Assembly (NCBI GenBank): GCA_025024175.1
Contig: QCXZ01000064.1
Location: 61,835,325 to 61,899,324 of the forward strand
Reading direction: 5' to 3'
DNA from: Rhyzopertha dominica
Lineage: Eukaryota > Arthropoda > Insecta > Coleoptera > Bostrichidae
Length of the DNA stretch: 64,000 bases
Of this stretch, positions 1 to 64,000 are shown in pieces (position 1 is the first letter of the stretch; each line of letters begins with the position of its first letter). The notes under the pieces are model-generated. The model was given only the letters and a program-made list of their open reading frames with translations. It was not told the origin of the DNA and did no database searches. A program made the position numbers and the translations under genes.

Positions 1-1707
1 AAGAACTGAAAAAATTGGCGCTCGTCGACTTAGTGGCGATCTTATAACATTCATAATTCGGTGACCAAATTAAAGAACAATATTCAAGCTCAAAAAGATC
101 GTATAAGAACAAAGTTTTTAAACACTTGTAATACCAGTGAACATATTTTTATTCTGAAAAATAAAGCTAAATGAAGAAGCAACTGACTACTATTTTTGTT
201 GCATGTTCTTAATTGCAAAAAATTATCAAAACTCGGGCTCAGTTCTACAACGCTATCCACTTGCAGTAAGATTATTAATATTGTAATTAAAAACAATAGG
301 TGATCTGTTTTAAATAGATTCAATTTCATTAATTTACCAAAACTGGCGAAATAATATGCGAGTATGCATATAAGAATGGAGAACCATTTTAATCAGCTTG
401 CTAAAGTGTAATAATATTGAAACTGATTTGTAATTTGACGTATTAGAAAACAATCACTACACAGTCTTGACAAATAGCGCGACAGTCCTTTACAAGAAAA
501 CCCGGTATTATTTGGTCACGATCTAAAACCATACCAGGCTTAATAGGTTTAAACGCCGACATTATACCGTCCCCAGAAATTTCTGTCGAATTCAGGCATG
601 GAATATTAGAAATATCAATACTAGTTACCTAAATCATTTTCAGTATAAACCATGAAAGTAGATTTTAAATTTCGGTTACCTTTTTCTTTCACTTCGTCAT
701 TCTCATTTTCTTATCGGTCCCTTGTAAACTTCTAGTTAAACGCTCATCAATCTTTCATCATGTATATTTTGTGCTTAATTGCTTCTATTCTTGAGTTTAG
801 TAATTCATTTGAATATATGTTTCTCGTTTAGTTAGACCGTATTTAGTTTACATAGATGGGCTTTTCTTGTCCTTAACATTGTCCAAATTAGTTACTGGAG
901 CTCGGCCAAAATAAACTAGTTCACGTTATTAAATAACAAATACCTAGAACCGATTTTGTCATTCTTTCTTAGAAGCATCTAAGATCAAGATATCTATCAA
1001 TTCGAAACAATGCAACTCCGCTGTCATCTGTGCGACAAATCGAGAGCGTGCATTAATAATATTACAATATGCTAACAGCTGTTTAGTGGGTAGATTCGCT
1101 TATGTATTTCAAGGACCTGTCCTCTTTTCGCTCTCATAACTCGAGACGTATAAGTAAAATGTATACGTAAACGCGTCGCCTTTTTATGGAACAGAATAGT
1201 TATCATTACGACACGATAAGTGTGTGAAACCCAGACTTCTAGCTCGGCACATTATGTAATTACATTGCAGACTGAAGGATGTATTTCATTTCACATTGTT
1301 TCTTCGCATTCTGAAGCAAAGCATGAGTCGATCAAAATGTATACATTGGGAGTTGAATATGGAGATTCTTCCAGTCATGCTACCTTCACGTAAAATTTTT
1401 GATAGGTAACTATACGTCAGAATTGCCAAAATACAAATTCAATGGAAAAATGAATGTATCTTTTAAGCCAGAGCAATTAAGTTTTAATTGTAGATTTCTT
1501 GGTTGCAAAACAAATAAAAAATATTTTTTGCTTTTGCATCACACTGTTTTTTTCCTTTTGAACACTATATGATCAAGGTATCTAAGAAATCAAAAATTAT
1601 AAGAGTGTGGGGATTTAAAACACTAGTTTGATCACTTAGACAGCTGCTTTTGACTGAGCTTTGTTATAACGTTAAAAAATCCTAACCTATGTCAGTTGAA
1701 ATGATTA
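1..1707. other. Intergenic or intronic DNA, nothing recognised
   Basis: AT-rich sequence with stop codons in all frames. I found no protein family, repeat tail or inverted repeat. It may be intron of the minus-strand ZP-domain gene, whose downstream exons must lie further left. Confidence 0.5.
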
Positions 1708-1737
1708 TAGGTGTGTAAACAAAAATCCGTACGTATG

Positions 1738-1920
1738 TTAATAATAATAATAATAAGAGTAGGCCTTTATTTAAACATACTATTGGGCGAAGTCTAGCGT
1801 AGCTATTCCACTCAACCCAAAATAAAATATAAACTTAGTTCAATATGAGAAATAAACAAACCAAAAACATAAACAACTATAGTACCATGCTTTGACTATA
1901 ATTACAAGCTAATGACTTAA
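1738..1920 (-). mobile_element. 5'-truncated 3' tail of a CR1/Jockey-like non-LTR retrotransposon
   Basis: On the minus strand this reads as a 3' untranslated region ending in an AATAAAG-like signal and an ATT-type microsatellite, seen here as (AAT)n at 1739-1755. The tail matches the 3' ends of the non-LTR copies at 35470-36990 (shared TATGGTACTATAGTTGT-type block, in reverse) and at 38890-39895 (shared GGTTGAGT and AACTTCGCC words before the ATT repeat). Only about 180 bp remain, the usual result of abortive target-primed reverse transcription. It sits inside the mariner-type element, so it inserted later. Confidence 0.65.
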
Positions 1921-1930
1921 CCTATACATC

Positions 1931-1952
1931 ATATGAATATATACATATATAT

Positions 1953-1997
<45 letters not shown>
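1931..1997. repeat. TA dinucleotide microsatellite
   Basis: Nearly uninterrupted alternating T and A for about 65 bp, next to the non-LTR tail and inside the mariner-type element. It is likely to be length-polymorphic. Confidence 0.9.
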
Positions 1998-2485
1998 GAA
2001 CGCAGAGCCGGACGCAAATTATTTCAATGCCTTCCAAAGTATCGTAATCTAATTCCACTTTCGGTACACTTATTATATAAATACCAACGCCACCACCAGT
2101 TCGAAGACGATCCTTTCTTTAAAGTTTATACCCATCGATACACAAAACACTAGAGTCTATATCCTTAGACAGCCAAGTTTCTGTGACACCCATTACGTCA
2201 AAAGTAAAGACCAAATTTCTAAATTCATGAAAACCTTTAAACAGTGATGTGACATTCAGGTGACCGATACTGAGACTTTTGCTTTTGATAATTAGATGTT
2301 CTTCTTTCAGAAATTGTAATTAATAATTTATAATTCAAAACAGTGACAAGCAGAAAGACTAGTCATAACAAATTCTACCTTTTAAGTGCTCCAAATAGCT
2401 TAAAAAACTAGTGCAATTCACGTTCCTTACTGAATGTTCTTATTATTTTCTTAATTAAAAGATAATAGGCAATGAAAACCTGTCG

Positions 2486-2725
2486 TTGCGCTTTGAAGGA
2501 CTAAGTATCAATCGAAATATTCAAAAATTTTATTTTGACGGCAAATATATTTTTTGGCCAGACATGACAACAGATTATTATGGCACTCAAACAATTGATG
2601 CTTTTCACCAAGAGCACATAAAATATATTCGTAATGTACCTCGATTGAGAGCGATTGAGAGATGTTGGGCCCTACTAAAACAAAAGGTAGATGTACGACG
2701 AAGGATGAGAAGCGAAAACAAATGA
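2486..2725 (+). pseudogene. Mariner-type transposase fragment (catalytic half)
   Basis: The 79-residue frame contains an IFWPD motif, typical of mariner relatives whose second catalytic aspartate sits in F-W-P-D. After it comes a stretch ending RLRAIERCWALLKQKV, which corresponds to the third acidic box (family form roughly P-I-E-x-F-W-A-x-L-K). The N-terminal DNA-binding region and the first aspartate are missing or out of frame, and the start codon is not real. It lies between the two inverted repeats of the surrounding element and in the same orientation, so it is the remnant of that element's own transposase. It is not functional. Confidence 0.7.
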
Positions 2726-2919
2726 AGAATTTTTAGCAACTTCGTCATTATAAGAAAGACAATTTCCAAACGTTAATGGCTAGATTTTGTTACAAAAGTG
2801 AGATTAGCAGTTGATTATGGGGCGAATTATGTTTTAAAATAACTATATAGTCTTTTTGTGTAATCAATTTCCTAAGCAGTAGTTTAATTGCATTTGTACG
2901 GATTTTTCGTTTACACTCC

Positions 2920-5900
2920 CTTAATTGACATAAATCATCAAAGCGTATTGCGAAATACCTCTAGCGTTTCTTCCGTGGAACACACCAAATCATAAAAAAA
3001 TCGCTTGCCCAATCGTATCTCATCCACGCATGCTAATCAAAAGAATCTGCATGAAATTTACACCAGAAGCGTGGGCACTCAGCGTAACAGTAAACAGAGC
3101 TTACGTCACGCTTCTTTTTGGTTTCGCGCTCAGACACCTACCGCTTAAAAAAGTGCTCCGCAAACAAAGGTCTTCCAAGAACACGGTGTAGCGCCTCGGA
3201 GGATGCCTCCAGCGAAGGCCGAACCGGTTCAGCGAGTTCGATGAGCATAAAAATGCTCCAGAGGTATGTGGCAACGACTGCGACGCATTCTTGGCGAGGA
3301 AGTTGCCCGAAGAAAAGGGGTGCATTAAATGTGTTTTCCTGCAGAGGCATTCGAAGCACTCTGGACAAGGCATGGATTATAAAATTTATGGGGAATTGTG
3401 TAACAATTTACTGCTTTCAATGAAACTATAATGCGTCATGTTGAGATCTGGAATTAAAGTGCCACTACTATTAGTAAACAGTCCACAAAAATGTCCTCAA
3501 TAATTTTTAAGGAAGACAAATTAGAAAAAGTCCTGAGACAGGTCAGAACAACCCTGTACTCCTGAAAGGTCTCACCCTTAATTTTTTGACAGAGAATGAA
3601 TCGTTCAAAATTCCTCCTGAATTGATTATAAAGTGGTTTCAACTTTCATAGACACGTTGAATCGTTACTCAAATGCTTGCCAGACATTTCTGAAGACTGG
3701 CGTTCAACTGCACAAACATTCAAACACAACTTTGGTATAATTCTCCTAAGGATGGTGTTGTGTTTTAAAAACCATCGATTTAAAGTGTCTTCAGAGGACA
3801 GGGGTGTAAGTTCTGTAACTTTGCTGGCCATTCTCTGAGTCCTCCCAGTCCAATCTAATGCCTCTGGAAATCAATAAGTTTTTTGAGAGGAGCAGCATAA
3901 TGGGGAAAAATTGTGCAGTGAGGTTGCCATCTTCAGTGGGATTAACTACTTAAAGACAGAAGGTTCTGTTGATTTCACTTTCTTATATTGTTGCAACAGA
4001 AGATGGCTTTTCTTCATGACTCGACAGTCATCTCGTTCTTTTGAAGGCACATCCCCTCAAAATTATAATTAGTTCTTTACTTTTCATTGGTAGTGTTCTA
4101 CGTATATTGAAGAATGAACCTTATTTATCTCGTCTTATTAAACGAATTACGTACGTAAAAATATATGATTATACAATAAAAAATACATTATACACGAAAC
4201 TCGTAACCATATAACCAGGAAGCACCTCACCGGACAAACAAAAATATAGCGGTATTCCGCCTACTTAGTTAATTGGACCCGTGGCGTTATTAAATCGCGA
4301 TAACCACCTCCTTATTAGTACGGGTCTCTGATGTACCTAAAGATAACCCACGCGCTCGAGTGACCAAAACCAACATTTGTAAATATAATTAGTGTTACAA
4401 AATATGACTCGTAAAGCGTGGTTATTATTTTGTGTATTCTCGGCTTAGCAACTGCTGCAACAAACGGGCAAACGTGGGCTGGACCATCTGATGACCCTCG
4501 AAATAATTTAATTATTACTTCTTAACGGTTCTGCAACTTTGTCGCAAATTGCTCGATCGGCGGACAGGCGTCAGCGGCTTCTTGCAGCAGTGAAGAACAG
4601 GTGCGTTGCGCAATTTGTCTGACTGGCGTAGACCATCTTTAGAATGTTATACAACAGCCGACATAATAAGGCAAGCACTTTTACTGGCAGCGAATGGAGG
4701 CAATTTATGAACTTTCGGATGACTTGATGACTGGTATGGTACAAACGCATCCATTTTATGTGTTAAAGTCGACAAATATGCTAACGTTAGTTGTGGGAAG
4801 TATCAGCATTATTTCATTTTGATATGTGGTACTATTTTTTTACTATAAGACCTGCTTTTCTTGTGATAACTTGGTTGTATTCAATATCCAAGAAAAATGT
4901 ATTTCCCGTATGTGATCAAAAAATAGACCAAGATATTATAGTAAGTGATTAGCTTTTACGCTAAAAAAATCCATGCGGCTAGGCAGCTAGAGTTTTTGTT
5001 TGAAATTTTAACTGCTGTTTCTTATAAACTTTGGATCACCATAAATAGGGTGTAACGGTTCAAAATCCACGTTCGAAGCTATAGCTCATTGACACCGTTT
5101 ATATAAAATTTCTAGTTAAAGATAACTGTTTCATTATTTGTGTGTATTCTTCGTCACGAGAAAGATGGCTCTAGGCGTATGTTTTGGGGACATGGGCTTT
5201 TTCTGTATTCGACCGGTTCTTTTTTGCGCGCTGATAAGCCAGGGATTCAGCGAGAAAAATGCTTTGAATTAGTATCGAAAACAGCTTGTGGTTTAGCGTG
5301 AATAGCGATAGGGCAAGTGTAAAATCTTCATTAAGATTCCTTATGATTGAGGGAGGTACTGCCCTATTCGCTCAAGGAAGTGACCAGTTGGTTGTTTTGA
5401 GATTAAGGTACTGGATCTTCGGTCTGTCGTTCGACAGGATTCAAATTCACAAACCACGTTCCACGCGGAAATCAGAGCAGAATAACGGATTCCAATCAAA
5501 ACCCTCGACAGAAGAGGTAACTATTTAATAGTTTTCTGTCATTGCTGTGTCTAGTGCCAATACGCATTGTCTTATCCTATTTTAGGGTTTTTAATCCCGG
5601 CGTAAATCGCTTTTGTATCGCGGTGTCTATCATCTACGTGCCCTTGTCAGGGAGGTGCGCTCCTGTTCCCGTTTGACCGTCGGATCTGTGGGACATCCTG
5701 AAGGATTGGGTCACCGTATTAACAGCCCGTACGATTGTCATCGCTGCCCATCCCGAAGCCATCTAGAGAGCCACAATTCGCTTTAAAATTCGTAAAGCAT
5801 TTATAGGAAAACCAGATAAGTTGCATGACAAATGTGTTGTACAGTTTTTTTTATTGACTAGTCGCGAAAACAGCATATTTATAGACGTTTGCATTTAATT

Positions 5901-8431
5901 AAATCAGCTATAGTTCATCTGGATTTATCGAAACGCGCAACTATTGGTAATTGTTCGATTTATTAAGTAATTGTAGAAAACGTTTATTTGTAAACTGAAC
6001 GTGTACACGTACGGTGAAGAAATTGAACATTTTGTTTGTTTCTTTTTTTTGTTTTGTCAGAAAAGTATTGACACAATAATTGAATAGTTATTTATCCGAG
6101 CGATCAAATCGACGGAGATTTTTTTGATGTGTTTAATTATTTTGTTGATTATGTAGATGAACTTTTAGTCATCGATTTGCGCTACGGATTAGAAATTTTT
6201 TGTGAATATCGCCCTAATATTTAGTTGCATACTTACCTGTAATTATACTTTCATTCACGGGAGATATTAAATTTATTTATATATTACTAGTGCTTTTATC
6301 AGTAATTACAAATCGTTTGTATACCTACCTGGAATTTCTTGGTTTATTCCGCTACGCAAGGGGGTAGTTACAACAAGTGGCGCTCAGGCAAGTCTTTGTT
6401 TTTAACCCAGCCCATCTCCATTGGGTTAGCTGGCATCTACCCCGTGTATGCTCCGGTAGGGGATTTATTGGCTTGTTTTAGTTCTAATACAGTTATTTAA
6501 TTGTTATATAATTTTTTTGCGTCACAAGGGGGCATCTAATATCTCTTTTTGACGTTTTTAATACATCTACATTCGTTTATCGCATCCTCGTTTTTATAGA
6601 TTGACCCAGTCATTGTCGAATGCAAATATGTTTTGAATAAAGTGGGTGTCCTACACAACCTTGTCAACCCTTCTGTGACAAGAAATGAACACTCCACTTG
6701 GCTTAATAATATTATACTTCTAATATTTGTTTACGATGGCCTTACAGCTCTTACAAGTACTTTCCTAACTTCCATTTTCAATCGTGGTATGCGAAAATTT
6801 ATGAAGAGGTATACTATCGTAAACTTCTATAAATACTCCGTTGTTTGAGATAATTCAACAGTATGGCACTGTTTCACCACGTTTAATGTAACAAATTTTA
6901 GTTATTCATTACGATGAGTCTCATTTTGTATTGTACTCAAACTCAAACCATTAAAAAATCCTTGCTTGAAAATAATTTTCCTGTTTCCGACAAGAACTAA
7001 CTCGTATGGTGGACTGTCACCATTCAACTGTCTTTTCAGTGTGGGGAAAACAAAAAGACATTGGTACATGGATTCAACATTCTTTAAACGAATGATTTTT
7101 TTCTCGAAAACTTCGGNCATCTTTGATGGCATCTTCATTTGTGATGTTTCAACTGTTTTTCCGTGCCCTTAGCTAAGTACGATCTTGCATGACTATGAAG
7201 CAAGATTAGGTATTCCTTGTTGAACGGTGGCGGACGTATTTCACTTAATTTCTTGTTTAATGTGGTAGTAAATTTCTTCAGTGATCGTTGGGCCAGTTGA
7301 CATCATAATAAAATATTTCAAGAGAGTGTTGTCCCTTTTTTAATGAAATTTCAATTTTAATTAAAATATTATGAGTCAACTTCAATACTAGCAACAGTTT
7401 GCTAATACTGGGTTCCTGCATTATTTATTACAACACCGTTGTTAGTTACAAAAGAACGTAGCGTATCAATTAATTCAAATTACGTGTTCGATTTCTCATT
7501 ACCTCTAACAACTACGGCCTAAAGCGCAATCCATTCAACATGAAACGAAAGGCACCAATCACAACATTCATAACAATTTTTCTATCCTGTGTCGCTCAAG
7601 TTTCGCTTTTGAGATGGGTGGAGTCCTGTTAAGCTAGGTCAGGCCGGTCGTATTGTGCCGGTAATATTATCTCCGTATCTTTACTTTTACTACTTTCACC
7701 TGTTAGCTACCTACAGCGCGTTCAATTCAGAATCAGACGAAGCAAGGTGGTTGTCAGGAATTACTTAAGTCAGTTACGGCATAAAATGCTTCCATAAAAG
7801 GCAGTACGATAAATTGCTCGAATTATGTTGATGAATTGTGGAGATTTGGAGCTGAAATGTTAAAATGCTGTTGCGAAAGGAAAAGCAGGCTCGAAACTGG
7901 CCTACCTTTGTTTGCCGGTTGAAATGTTTGTGACATTTAGCCGGATCAAATATTTGAGTGCTCCCAGCGGATGTTTGCGAATTAAAGCTGAAATTGATTG
8001 TTGAAACATGGAGTGGTGGAGTAATGTTTACAAAAAGGATAGTTACTCAAGTACTCCTGCGGTTGTTTTGTCAACTCTTTCATGCACTTGAAGTCATGCA
8101 TCATCTGTGTAGAGCCTTCAACTTCCGATCGTTCATAGAAATAAGATCTTTTATATAAATACATTATTTTATTGTTAAAAGTTCAGTTAAGTGTTACTCA
8201 TGTTTCTACAAAAATCATATGTGCTTGAAGAGTATTTAGAAGAAGGAACCATAGCCCACAAGAGAAAATACAAACAAAATTGAATAATTGGGTATTTGCC
8301 ATGTATTTATATTTTATTAAATTGCATAGTAATAGGTAGCATCTAATCCACAAAACAGGTGTGACAGCTTATAAATTCCAAAAAATAGATCATAAGATGT
8401 ATTTTTAATATTAAAAATGTGAATATTTAAA
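2920..8431. other. Long region without a recognised gene
   Basis: About 5.5 kb, mostly AT-rich. Short open frames exist but none resembles a known family. Two patches are more GC-rich than the surroundings (3060-3375, listed separately, and about 5600-5790). The latter is open for a short distance on the plus strand, but I could not assign it. This is probably intron of the minus-strand ZP gene or intergenic DNA. Confidence 0.4.
3060..3375. other. GC-rich patch, open in two antisense frames, unidentified
   Basis: This stretch is clearly richer in G and C than the flanks. On the minus strand two overlapping frames stay open for 76 and 90 codons, and the plus strand has a 101-codon frame. The 76-codon frame includes a hydrophobic run (VAVVATYLWSIFMLIEL), but I recognise no domain in any frame. 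Base composition similar to the ZP and UGT exons suggests a coding exon or a recent insertion, but splice sites and homology are unproven. Confidence 0.25.
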
Positions 8432-9424
8432 GGGACCGTCAAAACGCGAACATATTGGCCGTGACGTCAGGTGTCTTGTAAATGGCCGCTTGTTTACATC
8501 TAGGGTCAGCGCGTCACGCGTCAGCCTCAGCCCGTCAATTTATCTGTTTGTTGTTTGCGTTCATTTTGTGACAAGCGAGTTAAAATACGCCAAGAAAAAG
8601 TGAAATACTTATGAGTTATGACTTCTGAAGGCATGTTCATTGTTATGGAATTTGTGTACAGCGACGAGCGGTTCAACGCGGCGGAGATGAGGAACGTAAA
8701 AGCGACGGCATAAGTGAACTTTTTATCATATTAACGTAGCATTGATAATTTGATCACAGTGGATTGTTGGAAATATACTATTTGTAAACATAAAAATGTA
8801 AGAATAAAAAAAGGTCGGAATAACTATAAATTGCCATTTATTTTCGGGGCTCTTGCGGCTCGTTTCCGGTCTGGCTAGCAGTCGAATATATGGGGAACAA
8901 CGTCGTTCTTTATTATAACATTTCCCTCTACAAACTTAAAACGCATATAATTTTTCACATCCTCTTCAAGTTATAACAAAATGGAAACTGAATGGTAAAC
9001 ACTTATAACCCCAAAAAGAATAATAAAACTTACAGTAAGAATTAAGATGATTTTCGCAACAGAAAAACAAACTTTGCGATTTCGACATATCACGTCTAGG
9101 GACCTTAAACAACCTTTTCATACGTTGATAATCTCGAGGAACGGTTACAAAAATTTTGTTAGCTGTACTGACTGAAGTACTTTTATAACCATATACAAAA
9201 CAACACTTGTTTTGTTTTCCATACATAATAGATGCTTGTGAAACTACACATATCACTTTTTTGGTGCGACCTCTTACACCGTCCTTTCAATAAACAATAC
9301 ACAAAAGCTTTTCCAATACAAGAATGATACTACACCATTAAACAGCACGCTCCTCGGTAATGTTTACGTGACACTTGACGTCACGAGTTTAACCTTGGAT
9401 AGAAGCGTTTTGGCGGTGACTCCT
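8432..9424 (-). mobile_element. Probable P-like DNA element with imperfect inverted ends and a THAP remnant
   Basis: The left end (8432 onward) has ACCGTCAAAACGC followed later by CGTGACGTCA. The right end, read on the minus strand from 9424, has CACCGCCAAAACGC followed later by CGTGACGTCA. The two sides therefore form a gapped inverted repeat of about 60 bp enclosing roughly 1 kb. The interior carries a minus-strand THAP zinc-finger remnant (8828-9226), and THAP domains are the DNA-binding domain of P-element transposases. No catalytic domain remains. The alternative is a host THAP gene exon flanked by chance inverted repeats. Confidence 0.5.
8828..9226 (-). pseudogene. THAP zinc-finger domain remnant
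   Basis: Reading leftward from the ATG at 9224-9226, the protein begins MYGKQNKCC and continues with VPRDYQRMKRLFK, then CCENH, the C-x2-H end of a THAP C2CH finger. After a short interruption (possible intron or insertion) the typical THAP tail follows: EEDVKNYMRF, then IKNDVVPHIFDC, an in-frame stop (TAG, 8875-8877), and PDRKRAARAPK. The second zinc cysteine appears to be replaced by tyrosine. The missing ligand, the break in the middle and the stop show it is no longer functional. THAP domains bind DNA in P-like transposases and in host proteins derived from them. Its position inside inverted repeats favours the transposon origin. Confidence 0.65.
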
Positions 9425-10138
9425 AAGATTCGAATTTCAGACCTGAAATTCTCTACCTACAAATATTTTTTTGTTTTTTTTTAACATGGCATACGTTATA
9501 TATGCACTTCAAGATTCATTTTACGTAATTTTCAAAAAAAGTGATAATACCCAATTAAGTACAGACACTTGAATTATGACACATTTAATCATGGATAACT
9601 GTAACTAAAAGGATATTCTTATTTTTTCACTGTTATAAATGCAAAGTTTTATTATATCATTAAGGTACGTATATTCTGGTCTTTTAATTCTTTGGGACAT
9701 ATTTGCAGTTACTTGTTTCCAAATGTCTTTAATGTGCTGGGTGATAATTTAAAAGCCAAGGACACTTTAAGTCCTTTGGTAATAAAGGATTTGCTTTAAA
9801 TTTAGAAAAGAAATGTACTAATAGAAAATATGTGTGCCAGATTTGGAAATGATCGATGTACAGACATAAAAATAATTTTGACACCCTGTATCTTCATTAC
9901 TCCATTTTTGTTTATGATTTACGGACATCCTGTATGTTTGGTGGAAGCTGTGTCTAATTCATTCAAATCACTGTTAATCTACCTCGCTCTTGCTGAAATA
10001 GTACGTAACCTGCGTAAAGATGGTAACTTTCGTACGTAAAAAAAATAGTAGCGGTCCCAATATTGAGCCCTGCGGAACCCCGCTCACGACACTAACCCGT
10101 ATAATTTACACCCTATTTCGTATCCAGGAAACACTCAC
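9425..10138. other. Intronic DNA of the ZP gene, no gene seen
   Basis: No recognised coding sequence. Words such as ACACCCTGTAT (about 9873-9884) and GGACATCCTGTA resemble the ends of common insect DNA transposons but have no clear partner here. If the ZP gene assignment is right, this lies downstream of its third exon. Confidence 0.35.
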
Positions 10139-10350
10139 CAAATCCGTGCTCATGGTGTTGCACCCCCTCAGGGGCAGCGTGTACTGCACCGGCGACGGTC
10201 TCTGTACCCATTCCCCTAAGCACGTGCTGTTTTTCGACAGCCCCCTCGGGTAAATCATCCCGTTGAACCTGCCCGNTTTCGTGCTTATGCTGACTACGAT
10301 TTCGTTGCTGTTGCAGGCGACGTGCACGTCGGAAGCCACTTCCGGAGGAC
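10139..10350 (-). CDS. ZP-domain protein, exon 3 of the visible part (N-terminal half of ZP domain)
   Basis: Zona pellucida domain proteins are secreted or membrane-anchored proteins that polymerise in the apical extracellular matrix; in insects many shape cuticle and epithelia. The exon reads PPEVASDVHVACNSNEIVV, then GMIYPRGLSKNSTCLGEW, then LPLRGCNTM, with the cysteine spacing of the ZP-N subdomain. It is preceded by a clean acceptor (pyrimidines then CAG at 10351-10353 in reverse) and followed by a GTGAGT donor (10133-10138). The length is 212 nt: two nucleotides completing a split codon, then 70 codons, ending in phase 0. The phase-1 start fits the donor of the exon at 28098-28143, giving serine at the junction. 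One ambiguous base lies at 10275. The rest of the ZP domain must lie beyond the left edge or in an exon I could not see. Confidence 0.8.
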
Positions 10351-10890
10351 CTGCGGAGGAAACAAAGAGCGTATTACCAAGAGGCACAACACAATGGGGC
10401 ACGTACCATGCAGTTTTTCGAGCGACGAACGGGTGAATGCGTTTTAACGGAGCCAAAACGCCGAGGTGAGTTATGGGTTGCGCTTTCCGGTAATGGGGGA
10501 GTATGTTTATGGGATGGGCGTGAGGAGTTTTATGATTAGGGGGTTTTGCAATTGTTAACCGAATGGCAGGTCAAAATTTATGCGAAAACTTTTATATTTT
10601 ATTATCTCGTCGACAGTATTTACATTTTTTCGTTATTTGGTTGGCGAAATCTTTCAATCTTAAGACAACTCGAGAGGAAAGAAGCCTAGCTTGATCGGAT
10701 GTACAGGGTGTCCCATTCTCGATGTTTTTAGCTAGACCCATCTCGAATTTTAAGTTTTTCTTCGTCAAATGTGAACGAAATTAATGTAACTAACAAGAGG
10801 GATAAAAGAACCGGAAATAGTAAGAAGTATGTTATTCAGAGTCATTTATTAGCAGTTCCCGTATTTTAACAAAATATTCTTGGTTCCATC
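10351..10890. other. ZP gene intron, no gene seen
   Basis: Moderately GC-rich near the exon, then AT-rich. At about 10707-10735 there is a transposon-end-like word (ACAGGGTGTCCCATTCTCGA) without a matching partner that I could find. Otherwise nothing recognised. Confidence 0.35.
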
Positions 10891-12071
10891 AATTAGGTAG
10901 CTTGGAAAAAAGCTGATTGAACGTATGTGCTTTGTCTCACTTGATTTATCAGATAACTCTGACGATCGTTTCGACCTAGGACGGTCATTTTCAAAGAGAT
11001 AACAGCGTCATACTAAACTCAGATGTGCAGAATTTTGTTTCCATCCCCCTTTTTACAGGGGTTGTAAAATACAGTTGTAAAATCTCTCGCCTAGGTGTGA
11101 AGGTCGACTTTATAATTTCGGCAATATCAAAGGCGTACTGGACGTGGGAATTTCTATTTGTGTATTTGCCAAATTTATAGAAAACCAACACAGTCGGATG
11201 TTACAATCCCGGCTTCTTCAAATCAATCGTTACAGATTAAGCATTCCGTGTTTTATAGTTTAAAAACAGACTAATAAATATACCACTTAGAAAAGAAAGT
11301 TTCGAAAAAGAATTGACGACAATATAAAATTAGAATACAAAGAATGCTGTACAATGCTAACATCAATGAAAAAGAACATATTTTTGCCGCAGTATATTAT
11401 GTCAAAGGAGTTAGTGTTTGTGTTAAAAATAGGCTGAATAGACTCGGAATAAAAGCAATAGAGGTTAATAAGTGCAATTTGGGAGGTCTTCTAGTTAACA
11501 ATAAGCCAAAATCCAATAAATTGAACAAAAACGGCAATTACCAAATAAAATGCATGCAATGTGACATGATATACATAGGACAATCAGGTAGAGCTATTAA
11601 AAACAGAATTAAAGAACACGTTGCGAATATAAAATCAAACAAAAGCACAACAGGTTTTGCTGACCATTGCATAAGAAATAACCATCACTTAGATGAAAGC
11701 GACGTCAAAATTTTGCATTGCGAAAGGAAAGGTAAAAAACTAAACCTTTTAGAAGTTTTGGAAGTTAAAAAAGCTCAGCATCAGAAAAAACATTTGGCAA
11801 ATACACAAATATTCCCACGTCCAGTACGCCTTTGATATTGCCGAAATTATAAAGTCGACCTTCAAACCCAGGCGAGAGATTTTACAACTGTATTTTACAA
11901 CCCCTGTAAAAAAGGGGATGCAAACAAAATTCTGCACATCTGAGTTTGGTATAACGCTGTTATCTCTTTGACAATGACCGTTCTAGATCGAAACGATCGT
12001 CAGAGTTATCTGACAAATCAAGTGAGACAAAGCACATGCGTTCAATCAGCTTGTTTCCAAGCTACCTAATT
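10891..12071 (+). mobile_element. Penelope-like retroelement fragment with 280-bp inverted arms
   Basis: The left arm (10891-11173) and the right arm (11792-12071) are near-identical reverse complements; both contain, for example, CAGATGTGCAGAATTTTG in opposite sense. About 620 bp lie between them. The spacer and right arm carry a GIY-YIG endonuclease frame (11344-11835). Penelope-like elements encode a reverse transcriptase fused to a GIY-YIG nuclease and commonly insert with terminal repeats or an inverted copy of their own 3' end, which is what is seen. The left arm is therefore a reversed copy of the 3' end, including part of the endonuclease coding end. The reverse transcriptase is absent. 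A related piece occurs at 55995-56310. Confidence 0.8.
11344..11835 (+). pseudogene. GIY-YIG endonuclease domain of a Penelope-like element
   Basis: The frame is open for 163 residues. The nuclease core starts at about residue 65 with GNYQIKCMQCDMIYIGQSGR; in this family the first pair of motifs is usually G-x-Y then Y-I-G-Q-[ST]-G-R. It continues with RIKEHVANIKSN, the catalytic arginine and histidine region, then FADHCIRNNHH and KLNLLEVLEV, the conserved C-terminal glutamate segment. The CxxC in this block matches the cysteine pair that precedes Y-I-G-Q in many animal Penelope elements. The upstream reverse transcriptase is missing and the start at 11344 is only the first ATG, so this is a 5'-truncated copy although the nuclease itself looks intact. 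Confidence 0.8.
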
Positions 12072-12084
12072 TGTTTATTCAGGA

Positions 12085-12560
12085 TGTTTCACAATGAATG
12101 CACCTTTGAATCCATTCAACATATTCTTGGTTCCAATTTGGCCCAAACCTCTTCTAATGAATTTTTGAGTTCATTTATGGTGGCATACTTTCAGTTATCC
12201 ACACATACTTAAATACCCCAATGGTTTTCAATTGGGTTCATGTCAGGTGAACGAGAGGGGCACTCTAACAATTCGACATTTTGGTTGGCAAACCAAGCCA
12301 TCGACTCTCTACTGACGTGAATCCTTGCATTATCTTGTTGGAAAATGAAATTCGGTTCGTAACGGTTCGTGTTGATGGGTAAGCCAATGTTTAAACGCCT
12401 GCTTTTGTAAAGGCACCCCAAACCATTAACGTACCACCCCCAAAGTTTCGTTTTGAAAGATACTCAGGTTCTATCCTCAAATCTCGCCAATAACAATTGA
12501 AACCATCTGGACCATCAAGATTAATTATTTTGTAGGAAAAGATCATCATAATTTAAAAAA
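12085..12560 (-). pseudogene. Tc1-like transposase, catalytic half, truncated
   Basis: On the minus strand the order is WRDLRIEPEYLSKRNFGGG, then a tryptophan-glycine-rich stretch, then FIFQQDNARIHVSR (second catalytic aspartate), then SPDMNPIENHWG (third catalytic residue, glutamate, in N-P-I-E-N), then a C-terminal tail with LKNSLEEVWAKL. That is a DD34E Tc1 transposase. The N-terminal DNA-binding region and the first aspartate are absent, and a stop lies just after N-H-W-G-I. It starts just after the Penelope-like right arm, so one may have inserted into the other. Confidence 0.8.
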
Positions 12561-13129
12561 TAACATGGTTTAATTCGAGGTTTAATTGTACAGTTTTGGT
12601 CTACATTTCGATTCATATTCTCAGGATGGGGGTTTCACTATAGCAGATACGAGTATAAAACAGGAATACAAAAGTTCATAAACACAAACAGCAATTGCAT
12701 GAATTTAAGCTTGATCCACTTACAACTGTTGAATGATTGTCAGTGTAAATTGTTAATCTATGAAAGAAATTCGGTATTTTGTCTATCTAAAAAATCAAAC
12801 GCAAAACCGTCTTAAACACGTTCTTAGTATGTACGACTTGATTAAAATTTTGAAAACTGCAAAACTATTAATTTATAACCTAATTGTCAAATAAGTATAA
12901 CAGTAGTTGCATCACTGATACAAGACTTTTTGTTATTATAAACTTTCATATGTTTCGGCATATTTTATCAGACTAAGTTAAAAAAAAACTGCAAACCATT
13001 CAGCAGGGTGTTGTTTTTGTATTTATATGTACCATTCATGGTAACTTATCAAAAATACATGCTATAAATTCTCCCCAAGCTTATTTAATTGAGATTTTTA
13101 ATCGTAACAATAATAAGGTTGATAAAGGT
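12561..13129. other. ZP gene intron, no gene seen
   Basis: AT-rich, no coding family or repeat recognised. Confidence 0.35.
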
Positions 13130-14670
13130 GTGTGTTTTAGTCTGTTTCAAAACTTTATTCCTATGTTTGTCTTCATCAGTATACATGTCTTCTCAGTGTG
13201 TTTCAGCAGCTACAGAAGGTTTTACAAGACATGGAGAAATACGTCCCATTTGAAAAAAATAAGTGGAACTGTCTTTTTTGTCGATTTAAATAAACGTTTA
13301 CCAAACATTACGTGGCTTTTTAATCTTTGAAGTGAATTTGTTGAAAAATAATGTACTCTATTTAGGCAGTTTCTTTTCCGCAGTCGTCGACCGTGAACTC
13401 AGTTCTGAAGAAGCTTACAGCAGCAGTGGACGAAACGCCAGGGAGTCAACTACGACTACTTACTGCAGTGTGAATAATCTTCAAGATTGTGGTGTTGCTG
13501 ATATATTTTAGTCTGTTTCAGAATGACTGCCAAGAGCTTCGTCTAAGAAGGGGAATTGGAATTCCTAATTCAAGGTATACATGAATTCTATTTATGTTCC
13601 CAATTCGGATTTGTAATCTTTAAGCGCAAAAATAATAAGGACTTTGCTAAGAAATATTTAGTCTGTTTCAGAAAACTGCAGGCTCTGCTTTTGGACTGTC
13701 TTCAAATTGCTCAGGAAAACATTTAAGGATGTGTAAGAAGTTCTTTTGTTACTGATACCGATTCCCTTTCAAGAAGTGCATACCTTTTTCGTAAATTTAA
13801 ATAAACGTTTACCAAACAGAACATGCGTTTTTTTTTAATTTTTTATGTGAATTTGCTGTAAAAATATTGTATTCTCTTTAGTTTCTTCTTCGGTATCAAA
13901 GACAACGGACTCAGTTCTGAAGACGCCTACAACAGGAGAGGACGAAACGTCTGTGAAGGAAAAATCGCCACGATCAGCGTCAGCCAACCAGGATCAACTG
14001 CAACTACTTGTTATAGTGTTTTAGTTCGCTTTAGAATGTCGCTACACAGTCGTTTACGTTCCGGTGTTACTGATATAATTTTAGTCTGTTTCAGAAAGCT
14101 GCAGGCTGTCTTCAAATCACCTACGAGATTTTTAAAGTTGATACCGACTTTCTTTCTCAAGAAGTGTTATCGTTTGTTATTTTTTTCTTCTATTTTTTTG
14201 CAGCATCAGAAATATTTTTGTTTCATATCTAAACAAAATTTTCTTTATGTCATTATGCTTGTTTTTCCATTTGAGATACCTACATCGTTTTTCTAATCTC
14301 CGTCTGTTCCAGGATTTCAGTAAATATAGCTACAGAGCGCCTACAAGACGTCAAGAAATGTGTTTATCTGGACAAGTTCATTTATTCGTAATATTTGTAA
14401 CCTCATTATTGTAAATTTTGGACATTTGTTCTTGTGCACTATTTTTTCCATTGTTGAAAAGTATTTTTGTGTTGTTAAATCCGAAATTACATAAATGTTT
14501 ATCAAAGCTTTAGATTTTTGAAGGGAAACTGGGCATAAAATTTATTCTGTTTCACACAAATACTTCTTTCAAATGTGGTGTCTGATTTCAGGATACTATT
14601 CGACATCTACCACTCTCCTAGAGCTTATAGTCCTCCATCTGACTATGTTTCAGAATAAGACCCAAAGGAG
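13130..14670 (+). repeat. Decayed tandem array with two alternating motifs
   Basis: A motif close to TTTTAGTCTGTTTCAG recurs at about 13135, 13507, 13657 and 14073, with weaker forms near 14293 and 14541. A second block, GATTTAAATAAACGTTTACC (about 13282), recurs at about 13795. After each, at about 13395 and 13910, comes a more GC-rich block containing AACTCAGTTCTGAAGA-like sequence and GGACGAAACG. Spacings are about 416 and 512 bp, so the region looks like two to four old tandem duplicates of a unit near 0.5 kb. The repeated TTTCAG words look like splice acceptors, so exon duplicates are possible, but no conserved reading frame is evident. Confidence 0.5.
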
Positions 14671-16575
14671 CTTCTATCAGGTGTCACGTTTTGCCCTTAG
14701 AGAAAAGGAATAAATCGCAGATAAATTATTGAATGTTTCAAAAGAAGTGTAAAGCAGCTGGGCCAGAAGTAAGCTACTATTTTGTACTGACTTCTTATTT
14801 TCAGGTGAACTGTTCAGAGAAAGGTTTGGAAACTGATTGTTCATAACTTGGAGCAATAATGTTGTCAGCAAATAGAGAGATTTGGATTGGTAACGAAATA
14901 GTCAGGTATCCAACAACATTGAAAGAATGTTAAACAATAAATACTATTTGAAAAACATCTATTGTTATTAATTTACCCCACTGACTCCAGTTTTAATTTT
15001 CCATTGAACGATTTTTTCGTTATTTCGTAGAACTGACATTAGTTTAAGGAGCGCGATGTCTTTGCATCTTTTTCAGCGGCATGTACATCAACATTGTGAA
15101 CATGAAGGCTACAAATTGCCGACACATTACCTAGTTCTAATCGTTTACCATGTACAGAAATCTGAATAAGGATTTCGTACCTGTTTATAAAAATAACATA
15201 GCTTAACTTAAATGAAATATAATTTGCCCGATTGCTTTTTTTTTCGGAATGCAAGATATATGCAAATTATTTATGACGTTACGCTCAAAATATCTATAAC
15301 GCTGTATAGTGTAGAAAGGAAGTCAACAACACGAGCGGAAATAAATAATCTAAATGAAAGCTGCAATCAGAAACTGATTTACAACTAACGCGTTTGGTGA
15401 TCGGTGGCATTTGCGCCAATAATAGGAACAGGAAGCAGAATTAATTCGTACTATTATAGATGGATAACGCGTTGAAACTCCATGACATTTTTTGCGGTTT
15501 TGACTAGTGAACAGATTTTAAATATAGGGGGTGAACTACTAGATAAATTAATGCTACAAGTTCCTATAGATAGTTTTCATAAATTTATTGCAGAAAATGT
15601 TCAAGTTTATTTACAAGTTTAGTACTGTTAAGCTTTACAATAGCATTTCAAAATTATTTCCTTCCATGTTAATACACAAATGCATTCTTCTAAGATGAGT
15701 ATTTTGCTTTACATTGCAATAATCTATTGTCATAGCTTTATTCTATGACTACCAGTATTTCTATTTTTGATCCAAAGACGCTCGTTCAGTTTTCTTGCAT
15801 TGTGCTGCGTGTTATCATGAACCCTATCTTTTCTTTTTCATATATTATGATCTTTCAGGCGCAGCGAGGAGAGAAAAAACTAGATACTAAATCAATTGTT
15901 AATCCACTTATGCCTTTAGCCTTTTTTTGTAAAAATATCTTATTAACAACTGAATAGCATTTGAAAGAGCTCAATATGAATCCAACTAAATAAATACTGG
16001 AGGAACAGCCTCATTTATAAATTTAAGGATTATCTGTTGCGTGTATAGCAATTACAACTTCCAAGTTTAATGTGATTTTGATACTCCAGAATAATACACC
16101 TTGTAATCAAGCTTACTGCCGACTTAAAAACGCTTCAGGACGACAGCTCATCTATTTCATGCGGTACGCACGCGATTGTAATAATTTCCTCTGCCCTAGG
16201 GATACTGTTCTGACGAACGAGCGAGTTGCTCGTTGTTTCTTCAGAAAATAATTAAGTACCCGTTTTGATTGGCATCGCATTTTAATTCACGTTCAGTCTG
16301 GTACAAAAACAGCACGTTCTTCGCACTATCGCGAATTGCTGTGCGAAGATATAGAATGAAATGCACAGATTAGAACGTTGCAAATTTTATATTCATTCAC
16401 ACATTTAATTGAAGTATAATGCGTAATAATAACTACTTTTCTTTGGGGTGAAGTGCACAAATACTGTATAGACAATTAGCAAAGTCAATTTATATAGGAA
16501 ATCAGTTTATTGTTTAGTAAATAATAATGTTACTAAAAGCCTGCAACTTTTTTGTTGTTCTTGCCTTTTTTATTA
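14671..16575. other. ZP gene intron, no gene seen
   Basis: AT-rich with short random frames. A perfect 9-bp hairpin stem (TCTTCGCAC / GTGCGAAGA) lies around 16318-16349; no function is apparent. Confidence 0.35.
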
Positions 16576-16579
16576 TGTT

Positions 16580-18311
16580 TAAATGACGCTACAAAGTATG
16601 GAGGCAGCAGAATGTTTCAGTTTCTGTTCAACCGTTTTTTCTGAAATTGTGCATGGGCCTATAGGTAATTAAAATCTATTTTCTGGATTTTTTCAACTCA
16701 TGTCAGCTCTCGTTTCCGAGATAGTATGGGCGCAAGTTGCATTTTTTTTAATGGGAAGGGGGTCAAAAGGCACATCATTGAACAGGATATATTTTTTTGT
16801 ACAATTTATTGCTTCTGAGTTGAGAAAACTGTGAATATTGAGCCTGACAAAGAAAGAAAAGAATGAAAACAATTTTCTTTATCGCTAAAATGGACAAAAG
16901 CCAAAATCACCTTGACTGGTGATAATTTTCGCCTACTTTGATCAATTTACTGCGAATCGTGTACCCAAAAAGTAAAAAAAAAAACATGATTCCGTGAAAA
17001 ATGCAGTATTTCTCAGATTTACATTGCAGAAGATGCTCAAACTGCTTCTCATTTCCTTCCTGGCAGTATTGCAGCCTTAATTTCTGCCCTGATTCGTCCT
17101 TTAAATCTTCTGCATTATGTGGCCGATCAACATAACTACGATTTTTCAGATACACAGGAAAAATCAAGTGGCGTCATATCAGGGGAATGTGCTGGGCATT
17201 CTATCGCTCCGCGCCTACCAATCCATCTGTCTGGAAATATCGCATTCAAATATCCACGAACGTTGACTGCAAAATGGGGCGGTGCACCATCTTGCTAAAA
17301 CCAAATCTGTTCAGAAGGACGCGCAGCATTTTCACGATTAGGGAACATGCGAATTAGTTCTNGTGTAATGTGTTCGCGCAAGAGCTGTAAATATGATTTC
17401 TATCGATGAAAAGAGGCCCAATAATGTGCTCAAGGATAATACCACACCAGACATGCACTTTCTGAGGGTGTTGTGTGTGGACTTGTTCAATCCAATGTGG
17501 ATTTGTGGTCGACCAATATCTGCAATTATGTCTATCCACATTACCATTGCAAAAAGTCGCTTCATCAGAAAACATAATCCAATTTAAAGTGTTTCTATCT
17601 TCATCTTTCATGTTCATAGCAGTTTCGCAAAATTCTTTCTTATGATCGAAATTATCTTCGCTCAGTTCTTGTAATAATTGTATTTTGTATGGATGAAACT
17701 TCTCTTTTTTCAAAATTTTCTGAACAGATCTTCTGCTAATAAGGTGACTGAGAGCACGCTGTTGTACGGAACACTTGGGATTATCTTGCACATTCAAGCA
17801 ACCTTCCTCAATCGTAGCAACCTTTGGACGTCCTGGTTTTTGACGATTTTTAACACCGCCGGTTTCGTCAAAACGTTGCAATGTTTTAATAACTGTTGAT
17901 CTGGTGATATTGGTTCACGATCCTCATGAATTGTATTGGAGAGTGCAACTACTTCCGAATAACTTCGCCTTCTATCTCCATAACCAATCATCATCAAAAT
18001 GTCGATGCGATCATGTCCAGTTAACTGAGGCATTCCGATTGCAAACGGCGAAGTGAATCAAAATTATCAACAGTCACGAGAAAAATGGAGAGACCTGGAA
18101 TTTTTGTTCTTATTACTTAGCAGTTTTTATCCCGAAGTTTTTTTGCAAGACCCAAGTTTGTTATCACACTTTTCTCAACTCAGAAGCAATAATTTATAGG
18201 AGTGTGATACATATCTCGAAACTAGAGCTGTCGCCGATTTCAGATTTCAGAAAAATCTGTCGAACAGAACCTGTAATATCCTGGTGGTTCCATACTTTGT
18301 ATCGACCCTGT
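16580..18311 (-). mobile_element. Mariner-like transposon with long imperfect inverted repeats
   Basis: The left side (16588-16835) and the right side (18170-18311), read in reverse, share blocks such as TACAAAGTATGG, TTTTTCTGAAAT, TTTCGAGAT-like sequence and TTGCTTCTGAGTTGAGAAAA, so the inverted repeats are long and gapped. Between them, on the minus strand, lies a degraded transposase with N-terminal helix-turn-helix and all three DDE regions recognisable. The total is about 1.73 kb. It is inactive because of stops and frameshifts. Confidence 0.75.
17100..18033 (-). pseudogene. Mariner-like (DDxD) transposase pseudogene
   Basis: The reading runs leftward from about 18033. The N-terminal part has MPQLTGHDRIDILMMIGYGD, then a frame change, then TGGVKNRQKPGRPK, a GRPK-type hook between two helix-turn-helix motifs. 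The catalytic part has WIMFSDEATFC (first aspartate), NVDRHNCRYWS and HPQKVHVWCGI. Further left come QQDGAPPHFAV (second aspartate, about 17290) and AHSPDMTPLDF (third aspartate, about 17180). The third acidic residue is aspartate, as in mariner-type rather than Tc1-type elements. Two or more frameshifts and one ambiguous base (17362) break the protein. It lies inside inverted repeats, so it belongs to the surrounding element. Confidence 0.8.
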
Positions 18312-19044
18312 ATATTATCTATATGCATTTCCTACATGGACATTAATTAAAAACAAGAATACCAATGCACATCTGATTGTCAGATACAGTATTCGAATTT
18401 CTAAGAACTTATTTCAAGCAATGTACTATTATTAATGTTCGCGGTTTAACGTGGAGTGAATTTAATTCCAGTAGTAATAGTAGCATCCTTCTCACGGCAG
18501 ATACCCAGCTGAGATGATTGCGATATCAACAATACCATCTCGATAATTATGGCAGTTGTAAATACAGGAAGTCATTACTTGATGTGATTGAAGATACCGA
18601 TACATTTGTATCTTGGCATTAAAATTACGCATTTAATTTTATACGATAATAGCGCACTTACTTTGAACAAGTGATCATTTAAAGTGGAGTAGCGGTAAAT
18701 GCTATTTAGAAGTCATAATTGTGTTTCTTAGCATATTCATAGATATCTTGTTTGTAAACACGACTCTCCATCAGTCATTTTAACACATGTTTTTTCGTGA
18801 ACCACAAAAATAGAATCTATAGTAAAAAAAACTTTTCCTATAAGGTTCTGTATAAAAGTCATACTGAATGCTTTCATTTTTTAGTATCATTTACATGTCG
18901 CACAATCTACATTACTGACTTATTAATCAAAAAACACCATATAGATTTACGGGCATAATGAAATTTTTAGAAATATTTATTACGACACCATAAATGTAGA
19001 GTATATGGTGGCTATAAAAACAATACTTTTAATACTTGAAATTA
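18312..19044. other. ZP gene intron, no gene seen
   Basis: AT-rich, no recognised feature. Confidence 0.35.
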
Positions 19045-20092
19045 AACTCTTAGAGCCGTTTGCCACTATACTTATTTAAGTATTGAAATAAGTTCTTAAA
19101 ATCATTATACTGGAAATTAGATGCGCGCGCCGTTTCAATACAAGAAATAAGCGTAAGGTTTTGTTCTCAATTTGCAATTACACAAAATTTTCAATACGTA
19201 CGCGTGCGCCCTTTTGTAGTTCTAATCGCGAAGCTAATCTAACCGTAATCTATTAAATTCCGTCTTTATACAATAGCAAATGCAACGTAAGGTCTATTCT
19301 ACTGCCACAGAAAAGTAGACCTTATTAGATGTAACCCACACATAAACAATTACTTTTACTGTTGTTTGTGTTTGTGGTCACCCTGAATTACCACAATTTG
19401 TATTTAAAAGTAAAAAAATGCCCGTTGACTGAAAAAAATTATTAAATGCATCAGCGTTGATACTAACAATGATATTGCAAGGAGAATGAATGTTCATGGC
19501 TTCTTAAATGTGCTGAAAGAAGAGCTGATAATCGAAGATCCAACAGCATATAAAAATTTTCTACAAATGAGCAATTCTTCATTTTTTTAACTTGTTCATA
19601 ACAAAATAGGGGAACAAGGTACACAATTCCGTGAAAGCATTCCTTCCGTTTCATTTACAAAAGCATGACAACACATCACGTTCCCTGGGTTGTCAAAAGT
19701 TTACTCACACCAATATACATATTTTAAGAGGCCTAAAACTGCATTTCATGTTGATGTATTAATTAGCTGGTAGTAGGTAGTCAACCCAAAATAACAGCCC
19801 CAAAAGTTTATTTCGCCGATATCAGTACAAAAGTTGCCTAATCTCACAACCCTGCTTATTGCGTAGGTTCGAAAAGTAGGTTCTATGAACGTTTTGTTTA
19901 TAAACGGTAAAACAGGTTAGTACGCATCGATCTGAGCAGTTTTAACACGAAGTATGGAAATTCAGTACAAGAAAATAAAACGTGGGCTAATTTCTTGTAT
20001 TGAAACGGCGTGCGCATTCAGTTTCCGTATAATAATTTTAAGAACTTATTTCAATACTTAAATAAGTATAGGGGCAAACAGCTCTAATAATT
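19045..20092. mobile_element. Non-autonomous DNA element with about 105-bp terminal inverted repeats
   Basis: The left arm (about 19051-19155) starts TTAGAGCCGTTTGCC and contains TACTTATTTAAGTATTGAAA and GCCGTTTCAATACAAGAAAT. The right arm (about 19985-20089) is its reverse complement with a few changes and ends GGCAAACAGCTCTAA. About 830 bp lie between them without a coding sequence. The size, paired ends and lack of a gene fit a deletion derivative or large MITE. The superfamily is unclear because the target-site duplication cannot be read with confidence. Confidence 0.7.
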
Positions 20093-21748
20093 ATTCATCT
20101 GAATGATTTAAATTTTAATATCAAATTTTTAGGATATCCGCTCGAAAATTCATTATCGGCTAACGTATGTCCAATGAGATTTTACATTTTCCGAGGTCCT
20201 AAAACGACCAACAAAAAGTAAATCGCTGTAAATAAACTTTTGGCACATACGTTTATTATTTTACATCTGGATGCAATAACCTCTGAGCAGTTAGACATGT
20301 AGATAACTATCAGTCTGGATTCTGAACGTTTAGGTCATTATAACAATTAATTTTATTAAATCTAAATAAATTATGCAGTATAACATCTTTGTTTAGAAGT
20401 TGTAGATACAGTAAATTTCTAGAGCAGAGACAAAACTGTTGGTAAACTTTCTCGTACTTTGCTCTAGACTTTGTAGGTAGCAAACTTGACTCTGCTTCTT
20501 ATACTAATTCCAAAATTTCGTCTTAAATTTCGCTTGATTGATTGATTCATTTTGCAGTTTTCAGGAAAGCTTTATCACAAATTATTTATTTACTGTTGTG
20601 ATGTTTTGTTTCAATGTCGACAAGTCTACACAAACTTGACATAGAACCGTAAATTTCTCGATATACACCAAAAAAATACGTGTTTTACGCGTAAGAGAAG
20701 TGGGTTTTCTTTACTTGTAAAACAATCTACTAATTGAGAACCAAATTTAGAAATAATGACTTCGACAATGAACAACAAATAGTGACAGAACAATTTTTTG
20801 GTTTAATAATGAATTGCATTCTCAACTTTGACTATGACTATCTCGAAAATAAACTTCTACCGGAACAGTCAAACTGCAATCTCCATCCCATTTCACTCAC
20901 ATTACCATATTTGATCGCAAGTGATACCCAAGTGCGTTGTGCCCATAATTTCTCCTGCATTTCAAATTGCTAACCGAGCTAAACCATGACAGTTCCAAAT
21001 AAACGATTTATTAAGCCAACAAAAAAAAGTTCCTTCCACTATGTCGCTTGAAAGTCAACACATACGCATAATTATACCGCGGTTTGTTCTCAAATATAAT
21101 AATTACTTCCTTTCTGGCGGTTACTAGTTTAATTAAGCCTAAAATGTCCCCCGGGCTTTGCGGTTACACAACGTAATTTTCATTTATTACAAATAGGGGC
21201 AAAAGCGCCTTTCTTACTCTGTAGCGCCTACTATGGCGAATTTTTTTTAGACACGTAACAGTATTTGCCGAACGGCTATATGTATTCTAACGGTCCACTA
21301 ATGGAACCTGAGGTCGTACNGTTTGCTCGTCTAAAATATATTTGAACCGGTTCTAAAAGTATTTGCGGTGACGTGGGGCACGTAGTTGAGTTTCAATCTA
21401 AGTAATGCTCGAGAGAACCCGCATTAAATTGGACATGTGCAGCTGAAGTAGCCATCAAGTTAACTGTAGTGGTTTATGTAACGAGCCCGTAATTATGGGA
21501 AGTCCATAACGTGAGATGATTTCAATTTGTTGAACAAGCTTTTGGTTCTCAGAAAACAGTTATTATTTTTTTTCTGCTACCTAAGGGACTGAGTTAGATG
21601 TGAGCTTTAACTTTAACCGAGAACGAGTACTCCATCTTGTTGCTGAATTGGTTCACTACGATGATTTATGAATAATTTGTCAGAGTTTGATATCATAAAC
21701 TATGAACACATTGTTAGAATTCCAACAAAATAAAGCTAGTCAATTATA
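20093..21748. other. ZP gene intron, no gene seen
   Basis: AT-rich with one 79-codon open frame at 20734-20973 that has no recognisable domain. One ambiguous base at 21320. Confidence 0.35.
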
Positions 21749-23172
21749 CAGGATGTTTCACGAATGATAATGACCCTGACGAAATTAAAAATGCAACCCA
21801 AAATACATTTGCAGAGGTATCATTGATAATTGTTCATCGTCTTAAAAAATATAAAATGTAGAGAGCTGTATAAATTCGTAAATATTGACATAAACTTCAA
21901 TCATTTGCTTTAAGTAAATCCGGCATTGTAAAACACATTTTATTTTTGAAAAATGTTTATTCAATAACATTAATGTTATAAATGCTCAAAATGTCGCCCT
22001 CCGCTGTTTTTACAAGGTTGAATTCGTCCCCAAAACGATCTTTTAACATGCATTAACATTTCTGGAGTGATGGATCTACATGCATCACGTATTTTATTAT
22101 GCAAATGTTCTACACTTTCAATTGGTGTTTGGTATAGTTGCTCTTTTACCATTCCCCACAAAAAAAAGCCAAAGGAGTAAGGTCCGGGCTTCTCGGTGGC
22201 AAGGATTAATTGACCTCTTCCTAACCATCGGTTAGGCAAAATCAAATCAAGATGATTTCGCACTATTCTACGAGAATGCGCAGGTGCTCCATCTTGTTGG
22301 AACCATAGATATCGTCTTACTTGTAAATGTACATTTTGGAGAAGTACCAGTAAAATGTTTCTTAAAAATTTAGATAAGTATTGCCGTTTAAACTATCGCG
22401 AAAAAAATAAGGCCCAACAATTTGATTCCCCAATATTCCGCACCAGACATTCGTCGAGTATAGTTTGAAAATGTCCTCGAATCCCAACATGGATTTTCTT
22501 GCGCATTATAATGCATGTTATGTTTGTTAACTCCACCATTATTAGAAAATCTTGCTTCATCTGAGAAGCAAATGTCATGAAATCTCACATTCAAATTTTG
22601 GTGTTCCCGAAAAAAGTTACATAAAGCCAGTCTTTTAGGATAATCTGAACCAATTGCAAGTGATACAGATGAAATTGATTGCCTTTAATTATTCGATGTG
22701 CTAAAGACAGACTAATACTGGTTGCTCTTGAGACTACTCTTTGACTAATATGAAGATTTTCGTCAATCATTTCCAATACCCTAATTTCATTGTCAGGGCC
22801 TGTTGCTGTTCTTTCTCTTGACTTTTTCAGTGGTGGCCAGTTTGTCCTTAAAGTTAATTCAAATCTCTTAAAAATTGTATCGATAGGAGCTCTTCTATTT
22901 GGAAAACGTTGTCTGTATAAATGCGCAGCAGCGGAAGCATTTTTCTTGCATTCACCATAAATCAAAATCATATCTGTTTTTTCATCATTTAAACACATTT
23001 TGACTTTTAATAAATACAGTGACAGGAGGGACCATAGCGCATAGGCGTCATGGATTCTCGATTGATTTTTAAAATAATACCATTATGTAAAATAATCACA
23101 TTGGTTATGAGAATGTATTTTGGGTTGCATTTTTAATTTCGTCAGGGTCATTATCATTCGTGAGACATCCTG
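21749..23172 (-). mobile_element. Complete-length mariner-like transposon with 60-bp inverted repeats and TA target sites
   Basis: The left end begins CAGGATGTTTCACGAATGAT and the inverted repeat runs to about 21809. The right end (23112-23172), in reverse, is the same sequence with one or two changes. Each end is flanked by TA (21747-21748 and 23173-23174), the Tc1/mariner target site. The total length is 1,424 bp. The interior has a minus-strand transposase pseudogene. The close agreement of the two repeats suggests a younger insertion than the other mariner-like copy at 16580-18311. Confidence 0.9.
21976..22998 (-). pseudogene. Mariner-like transposase pseudogene
   Basis: The N-terminal frame (22591-22998) carries a helix-turn-helix region: MILIYGECKKNASAAAHLYR, FPNRRAPIDTIFKRF, a basic hook RERTATG, and HISQRVVSRATSISLSLAHR. 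The catalytic frame has DICFSDEARFS (first aspartate). After a frame change comes WFQQDGAPAHSRR (second aspartate, about 22300), then NRWLGRG, and in another frame RSPDLTPLAFFLWGMV (third aspartate). The tail is VEHLHNKIRDACRSITPEML. It is a relative of the transposase at 17100-18033. At least two frameshifts disable it. It sits centrally in the TIR-bounded element. Confidence 0.85.
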
Positions 23173-24249
23173 TATACAACAGTTTGAAACAAGAACTTAT
23201 ATTTTTAAGAAATTTAATTAATTAGTTTTAAGCATTTTCGAGATACCGATCATCAACATGCAAATTTGAATGCTCTGTAGAATATTTATTTAAAGACACT
23301 GAAATTTATTCTGTTATCTAATATTTTGTGAGGTCTTGAAAATTTTTCTCAGTTTATATATTATGCTTTTGTTGTACACTTTTAACATGACTTCGATAAA
23401 GTTGACATAGTTTTGAGTGGTGTTATAGTAATAGACTGCATGTTTCAATGGTCTCAGAATAAAGCCCTTTTTAATATAAAGTTACCATTTTCGCCTTTAC
23501 TTGGAATTATCGTAAATAACCCTTATTTTATGCGTTACCTACTTTACACTCTGTATAAGTACTTTCATTAAGGTTATAGTTACATTACATTCATTGTAGT
23601 TTGTCACATGCAGTATACAAATCTTCTTTGGCAGTAAATTCTAATGATTTGGAGTTTAACACTGTTGTTCAGTTAGAGTCTATTTTGTTTCATTTTACTT
23701 AACTGCATGAAGTAAATTGGAGTTTGCGTTTTAAAGAACGGGTTTACTTACAATAGCAAAATTTTCTAATTATTTACCAATGCGACAAATTTTAAGTAAA
23801 TCTTACTTTCAAGTTCTGACGTTTCTAATATTGCTTTGACAGATTTTATGTCAGCAGCTGTACTTTAATGAGATAATATTGGACCCATAAATACCTTTTA
23901 GATTGCCGTCATAATCTTTTTTCGTAGTTTTCACCATTAGGATACGACTATACTTGCGCGAAATTAACTTTGACGATCTAAAAAATTGAGATCGACCAAA
24001 AAATGTGTACAAAAAGTACAATAAACTGGTTTAAAATCTATTTTTTTCGTGTCAAATAAAAAAAAATTCTTTATTACATCCTTCAAATCGTCTCTCACTG
24101 TATTCGACTATTTAAATACTTGGGATCCAAAAGACTTAATTTTGTGCTATTTTCTATACTATGTAAGAGTGTATTCTAACCTAATTGTACAGATGAGTTA
24201 TTCAAACTTCGCCCATTTTGACCCATAATAGATAAACGTTACTTATTCT
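23173..24249. other. ZP gene intron, no gene seen
   Basis: AT-rich, no recognised feature. Confidence 0.35.
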
Positions 24250-24430
24250 ATATATATGCCTTCATAACTTGATCTAACTCCTATTTTGTGCCGTTCTAAA
24301 TGCATAGTACATCATCTGCATATCTACGTAAAATTTTACGTATTTTATTAAGCGGATTTAAATGAAATAAAATATTTTTCAGCAATAGATTTGGTAGCCC
24401 ATCTTGTTATATGTAGAATTCGATATTGGA
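24250..24430 (-). pseudogene. Possible reverse-transcriptase fragment with YADD box
   Basis: On the minus strand a short frame reads GLPNLLLKNILFHLNPLNK, then IRKILRRYADDVLCI before a stop. Y-A-D-D is the catalytic box of reverse transcriptases, and the preceding G-L-P and L-L-x-N-I words match the segment before it in Penelope-like enzymes. Only about 60 residues can be read, so the family is tentative. Confidence 0.45.
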
Positions 24431-24918
24431 TCCTTAGATATTTTAATCATGTTGGTATTTTCTAACAGATTTTGTACATTTTGTATGTATTTATTTATCG
24501 AGAGTAGTTAGTTCATTGTCTTTGCCTGCCACATTCTTCCTTTAGTGATTTTAAGGTGTTTTGTTCTTTATTATCGGTGTTAACTTTAGTTTTAGTTTAT
24601 GTTCGCCTGTAATTAATTTGTTGATATCGTATTTTGTTCGTGTGCCCAGATTAAGCCAAATTTTGTGTTGACGACTAGTAATTCGAAATATGAACCTTTT
24701 TAGTTTAGATATACGGCGAGTATTTCAGACCCCCATATAATAGTTATGGAGCAAACCAAGTGTTTTTATTAATTCATTGTATTGTTATCTATACATTATC
24801 ATGTTTCATCAAGAGAGACCACGTCAAATTCGTTACTGCTTAATTAAATTTCACTCAAATGAAGCATCAAGTACGCTAAGAAAAATTGCCATCTTATTTT
24901 CTTCATTCTCATTTTCAG

Positions 24919-25304
24919 ATCAGTAGCTTCCANATAGATCCTGTTAAAATGTCAGAAACTCCAATAAATTCGCGCAAATTATCGAGACAGTCCAGTATGT
25001 TCGATACCTCTGACCACAAATGCATTGTATCCCCACCAGAGGAAACAACAACCTTTGTTCACCTAAGCGCAAATAAACGAGTAAAGACAACGCTCTCGAT
25101 GGAGCCTGCTTCTTTTATCAGCGAGATCGTTACCCCAGAGGGCCGAGCAAAAAGTTTGCTCACGCAAGGCCGCACACAGAACAAAGAACCTGGGGGCTGC
25201 AAACTTCGTTATTATCCTGATCATTGCTGCTTAATTCGTAGCCGCATACGGAGAATCATGGTGGTCAGTTGCGGGAATTGGCTGTTTATGAGTGTAATTT
25301 GCCT
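24919..25304 (+). CDS. Possible coding exon of an unidentified plus-strand gene
   Basis: A strong acceptor (TTCATTCTCATTTTCAG, ending 24918) precedes an exon with ATG at 24949. The frame stays open for about 118 codons to a GTAAGC word at 25305, a possible donor. The sequence is polar and serine/threonine-rich, with NSRKLSRQSSMFDTSDHKC and FISEIVTPEGRAKSLLTQGR. The base composition is more coding-like than the surrounding AT-rich DNA. I do not recognise the protein. It lies on the strand opposite the ZP gene, inside its proposed large intron, so it would be nested or part of an overlapping gene. The C-terminal part (after about residue 85) is less convincing. One ambiguous base at 24933. Confidence 0.4.
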
Positions 25305-26044
25305 GTAAGCCAGTGAAGACGTTTATTAATAAGGGTTTTCAGCGAAATTTCCCTAGCTAAAGCGTGTTGTTATATTTAGTTTAAATCGTACTCGGACACA
25401 ATTTAATCGATTTTTTATTTCATCTAACGTTCTTGTATGAACAACTTCCAATAATTCCTTCTTTCTATAATGGTCTACAGAATATAACTCTTCTTAGGAA
25501 TTCTTAAACTTCGCTTTTTACTGCTGTTTTTGGAACTTTATTAAAGTATCAAGCAACGATCTATGGAACTGACTTGTGCAGAGGATTTTACAGCTTGATG
25601 GTCGGTCGTCGTAAACTATTGGGATTAGTGGCACGCTTCAAAGTTCCTAAATGGGCCGTATTAAAAAAAATCTTGTTGGCTAAAATTTTAACTTTTCCAC
25701 TATAAATTTTTGAAATTTGTCAGTTGTGATAATTTAGCAATCAATAAAACAGAAGCTTTTATAACAAATTTTATTTAATGCAGACCTGATGCTAACTGGC
25801 GCGACCCGCGATCTATTTTTTTATGTGATACTTTATTGGGTTTAAATTTTCCGATGTATAAAATAAAAGCCTTTGCATGTCATAACGAATTTATACAAAT
25901 TTAATATAAAAACATACAAATTAGTAAGTAGAAAATTATTAACATTTGTTAGAAAAAATTTACAATAGTGCGCAATAAAATTTATACACGGTATCGATTA
26001 TGTTCATTACAGCTTGTTAATAAGCACATTACAAGAGTCACAAA
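25305..26044. other. No gene seen
   Basis: AT-rich, no recognised feature. Confidence 0.35.
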
Positions 26045-26049
26045 CTAAA

Positions 26050-26640
26050 AAAAAAAATTACTCACTATCACTTTCACTGCTAAAATCACGATTAACTTCT
26101 ATTATTAATTCTTGTACATGATTCGCTGTGTACCGATTTTCATTGTCCAGTACATGCCGCACTAAATTTCTCGCTAAATTTCGTGCATCGACACTTGTTA
26201 TTTTAGCTTCGTGTCTAATTTTGAGCAGCATTTCATTGCTAATTTTTCCACCGGTGTTCCCTCGTCGAATTCTTTGTTTCAACTGCCCCCGTATCATTTC
26301 AATGGGGTTGGAAATGCAATGATATGGGGGTAATCGTGGAATGGTGTGTCCACATTCAGAAGCGAGAATGTCAATTTTAAATTTCTTCGAAAATTTTTTG
26401 TGCCAAGCACTTCCACCAATTGTTTTTTTGTGTAGTCCTCTTCGAAATATAAACCTTCTTTTCTTAAAAACTCTTGAATGGTTGCCTTATTAGTTGTTGT
26501 ATTTGGAATTTTATCCAGTTGCTCCGAATGGTAACTAGCGTTGTCCATTTGGGCAATAAAATGTTTTTGAACCAATTTTCAAATACTTCCGCATTCATAT
26601 AAGAATGATAATCGGTTTAAAATCAGCAATAATCTGTTTG
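26050..26640 (-). pseudogene. DDE transposase of a Tc1/mariner-related family, C-terminal half
   Basis: Reading leftward from 26640: a decayed DYHSYMNAEVFENW, then FIAQMDNASYHSEQLDK (second catalytic aspartate). After a frameshift come CGHTIPRLPPYHC and SNPIEMIRGQLKQRI (third acidic residue, glutamate, in N-P-I-E). The tail ends LIIEVNRDFSSESDSE. The aspartate-to-glutamate distance is about 80 residues, far longer than the 34 of Tc1, which marks a separate branch of these transposases often annotated as uncharacterised proteins in insect genomes. Related fragments lie at 27266-27560 and 62357-63271. The first aspartate is not present here, and the frameshift makes it inactive. Confidence 0.7.
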
Positions 26641-27265
26641 ACCAGTTGCCCTACGAAAAGTATTTGTCACAAACGCCTCTTAATAAGTGGCTAAATGTAA
26701 GCATATATGTAGGTATGACTGATATGCTGTAAAACTTTAAAATATAAGTAAACACATATGCTTTCAATACCGTTTATAGTAGGAGTAGAATAGTTCCGAT
26801 TTCTTCTTATTTCCAAAAAAATATACAGGTAGAAACTACGTTTATGACCCTCCGGATTAAAAGAAAATATTAACCTGTGAATAAACAGGGCAGATGACGA
26901 TTGCACACCGCGATCAAAAATTGGAAAGTATGGGCTGCCGCATTGAATTTCGAATGTTTACCACTCATGGTTATAAAAATAGATACTACTCATTAAATTA
27001 GGAAAGAATACGATTTAGTCATACATTAAAAGCTATTAGATGAGAAATATTTGTAGTTCAAATAATAATACCAAATAATGCTCATTGATTTATGTGTACG
27101 GAAAATTCTAAAAAGCCTAAACACAATTTTTAGATACGGTCCGCTCCGCTGCAAAACAGTGGAACGTGCCGAACCCGTCTGTTATTTACGACAGCTTCAG
27201 GTAATACTTGTAAACCATTGTGAGCGGTAATCGGCTGTTCGTATAATATAATGAGTCTCATAGAT
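26641..27265. other. No gene seen
   Basis: AT-rich DNA between two fragments of the same transposase family. It may be the decayed remainder or unrelated intron sequence. Confidence 0.35.
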
Positions 27266-27560
27266 TGTTGCTTGCAACTATAACCAATACAGAATGGTAA
27301 CTGGCATTGTCAAACACAATAACGCTATCTTTTGAATTTTTTTGATTAAGTTTTCTGTGAACCACTTCTCAAAAATTTCGGTAGGCATTTCAGAATGATA
27401 GTCCGCGCCAGCGATTTTTTTTAATTTTTACGCCATCACATAGGTGTCATTAGGCACAAATCAATTTTCACTCCCGGCATGCAGAATTTAAATTTTTTTA
27501 CCTTTAGAAGATGGAATATTTAAAGCACACTTCTCAGAACCATCGAAAAGAAACTTGCAC
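27266..27560 (-). pseudogene. DDE transposase fragment, same family as 26050-26640
   Basis: On the minus strand the readable pieces are KCALNIPSSKGKK, then ILHAG, then GADYHSEMPTEIFEKWF, then a broken version of the D-N-A-S-Y-H-S box. They align with KCLIDGTNNCVLQAPPSRGK, IILHAGG and ADYHCDMDSALFETWF in the better preserved copy at 62357-62758. Stops and frame changes are frequent. Because it overlaps the part already seen at 26580-26640, this is a second copy rather than the missing N-terminal half of its neighbour. Confidence 0.6.
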
Positions 27561-28097
27561 CATGTTTGAAAACTACTCTATTCTAATCTTATTTAATAAC
27601 TGATTCCGTTGCTGAATTCCTAGTCCTCGCCTACATTTAATATGGTATTTTTATCAACATAGTAATGTTGCTTAAGATAGATATTTTATTATTCTTAAGT
27701 TGAAGCAGTGTTCTTATTATTACTAGTAGTACCTCCTTTATAATAGTCTTAAGAGCAAGTCACGGGCACTATTACAGATAAACAAACATTACAATCCAGG
27801 TAACAAAACTATTTTCATAGTGTTGACTTCATTTTTTGTAAACCTTAAGGAACTGAACGTAAGAAATTATAGTTCGGTACAATATAAATATAACTTGTAG
27901 CGGGACCAATCATAATATATTACAGTAGTCAAAGTATTTCACATAAGTGCTGTCTGCACCGAACCAACTGCAGATAGATCTATTTCGCTATTATTATAGC
28001 TCATCAGGTTTTGTCATCATGTCAGTGTAATGCTGACAGATGGCATTGCCATCTAAATTCTTACTTCCTTAAATAAGTTGTATGAAACAATACTTAC
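27561..28097. other. ZP gene intron, no gene seen
   Basis: AT-rich, no recognised feature. Confidence 0.4.
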
Positions 28098-28143
28098 TTG
28101 TTGTTGACGGTGGTATATTGGCAGCATTTACGGCAGTGCAGAC
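28098..28143 (-). CDS. ZP-domain protein, exon 2 (end of signal peptide and mature N-terminus)
   Basis: A 46-nt exon bounded by a strong acceptor (TATTTTTTTGCAG in reverse) and a GTAAGTATT donor. It encodes VCTAVNAANIPPSTT plus one nucleotide. Joined to the 17 codons of the exon at 34980-35037, it completes a hydrophobic signal peptide with a likely cleavage after V-N-A. The exon enters in phase 0 and leaves in phase 1. The next exon (10139-10350) starts with the two nucleotides GT, so both junctions are in frame. It is too short to stand alone; the support is the agreement of phases, splice sites and a sensible signal peptide. The intron to exon 3 would be about 17.7 kb. Confidence 0.65.
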
Positions 28144-30480
28144 CTGCAAAAAAATACCTTTACTAATTACAAGAATTAAATAAGCCATAAAACCGTATAA
28201 ACCCATAACATTAAGTACACTTACAATTTAATGTATTCGTGTTCTTTTTAAACAAAAATGTCATCCACTTAAGAATTAAATTTACAAAAAAGAAACTAAT
28301 TCCTGGAATTTGCTTTGGAATATGTTATAGATAGACGTAATAAAAGTTTAATATTCCTGTCTTTTCATAGGTAGTAAGTTTTAAAGTTGGAAACATAAGT
28401 GGTGGCTTATTTATAGAGCCTGCACTTACGATGGGAGGAACCACAGCATTTTCTATTTATATATTCATTTGTTTTTTAACAATAATTTAGAGGTACGCTT
28501 ATATGTAAATACTACAAACTCGTACCAAATTTTTAACTCAATACCTCCAAAACTGTGGATTGTATCGTAAAAAAACGACTTTTAAATGTCAACTTTGACA
28601 CCCTATATTTTTTAAATGAAGCGTTTTTCAGAAATTTACCAATAACATAATCGTCATATTTTGGCCTCAAGAATCTAGAGTTAACGGGATGACGTACTAA
28701 TTTGCAACACCCTGTATAAATTTAATCCAGAATTGAAATCTACCTTCAATAGTAAATACACTTCCTCTGGGACTTCAAAAACAAAGCGTTTTATATCATC
28801 CCTGAAAAATGTATTTACTTTTGCGATTATTTAGTAGACCAAATAAGAACTGAACGATTAATACTTTACGATTCTAATGAAATGGCCAGTAAAATATCAT
28901 AATCCCAACATCGAGAAGGGTAAACATGATCAGAAATTAACGAAAGGAGTTTTAAAAATCATTTCAGTCAGCTTCCAACTGGGACCTGACTAAAGAGAAA
29001 AAAAAGTGTGAATACTACGAAAGTCCCTTTATTTTTTATAAACAAAAACTGCGGAACCGTGTTGTTGTTATTTTATTTTCTTGGTGGTGGTGGGCTTTTT
29101 GGTTCCTTTTTGTAATAAAAATTACAGGCGTTGTTTGACATTTCGGCCTTATTCAAAGATAGAAAGAGCAAATTTACAATTAGCAAAGTTACTATCTACA
29201 CCCAAAAGGACCCCACTTTCCCTATTTTTTATAACCATGATACCTTTATCTCATCGGTAAACAGAAAAATTGTAGAAATATCCGCCGTGAGTCAAAATGA
29301 CATTCTCCTTAAACCTTTTAACACGTTTCTGGACCATTTATTGTTTAAAAGCATAATATTCGTACCTCTCTCTTAATAAATGCTTTATTGAGTTCTGCCT
29401 ATATACGAGTATCTTTCGGGACGTCGCCGTTAGTGTTGTCCATATTGGGAAAGAATCTTTGAAGTGCTTAATACGAAAAACACGGCAAACTTTGTAGGCA
29501 AAAGGGCAAAACTTAGAAAAGTCACTTTCTTGCCGGCTCGTAGGAAAGATTATATTATGTATTACACTGGAAGAAAGTAGTTTTTCCTTCCTTGTAATAA
29601 TGCCATTAACTATTATTTGGTCCACCCACTATTTGCAACCCGTCTTTCTAAAAGAGACAGCCCATTCAACACGCATTACCACACTTCCATCTATAATAAC
29701 GGACACGTTTTCGGGTACCACATTGTATTCAAAGAGGTCTGAGAAGTCATTACGTCACCACATGGAGCATGGGCGATTCCCAAGGTTGTTCTGCAACCGG
29801 TGATCTGTCTCCATCAGCCTTGAATTGCTCACACACCAGCATATAAGGATAGCAGACTGTTATCCAGATGACGAAAACGTTATTGTTCCATGAATCAAGA
29901 GCTGAGTTAGCGGGATGGACGGGCCATGACCTTTCGAAAGAAAGCGAACCTCTTGAAACGGTTGACACAGAAATTACCAGGTTTTCACTTTCTTACAGTA
30001 AACGTTCGGGCACCGCCAGTGGTAGATGGGCTAATTGAAAATCGTGGGAAAAAGGAATAAATTTTTGCTTGGTTTGGAAGAACAAAGAGCTTATCATATT
30101 GCATGTTTGACGAGATATCACCATATGATAATCTTCGGAGATTATAGTGCTCTTTAACTTCTTTTTTACACATTCGGCTTCAGTACATCAAATTTTGGTT
30201 TTCGAATGCTTTCTGATTTTTTGGGAAGAACTAGAAGTCTGAACACGAAGAACAAGGAAACAATACCAGTAGTTAGTGTTACAAAAAAACCTTTCATTTT
30301 TTATTTGATTGAGTAGAAGAATCTGGTTGATATGGTGTTTAGATTCTCAAACAAACTTACTCCAGTAGATGATAAGATATATATATAATAAGATAGCCAG
30401 ATTTTTCGTTCGTTCGTCTAGACCCAGAGGACCCATCTTTATAATTGCAGACCAATAACAATATTAAGAAAACACAATGT
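28144..30480. other. ZP gene intron, no gene seen
   Basis: Mostly AT-rich. The open frames at 29131-29376 and 29338-29625 show no recognisable domain. A word TTTGACACCCTATATTTTTT (about 28597-28616) and CACCCTGTATAAAT at about 28709 resemble DNA-transposon ends but no pair could be made. Confidence 0.35.
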
Positions 30481-31290
30481 AGNTAACTATCAATATAATG
30501 TTAACGGTATGGTTTTGAACAAGGTGGATGAGTTCAGGGACCTCGGTGTTATCTTTGACCACAAATTAACCTTTTGCAGTCGCTTATTGAACACTATCAA
30601 TTCGGCTTACANATNCTATGGATTTTTGTATATAGAAACTAGAGAGTTCAGACGATTGGGTACCTTGCAAACATTATACTTTTCCCTTGTTCGCTCTAAG
30701 TTGGAATATGCAGATTTGATCTGGTTTCCCATGTACAAGACGCATATTGTTCAGCTCGAATCTGTCCAGGGGAAGCTGCTTAAATTTATATTTTGCTTAA
30801 CTCAAGGATATTATCCTCCTAGGGGATATGATCATCAAACCTTGTCGGACGGATTTGAGTTTATTTCACTAGAAACTCGTCGTATTTGTGCTGTGGTCAA
30901 AATCTTCTTGAATAATAGGATTGATTGTAGTTTGCTGCTTGAGAAGGTTAACTTTCTTATACCTCGTATTAACTCAGGACAATAACCGTCTTTCTATTGC
31001 AGCGATAGTCGTGCAAATGTTTCACTTCGGTCGCCAATCAATCTTACGTGCTCTTATTTTAATCGTATTTCTAATTCTTGTCATATTCACTTTGATTCGC
31101 GCACTCCTATTGTTGGGCAAGTGATCGACAATGAATGCCATAGATGAGAAGGTTCAGCTAGGCTTTATTTTATTTTCATATTGTTTCATTCATAGATTAT
31201 TTTTTAAGTTAAACAGCCTGTTGCATTAGGTATTTCCCTGTGATTGGGTGCTAACCTATTGGAAATAAACTTTATTGTTATTAATCTGTC
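30480..31290 (+). pseudogene. Non-LTR retrotransposon, 3' part of the reverse-transcriptase ORF
   Basis: The frame from about 30509 to 30985 reads VDEFRDLGVIFDHKLTF, then FYFSLVRSKLEYA-type sequence (here LYFSLVRSKLEYADLIW), then LESVQGKLLKF. This is the conserved region after the palm of CR1/Jockey-type reverse transcriptases (D-L-G-V-x-x-D-x-x-L-x-F and L-V-R-S-x-L-E-Y-A). The element has no 5' half. It ends near AAATAAACTTTATTGTTATTA (about 31261), a possible 3' tail. Three ambiguous bases (30483, 30612, 30615) and later frame changes. Confidence 0.75.
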
Positions 31291-31321
31291 TACATTCTTG
31301 AATTAATATTTTTATGTAGCC

Positions 31322-31564
31322 GTGGTTTTGTACCGGACGATAGACAGTCAATGTACCTTTAGACCTTGTATTTTCATACTTTCATTAGTTCATGATCAGT
31401 CTACCATATACTTACCCTGTCTAAAAACCCTAATAAATAGTTTTGTTTTTCCTTGCTTTTCTAAGATTATTGAATTTACATGTGCACAATCGATATGCGG
31501 TGTACCACAAGGCTCCAATCCGGGACTTCCACTGTTCATTATCTTCATCAGTGATATTTTATAA
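31322..31564 (+). pseudogene. Non-LTR reverse-transcriptase fragment (palm segment)
   Basis: Near its end this frame has CGVPQGSNPGLPLFIIFISD, matching the G-V-P-Q-G-S-x-L-G-P-L-L-F-x-x-x-I-N-D box that precedes the catalytic aspartates. It encodes an earlier part of the enzyme than the fragment just upstream at 30480-31290, so the two belong to separate insertions or to a rearranged copy. Confidence 0.6.
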
Positions 31565-33199
31565 ACTCTTCAACATGTGAAGTCCTGTTTATTAATTTCA
31601 TTAAATTGTCCATACCTTTAAAACCTGGTCGCCTTCATAGATGTTATTGAATGTTAGCCATCTATATACCAGTAGATACATTTTTAAACACTAGAATTTT
31701 GAGCAAAATTTTTACGTACATGTACTTTTGCTAGAAGTTTATAAAATATATTCAAGAAATACAATATTTAAGCTTATTAAGTCAAAATTATTTAGTCTGA
31801 AACTCATCGGCGGTAGTAAATAAAACCAAAAGAAACGGTAAAACAGATATTAATAAGGTATTTCTCTTCTCTTTCAACGAAACAGTTTCAAGTACAAGCT
31901 CACGCGATATAAAGTACAAGCGTTATATTTTTCCTTGTCAAATTCGACGTACATGTATGTAACCCTACGTCATTGTGTACTTTAGCTCACAGATTAAACC
32001 TATTTTCGACTAGATCTGAACAACACCTAAAAGTTGCGATTTGATCAAACACTCCAACGTTTATTGAGGTAAACATCTGATAAACTCACACCAAAGGTGA
32101 ATTTGCATNTCATTCACGAATATTACTATGTCACTGGCATTGCATTTGTTATCGGTAGCTCAAAGTACTGACCTGACCTACAAGTTTCATAACGATATTG
32201 AAATGTGTGATTCGTTTGAGGAAACTTTTCAATTTTTAGTTGCGGACAATCACATTAAATTTAAAAACGCTGGTATTTATCAAATTTTGATATCTGTTGC
32301 ATTAGTTTGCCAACAACACATAATTATAAACTGTACAAATCTTGGTCTCTAAACTGTTTAACGTTTCAGAATTTTACCACTATTACAATTTAGTATTTTA
32401 TCAGTGATTTTTTTTTAATTTTTGTTAATTGTTTTTTATTGTTAAATCTATTTTACTGTTATATGTAGTGTCTGATTTAGTTGTTTAAAGACGATTCTTT
32501 TAAGAATCTAGTGAACTTGACCTGGATTAAAACAGAGGATGTGTCTTGCATATTAGTATAGTACAGACGATGCTAGTATACACAGCAGTATTCTACTTGA
32601 AACTCGAAACACATATATGATGCTTCAATAGGTATTAAGGACATATTGAGTTCCACAAGCCCCTTCTAATCTGTCTACACGTGTTTGAAAAACGCCTAGA
32701 AATGCATTCATTGTTTTTGTAATTGTATAAAGCAATCATATTTACCGATTTCTCTTTGTTGCGAACAAATTCATTAATGAATAGTTGCTAGAGCACATTG
32801 AAAGAGGTAAACGACAAAAAGTTACAGAGCTTTTTACTTAGAATAAGATTTTAAAAATCCCTGCATTTTTTTGCATATTTACTTCACCTCGAAATATGTT
32901 TTCGACTATTTAAAACAGCTGTGTTCACGAAGTTTCTTAATTGCTTATAGTAATTCAAATCTAAATTGTAAAAATTACCAAATAACATCTATCAACTGTC
33001 AAAATCTGAGCCCACATGTTTTTAAATTATGATCAAACAAATATTATTAACCAATAATAGATCTAAACACACATCAATTAATTTATACAAAAGGAATGTG
33101 AGTAAAGAAATTTTCAAACGCAACTCAAAAACCGCTTTATTTTTTATATATTTATAACACAGTTTTGAAATGTGCGGTATAAAAAACTCGATTTTTCGT
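31565..33199. other. No gene seen
   Basis: AT-rich. A 74-codon frame at 32128-32352 has a hydrophobic start and FKNAGIYQILISVALV, but I cannot assign it. One ambiguous base at 32109. Confidence 0.35.
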
Positions 33200-33440
33200 G
33201 ATCTTTCAACCAATGTTGATATTTCTGTTATTTATTTCAGTTGCGACACTTAAAATTTGTGACGCTGTGTTAGTATTTTGTCTTTTTGATGATGAACTAT
33301 ACAATATCCTATCTGCCAGCTCATTCTTGTTAGAGATACTGTCTGTAACATAGCCTTCTGCAATGGATTCAGATTTCCAACCGCCATGTTTCTTTAGAGC
33401 AAGCATGTATTTGCCAATAATCTAGCTCACAGTCTTCTGA
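33200..33440 (-). pseudogene. Tyrosine recombinase C-terminal fragment (Crypton-like)
   Basis: On the minus strand the readable core is MLALKKHGGWKSESIAEGYV, followed by SISNKNELADRI. This resembles the C-terminal box of eukaryotic tyrosine recombinases of Crypton type (L-K-x-H-G-G-W-K-S then A-E-G-Y), where the histidine/tryptophan pair precedes the nucleophilic tyrosine. Upstream residues that should hold the H-x-x-R motif are decayed. Only the last 70 or so residues survive. It lies just left of a minus-strand Penelope fragment. Confidence 0.5.
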
Positions 33441-33837
33441 AAGTATGACCGTATACCCCCTAGCATTTCGAAATTTAAAAAATGTTGCTATTCTGCAAGG
33501 AATTCAGAGAATGTGGCTTTGCCGACAGGTTGACCAAAAGATTTGCCATTTTTCAGTTTTCATCGACCTTATGTTTACGTAAGGTAATATTTTCTCGGAA
33601 AGATCGCTTTCTCTTGAAAACACACATATTAGACTATAACGAAGACGAAGAACTTCAAAATTTGCCTGACACAAGTTCAAACAAAATTTTGAAAGTAAAT
33701 AAACAATTCACCAAGGAAGCGAGACGTCATAGAAACAAAGTGCTAACCTGATAAAAAAGAACCTGACGACGTTTAATGAACTACCTACCTACTAGATATG
33801 CACGAACTACTTGATACAAGATAACTACAAAATATTC
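33441..33837. other. No gene assigned
   Basis: An 89-codon plus-strand frame at 33482-33751 ends in lysine/arginine-rich sequence (QFTKEARRHRNKVL) but resembles nothing I know. Confidence 0.3.
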
Positions 33838-34600
33838 TTTCAAATGTCACCTAACCCATAATTTCCACAATCCCTATTAAAATTGTTAGTATTCCTACAA
33901 ATTTCTATAGTTTCTTTTATTAGACGTTTGTGGTAATATTTTTCTCTATATAAAATTTTTGTTTTATCAAAGTCAATCATGTGTTTAGTCAAATATGTAG
34001 TAGCACGTATGTGTTCTTTTAAACGCGTGCCCACTTTTCTTTTAGTTTGACCTATGCAACATTTGCCACAAGAACAAGTAATTTTGTAAACACCTTCACT
34101 CTCTTTTATCTAAATTATTATATGTACTATCGACAACTAAAATATCGTGTTTTCTAAGCATCCTCTTTAATTTTTCCGAAAGACAAAACTGATCTTCAAT
34201 TTTTTTTATTCTGGCTGATAATTTATTTGATTTTGATGAGCACTTTGATTAAAAACTGACCAAATATTCTCACTAGCGCTGATTTAAGATGATATATTTC
34301 TTTTTGTAAAGAACTTTCGTCTGAGATCCTATGTGCTCTAACAAATAACGTCCTTATAAGACTATTTTTGAGAGGGAGGGTGGTGGAATGTGGCATGTAA
34401 ATATCCGTCTGTGTGTGTTGGTTTTCGTAAACCTTGTGTCCTAACTGTCCAGTGTTTATTCTGTAAATTTGGACATCCAAGGAAGGTAAACTACAATTGC
34501 TTTCATAATTCCATAGTGAATTTTATGTCAGGATCTTGACTGTTCAAATGATTTAGAAACCCAACTCTTCTATACCGTGGGGCCAAATAACAAAGATTAC
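33838..34600 (-). pseudogene. Penelope-like element: reverse-transcriptase end plus GIY-YIG nuclease
   Basis: Reading leftward: FLNHLNSQDPDIKFTMEL, then LPFLDVQIYRINTG-type sequence, then HTQTDIYMPHSTT, then LFVRAHRISDESS. This is the post-palm region of Penelope reverse transcriptases (N-x-x-I-x-F-T-x-E then L-P-F-L-D-V and T-x-T-D-x-Y-x-H). After a frame change the nuclease starts with VYKITCSCGKCCIGQTKRKV, then GTRLKEHIRATTY, and ends KETIEICRNTNNFN. Frames change at least twice. The motif forms differ from the element at 10891-12071, so this is a different Penelope lineage. Confidence 0.8.
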
Positions 34601-34979
34601 AGGTGTAATCGAAACGTCAGACTCATAATTTTTTGTCAGTGACAGCGACCTTTCCGAGAAAACATTATCTTATGTATTATGGACGCTCAAAGCCAATGCC
34701 ATGTTGTTTACATAAACAAATATAGAATGGATAAAATTAGTTACAGAGCTGTTATTGACATCACTATTTACAAAAAAAACCTCTACTATCAACTATCAAA
34801 ATTTAAGCACACCTGTTTCTGGCTTCTAGTGTACACCATTTTTATGTTATCTACAGTAGAATCTCGAATAAAATTAAACGTGTGACTTCTAAAACTTCGT
34901 TAACATAATCATTTGATACAAATCATTAACGTAACTCGCCTTATTCTCAACTTCTCCATTTATTAAAGGAAATACTTAC
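34601..34979. other. ZP gene intron, no gene seen
   Basis: AT-rich DNA next to the signal-peptide exon. No further feature recognised. Confidence 0.4.
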
Positions 34980-35037
34980 CATAAGAAAGACGGTGAGTGT
35001 GGCAGTAGCGATCTGTCTGTACGGATCCATTGCGATT
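34980..35037 (-). CDS. ZP-domain protein, first coding exon (signal peptide)
   Basis: The exon is preceded in transcription by an excellent acceptor (CTATTTCTTTTCAG in reverse), contains the start codon at 35028-35030, and ends with a GTAAGTATTT donor. It encodes MDPYRQIATATLTVFLM, the n-region and most of the hydrophobic core of a signal peptide; the rest follows in the exon at 28098-28143. The acceptor upstream of the ATG means there is at least one more 5' untranslated exon further right, which I could not find. Its promoter may therefore lie close to, or divergent from, the UGT array starting at 37829. Assignment to the ZP gene rests on phase and signal-peptide logic across a 6.8-kb intron. 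Confidence 0.65.
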
Positions 35038-35469
35038 CTGAAAAGAAATAGAAAGTGGTCAGTGTAAAGTGGGTCAGACCGCGAAAACACTCGCAACCTT
35101 GATACTGCCAGACTGGCAGTTTTGTTTTTAACGTTGTAGCGAAGAAGCTTCGAAGCCCCTTGGCAATTAATAAGCACTGTTGCGTAAACTTGACAGGTCA
35201 AGCGGTTTCATAACCGTAACCTACTGTATTCGGGATGAACACATGTTCGATAGTTCTGTGCTTTTACGTAAGGTGAATTATCTTAAATTAGTGCAAATTG
35301 GTTGTCGAGTAGCCTAAATAGTAGCTATTGAACAGTGGAGCATAGGCATAATATAATCAGTAAATCAAACTAAGTATTTCACGTGTCTCCTGATTTTCAT
35401 CAATATCATCCACGTTAATTCTTTGTAATACCCATTTACTAATAAAATTAATATATAATACTAAAATTT
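35038..35469. other. Upstream region of the ZP gene coding exon
   Basis: A more GC-rich stretch at about 35080-35170 could be the 5' untranslated exon or promoter of the minus-strand gene. No clear donor site was found to prove it. Confidence 0.3.
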
Positions 35470-36990
35470 ATATTAAATTAATTTCTCCTGAAGATGTGAC
35501 TAATGTTATTTTTGCTTTAAGATCAAATGCAGCTGGACACGACAGCGTTTCTTCTAAATTCTGTTGCCCTGTTATTTACAACTATGTTGCTCACATTATC
35601 AATTGTTGTTTCGAACACAGTTATTATCCCGATGAGTGGAAGCTCGCTTTATTATGACCTTTGCTTAAAACTGATGAAATTAAATCTGTATCCGATTTGA
35701 GACCAATCAGCATCATGCCTGTGTTGTCTAAGGTATGTGAAAAGTTTCTTCATAAACAAATGTATGATTATGCTTATGAAGCTAAAATTATACCTGAAAA
35801 CCAGTCAGGTTTTCGTACTCGTTACGGACCAACAACTGCGTTTGCTAATTTGGTGGACGAGTGCATTGGATTGATGCGGGCAAGGCAAATCTTTGGTTTC
35901 CTTGGATTTTTTGAAAGCTTTCGATACACTGAATCATGTGTTGCTTTATTGTAAATTGACTTACTACGGTTTTGATGAGGTTTCTGTTAATTTCTTCCAA
36001 TCTTATTTGCTCAATAGGTGCCAGCGAGTCTTGTTGGGTGGCGAAATGCCTGATATCGGCAGTCCCTCAAGGATCTCGAAGCCCAAATTTCAACTTGCGT
36101 GGCAGACGCTGACAATACCTTTTACACCATTTCAACCCACAGAACATAGAGAGGGCATGCTTAGAAACGAATGAGGACCTAGGCAACATTAAGTGAATGT
36201 TCTAGTAATATTAACTTAAAGTTGATCAGCAATAAGTGTTCTGTAGTATATTTCGCGTCAAAATCGTCACAAAATGTTTGGGAAGGGTGATGTTAAAGTA
36301 CATGTGGTTCATAATCAATTGCCGGTATATGAAAGCATCAAAAGTCTTGGTTTAAGTATAGAAAATGACCTTCGTTTTAAAAATTACGTGTCTGCTGTTA
36401 TTAAAAAATGTTATGTTGCTTTACAGCTCTTGTACTCTAATCATGTTATTCTCAACTTTAACTTAGAAAAAAATTATGTGAATCTCTGGTAATCCCTCAC
36501 TTACTTCTGTTTTATGGTATACTTTCCTTGTCTTGATGTCGTTAATAAATACAGGCATCAGATTGTGCAGAATAACTGCTGCAGATTCATATTTGGACTA
36601 AAAAGGTATGCTCATATCAGTAAGTACATACAGCAACTTAAATGGTTGAAAATTGATCAACTTTTTCATTACCACCTTGCAACTTTCTTGTTTCGTGTCT
36701 TTTGACCCTCTTCGCCAAAATACTTGCGTGATAAGTTTCATAGTCGTCGTAGCTTGCATTGCACTAAATTATCTCTTAGATATATCCATCATTTATCAAT
36801 GCCTGCTAGCTCCAAACCTCCATATACACACGGTCTTTTACTTTATAATGCTGTAAAACGTTATAATGAACACTATGATTTGTTTACTTAAATATGCTTT
36901 GTGGAAAGATTAAAAAAACCATTGATGTATAGGTTAAGTCTCAAAGTATGGTACTATAGTTGTCTGTGTTTCTAGTTTGTTTGTATAGAT
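35470..36990 (+). pseudogene. CR1/Jockey-like non-LTR retrotransposon, decayed
   Basis: The order of reverse-transcriptase pieces is correct for one element: SDLRPISIMPVLSKVCEKFL, ENQSGFRTRYGPTTAF, then in a new frame VSLDFLKAFDTLNHVLL (motif A, with catalytic aspartate), and NRCQRVLLGG. A decayed V-P-Q-G-S box follows, and about where Y-A-D-D should be the reading is VADADNT. Then come SLGLSIENDLRFKNYV and NNCCRFIFGLKRYAHIS. Several frameshifts and an internal deletion are evident. The 3' region carries the TATGGTACTATAGTTGT block shared with the truncated tail at 1738-1920. Confidence 0.8.
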
Positions 36991-37720
36991 ACTCACTGAC
37001 ATAGAAACACATATACAGGGTAAGCTCTTTTTATGTTTTTTTTTTATGAGGACACTTTTATATACCTTTTATTGCAAACAAAAGTGATTTTGCGCGATTT
37101 CTTTAACTGCTCATAATTTTATTATTATTTGTTTTCTTTTTGTACAGACTGTCGTTTTTCAAGTTAGGACATAAACTTGTGTTCTTCTAAATGGAAGTTA
37201 CACTTAGCTATGACTTTATTGAAAAAGCTGCTCTTTCTCTTGAAAATGATCACTTGGCCAACTTTATTTCAAAAACACACGAGTTATAACACATTTTAAT
37301 CACATAGTAAGCCTTGAAAACAATGGACATGTAGACACTATTAAATCTGCGTGATCATCTTTGAAAATCCTTGACGAACCAACGTATTTTCGCACTTTTC
37401 CGTCCTGAATTCCATTTACAGTTATATTTCTTGCAGTTGAATGAAATTAGCATAATTAGCGCCGGTTAAATTGTCTTCAAAATCAAAGCTACCATGATTG
37501 TAAAGCCAGTTGCACACCAAACCTCACTATTTTTTAATTATTATTAAATATGAGGAGATTGTTTTCAATTTTAAATAACTTCTGCCAGTATCAAACAAGC
37601 TGACATGATGGCACTCCAAATCTTAACTAAAAACAGTTCGTAGCGCAAACGAAGCCGACCATATCTTTTACCCAATAAACGACTTGTTTATGTCATTCCA
37701 ACATTAAAGTAAACCCCGTG
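36991..37720. other. Region upstream of the UGT array, no gene seen
   Basis: AT-rich, no recognised coding sequence. It includes the distal upstream region of UGT cassette 1. Confidence 0.4.
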
Positions 37721-37828
37721 TCACCTTATCTGTTTATCTATCAAGTTCCTTACGTATAAAAGCGCAAATAGACCTCTACGCAGATAAATTAAAATTCGCC
37801 GGGGTCACAGTATTATCCCCTCACAGCA
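37721..37828 (+). promoter_or_regulatory. Putative promoter of UGT cassette C1 (TATA box and GATA sites)
   Basis: TTATC at 37726-37730 and 37734-37738 and GATAA at 37783-37787 are GATA-factor type sites. A TATAAA (37755-37760) lies about 70 bp before the ATG, a sensible distance for a start site near 37785. GATA sites often drive midgut genes in insects; that link is inference. Confidence 0.4.
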
Positions 37829-38866
37829 ATGCTAGCGATAATCATCGAACTCCTGCTAATACTCCAAATCTCATCGAGCGCCAGAATCTTGGGGATCGTC
37901 CCCACACCATCCTACAGTCATCAAATAGTGCATCGAGCCTTGTGGACCGAGCTGTCCCTGCGAGGACATAAAGTCACCGTCATGACCACTGACCCGGTGA
38001 AAAGCTCATCTTTGACGAACTTGACCGAGATAGATCTTCACGAGGCATACGACATCCTCAAGAAGCACGAAAATCCAGAATTTCACGGAAGACCTCTTGG
38101 ACTACGAGATGCTCCACCCGCAAGTACAGGAGCTGAAAAACTCTACATTCGATTTGGTCATGGCGGAGACGGTCTTTCTACCACCCTTCGCGTTCAGTGA
38201 AGTCTTCAATTGCCCCGTCATAGCCATCGCTTCCATCGACGTGATGCAGAGGCTGCACCAGGAGATGGGGAACCCCACAAATCCGGTGACGTATCCCGAC
38301 CAAAATTTGGCGTTCTTCGGGCAGTTGAGTTTTTGGGAGAGGGTGAAGACTTCAAGTTACACGACGATAAATCAGTTGATACACGGCATGAGGGTTTCCT
38401 TGGCCAACAAGCTGGTAAGGAAGTATTTTGGGGACGGACTTCCCTCGATTGATGAGATCTTGCAACGCATGAATTTGATGTTTTTAAACTTGAATCCGGC
38501 TTTGAATGTCGTCAGACCGGTGTCTCCGTCTACGATTTTCATTGGGGGAAGCACACATTTGCAAGATCCTAAGCCGTTACCTCAGGTAGATTTTCTTAAT
38601 CTGAATGAAGGTTTGAAGATTATTTAAACGAATAACTTTTTAGCGTATTAAGGGGATTTTGGATAATGCCACCGAAGGAGTGTTGTACTTTAGTATGGGT
38701 ACTAACGTGAAAAGCAAAGACTTGTCGGTGGAAACCAAGAAAATTTTATTAGAAGTGTTCAAAGAACTACCTTTTACTATTTTGTGGAAGTATGAAGATG
38801 ATAAATTGAAAGGACTGCCTGGGAATGTCAAAATTGAAAAATGGGTGCCTCAGCAGGATGTTTTAA
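37829..38866 (+). pseudogene. UGT cassette C1 (exon 1 frameshifted, exon 2 intact)
   Basis: First 5' half of a UDP-glycosyltransferase, an ER enzyme that joins a sugar from a UDP-sugar to small lipophilic molecules. Exon 1 (37829-38585) encodes a signal peptide, ARILGIVPTPSYSHQ with the presumed catalytic histidine (residue 31), and LSLRGHKVTVMTTDP. Around 38069-38097 about 53 nt present in the sister cassettes are missing, shifting the frame; coding continues from 38097 with LDYEMLHPQVQEL to PSTIFIGGSTHL. The total of 757 nt compares with 819 in C3-C5. The GTAGAT donor follows 38585; a 58-nt intron leads to exon 2 (38644-38866), exactly 223 nt, reading RIKGILDNATEGVLYFSMGT to VPQQDVL, then GTAAGT. 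No exon 3 or 4 follows. The frameshift makes C1 a pseudocassette unless it is an assembly error. Confidence 0.85.
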
Positions 38867-38889
38867 GTAAGTGAAACTAATTAAAATAG

Positions 38890-39895
38890 GTTACTTCAAT
38901 CAGGGCTATAGCTGATTATTCTCGAAAAAATAATTTAAAGTTAAACCCAGAAAAGTGTGCGGCAATGTTGTTCTGTCCAAATCGTTTGCGAGAAAGCATA
39001 TTGACAGATTTTAAAATTAGTATTAATAATCAACCACTGCCTGTTGTTAACGGCGTAAGAAACTTAGGTTTAATATTTGAAAGTGATCTTCGTTTTAAAC
39101 AACATATTGCCGGCATAGTAAGGAAGGCTTATCTAGCCTTAAAACTGCTGTATTGCAACTGATATTTAATAACTTTCAGAATGCGTAAGAAACTTTGTGA
39201 ATCGTTAGTGTTGTCCATCGATAATTACGGTTTCATTGTGTTTTACTCATGTCTGGATAAAATAACTAAGTTAATATTACAGAAAATCCAGAATAGATTC
39301 GTTTATCGCATACCCCGTGATGAAAGAGTGTCCCAAAGAATAGTGGCACTGGGTTGGCTTAGAGTAGATGATAATTATAGGTATAGTTTGTCAGTGTTTT
39401 TCTTTAATATGTTGGTAACCTCCTCACCTCCATACCTTCGAGGCAAGTTTCACTTTAGATCTGATGACATAAATGTTAATGTGAGGAATCTATCTTTACT
39501 ATCAGTTCCTAGATATCGACTACCTTGTTTCGCAGGTCATTTTCGTACAACTGTGTAATTATATACAACAGTCTGCCTGGAAATCTGAAAATGCTTTCGT
39601 TACGCCAATTCCGAAAGCAGTTGAAGAAAATTTTGTTACTTTCGCAGTAATTTATATGCCTAGGTTAGTTTGTTATTGTTATGTGATATAAATATGTTTA
39701 GTATAAGCTACGTAGCTCGTATATATGGATTGTTCGAAAGATTGTTCCATTACTACGTGCTGCAACTACTGCTTGTTTTTGTTTCTATTTGTTATAATTT
39801 GATTGTTGATTATGGCTTGTAGTAATGGAAAAGGTTGAGTTGGGTAGCTTTTGGTTAAACTTCGCCTTAATAAAGACGTATTATTATTATTATTT
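38890..39895 (+). mobile_element. CR1/Jockey-like non-LTR retrotransposon, 5'-truncated
   Basis: The reading begins about 25 bp after the C1 exon 2 donor: LKLNPEKCAAMLFCP, then VVNGVRNLGLIFESDLRFK, then after a frame break LVLSIDNYGFIVF, LQKIQNRFVYRIPRDERVSQ and PPYLRGKFHF. This is the C-terminal part of the reverse-transcriptase protein. It ends in AATAAAGACG and an ATT microsatellite (39880-39895). The tail words match the truncated copy at 1738-1920, and it belongs to the same family as 35470-36990. The copy sits where intron 2 of C1 would be. Confidence 0.8.
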
Positions 39896-42359
39896 ACATG
39901 ATTTTAAACGTTAGATCATTGTAGGGCTGTTCTATTTCAAAAAAATGAAAAAATAAAACCCAACACCGGTGTATTTGTAACTGGAAATTCGTTTGTTCAT
40001 TAAGTATCTTAATATATTTGGTTTTCTAGAATGTTTCAGTATTTCTAAGTATTCTAACAAATTCAGTTTGGTACCTTTATGCAGATGTGTAAAACTCAAG
40101 TTTTTTATTTCGTTTGAATATGTATCGGAACCCTAAACAATGTTTTGCCACAGAACCACGTAATTGATTCTGTCTACATAATGTTTTTAAAAATTGCTCA
40201 TCTCTGTCCTATACATATACACACTGTTACATCCGGAGCAAGTTGATCTGACCTGATTTGACAGGTTCAGCTTTTTTAGCGTAAAAAAATTGATTTCACT
40301 ATTTTATTGTTGAAACATGATGATGGTTTTTGTTAATTCTTGAGATTTGCTACAAAACAAATAAAATTAACCTTATACAAACATGTTAAGTAATAAATAG
40401 TTGGCCAAGGAGGAGGTAACTGTGTCAGTATTATTATATTTTTCTAATTGCAGCAAAGTCATTGCAATAAAAACTTATACTCCGGAATAATTTAAATATC
40501 GAATTTTATCTTTATTATGAACTAACTCGGGTCGTAAGCTACCTACGGTAACGAATGCCAACTTCTTTTGTTTTTGATGTGAAACAAATATGCAATCTCG
40601 CTTCCATTCGGGTATACCTAAATTACTTTTGGATATTAACTACAAGAGAGTCTTGCCATTTTAAACAAAAATGGGTATATTAATAAAGAATTCAAATTCA
40701 AAATGATGGAGATTTTGTTAATTAAATTCAGAATTGAAGGATATGTTAGATAGGGTTAAACCAAATTTAAAGTTATTTCCCAAAGAATCGTTACTACTTT
40801 CTTTCGACGTGAACAATTTTATTTTCATTGATCTACTTCTTTAAAATTCTGATTTAGCTTTACTTCATAAAGACAACTTAGTTTTGTAAACTAAATTTGT
40901 CTTAACGGCAAAAGCAGCAAATTTGTATTTTGCAGTTATATCTTGAAAATGGTCAACCCTGTAATACTATGCATCTTAGTTATTTCTTGTTAATGTTATT
41001 GTTTACGTCTACCGATAGTTTGGTTTGAATTTGCATATGTGCATGTCGTGGAGTTGGAAAACAAAATTATCCTATTGTTATTGTAATAACTCTCCCAATT
41101 CGACAACGTCGTGATGAAATAAATATTTGTTAAACAAATGTAATCGACAATTAACATGTAACATTTATTATAAGGAAATAACATGTAAGTGTTTGGGGGG
41201 TCTTTCACCAAATGCATTGGCTGAGCGAACCTCTCACATGTCATCATTGTTTATGACTTGAAGATGGAAGTGACCATTTCCAAAACGTTGTCAGTATTAA
41301 TTAAATAATCAGAATCTGTTCGTTTCTCAGTTTATATAATTTTCTTCAGTTTTTAATAATTGTTTTTATATTTTTCTCTGTTTAAAACTGATACAATTTG
41401 ATGTAGTAGACAAACACCAATACAAAAATGGTGCATTACCTAGTAAACAAGTGTTCAACTTTGAAAATCCGTTATTATTCTTACTGTATCATTGTTGTTT
41501 TATAAACGACATACTGCAAGGCAAGTCTGCCATTCAGGTGTCGCAAACAGAAGAACAAATAGATATTTCTTAAGTGAAACAATATAATACTTTTGAAATA
41601 TCATGTGATTGTTTTATGAGCTGCTATTTGAACTTTGTGGTGTTATTAATAAGTGTACTCAAAGTAAAAGGGCAATAGGATTATACTTTATGACCGATGT
41701 ACACACTTCAACGCGTTCATCATTTTTTTTACCTCAAATGTCTAGATAAAGCTACCACTTAAACAATTCAAATTCCACAAGATTCAACTTCTAGCTGATT
41801 GACGAAAATATTTAAACGACACGTGTTGTATCTGCCATACTGGACAAAAATGAATACTGTTGCTATGGTCATACTTTGTCTCTGAGCAAACAAAGATTAA
41901 TACTAAGAAAAAATTAATATCTTCAAAACAAGATAACCTAGAGAGATCCGGTTTGAAAAATACAATTCCCATGAAATTTTCTACATTACCGGATAATTTG
42001 ATTTTTATTTAAATAGAACGACATATATATTTTTACCCCGGTCTTCCATTTTCATTAAGGTATGTTAGGATCACTAGTAACATTTCAAATACAAGTTGAC
42101 TCTTTCAGGCCTTTTAGTTTCTAACGTCGCCATCTCAATATGACCTTTAATCTCACTTCCTAACAGCAACCGTCCTATTAGGAAATAGGAAGGACAATTA
42201 TACTCGTATTTTACCGGAGTCGTATAGTTGGGCCAGTCTACCTATCTAATTAGCAAATTAGGAAAGACCTTAATTTATGTGATGTGTGTAACTTATTAAT
42301 GTGATTGCTACGGTTTTTTCTTAGCAAACACGCTTAAAGGAATAAAATAAAACAATTTT
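39896..42359. other. Intergenic/intronic DNA between C1 and C2, no gene seen
   Basis: AT-rich. At 41256-41293 there is a TTGAAGATGGAA..TTTCCAAAACG hairpin-like motif of a kind found in Penelope-type ends; nothing else recognised. No UGT exon 3 or 4 could be found here. Confidence 0.4.
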
Positions 42360-42373
42360 CAAGTTTTAATACA

Positions 42374-42535
42374 AACTTATATTTATACGTTACAATAATA
42401 ACATGTATGTATGTACAGTAAAGTATAAAAATATTTACAAATTTACAAAAATACGAACTTATATTTATACGTAATAACACAATATTAACATACATGTATG
42501 TACAATAAGGTATAAAATATATTTACATATTTGAC
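42374..42535. repeat. Tandem duplication of about 80 bp
   Basis: Two adjacent similar units, each starting AACTTATATTTATACGT and containing an ATGTATGTACA word and a TATAAAATATTTACA-like word. They lie close to the left side of the MULE remnant, so they may be sub-terminal repeats of that element. Confidence 0.6.
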
Positions 42536-42779
42536 GCGTATTTAAATGAAACACTTTTTACAAATGTCAGCCTGTCTATGAGATTTTGTTTGTCGTTATT
42601 AATTTTGACTTCAAGATAATCTTGCTTTAATTTTACAGTACGCCTAACAACTTTTTGGAATTTGTTGGATGTGTTTATTTTAACATAAACTTCACTATGA
42701 AAATTCAACAAACTATCAACAAATTGAAAAATATTTGGATGAGGCGAATAAAAACTTTTATTAAATCTTGAATGAAATT

Positions 42780-43880
42780 ACTCACACGCATTGGTTGTTC
42801 TGGAAGAGGAGGCAGATGAACTTGCCTAAATATTTGGAGTAAATTTGGCATTTTCGCTGATGTAATTGTCCACTAAATAGTCGCAAAACTCTTGAAGTTT
42901 CGAATGTTTTGGCATGATTGGAATTAAATCGAATGCGAATGCGTCACCCACTTCATCACAATCAAGAAACTGAAGTCCAAAACAATATCTTAACATTTTG
43001 CCAACTTCCGTGTGGTTTTTATAATCCTGTGACAGTCCAAGCGAGTGAATTTTTCNATACCATGCCTGTGAAAGATGGAATCGGTATCCACTTACTCTAG
43101 CTTCCTCCCACGTATCCATAATAGCATTGTGGATTGCAGTTTCAAAATCAACACGACACTTTTAGGATAAAATTGTAAGTCACTTTCACTGCACTTCTGA
43201 CACAACATATTCAAACATGTTTGATATGTGGATTGCTTTTTATCCGGAAGCAAACAAAATACCAATGGAACGTAATGTCCATTCTTGTATCCATGAATTA
43301 TAAAGAGTTGTGTAAAAAATTTCGAACAAAAATCAAATGTGCCGTCCATATACACAGTTTCAGTACAACATAAAAAGTCTATTGCTATAAGGAGCAAAAA
43401 TGATGATACCTTGGTCTGGATTATTTGTCAAGACAAATGATTCTTCTTTATGTGTCATAGGTGCCAAAGTGTTTACTGCTTCGAAAACTTCTTTTTGCGT
43501 TTTGGGTAGATTTGGAGTTAACTTCCTCTTGCACATCCATATATTATGCCTTACAAGTTCCATATCGTAAGTCGTTATGTTACTGCTTATGCCAGGGTTA
43601 GACCGAAGTTCCGTGTGCACTAATTTGGCAGGTTTTTCGTGTACATTTTCTAGAGCTTTCCTTTTCACACTGTTGTTGACAATCTGCCTGTGGAGGTTTA
43701 TGTCTTCTTTGTGATTGTGAGATAATTCGGAGTCCAAGATCTCATTTCCAGCCGACGTGTAGATTTTTGCGGGACATTTCGATGTTTTATTTGTACACCT
43801 CCAACGCACAGTTCCGTTTTTCAGCACGTTTGCGATGCAAAACTTGTAGTTATTCACCACCAACAGTGATTGCCCTTTTC
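42780..43880 (-). pseudogene. FLYWCH zinc finger plus MULE transposase pseudogene
   Basis: Reading leftward: an N-terminal FLYWCH finger (YKFCIANVLKNGTVRWRC, then CPAKIYTS and LSHNHKED, giving W-x-C, C, H-x-H). A linker follows with NLPKTQKEVFEAVNTL. After a frameshift near 43390 comes the MULE core TETVYMDGTFDFCSKFFTQL (catalytic aspartate in M-D-G-T-F), then YVPLVFCLLPDKKQSTY. After a second frameshift near 43120 come SGYRFHLSQAWYRK (F-H-x-x-Q-A-x-x-R box) and LQEFCDYLVDNYI. This domain pair is typical of the animal Phantom-type Mutator transposons. Two frameshifts and one ambiguous base (43056) break the protein. It sits between UGT cassettes C1 and C2. Confidence 0.85.
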
Positions 43881-44500
43881 ACTTTGCATGAATACAATGA
43901 ATGTGCGCTAGAAATTTTTGTAAAACTGTTTAATTTGACTTGCGTTTCAGAATTTATAAACTCATTTCAGCAGGTAACCACCCTCTTTAACAAATTATTT
44001 AGGACATTATGGCACAAAATGTTTGCGTTTAAATTACCTACTTTTCTAAGTAGTATCAGGTAGCAGGATCTGATAAGGATTCGTTATCGATAACTATCGG
44101 CGGGAGGTTCATAATCCACCGTCCGCATCCTTCTGGCCCAACTCAATGACAGATTAAAGAATGATAAAGTTTTTGGCCCCAACTATAATGCGCCCTCTCA
44201 ACTACCCTGACATGCAAATCTATTGTCCCAAACTAATAAGTGAGCGCAATAAATGTAGGTAGTCTTGGTGGGTGGACCCTAATATCTGAGGGTTTGTCTT
44301 AACCACTATTAGATCAAAATACGATGAAAATAACCTGTGGAGCTCCGTAGCGGAATTTGAGTTTCGGCTCAACCTACCCTAGGTCCTTAAAAATAAGTGA
44401 AAAATGTATAACTCAAAATGGTGACAGACTAGTAAGAGGGTATACCTATTACACGAAGATCACTCTTAGCAATCTTTCACCTTTTTATTGAAATCACAAA
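43881..44500. other. Region upstream of C2, no gene seen
   Basis: No recognised coding sequence. A CTGGCCCAACT word at about 44131 is the inverse of a word at about 42230 and might be a decayed end pair of the MULE, but the match is short. Confidence 0.35.
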
Positions 44501-44595
44501 TCTTATCAATCTTATACTGTTAAGATAAATACTGTACTAATTAAGATAACCGCAAGTGATAACTAAAAATAGTAGATAAACTTCCAGTTTACACT
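44501..44595 (+). promoter_or_regulatory. GATA-site cluster upstream of UGT cassette C2
   Basis: Five GATA-type sites lie within 80 bp before the ATG: TTATC at 44503-44507, and GATAA at 44524-44528, 44545-44549, 44558-44562 and 44575-44579. The density is higher than expected even in AT-rich DNA. A role in gut or fat-body expression is inference. Confidence 0.45.
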
Positions 44596-45686
44596 ATGAT
44601 TTCAGTAACAGTGTTGGTTCTCACTGCTCTCAATATTGCTGAAACAGCAAGAATATTGGGCGTTGTCCCCACACCGTCTTATAGCCATCAGGTAGCATTT
44701 CGACAGATCTTCGCGGAACTGTCACTTCGTGGCCATCAAGTCACCGTCCTGACAACAGATCCGATGAAAAATGCGTCGTTAACCAACCTGACCGAAATAG
44801 ATTTACAAGGTGCTTACGAGGGCTGGAGGAAGCACGATTTGGCCAGTTTCATGCTTAAGAACGGACACAACCCTCTGACGATGGTTGCGAAGATGGACGT
44901 AGTGTTCAAAGATTTAATGGACTACGAAATTTATCATCCACGAGTGCAGGAGCTGATTCACAACGAGACTTTCGATTTGGTGATGATAGAGATGATGTTT
45001 CTTCACCCTTTTGCTCTCGTAGAAGTCTTTCAGTGTCCTTTCATAGGAATAGTGTCTGTTGATGCGTTGCCCCATTTTCATAAAACCATGGGCAACCCTG
45101 ACCATCCTGTGCTACATCCAAATCAATTTTCTCCAGTTTTTGGAAAGCTAAACTTTCTTGATCGTTTAGTGAGCACGATTATATCCGTCAGTATCCGGTT
45201 ATTGAATTATAGGGATAGTATCAAAGTTACCAGGGAAATAAAGCAATATTTTGGCGAAACTATGCCATATATACCTGAAATACTGGACAAAATTACCTTG
45301 ATGTTTTTGAATTTGAATCCAGCTTTAAATTCTGTTCGTCCGGTGTGTCCTTCTACAATATTAATTGGAGGAAGTACACATTTAGAGGCAACAAAACCAC
45401 TGCCCGCGGTACTGAACAGTTTGATATGAGCAAAAGTCGATTTTGTTACCCTTAGCTTTGCAGAAGATAAAAGAGACACTGGATAACGCAACGAATGGTG
45501 TAGTATACTTCAGCCTAGGTAGCAATGCAAAAAGCAAGGATTTTCCATCGGAAACAAAGACGCTATTATTGGACGTAATGAGAGAATTACCGTACACGAC
45601 TCTTTGGAAGTATGAGGAAGATGCGTTGCCAGGACAACCAGAGAATGTTAAAATCGCGAAATGGCTACCACAGCAGGATGTTCTTA
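44596..45686 (+). CDS. UGT cassette C2 (exons 1 and 2)
   Basis: Intact 5' half of a UDP-glycosyltransferase. Exon 1 (44596-45408, 271 codons): hydrophobic signal peptide, then ARILGVVPTPSYSHQ (presumed catalytic histidine 31), LSLRGHQVTVLTTDP, two N-glycosylation sequons in NASLTNLT, and the end PSTILIGGSTHLEATKPLPA. A GTACTG donor and a 55-nt intron ending TTGCAG follow. Exon 2 (45464-45686, 223 nt): KIKETLDNATNGVVYFSLGS to KIAKWLPQQDVL, closing with the GTAAGT donor in phase 1. The start codon is the only one giving a signal peptide. No UDP-sugar-binding exon follows before C3; the nearest on this strand is at 55387. Read through, the frame stops 27 nt after the donor. Confidence 0.9.
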
Positions 45687-46738
45687 GTAAGTTGATGTAC
45701 TTATTATTTGTGTAAATTGGAGTGACCTAATTCTACAACAAATCGAAATAGTACTACAAAAAATTACTGTAATCTACAAGCCCGCTCCACAGTTTAGATG
45801 AAAACATTGCCACAGCGTGATATCTACGAGGTCCTATGCTTTTAATTCAATTTGAAGCATTACATTGCCAAAGATTGACCAGTTGAACACATTTTTAATT
45901 AAATATAGCAATGGGAGTCGCGCGGCACTCCTAAAAAAATAACAAGTTAACGTGAACTAGAAATTGATACCCCTAGAACTTGATTGAAATTGCTACACAA
46001 AACAACCAAAGATTAAAAAAAAATCTCCAACAGCTACAAAAGCGGATAAATGGAACTTGATAGTAATGATCACTAGAAACAAATATAAAAAGAAAATGAC
46101 TTAATGAAAATCTATTGCTTCTTAATTAAAAAAAATTGTAGACTGATCCATTTTTCGAAGTATTTTTGTTGTTGTAATCGATCAGGTATTCCTTAAAAAA
46201 TTCTTCCTCCAAATTAAATCAGTGATTTTTAAATGTTCCTTACCTTTATTTTTTTTTTAATTTAAACCAACCTTAACTTTTACATCAAAATAAGTGATAC
46301 TGATAGAAAATTTAAATTTTGTTTATTAAATAATTATAGGAACATTGTTATTGAAAGCAGTTTAGAGACCTACACCTAGTTCTTTTTCGAAAGCATTTAA
46401 TGACATAGGTATTTAAAGAAGTCGTTTAAAAACGAATGAAAAATGATGGTGTAAAGAAAAATAAGAAATAACTTTGTCTATACAAGTGGAATTACTAAAA
46501 TTTTGAAAGAAAGGTAAGAAGAATATTGGTAACGTAAAATTAATAAAGCTGAATTTGAAATCTTATTAATTTCTGTTTCATAACTGAAATTTATAGAAGC
46601 ACGTAAGGGATTTATAAAAGTAAGAAAATTGCTTACATCGTGCGAATTACCTGTAAAAAGACACCTTAAATAGCTAAAGATATCTGTAATAAAACTAACT
46701 ATGCATCTCTGTTGTAGACTCCTCAGTATATTCATATA
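45687..46738. other. Between C2 and the mariner, no gene seen
   Basis: AT-rich, about 1 kb. I looked for a UGT exon 3 (ITQGG, ADQQYN) and exon 4 (transmembrane and lysine tail) and saw none. Confidence 0.45.
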
Positions 46739-48066
46739 CGAGGCATGTTTTTTAAGTAAGTACCGTTTTGCGATTCCGCCACCGCAGCACTACGGTCGGC
46801 GTTCCGTGCATGCGCGCCGGTTACCTACATCTCTTGTCTACGTACTGACGCCATTACAGTTTGATTCTTCATTGTATACGTTGTTTACTGAGTGTTTAAG
46901 ATGCCTCCGACAATCGTGAGTCCCGCCGATTGTGAAGTACGGGCTGTTATACGATTTCTTAGTGCTAAAGGCGTAAAACCGATCGATATTCATCGTGAGA
47001 TCTGTGAAGTTTACGGACAAAACATTATGAGTGATGGAATGGTAAGGAAATGGGTGAGAGCATTTAAAGATGGCCGNACAAATGTGCATGATGAAGAACG
47101 GAGTGGGCGTCCTTCGGTCGTTAATGAAGATTTGGTGCAGAAAGTGAACGAAACGGTGAGAGAAAACAGACGCTTTACAATTTCATCATTGTGCGACTGC
47201 TTTCCTCAATATTCTCGTAGTGTTTTGTATCGCATTGTGACCGAGAACTTGAATTACCGAAAATTGTGTTCACGTTGAGTTCCGAAAATGTTGAAGGATT
47301 TGCACAAAACCCAACGTTTAGGCAGTGCAATGACTTTCCTTGAGCGGTACCACAATGAAGGTGAAGATTTTTTAGACCAAATTGTTACTGGTGACGAAAC
47401 ATGAGTGGCCTACGTCACACCAGAATCGAAACAACAATCCATGGAATGGCTCGACATTCATCATCACCCAAAAAAGTGAAGTTTAAGCAAACAATTTCTG
47501 CCCGGAAAATCATGTGCACAGTTTTTTGGGACAGAAAGGGAGCATTGCTAGTGAAGTTTCTGCCTCGTAATGAGACAATCAATGCAGCGTCTTATTGTAA
47601 GACACTGAACAATCTGCGTCGTGCAATCCAGAACAAAAGACGTGGCAAGTAAGGGTATCGTTTTGCTGCATGACAATGCCCATCCACATGTGGCTAATCA
47701 GACCAAAGATCTCATCAAATCTTTTAAATGGGAAACTCTAGATCATCCTCCATACAGCCCTGATCTGGCGCCCAGCGACTACCATTTGTTCCTGCACTTG
47801 AAGGAACACCTGGGTGGTCAGCGTCTTCAAGACGATAACGAAGTCGAAACATTTGTGATACAGTGGTTAACAAGTCAGGCGGCAGAATTTTATGAGGAGG
47901 GTATTCAAAAACTGGTGCCACGTTATGACAAGTGCCTCAATATTCACGGAAATTATGTAGAAAAGTAGATTAAGGTACAGGCTTTCATGTAAGATAAAAT
48001 TATTGCGATATCTTTGCACGTCTTTTTTTAATTCCAAAACGGTACTTACTTAAAAAACATGCCTCG
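46739..48066 (+). mobile_element. DD34D mariner, copy A
   Basis: The ends are perfect or near-perfect 31-bp inverted repeats starting CGAGGCATGTTTTTTAAGTA, flanked by TA on both sides (46737-46738, 48067-48068). Length 1,328 bp. A second copy in opposite orientation is at 58621-59902. The two agree closely over their full length apart from a deletion in copy B and scattered changes, so both are fairly recent. Confidence 0.95.
46901..47991 (+). pseudogene. Mariner transposase, copy A
   Basis: Begins MPPTIVSPADCEVRAVIRFL. Two helix-turn-helix units follow (KGVKPIDIHREICEVYGQ; FTISSLCDCFPQYSRSVLYR) with a GRPSV hook between them. Catalytic residues: VTGDET (first aspartate), VLLHDNAHPHVANQ (second), SPDLAPSDYHLF (third), the classic DD34D. 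The protein is broken by TGA where tryptophan is expected at 47276-47278 and in G-D-E-T-W at 47401-47403, a 4-nt deletion near 47648, and TAG for lysine near the C-terminus. One ambiguous base at 47077. Copy B is intact at all four points but has other damage. Confidence 0.92.
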
Positions 48067-48660
48067 TACATAGACTTGAAACAGTCAAACTAGATTTCTT
48101 AAATATATTAGCTATAAATCCATCGAATTATATGCCACCGAAAATATATCAACAATAATGCTACATTATAATACACTTCCACTCGTTTAACGTATATACA
48201 TTTCTAAAATTATATTCATATATAAGGTACTTAACAATCAGCTAGATTGACCAAGTTGTTCGACATTTCAATTATTTTTGCAGCTACTTTTTTAGATTGC
48301 TAAGACAGCTTTTTCGATTTATATACAAATTTGCTGATATTGACTTTTTCTTACCAATTTGAACACAATATTTTAAAAAAGAGCTAAAGATTTACACTTC
48401 ACAATTATAATTGTTGGATTCTGACCTAGTTAGTACGCTGCATATTATGTTTAAGCCTTGACCTTGTTTGTGCTCCATTATCAGATAAATAAATAATTAA
48501 ATACAACTCGTCTACCAGATCTTTTTTGGCAGTTATCTAGTACATTATACCTATTTATCCTTTTACTCTCAAAACACGAAATCTACTCCGCTTATCGCTG
48601 CAAGATAAGTATTCTACACAGCTGAAATGATTCAGCAGTATAAATCCATCAGTTTTCGCG
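48067..48660. promoter_or_regulatory. Upstream region of UGT cassette C3
   Basis: AT-rich DNA after the mariner. The last 110 bp hold TTATC at 48555-48559 and 48592-48596 and GATAA at 48604-48608. No gene was seen. Confidence 0.3.
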
Positions 48661-49758
48661 ATGATCATTGTGACAGTGCTGCTTTTTTCGGTCCTCAGAA
48701 TCTGTGATGCGGCGAGAATTTTGGGCATAATTCCAACACCTTCCTACAGCCATCAGGTTGTATACCGACCAATATTCACTGAACTGTCACTACGTGGTCA
48801 TCAAGTTACCGTTCTGACCACGGATCCACTAAAAAATGCATCTCTGACGAACTTGACCGAAATAGATTTACACGGGGCGTACGACATTTGGAGAAAACAT
48901 GATATCATCAACTACATCGCCGAGAATGAGCGCAATCCATTTAAGATAATAGAGAAGTACAACCAAATGTCGAAGGATATCATGGATTACGAAATATACC
49001 ACCCGGAAGTGCAAGAACTGGTTCAAAACAGGAGCGACAGTTTTGATTTGATCGTGGTGGAGATGATGTTCTTTCAACCGTTCGGCTTCACACAAATCTT
49101 CAAGTGTCCTTTCATAGGGATAATGTCGATGGAAACCATGTCACACTTTCACAGCATCGTGGGTAATCCTGACCATCCAATTGCGAATCCAAATCCCTTT
49201 ATGTCCGGGATAGGAAATATGAACTTTTTCGAACGTTTGGCTAGTGTTGCTATGTCGACGATTTTGCTGATTCAGTCTTATCAGCTAAGTGATACGGCGA
49301 CTAGAGAAATAAGAGAATACTTCGGACAACATACTCCTCGCTTCCCAGAAATAGTCAACAAAATGGAGTTGATGCTTTTGAATGTGAATCCTGTTTTGCA
49401 TATCAAACGTCCTGTATCTCCCGCTACAATACTTTTTGGGGGAGCTACGCATTTGGAGGCCCCAAAACCGTTACCTGCGGTACACAATTAGCTTCTATTT
49501 CCAGAGATCGTTTTTGCAGTTATTTACTATTGTAGGATATACAAGTGATACTAGNTAATGCTACTGATGGAGCAGTTTACTTTAGCATGGGTAGTAACGC
49601 AAAAAGCAAAGATTTTCCGAAAGAAACAAAAGAAACANTGCTACAAGCTTTCAAGGAGCTACCATATACGATTCTTTGGAANTACGAGGATGATGAACTA
49701 CCTGGGAGGTCAGATAATGTGAAAATAGCAAAGTGGTTGCCACAGCAGGACGTTCTCC
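48661..49758 (+). CDS. UGT cassette C3 (exons 1 and 2)
   Basis: Exon 1 (48661-49479, 273 codons): signal peptide MIIVTVLLFSVLRICDA, then ARILGIIPTPSYSHQ with histidine 31, LSLRGHQVTVLTTDP, NASLTNLTEIDL, MDYEIYHPEVQELVQ, and the end GGATHLEAPKPLPA. Donor GTACAC, 56-nt intron. Exon 2 (49536-49758, 223 nt): DIQVIL, then NATDGAVYFSMGSNAKSKDF, ending KIAKWLPQQDVL. The final base before the donor is C rather than A, but splicing to exon 3 gives CGG instead of AGG, arginine either way. Three ambiguous bases (49555, 49637, 49682) lie in exon 2; none forces a stop. No 3' exons follow before C4, which starts 1.2 kb further on. Confidence 0.88.
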
Positions 49759-49829
49759 GTAAGTTATAACTACAGTCTCCACTAGAACAAATTGAAGATG
49801 GTTAAGAAATCCGGTTATACCGAAAGTAA

Positions 49830-50240
49830 ATTTCATCAATGGTTAATTCCTTATGATAAATATTAAAAAGCAAAGGCACGACAGTTTCTTGGGGCACTCC
49901 TATTTTCACTTTCTAACATTCCATTTATTTTTACGTATTGTTGCCTATCTTTTGGAGAGTTTTCAATAAGTTTTAAAGAAATGCCACTAATTCCACATTT
50001 TTATTAATAAATCATGCGATACTGTGTGTGCTAAGTGTAGGAAGACTGCAATGCTTTGCTTACCACTACCTATAAATTTGTTACAATTTCTTTAGTAAGT
50101 TGGTACATTGCATCTACTGAGCTTGTCTTGTTTCTGAAACCGTAGTATGTTATGTTTTGCAAGATGATTTGCTAGAGGTTTTTTTAAGCATTTTTGAAAA
50201 AGTTTTTTAATTGGTTTCTATATCGTCTATACTCATCTTC
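49830..50240 (-). pseudogene. Non-LTR reverse-transcriptase fragment
   Basis: On the minus strand, in shifting frames: YGFRNKTSSVDAMYQLTKEI, AVFLHLAHTVSHDLLIKMW (a decayed F-L-D-L-A-K-A-F-D-T-V-S-H box), SGISLKLIENSPKDRQQYVK and a decayed V-P-Q-G-T box followed by LLFNIYH-like residues. The catalytic Y-A-D-D is not reached. It fills most of the gap between cassettes C3 and C4 and is a different lineage from the plus-strand non-LTR family at 38890-39895. Confidence 0.65.
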
Positions 50241-50975
50241 TTCTACTTTATTAAACGGCTGATTTGCCATACTCTTTTTCATTTTGTCTCGTATTCACAT
50301 TGATTTTATTATTCCTTCTGTTATCTATGGTCTTAGTGTTTTACTGACTTTCTCCGTTTTCAATGTTGTTTTCGCTTGACTGCTGTACAATTTTTTTTTA
50401 CTATTTCAACTAATTTGTTATTATTTATTCTTGTATGCTTTCTGTCACTGGAGGATTCTTTACGATGATTTTTATTTCGTGGCTATATGTGATAAAGCTG
50501 TGGATATCTTCGAACTAGCTATACCAAATATTGCATCGTTGAATAGCTAAAATCGCCTAGTTTATGATTCCATAGGCAGCTGAAGTTTGCATTTGAAGGG
50601 GCTGTCCGAGGGACTGTCTCATAAGTAAACAGACCAAATCAAGTTTAAAAGGGACCAAAATTTGTCGATACCTCCCGGAACATTTGGGGCGTTGTCCTTC
50701 TTTTCGATAAATTCGATTTCTTCAGAGCGCAAAAAGTTCGTAACTTCAGATGTATAAATAATGGCATGTTGCCATGTCTTTATCGTAAATGAAGTGTTTT
50801 TATTTTACAAGTCAGCACATTTATGCAATTTAGAAAGTGATTTAATCGTGTATGATTAGATACTTTGAACGTCTGCAAAACGTGAAACAATCTTATCAAG
50901 TTCAAACCACAGGTGCAAGATAACTTTAATTAGTATTTTACGCAATCGAAAAGTTTTAGCCCAACAGTTTTCGCG
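50241..50975. promoter_or_regulatory. Upstream region of UGT cassette C4
   Basis: No coding sequence. TTATC at 50893-50897 and GATAA at 50919-50923 lie 50 to 80 bp before the ATG. The last 30 bp share AACAGTTTTCGCG with the equivalent position before C3 (there ATCAGTTTTCGCG), showing the duplication took in the 5' untranslated region. Confidence 0.4.
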
Positions 50976-52074
50976 ATGATCGCCGTGACAGTGCTACTTT
51001 TATCTGCCCTTAGAATGGCTACGGCAGCGAGAATTCTGGGCATAGTTGCAGTGCCATCCTACAGCCACCAAGTTGCTTTTCGACCCATATTTACTGAACT
51101 ATCGCTTCGTGGTCATCAAGTTACCGTTCTGACGACAGATCCGATGAAAAATGCATCTCTAACGAATTTGACCGAGATAAATTTGCATGGAGCTTACGAT
51201 ATTTGGAGGGAACACGATATCGTCAACTATATGGCAAAACATCAAAACAATCCATTTAAGATGATGGAAAAATTCAACCAGTTGACGAAAGATATCATGG
51301 ATTACGAAGTATACCACCCAGAAGTGCAAAAACTGATTCAAAACCGAAACAACAGTTTCGATTTGATCATGGTGGAGATGATGTTTCTTCATCCACTCGC
51401 ATTTAGCGAAGTCTTCCGTTGCCCATACATTGGAATCATATCCATGGACACAACCTATATTTTCCACAACATATTGGGTAATCCCGCTCACCCCGTTATC
51501 CATCCAAATCCATTTATGTTCGGAGTGGGGAAAATGAACTTTTGGGAGCGCTTGGCGAGCTCTGTTATGTCAGTGATTTTCCGAATTCAGTATCATGGAC
51601 TGAGCGATAAAACAACCAGGGAAATAAAGGAATATTTCGGAGAATCGACGCCTTCTTTTCCAGAAATATTGAACAAAGTCGAAATGTTGTTTTTGAGCTT
51701 GAATCCCGTTTTGCATAACAGACGTCCTGTATCGCCAGCCACGATACTTTTTGGCGGTGGCACGCACTTGGAGGCCCCAAAACCGTTACCTGCGGTACAC
51801 CGATAGCTTCTAGTTCCTAAGATAGTTTTTTTAAGTGATTTACTATTGCAGGATATACGAGCGATACTAGATAATGCTACGGATGGAGCAGTTTATTTTA
51901 GCATGGGAAGTAACGCAAAAAGCAAAGACTTTCCGAAAGAAACAAAAGAAATATTGCTGGAAGCATTCGAGGAGTTACCGTATACTATTCTTTGGAAGTA
52001 TGAGGATGATGAGTTACCTGGGAGGCCAGATAATGTCAAGATAGCAAAGTGGTTGCCACAGCAGGATGTTCTTA
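50976..52074 (+). CDS. UGT cassette C4 (exons 1 and 2)
   Basis: Fully open, no ambiguous bases. Exon 1 (50976-51794, 273 codons): signal peptide ending near A-T-A-A, then ARILGIVAVPSYSHQ (A-V replaces the P-T of the other copies just before the histidine), LSLRGHQVTVLTTDP, MDYEVYHPEVQKLIQ, MVEMMFLHPLAFSEVF, end GGGTHLEAPKPLPA. Donor GTACAC, 57-nt intron with acceptor ATTGCAG. Exon 2 (51852-52074, 223 nt): DIRAILDNATDGAVYFSMGS to KIAKWLPQQDVL, donor GTAAGT. Closest to C3 in sequence. Joined to 55387-55606 and 55655-55940 it gives a 515-residue UGT, the normal size. C5 starts only 0.9 kb downstream and the gap has no 3' exons, so C4 cannot be a complete gene by itself. Confidence 0.93.
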
Positions 52075-52966
52075 GTAAGTCGAAGTTGCAAATATGACGA
52101 CTATTAGGAGTTTTCGAAAATAAATAATTGTCTAGTCGCTTTTCGGTTTCATCGGCCTACAAATTCTTTCTAATAATGATTAAAGTTATGCCAGCATGTT
52201 TAATATAAAAATATCTATAACCTACCTAGCAGTTTATTTTATTNTACGCTGTACTACAGGTGAANACCCAATTAAAAAACAGGAAAAGTATATGAATTAT
52301 CTACCTTAGCAGAGTAATATACATACAATAGCATAAGTACATCATAAGACAGGTAATATTATTACCCTTGATGCAACGAAAATCAGAAGAAAAATTAGAA
52401 AAACGAACATCCTAAGTCAAGTAATACTTTTTTATATCCTTAATGCTACAAGAAAAAATATAAATCTTAGCTATCTACTCTAGAGTATTAGTTCGAAGAG
52501 TCAAAATGCAAAACGTATCATAACTCCTGGAAACCTGGACCCTAATAATAAGCATATGTAACAAGCATTGACAATTTGTCTTATTGTTGACAATCCCCTG
52601 AGCAGAAAAATATTGACGTCCTACATCCAGACTAGAGAAACCATACCTATCCAATAATTGTTCATGTTCAATGCCAATAGGTGGATATGCATTATATCAA
52701 TTCGGAAACTTACATATTTGAGAAGCCGTCTGTTTAACAAATAGAAATCGCTTAGATAAAAACATTACGAGCATGCAGGTGTACGTTTTCATATCTTAAG
52801 CTTTTACAATAACGCAAGAGATTAAAAAATGATTACTTAATATTTCACATTATTGTGGAATAATCTATTTTATCGTTGTTTACCTATCTCCTAGCTAGAT
52901 GATATGTTGTATTCCACACAATCGAAATGAGTCGGTAGTTTACACTCAGCAGTTTTACCTAGTGCA
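52075..52966. other. Gap between C4 and C5, upstream region of C5
   Basis: AT-rich with two ambiguous bases (52244, 52265). No UGT exon 3 or 4, and no transposon recognised. A TTATC (52870-52874) lies about 95 bp before the C5 ATG. This is the shortest inter-cassette gap and so the clearest evidence that the cassette lacks private 3' exons. Confidence 0.5.
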
Positions 52967-54064
52967 ATGTTCGTCCTCACAGTGTCGTTTTTGTGTGCGC
53001 TTAGAATTGCTTCGCCGGCGAGAATTCTAGGCATAGTTCCAACACCATCATATAGCCATCAGATAGTCTTTCGGTCCTTATTCGCTGAACTGTCGCTTCG
53101 TGGTCATCAAGTTACAGTCCTTACAACGGACCCCATGAACAATGCGTCTCTAACTAACCTGAATGAAATAGACTTGCATGATGCATACCATATTTGGAGG
53201 AAACACGATATCGTCAATTTCATAGCTGAAAACCAGCACAATCCGTTCAGTATGATGGAAAAATTTGATGAATTAACGAACGAACTGATGGATTACGAAA
53301 TGTACCACCCAGACGTGCAAGAACTGATACGAAATAAGAACGTCACTTTCGATTTAGTGATGGTTGAGATGTTGTTCTGGCACGCGTTTGCTTTCGCCGA
53401 GATATATGACTGCCCTTACATAGGAATATTGTCTATCGACACAACTGCTCCATTTCACAGTATAATGGGGAATCCAGAGCATCCAGTTTTACACCCCAAC
53501 CCGTTCACGAATGCGGTTGGAAAGATGGATTTTTGGGAGCGCTTCCAAAGCACTCTGATGACTGTGATCTATCAGGTGCAATATTACTCTGAGGCCGATA
53601 AAGTAACTAGAAAAATGAGGGAATATTTCGGTGACTCTATCCCTGCTGTCCAGAATATAATCGACAAAATAACGGTCATGTTTTTGAATGTGAATCCCAC
53701 TCTGAATTCAGTTCGGCCAGTCTCTCCATCTACAGTATTTTTTGGAGGAGCTACCCATTTAGAAGCGCCAAAGCGATTGCCTGCGGTATAACAAACAATT
53801 CGATGGTTAAAAGGAATTTTTTTTTCATTTGCTATTTACAGAACATACAAGAGATATTAGACAACGCTACTAATGGAGTAGTTTATTTTAGTATGGGCAG
53901 CAACGCCCAAAGTAAAGATTTCCCGGAGAAAACTAAAGAAACATTGCTGCAAACCTTCGACGATTTACCTTATACGTTTCTTTGGAAGTACGAAGAAGAC
54001 GAGCTACATGGGAGACCTGATAATGTGAAAATAGCAAAGTGGTTACCACAGCAGGATATTCTTA
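52967..54064 (+). CDS. UGT cassette C5 (exons 1 and 2), adjacent to the shared 3' exons
   Basis: Exon 1 (52967-53785, 273 codons): signal peptide MFVLTVSFLCALRIASP, ARILGIVPTPSYSHQ with histidine 31, LSLRGHQVTVLTTDP, NASLTNLNEIDL (second sequon lost), MDYEMYHPDVQELIRN, MVEMLFWHAFAFAEIY, end GGATHLEAPKRLPA. Donor GTATAA, 56-nt intron. Exon 2 (53842-54064, 223 nt): NIQEILDNATNGVVYFSMGS to KIAKWLPQQDIL, donor GTAAGT. The next acceptor for this reading is at 55386, so C5 plus exons 3 and 4 forms a conventional four-exon UGT gene of 515 residues with a 1.3-kb intron 2. It can be expressed without any unusual splicing. Confidence 0.94.
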
Positions 54065-55386
54065 GTAAGTTCGTACGACCAAAACTTAGCAGTGGATGCA
54101 ATATGGCATTTTCCAATAAATGAAGTGAAATGCTTAAACTGGTTCATTGTTTAAAACTACATTCCATTATCAGTAAGTTTAATCTGTAATTTATCATGTG
54201 GTAGCGTATTTTTATGGCTACTACATGATAAAAATAATCTAGGATGACATGAAATTGATTGAAAGATGTTTGAGCTGCATTAGTGACTACAGAAGCTATG
54301 AAAGTTTTATTCTTTGACATATATACAAAATGCTCAATATAATAAGCATCTTTCTTCATTGTGCTTATTAATCTAGTACTCTTTACCTTTTTTAAAGGAT
54401 CGCTTCTTATCAATCAATAGATTTATGGTTTCTGTTAAGTAATGAAAGTTACATTCTATGTTTCATACACTGTCTGGAATATGCAAAGAGCATAGACAGG
54501 ACGAACTTTTTAAGGCGTTAAAGGGTTGCAAGAATTCCAATGTGGATAACATTTGCTAATTATAGACCAGTTTCTCTCCTTTGAAATTTTTTGAAAATAT
54601 TTGAACCTTTGTTACTTATATCAAAGGCTATACGATAGTGTTAAATGCAGAATTTATTCGTCGATAACTACTAATTTAGCTTATTTTAGTCAATGAGTAA
54701 TGGAAGTTGTGGGCGATAGAGAACAGGTAGATATCATATATATCATATAATTGATTATTATGTACTATTGAGTAAGATATAACGGTATAGTTTTTCCACT
54801 TCACTCATAAGTTTGTTTTCGTCTTATTTAGAAAATCGACAGCTTAGCTTTAGGTATAGGAAGACGTTTCCAAATCATATGTGGCTACCTCCGGCGTGCC
54901 TCAAGGGTAAAATCTTGGCCCGCTGCTGTTTTTATTATTTGGCACCCATTANGTAAATATACATTAAACTAATTGNGTCTACTAAGATATGATTTTTTAA
55001 ATTTCTTTCGTTTACTTTCGATTGTAAACACCCTCCTAGGGTATTTTGATTCTTTTTATTATACTTCCTGTAAAAATTTAGCACTTTTTTTCAAAAATGA
55101 ATAGGAACCCAACACAGCTATCAGAGCTTTGAGTAAACTACTTATTTTTTTGTACCGGCCATAGCAGGACATCGATATAACCCAATAAATATAAGAAGAT
55201 ATCGCATTGCTTTTCCAACACAAGCAAGAATTTTTGACAGGACTGGAGCCCTCCGTCTACGACTACTACTACGCATATTTTGTTAGTTGTTTTACAGACG
55301 ACATGTCATTGGAATACACAGTTGAAGACCTTGCGAGAACAAAACATCCCCACTTCGTTCGCTTGCTAACCCCCTTTTTGTTTCAG
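54065..55386 (+). other. UGT intron before the shared exons; contains a decayed non-LTR fragment
   Basis: About 54490-54960 holds remnants on the plus strand: a N-Y-R-P-V-S-L-like segment, then ATSGVPQG and LGPLLFLLF in decayed form, the reverse-transcriptase boxes of a non-LTR element. The intron ends with a pyrimidine-rich tract (CCCCCTTTTTGTTTCAG) before exon 3. Ambiguous bases at 54952 and 54976. The 88-codon frame across 55207-55470 runs into exon 3 in the wrong frame and is not real. Confidence 0.6.
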
Positions 55387-55940
55387 GGCATCCAAATGTC
55401 AAAGTGTTTATCACCCAAGGGGGAGCTCAATCAACAGAAGAAGCTATTTACTCCCACGTTCCACNGGTAGGCATGCCGTTCTTCGCCGATCAACAATACA
55501 ACGTCAAATCGTTCGTCATGCGAGGTTTCGGTCTATCAGTTGATCGCAATGCTTTGGACAAAGATGAACTGAAGAGAGTCATCTTGGAAGTCGCAACGAA
55601 CCCTAAGTAAACCAAGTGTTGATGTTTCTTCACCTGTTAAACCTGTTGTTTTAGGTATAAGAACAACATGATCACTGCGGCTAAGAGATCTTTGGATCAG
55701 CCAATGTCTGGTTTGGAAAAGGCAGTCTGGTGGACGGAGTATGTGTTGAGGCATAAAGATACTAAGCACTTGAGGGCAACTGCTGCTAAACTGTCGATAA
55801 TAGAGTATTATTTGCTTGATGTTATAGGATTTGTTTTGGTAGTTGCTATTGTGGCGATCTATTTAGTATACAGAATAGCAAAAGTCGTTTTCTCCGTAGC
55901 AACATCGAGCACGAAGAAGAAGAAACAGAAGAAGCAATGA
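55387..55940 (+). CDS. UGT shared 3' exons 3 and 4 (UDP-sugar site, membrane anchor)
   Basis: Exon 3 (55387-55606, 220 nt) starts with GG completing an arginine codon, then HPNVKVFITQGGAQSTEEAI, YSHVP, VGMPFFADQQYN and FGLSVDRNALDKDELKRVIL. This is the second half of the UGT signature; the first half (W-L-P-Q-Q-D) is in exon 2, so neither half binds UDP-sugar alone. Donor GTAAAC, 48-nt intron, acceptor GTTTTAG. Exon 4 (55655-55940): YKNNMITAAKRSLDQPMSGL, EKAVWWTEYVLRHK, a single membrane helix (about VIGFVLVVAIVAIYLVYRI), and a lysine-rich cytosolic tail ending KQKKQ, which fits a K-x-K-x-x ER-retrieval signal. Stop TGA 55938-55940; AATAAA at 55957-55962. One ambiguous base at 55465 (usually leucine). 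It is the only such exon pair in the window, downstream of five cassettes. Confidence 0.95.
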
Positions 55941-55956
55941 TAAATAATTGTATAGC

Positions 55957-55962
55957 AATAAA
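55957..55962 (+). terminator. Polyadenylation signal of the UGT locus
   Basis: AATAAA lies 17 bp after the stop codon of exon 4, suggesting a very short 3' untranslated region. Confidence 0.7.
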
Positions 55963-55994
55963 TTTGTTTTATATTAAATTAGTGATCGTTTTTT

Positions 55995-56310
55995 CATTAC
56001 CTTGAATGGTATGGAAGGTGTGCTTTTTTTAAATGTGCTCTGTTTCAAGACTGTACTGAGCTTAGATGTGCAGAATTTTGTATAACGTCCCTTATTTTTA
56101 TAAAGACCGTAAAATTTGGATGTAAAAGTATCTTGCCTGGGTTTGAAGATCGACTTCGTAATTTCGGTAATAACCAAGGTTTATTAGAAGTGGGAATTTC
56201 TTTTTACGCATTTGTCAAATGTTTCTTTTTATGTTGCCCTTTTCTAATTTGTGAATTTTTCAAAAGGTTTAGTTTTAATTATTTTTTGCAATATAATATT
56301 TTGATGTTTT
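55995..56310 (-). mobile_element. Penelope-like element fragment, 3' end
   Basis: Read with 10991-11180 and the reverse of 11740-11990, this shares a run of words in the same order: AGATGTGCAGAATTTTG, then GTAAAATTTGGATGTAAAA in place of the Penelope version, GAAGATCGACTTCGTAATTTCGG-like, GTGGGAATTTC and AAAAGGTTTAGTTTT. It is thus a diverged minus-strand copy of the same Penelope 3' region. It begins about 35 bp after the UGT polyadenylation signal. Confidence 0.65.
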
Positions 56311-58620
56311 GATCCAAGCAATGATTAAAATGCCTATGCTATGCTATGCTAAACATAGAGATCTCTTTCCCTGTTATTATAGCTCATCAATGTAGCTTAG
56401 ATCCAGTGTATGCAGCATGGCATAAAACTGGTTTTTCTTATATATCAAAGGCTTGGTATTGCCAAAATTGGTAAATGTAGCTTTTGTTTTGGGGTTGTTT
56501 TGAACTAGGAAACCTCTCAAATTACACTTATTTTTATCCCTTCGGTTTTTGTTTCAGAATTTATTGAGCATTAAGCCTCTTTTTAACGTAAACATTAACG
56601 TCTTTCATATAAATTACTGCGATGTGAATATATTTTCTATTTGACGAGTATTTACGCAGATTTGCCTAATTTCTCAAATTGAATGACACTTTGCTTATGA
56701 ACTAGAATTTTAGCCTCTAGATATCATTAGTTATCTCATTAAAAACTATGCTAATCCTGTATGAATTCAGACACTATCTTCCCTATACCTTTATTACGTC
56801 ATTTTATTACTTTATACATAATCCAGGCAGTAACGTATATGGAACATAGGAATTAATTCTTGTGGGTCCATTGGATCATACTGAACCTACTTTAAACAAT
56901 AAGTGTAGTAAATTTTTCACCATTTGAAACTTACTAGATTTTTAACTAACTTCCTAAAGTGGTACGAATTTAAAGGCAAAATTCGGTATTAGTTCCAGTT
57001 ATTTTTAAAGTTCAAATTTTATAGGTTTGCCTTGGAGTACAATAAGCTTTTCTAAAACTTTCGCTGTTATATCACTAGTGAGGTTTAAACGTATTTCGTT
57101 AGTATACAATGTAATGTGTCAAAATCGATCCTTATAATCAGCATGTGTTGCTTGACGTGACTAACATGGTGACAATATTATTTTTAGCAATTCACAGGCA
57201 TTGTCAGATAGTAGAACTAAACATATTATCCTTTAGTTGTCTTTGACTTATAGTTATACATTCTTACAATGTTCATGTTCATGGATGCATTAATTGATAG
57301 TAGATATTCTAAAGAAATAATACACATGCCCCAATAATAATAATATAACAAAATATGATAATCTATAAGTCATACTCAAAAAGTACAATAATAAATAGCA
57401 AAAAGGGAGTCAAGTTTTCTTATGTACTAAAACAAATTGATCAGTTAGGTACCCATACGTCATTACAACAACTTTTGATAACTACGTTCATAGACATCAA
57501 TAATGTCAAATAAAAAAAACAATCGCCAACTAAAACAGTTTTGGCATTCAAAAATAATAGAAAGCAGCAAATACTTCCAAAAGCGTTAGAGATAAACCAA
57601 GTTATACCTTTTAATAAGATCAAAAATTCAAAATCACACGATGTAAAAAAGGTCTGTTTTTTATGTGGTCTATACTATTTCCACTCAAATATTGAGAATT
57701 CTTCCAGGTTGACGTAGAATTATTACATTTTTGCATCGTTCCAAAAAAGTATAAAAGTATATATGAACAAATGAAATGTAAGTCTGTCCGGCTAAATTTA
57801 TTTCGAACTTTTCTTGTTAATTTTAATATATTTTACATTAGGTGTTATATTAACGTAGCTTGGACGATAACTTTCAAACCTTACAGAATTAAACTTGACT
57901 GTTGCCTTTCGTATACGTTTTTCACTCCAGTTAATTAGCTGTGCAATTAACGAAGCAGTTAGCCTTTAGACAGAAACGATACGTTTCTGAATTTAACGAC
58001 AAACATTTAGATCTAATTGTTACTGAGTACTTTGCAGAATTTAAAGCCTGTCAAACTCCCCAGGAACAAAATTAACGTGAAAGTATCACCAGCTTCCATC
58101 ACCAAAATTAAAAGCCTATTTCATTGTGATAACCGTCCAAGTTTTAGATGCATCCGTAGCCAGTGTGTAATTACACTTAATGGGATGTTAATAAAGCGAT
58201 CTACAGACAGTTTTTTGTAGCGGCCGCGCGGGTATAATTGAAGATATTTACGTAGAGAGGTCAAGCGAAGCGCACCAAGATTAGCCAAGGAGTTCCAGTA
58301 TCGTGGTTATTACGTCTGTAATGTATTACGCATTAAGGTTGCTGCTAATGCTCTCACGTAATTAAATGTATGATCTAACGGTTCGGGACAGCATTGGATA
58401 TACATGGGAGGATTATATTATATGCGATTTACCTTGAATCTCTAGTACTTTGCCATTTTGCGTCGTTTTTTTGCTGGTGTTCGGAAATGTCGAATGAGAA
58501 TTAATATTATTTATTATTAGTGGTAGACTAAGTACAAAAAACTACTAAATGCATAAAGAAAATTAACACCTTTTAAAAAAGTGTGCATAAATATTAGACT
58601 AGTATTAAAGAGACCTTGTA
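56311..58620. other. Intergenic, no gene seen
   Basis: AT-rich, 2.3 kb. The 67-codon frame at 58017-58220 is unassigned. A short GC run containing GCGGCCGC lies at about 58219; no function is apparent. Confidence 0.4.
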
Positions 58621-59902
58621 CGAGGCATGTTTTTTAAGTAAGTACCGTTTTGGAATTAAAAAAAGACGTGCAAAGATATCGCAATAATTTTATCTTACAT
58701 AAAAGCCTGTACCTTAATCTTCTTTTCTACATAATTTCCATGAATATTGAGGCACTTGTCATAACGTGGCACCAGTTTTTGAATACCCTCCTCATAAAAT
58801 TCTGCCGCCTGACTTGTTAACCACTGTATCACAAATGTTTCGACTTCGTTATCGTCTTGAAGACGCTGACCACCCAGGTGTTTCTTCAAGTGCAGGAACA
58901 AATGGTAGTCGCTGGGCGCCAGATCAGGGCTGTATGGAGGATGATCTAGAGTTTCCCATTTAAAAGATTTGATGAGATCTTTGGTCCGATTAGCCACATG
59001 TGGACGGGCATTGTCATGCAGCAAAACGATACCCTTACTCAACTTGCCATGTCTTTTGTTCTGGATTGCACGACGCAGATTGTTCAATGTCTTACAATAA
59101 AACGCTGCATTGATTGTCTCATTACGAGGCAGAAACTCCACTAGCAATACTCCTTTTCTGTCCCAAAAAATTGTGCACATGATTTTCCGGGCAGAAATTG
59201 TTTGCTTAAACTTCACTTTTTTGGGTGATGATGAATGTCGCCATTCCATGGATTATTGTTTCGATTCTGGTGTGACGTAGGCCACCCATGTTTCGTCACC
59301 AGTAACAATTTGGTCTAAAAAATCTTCACCTTCATTGTGGTACCGCTCAACATTTTCGGAACCCAACGTGAACACAATTTCCGGTAATTCAAGTTCTCGG
59401 TCACAATGCGATACAAAACACTATGAGAATATTGAGGAAAGCAGTCGCACAATGATGAAATTGTAAAGCGTCTGTTTTCTCTCACCTTTTCGTTCACTTT
59501 CTGCACCAAATCTTCATTAACGACCGAAGGACGCCCATTCCGTTTTTCATTATGCACATTTGTGCGGCCATCTTTAAATGCTCTCACCCATTTCCTTACC
59601 ATTCCATCACTCATAATGTTTTGTCCGTAAACTTCACAGATCTCACGATGAATATCGATCGGTTTTACGCCTTTAGCACTATGNAATCGTATAACAGACC
59701 GTACTTCACAATTGGCGGGACTCACGATTGTCGGAGGCATCTTAAACACTCAGTAAACAACGTATACAATGAAGAATCAAACTGTAATGGCGTCAGTGCG
59801 TAGACAAGAGATGTAGGTAACCAGCGCGCATGCGCGGAACCCCGACCGCAGCGCTGTGGCGGCGGAATCGCAAAACGGTACTTACTTAAAAAACATGCCT
59901 CG
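58621..59902 (-). mobile_element. DD34D mariner, copy B (inverted relative to copy A)
   Basis: The ends match copy A (CGAGGCATGTTTTTTAAGTA and its reverse), with flanking TA at 58619-58620 and 59903-59904. Length 1,282 bp, 46 bp shorter than copy A, mainly because of an internal deletion of about 49 bp near 59350. The copies point toward each other across 10.55 kb that contain UGT cassettes C3-C5 and the shared exons. Confidence 0.95.
58695..59740 (-). pseudogene. Mariner transposase, copy B
   Basis: Starts MPPTIVSPANCEV at 59740 and keeps the helix-turn-helix half through NYRKLCSRWVPKML. Near 59350 a 49-nt segment present in copy A is missing (a TTG triplet marks both deletion edges), shifting the frame to a stop. 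The catalytic half resumes as KKVKFKQTISARKIMCTIFW, KGIVLLHDNARPHVANR (second aspartate), SPDLAPSDYHLF (third) and ends QAFM. An extra stop lies just upstream of the catalytic frame (around 59250). It keeps the two tryptophans and the four nucleotides lost in copy A. One ambiguous base at 59684. Confidence 0.92.
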
Positions 59903-60049
59903 TATTGTGAGAACAAACTCTGTGTAGTGTTATAGCCAACAGTTCCATTTACACGCTTGTTATAGAATACACAACATACAAAATTTTATACAAGTTTTCA
60001 AAGTCTAAAGACCAATAAATTTAAACTTAACTGGGTTATGAGCAAAATA

Positions 60050-60430
60050 AATTTTTATATAGTATGTAAAATTTTTGTTTTCTCAAAATCAGTCGTGTGT
60101 TTAGTCTGATACGGCAGAAAATTTATTTATTTGTTATTCTGCAAACTACCGCGAATAAAATATTACGTTTTTTTCAAGTATCCTCTGTATTTTTCCACTT
60201 TATGGTGATTGACAAGTTACCTGATTTGAATGAGCACTTAACGACATTTGTTTTGGATATGCAAGGGAATTGTATTGAACGACTTTAAAAATATACGTTT
60301 CATTTGTGATCTGTGTTTCTGTGTACAGGAATGTTGACCTGACCTTCGTATTAAAATAATTTGTAAACCTACCACAAAATGTGGCAGATAATACAAGTAT
60401 CATCTGCATACCTATACCGACATTTTGATT
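60050..60430 (-). pseudogene. Penelope-like element fragment with Y-A-D-D box
   Basis: Near 60385-60415 the minus strand reads YRYADDT, the reverse-transcriptase active-site box. Further left, words such as ATAAAATTTTTGTTTTATC-like and GTGTTTAGTC (about 60065-60110) match the nuclease part of the Penelope element at 33838-34600 in the same order and orientation. Everything between is heavily decayed and shortened. Confidence 0.55.
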
Positions 60431-61865
60431 TAAACTTTACCTTTACTTTCGTAAAGAAACCACATCAAATAAAACATCAATAAAATCTGTAGAATTATTA
60501 ATAAATTGATAATTTTAAATTTGAAAGATTTGAAGATCACTGGTAATTTTAGAACATTTTGTCAGCTATGATTAATTTTTTTCTACGTTTGTCTACTCTG
60601 TCTCAAATTACTTTTATCCACTCTAGTAATTAAGTATGATAGATTTAAATCTGTTCAAATCCTCAAGCCTTCAAATTCTTCAAATTTTATTTGAAGAAAT
60701 TTTCTGAAAATTTTAAGGTTTATTACATGAACTGAATATGACTATGACTGACATTTGCAATTTTGAGCGAAAGTACATTACTGTGTTAATAATGATAACA
60801 GTCTCTTGTTCATAGTCGGATTCTTCAATGAAGGTTTTTCAATCAATCGCCATAATTATCACTACTGATCCAATCTAAGGTTCGATTTTAATTAATTGTT
60901 TAGACTGGCACTTATGGTGACCGTAATTCGATTGCTACATACTTGACATTGTTAAAAGATCGCTTGAATCCAGTGTTAACCGACTTTATATAAAGAACGA
61001 TGACAGTGTTACGAAGAAGATAATTTGATGAAGCTTTAGCTTCCTTTTGTGGGGCTGCAGCGGAAAAATAGATCGCATATATGCAACGAATATTTGGCGA
61101 AGTTAAAAGCGAAACGGCATTTATAAGAATTCAAACCAATCTACATATATCAGATATGAAAATATCTACCCCAAATGAAAATTATTTACACCAATGGCCT
61201 TGGTGTATACTACCAAAAGCTTCACAGGATGCCACTGCAATGAGAGGGAATTCGCCAAAACAAAGTACCTACTTGTACAAATCACAAAAGCAATAAAAAT
61301 CATTTTACATATGTAAAATTTATGTCTGTGAACGGCTTCAGCCTATGGAAACATTTCACAACATCAAATAAACAATTCAGATAAATATCACCACGGTATC
61401 TGTGCACTGGTACCAACCAAATTGTATTATTGCCGTAATACGAAATTGCAACAGCAACAATAACAGCTCAACCATGCCGCCATATGAAAGAAACCAGTAA
61501 AAACCTCACACTGTAACTTTTTCGCGATTCAAGATAAATGTCATTCTCACCGCTTCGCTGGGTACAAAACTGAATAGTCCCAGGAATTTAGTGACACGGA
61601 ATCCCGCAGTGGAAAGTCACTGGTTCTTTGGATCAAAAATGCTCCAGACATTAGCGTGCGGTTTACCGGCTGAGTTGGAGTCTCTTCTCTCGCAAGATTG
61701 TTTACATGTCATTCGAATCGATAATCGTGAAAGTGAAAGTGCCCTTCAGTACAAATTATGGCCTCTCACATACATTCAAAGATCTATCACTTTATGTCCA
61801 AACAGGCCATGATTTATACAGACACTATAAATGAAACACCCAGTTCTAAGATTTTTTTAATAAAT
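60431..61865. other. Intergenic, no gene seen
   Basis: AT-rich. Open frames at 61081-61296 and 61591-61812 are unassigned; the second is in a slightly GC-richer patch. Confidence 0.35.
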
Positions 61866-63509
61866 GGTATAGTAATGCAACTCTCTTACCGTTTATACAA
61901 CCCTGCAATACTATTTACCTTTCATTTACAGGCACAGTTGGAACGGCACGCGACCCCTCATAAATCAGACCCTCTCTTTGTGATTTTGCGAATTTCCAGT
62001 GCCGGCTTTAAGCAGTTTTTTGTTTGTGTAGTGTATATTATTCTAAGTAGTTTTTAATCATTCGGTTAATAAGAGGTTTTACATCGATCGTTTTTATTTA
62101 CGTCTCAAAATGAATTGTACGTAGTTTTAGATGAGTAGCAACATTATTTTGCACAAGCAAAGTATATCTAGTTATAATGAAACTTGTAATCTAACTAGAC
62201 AACATGCACATCTGAGCATTTTTTAATATGCAAAGAAAAATCTCGCATTCCTAAATATTTTTATTTTGATTTTTAACATTCCTGTAATATTTATATCCTG
62301 TGAATATGTTGAATGCTGTGCTAACCGAAAATTATAAACAATACATTTTAATATTTTTACAATCTTTTAACTACTGGAAACATGCGGTTAACTAAATGTG
62401 TAAATAAAAAACTCGCGTTATCCATGACTATAACGGATCCTGGTGGTAGCCCTGGCAGTAACCGCTGCTGAAACCAAGTTTCAAAAAGTGCAGAGTCCAT
62501 GTCGCAATGGTAGTCAGCAAAACAATTTTGGATCTCTTTCGCTGACAGTAATAATCCATTTTCCCCCCATCCACCACTTCCTCCCGCATGAAGAATTATA
62601 ATTCTTTTTCCTCTCGAAGGTGGTGCTTGCAGAACGCAATTATTTGTCCCATCTATCAGACATTTTTTTATCAAGTCGTGGGTGTCGTACCACGTTTCAT
62701 CCATATACGATATTACGATTTTCTTGGCGGACCTTCTAATTTCTTTATATAATCCCATCTCATTCTTTTTAGTCGGGATGATCCATTATGGACAAACGTT
62801 GGTTTAATGTACTATAATTAAAACCGATGCTCCTCAAGTATTTTCTGAACCACTCTTTGCAATAACTTATGTCATATCCTAATTCCAAAAGTTTTAATTT
62901 CAGACTTGCCGTAGTTGGAACTTTATTTTCCTTATACATTTGGTAAATCACTTTTTTAATTTCTATCCCAAGCTATTTTGATATATTTAGAAATTTCTCC
63001 GAATTGCGTGATTTTCTTGAATTGCCTTTATTTTCAATAATATATCTCTCACAGTCGTGTAGGGGACACCAACCATTTCACTTGTCACTTTTAACGGAGC
63101 ACTGCACTCTTTTTTTATCAAAAAATTGTACAAATTTTGTATGATTTCTTTGGCATCTTGGGTGAGGTAACGACGATTCCTCTTGTTTTCTTCAAATTGC
63201 ACTTCCATGTCAGCGTCAGCAGCTTCATTCTGAGCGGTACTTGGAGCTGCTGTTTCCCAAGGACGGAACATTTTTCGCTTCTCTAGTCTCGCGCACAGTA
63301 ATACTAAGACTGAATGCTATAGTTTTGGTTTGACCGGTAGTGAACTTTAAGTAATCCGACCCTGCTTAACCATCTTCCGAAAATCGGACCTAAATTTATG
63401 GTAATCCGGTTATTTGCGGTAACTTGTGAGGGGCCGCCTGCTGTTCGAGGTGAAAGATAAATTTTATTGCAGGGTTGTAATAACGGTAAGAGAGTTGCAT
63501 TACTATACC
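61866..63509 (-). mobile_element. TIR element with long-spaced DDE transposase, internally deleted
   Basis: The left end GGTATAGTAATGCAACTCTC (61866) and the right end (63460-63509), in reverse, are the same for about 45 bp and then agree loosely for another 20 to 50 bp. The total is about 1.64 kb. The interior holds the N-terminal two thirds of a transposase on the minus strand. The C-terminal part, including the last catalytic glutamate, is missing, so the element is a deletion derivative. Fragments of the same family at 26050-26640 and 27266-27560 supply the missing half. Confidence 0.8.
62345..63271 (-). pseudogene. DDE transposase (long aspartate-to-glutamate spacing), N-terminal part
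   Basis: Starts MFRPWETAAPSTAQ at 63271. The N-terminal part has RRYLTQDAKEIIQNLYNFL, then VGVPYTTVRDILLK, a helix-turn-helix. A frame break follows; the second frame has TASLKLKLLELGYDISY and FRKYLRSIGFNY, the second DNA-binding unit. After another break comes VISYMDETWYDTHD (first catalytic aspartate), then KCLIDGTNNCVLQAPPSRGK, IILHAGGSGGWGENG, and SVIVMDNASF (second aspartate). The sequence then degrades where Y-H-S and the roughly 80-residue spacer should be. Two frameshifts and a missing C-terminus make it inactive. Confidence 0.75.
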
Positions 63510-64000
63510 TGATTAACTGAAATACATAATTATAATTGCCCTAAAAGTCGAATTATTTCTTCACTGAACTGATCGGTTTGTATCTTGACCGCTCATTGAA
63601 ATCACCATATTAAAACAGTAAATAACATGTGCACTGCTTAAACGATTTGACCACGATTATAGTACTAAGGTTTCATAGCCACGTGGAGATGAATTTAACC
63701 ATACAGAGGCTTACTATAGAGGATTACTATAGCCAAAAAGGTTAAAAATAGCAAGATATGGATGAAAACGTTGCATAAAGATATCATTTTTATATTTTAA
63801 GGTTGTGAATCAGTAAAACTTTTTGTGCAGTGTGATTTTTTATTGAGATATTAATTTTTTTTCTCTTTGTAACTCAATCTGGAGACATACAATACGTTGG
63901 ATTTTCCCATTTTCAACAAACTATTTATTTATCTGTCATATGTGCACTTTAGTAGAATTACAGACCCAAACACCTATAGATTTGTCAAAGAGTATTGTAT
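63510..64000. other. Window edge, no gene seen
   Basis: AT-rich, no recognised feature. Confidence 0.4.

What the first reader, a model, noticed from the sequence alone, without database searches (positions are those of the whole stretch)
37829..55940. Five UGT 5' cassettes feed a single pair of 3' exons
Five tandem two-exon cassettes (starts 37829, 44596, 48661, 50976, 52967) encode the signal peptide, aglycone half and the first half of the UGT signature. Only one copy of the UDP-sugar and membrane-anchor exons exists (55387-55940). Every cassette ends in the same phase-1 GTAAGT donor and four of five are open. This looks like a UGT1A-style locus in which one sugar-binding/anchor module is shared by different substrate-binding modules. 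Variable-first-exon UGT loci are known in mammals and, I believe, reported in some insects; a two-exon variable cassette seems unusual. The rival view is 5'-only duplicates that lost their 3' halves.
Basis: partly seen in the sequence, partly recalled or inferred. Interest (0 to 1): 0.92.

Follow-up and report, generated by a model that had tools for sequence, protein, structure and literature searches.

The report
Beetle UGT locus with shared tail
A beetle detoxification-enzyme locus carries five alternative front ends, four of them intact, and only one back end, so it most likely makes several enzymes by splicing different fronts onto the same tail, as the human UGT1A locus does, but with a two-exon front unit that differs from the shared-tail beetle relatives examined.

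Summary
Five tandem two-exon 5' units of a UDP-glycosyltransferase (UGT) lie upstream of a single copy of exons 3 and 4. C2-C5 join in frame to 513-515 aa proteins; C1 is frameshifted. All five units end in GTAAGT, phase 1.

A UGT1A-style locus is the best explanation. The four open units show purifying selection over large synonymous divergence. DNA similarity stops 6-14 nt past the donor. WGATAR sites cluster before the ATGs: 16 found, about 2.7 expected. Joining one exon 2 to a later exon 2 shifts frame. The main rival, dead 5' halves, would need repeated recent clean 3' losses. No RNA was available, so the splicing is inferred.

The kind is known. Among 230 homologues fetched from capped lists, 46 pairs (14 sets by my grouping) share identical C-terminal tails, some named as isoforms up to X7. 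A paper passage reports exon 1 variants of a moth UGT46A. No set starts its shared tail at exon 2|3; one unverified firefly gene model has a two-exon unit. The two-exon cassette, carrying the first 74 residues of the donor domain, is the new variant.

The parts
37829..38585 (+). Cassette C1 exon 1, frameshifted (757 nt against 819), probable pseudo-unit
38644..38866 (+). C1 exon 2, open, GTAAGT donor
44396..44595 (+). Presumed C2 promoter: five WGATAR sites in 200 nt (C1, C3, C4, C5 have 4, 4, 2, 1 in the same stretch before their ATG)
44596..45408 (+). C2 exon 1: signal peptide and aglycone-binding domain (271 aa)
45464..45686 (+). C2 exon 2: first 74 aa of donor domain, GTAAGT phase-1 donor
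48661..49479 (+). C3 exon 1 (273 aa)
49536..49758 (+). C3 exon 2, GTAAGT donor; split codon CGG still Arg
50976..51794 (+). C4 exon 1 (273 aa)
51852..52074 (+). C4 exon 2, GTAAGT donor
52967..53785 (+). C5 exon 1 (273 aa)
53842..54064 (+). C5 exon 2, GTAAGT donor
55366..55386 (+). Acceptor of shared exon 3: CTAAC branch-site match at -21, 16/20 pyrimidines
55387..55606 (+). Single shared exon 3: phosphate/sugar part of the donor site
55655..55940 (+). Single shared exon 4: end of donor domain, membrane anchor, lysine-rich tail, stop

Best explanation
One beetle UGT gene with alternative 5' units. Inferred: each of C2-C5 is transcribed from its own promoter just upstream of its ATG (GATA-type sites suggest midgut or fat-body expression; that link is recalled); the 55-58-nt intron 1 is removed inside the unit; the exon 2 donor then skips any downstream units and joins the shared exon 3 acceptor. 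Shown: sequences, frames, phases, splice-site matches and selection. Each product pairs its own aglycone domain plus the first 74 residues of the donor domain with one common phosphate/sugar-binding part and membrane anchor, giving four or more enzymes. C1 is a decayed fifth unit.
For: Single exon 3/4 and five 5' units. C2-C5 are open and in frame. pN/pS is 0.29-0.38 for exon 1 (6 pairs) and 0.10-0.21 for exon 2 (6 pairs of C2-C5), all upper 95% limits below 0.5; exon 1 dS runs from 0.94 to saturation. Neutral simulation: at 0.47 substitutions/site 0 of 2000 ORFs stay open in each of four units, at 0.1 it is 73-83 of 2000. DNA similarity between units ends 6-14 nt past the donor while the donor hexamer is 6/6 in five of five. 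Split codon N|GG is Arg in all five although C3 uses CGG. WGATAR: 16 sites in 5 x 200 nt, background 0.54 per 200 nt, 0 of 20,000 resamples reach it; AGATAA is first of 2078 6-mers. Exon 3 has the only CTAAC-type branch match of six acceptors. Exon 2 to later exon 2 joins stop 8-11 codons on, in 6 of 6 C2-C5 combinations. Units form one clade against 135 homologues, support 1.0. Shared-tail relatives: 46 pairs, 14 sets by my grouping; one firefly model reads exon 1-2-1-2-3-4.
Against: No RNA, TSS or second assembly; the own-genome search did not complete. Unlike UGT1A, downstream units offer exon 2 acceptors that an upstream transcript must ignore. Acceptor strength is only partial support: C5 exon 2 also has 16/20 pyrimidines, and exon 4, presumably used, lacks a strict branch match. 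AATAAA/ATTAAA motifs lie in every spacer. C1 is broken. Exon 2 is no more conserved between units than in ordinary UGT pairs of like exon 1 identity, so no co-adaptation to the shared module is seen. The GATA motif was noticed by eye before testing, C5 has one site within 200 nt, and the first 200 nt after the C3 and C5 donors hold 2 and 3 sites. An Iso-Seq study of another beetle reported no alternative splicing in its UGT transcripts (PMC7990184, passage).
Confidence: 0.82

Rival explanations
1. Ordinary C5 gene plus upstream 5'-only duplicates that lost, or never had, private 3' halves and are non-functional.
For: C1 is frameshifted. Transposon-like ORFs lie in the C1-C2 and C2-C3 spacers.
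Against: C2-C4 are open and constrained; neutral simulation makes prolonged decay very unlikely. Recent loss would need three independent clean deletions; no exon 3/4 remnant is seen in the window (next best E 0.74). Donor hexamers are kept while +7 to +46 is 28% identical on average (range 18-45%).
Confidence: 0.1
2. C2-C4 make truncated proteins by reading on into intron 2 and using nearby poly(A) sites, perhaps as partners or inhibitors of the full C5 enzyme.
For: Read-through adds only a few residues before a stop and AATAAA/ATTAAA motifs follow each unit. Truncated UGT33F28 variants without activity of their own are reported in Spodoptera (PMC9209448, passages).
Against: Does not explain conserved GTAAGT, phase 1 and the Arg split codon in all units; read-through tails are not conserved between units.
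Confidence: 0.05
3. Assembly artefact: private exons 3/4 were collapsed or dropped.
For: 20 single Ns in the window; no second assembly was examined.
Against: No runs of N. Spacers near the units hardly align: within 600 nt upstream and 800 nt downstream only a 48-nt C3/C5 and a 19-nt C1/C3 match appear at E up to 0.01, so they are not collapsed copies.
Confidence: 0.03

Closest known systems
Vertebrate UGT1A cluster (and zebrafish Ugt1/Ugt2a/Ugt2b clusters)
   Same: Tandem variable 5' units, single downstream constant set, promoter per unit with a conserved upstream motif, some dead units (PMC1885805 and PMC2819257, passages).
   Different: There the variable part is one large exon and the constant exons encode the donor domain; here the variable unit has two exons and includes the first 74 residues of the donor domain, so downstream exon 2 acceptors must be bypassed.
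Beetle UGT genes annotated with alternative 5' ends (Diabrotica undecimpunctata UGT5-like, names up to X7; Harmonia axyridis UGT4-like, names up to X7; Onthophagus taurus X1/X2; Coccinella septempunctata X1/X3/X4)
   Same: UGTs with identical C-terminal tails and different N-termini (six fetched proteins each for the first two).
   Different: By my grouping of 46 pairs into 14 sets, the tail begins at the exon 1|2 position in 8, inside exon 1 in 5, inside exon 2 in 1 and at exon 2|3 in 0.
Helicoverpa armigera UGT46A3/UGT46A4
   Same: Insect UGT variants differing only in exon 1, attributed to alternative splicing (statement in PMC8351448, passage).
   Different: Single variable exon, two variants.
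Beetle GR and OR loci with private N-terminal and shared C-terminal exons
   Same: Same exon logic; one Rhyzopertha OR locus is proposed to share only terminal exons D and E, so multi-exon variable units occur in models, there unconfirmed by transcriptome (PMC8956072; PMC6720082; passages).
   Different: Chemoreceptors, not enzymes.
Aquatica leii RN001_014766 (P0004)
   Same: Gene model reads exon 1-2-1-2-3-4: a two-exon 5' unit ahead of a full UGT.
   Different: About 41% identical; looks like an automatic model fusion and is unverified.

Membership tests
UGT superfamily (Pfam PF00201) | UDPGT domain over whole protein | tested here: met
   C4-joined protein 261.5 bits against cut-off 19.5, residues 27-509
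UGT superfamily (Pfam PF00201) | Catalytic His and Asp in the N-terminal domain (recalled: H35/D151 of UGT2B7) | tested here: met
   SYSHQ and FDL present in C2-C5; the residue assignment is recalled
UGT superfamily (Pfam PF00201) | UGT signature pattern | tested here: inconclusive
UGT1A-type variable/constant cluster | Tandem similar 5' units and one set of constant exons on the same strand | tested here: met
UGT1A-type variable/constant cluster | Same-phase donor for every unit, in frame with the constant exons | tested here: met
   5 of 5 GTAAGT; C2-C5 in frame through exon 4; C1 is out of frame already in its exon 1
UGT1A-type variable/constant cluster | Own promoter for each unit | tested here: inconclusive
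   GATA-type sites in 5 of 5; no TSS data
UGT1A-type variable/constant cluster | Variable part is a single exon | tested here: not met
   Two exons per unit
UGT1A-type variable/constant cluster | Constant exons encode the whole donor-binding domain | tested here: not met
   UGT2B7 donor-domain structure 2o6l aligns from residue 267, six before the exon 1|2 boundary; exon 2 (74 aa) is in the variable unit
UGT1A-type variable/constant cluster | Each unit is seen spliced to the constant exons in RNA | not testable with these tools
   No RNA data available

The most novel reading that the evidence does not exclude
The two-exon cassettes allow two-level mixing: exon 1 of an upstream unit can also join exon 2 of a downstream unit (phase 0 to phase 0, open in 6 of 6 C2-C5 combinations), so one locus could make up to ten enzymes from four exon 1s and four exon 2s on one tail, while phase blocks the harmful exon 2 to exon 2 joins.
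Probability: 0.1. Interest if true: 0.72.

Novelty: new variant of a known kind. Interest (0 to 1): 0.5.

Why it matters
If RNA confirms it, this is a UGT1A-like locus in a beetle with a variable unit one exon longer than in vertebrates, and it raises a clear splicing question: how do upstream transcripts ignore the exon 2 acceptors of downstream units? It also warns that UGT counts from gene models can mislead, since such loci may be fused, split or called pseudogenes, and that removing exon 3 or 4 would be expected to take out several detoxification enzymes at once.

Tried and rejected
Own-genome search for UGT domains: same request eight times, never answered, so other UGT loci of this genome are unknown. 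Test whether exon 2 is unusually conserved because it must fit one shared module: not supported (unit pairs 72-92% against 74 +/- 8% in 96 homologue pairs of like exon 1 identity). Private 3' remnants: none detected in the window. Alignment of flanks: within 600 nt upstream and 800 nt downstream only a 48-nt C3/C5 upstream match and a 19-nt C1/C3 downstream match. Long homologues as evidence: 6 of 153 read exon 1-2-3-4 twice and are fusions of two full or partial UGTs; 3 of 153 read exon 1-1-2-3-4; only P0004 has the two-exon unit. Structure prediction was not run: the spliced product is not contiguous in the window and sequence mapping onto UGT2B7 seemed enough. Species not identified; only Coleoptera is claimed.

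Literature: ten searches were answered and one was malformed. In their listings and in the passages I opened, nothing described a two-exon variable UGT unit. That is no proof of absence; Ahn 2012, for one, was met only as a citation and was not read.

Full report
What is there. The window holds five tandem, same-strand, two-exon 5' units of a UGT and one downstream exon 3-exon 4 pair. Exon 1 is 813-819 nt in C2-C5 and 757 nt in C1; exon 2 is 223 nt in all five; exons 3 and 4 are 220 and 286 nt. Intron 1 is 55-58 nt, phase 0. Intron 2 is phase 1 and would run 1,322 nt (C5), 3,312 (C4), 5,628 (C3), 9,700 (C2) and 16,520 nt (C1). Joined to exons 3+4, C2-C5 give open proteins of 513-515 aa; C1 does not. 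tblastn of exon translations (C2-C5 exons 1 and 2, exons 3 and 4) against the 64 kb at E up to 10 finds the five units and one exon 3/4; the next best exon 3/4 hit is E 0.74. The C4 product matches PF00201 over residues 27-509.

What organism. The nearest homologues are mainly beetle UGTs (full-length best: 49% identity to Ignelater luminosus P0008). The species is not identified. The four open units form one clade (support 1.0 on exon 1, 0.99 on exon 2) against 135 full-length homologues, so they are an expansion private to this lineage among those sampled. The four-exon plan with a long first exon resembles UGT352/321/328 of Anoplophora (PMC5105290, figure legend; it says 'ca. 810 amino acids', which I take to mean bases).

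Are the 5'-only units alive? Nei-Gojobori pN/pS is 0.29-0.38 for exon 1 (6 pairs) and 0.10-0.21 for exon 2 (6 pairs of C2-C5), every bootstrap upper limit under 0.5. Synonymous divergence is large: dS 0.94 to saturation for exon 1, 0.47 and up for exon 2. In a neutral simulation at 0.47 substitutions per site, 0 of 2000 ORFs stayed open for each of C2-C5; at 0.25, 0-4 of 2000; at 0.1, 73-83 of 2000. So if private 3' exons were lost, it was recent, clean and at least three times. These ratios cannot exclude that the units were whole genes for most of their history. DNA similarity between units stops 6-14 nt past the exon 2 donor and starts close to the ATG. Sequence from +7 to +46 is 28% identical on average (range 18-45%), yet GTAAGT is intact five of five. 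The split codon is Arg in all five, although C3 uses C instead of A; read through, the residue would be Ser in four and Arg in C3. C1 has a net frameshift in exon 1, but its two open parts and exon 2 still show pN/pS 0.20-0.54, so the damage is young relative to its divergence, or an assembly error.

Promoters. In the 200 nt before the five ATGs there are 4, 5, 4, 2 and 1 WGATAR sites; the window background is 0.54 per 200 nt and 0 of 20,000 resamples reach the total of 16 (background windows overlap). The next three upstream bins hold 1, 4 and 3, the three bins after the donors 5, 4 and 2, and the 200 nt before exon 3 none. I noticed the motif by eye first, so I also ranked 6-mers: AGATAA is first of 2078 (10 seen, 1.1 expected, Poisson P 3e-7, in 4 of 5 units). 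GATA factors drive midgut and fat-body genes in insects (recalled). This points to one promoter per unit, as vertebrate Ugt1 exons each carry a conserved upstream motif (PMC1885805, passages). No TSS data exist here.

Splicing logic. The exon 2 donors match GTAAGT 6/6; the exon 1 donors match 3-4/6. Of six acceptors (five exon 2, one exon 3) only exon 3 has a strict CTAAC-type branch match, at -21, with 16/20 pyrimidines; exon 2 acceptors have 11-16/20, C5 equalling exon 3, and exon 4 also lacks a strict match. So the asymmetry is suggestive only. Joining a unit's exon 2 to a later unit's exon 2 shifts the frame and stops 8-11 codons on in 6 of 6 C2-C5 cases; joining exon 1 to a later exon 2 stays open in 6 of 6. 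My inference: the short intron 1 is removed by intron definition inside the unit, and the strong exon 2 donor then pairs with the shared acceptor. UGT1A does not face this problem, because its single first exons carry no acceptor (inference from its described structure).

Where the protein is cut. The human UGT2B7 donor-domain structure 2o6l aligns from query residue 267, six before the end of exon 1. Exon 1 is therefore the aglycone half. Exon 2 adds the first 74 residues of the donor half, including the Trp and Gln of KWxPQ (recalled as the uracil contacts W356/Q359 in UGT2B7). Exon 3 holds positions recalled as phosphate and sugar contacts (H374, here Gln; E382; D398; Q399), exon 4 the anchor. 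Hence the acceptor half and part of the nucleotide site vary, while the sugar-facing part is shared. Exon 2 is not unusually conserved between units compared with ordinary UGT pairs.

What is known. Vertebrate UGT1 and zebrafish clusters have single variable first exons and shared constant exons (PMC1885805, PMC2819257; passages). In insects, Helicoverpa UGT46A3/46A4 are said to differ only in exon 1 (PMC8351448, passage). Among 230 homologues from three searches, each of which listed only its best 120, 46 pairs share an identical C-terminal tail of at least 60 aa. I group them by species and name into 14 sets; some are named as isoforms of one gene (Diabrotica undecimpunctata and Harmonia, names up to X7, six proteins fetched each). 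The tail starts at exon 1|2 in 8 sets, inside exon 1 in 5, inside exon 2 in 1 (Anoplophora), and at exon 2|3 in none. Isoform names rest on database annotation, which I did not verify. Of the 153 proteins, one, P0004 of the firefly Aquatica leii, is modelled as exon 1-2-1-2-3-4, a possible second case of the two-exon unit. Against: a flea-beetle Iso-Seq study reported no alternative splicing in its UGT transcripts (PMC7990184, passage), and in Drosophila only two UGT genes have minor variants (PMC8010143, passage). Shared C-terminal exons are also described for beetle chemoreceptors (PMC8956072, PMC6720082; passages).

Verdict. The general idea is not new; the two-exon cassette and its acceptor-skipping problem are. 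No RNA evidence was available, so the central splicing claim stays inferred.

Noticed in passing
46736-48070 (+) and 58617-59905 (-): Two mariner-type transposon copies, 93% identical, both with broken reading frames; the first sits in the C2-C3 spacer.
   Followed up: partly
43360-43878 (-): FLYWCH zinc-finger ORF, probably part of a transposon, in the C1-C2 spacer.
   Followed up: no
38890-39558 (+): ORFs resembling a non-LTR retrotransposon fragment (my impression; no Pfam match) starting about 24 nt after the C1 exon 2 donor; it may further disable C1.
   Followed up: partly
48661-49758 and 50976-52074: C3 and C4 are more alike in the 3' part (intron 1 79% identical, exon 2 92% at protein level) than elsewhere, while their flanks hardly align; possible gene conversion.
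   Followed up: partly
10891-11174, 11792-12071, 56054-56354: An unnamed dispersed repeat: an inverted pair, 94% identical, and a diverged copy just behind exon 4.
   Followed up: no
P0092, P0141, P0146 (Photinus pyralis): P0092 shares its first 266 residues with P0141 and its last 230 with P0146: either a chimeric gene model or exon mixing across a UGT locus.
   Followed up: no
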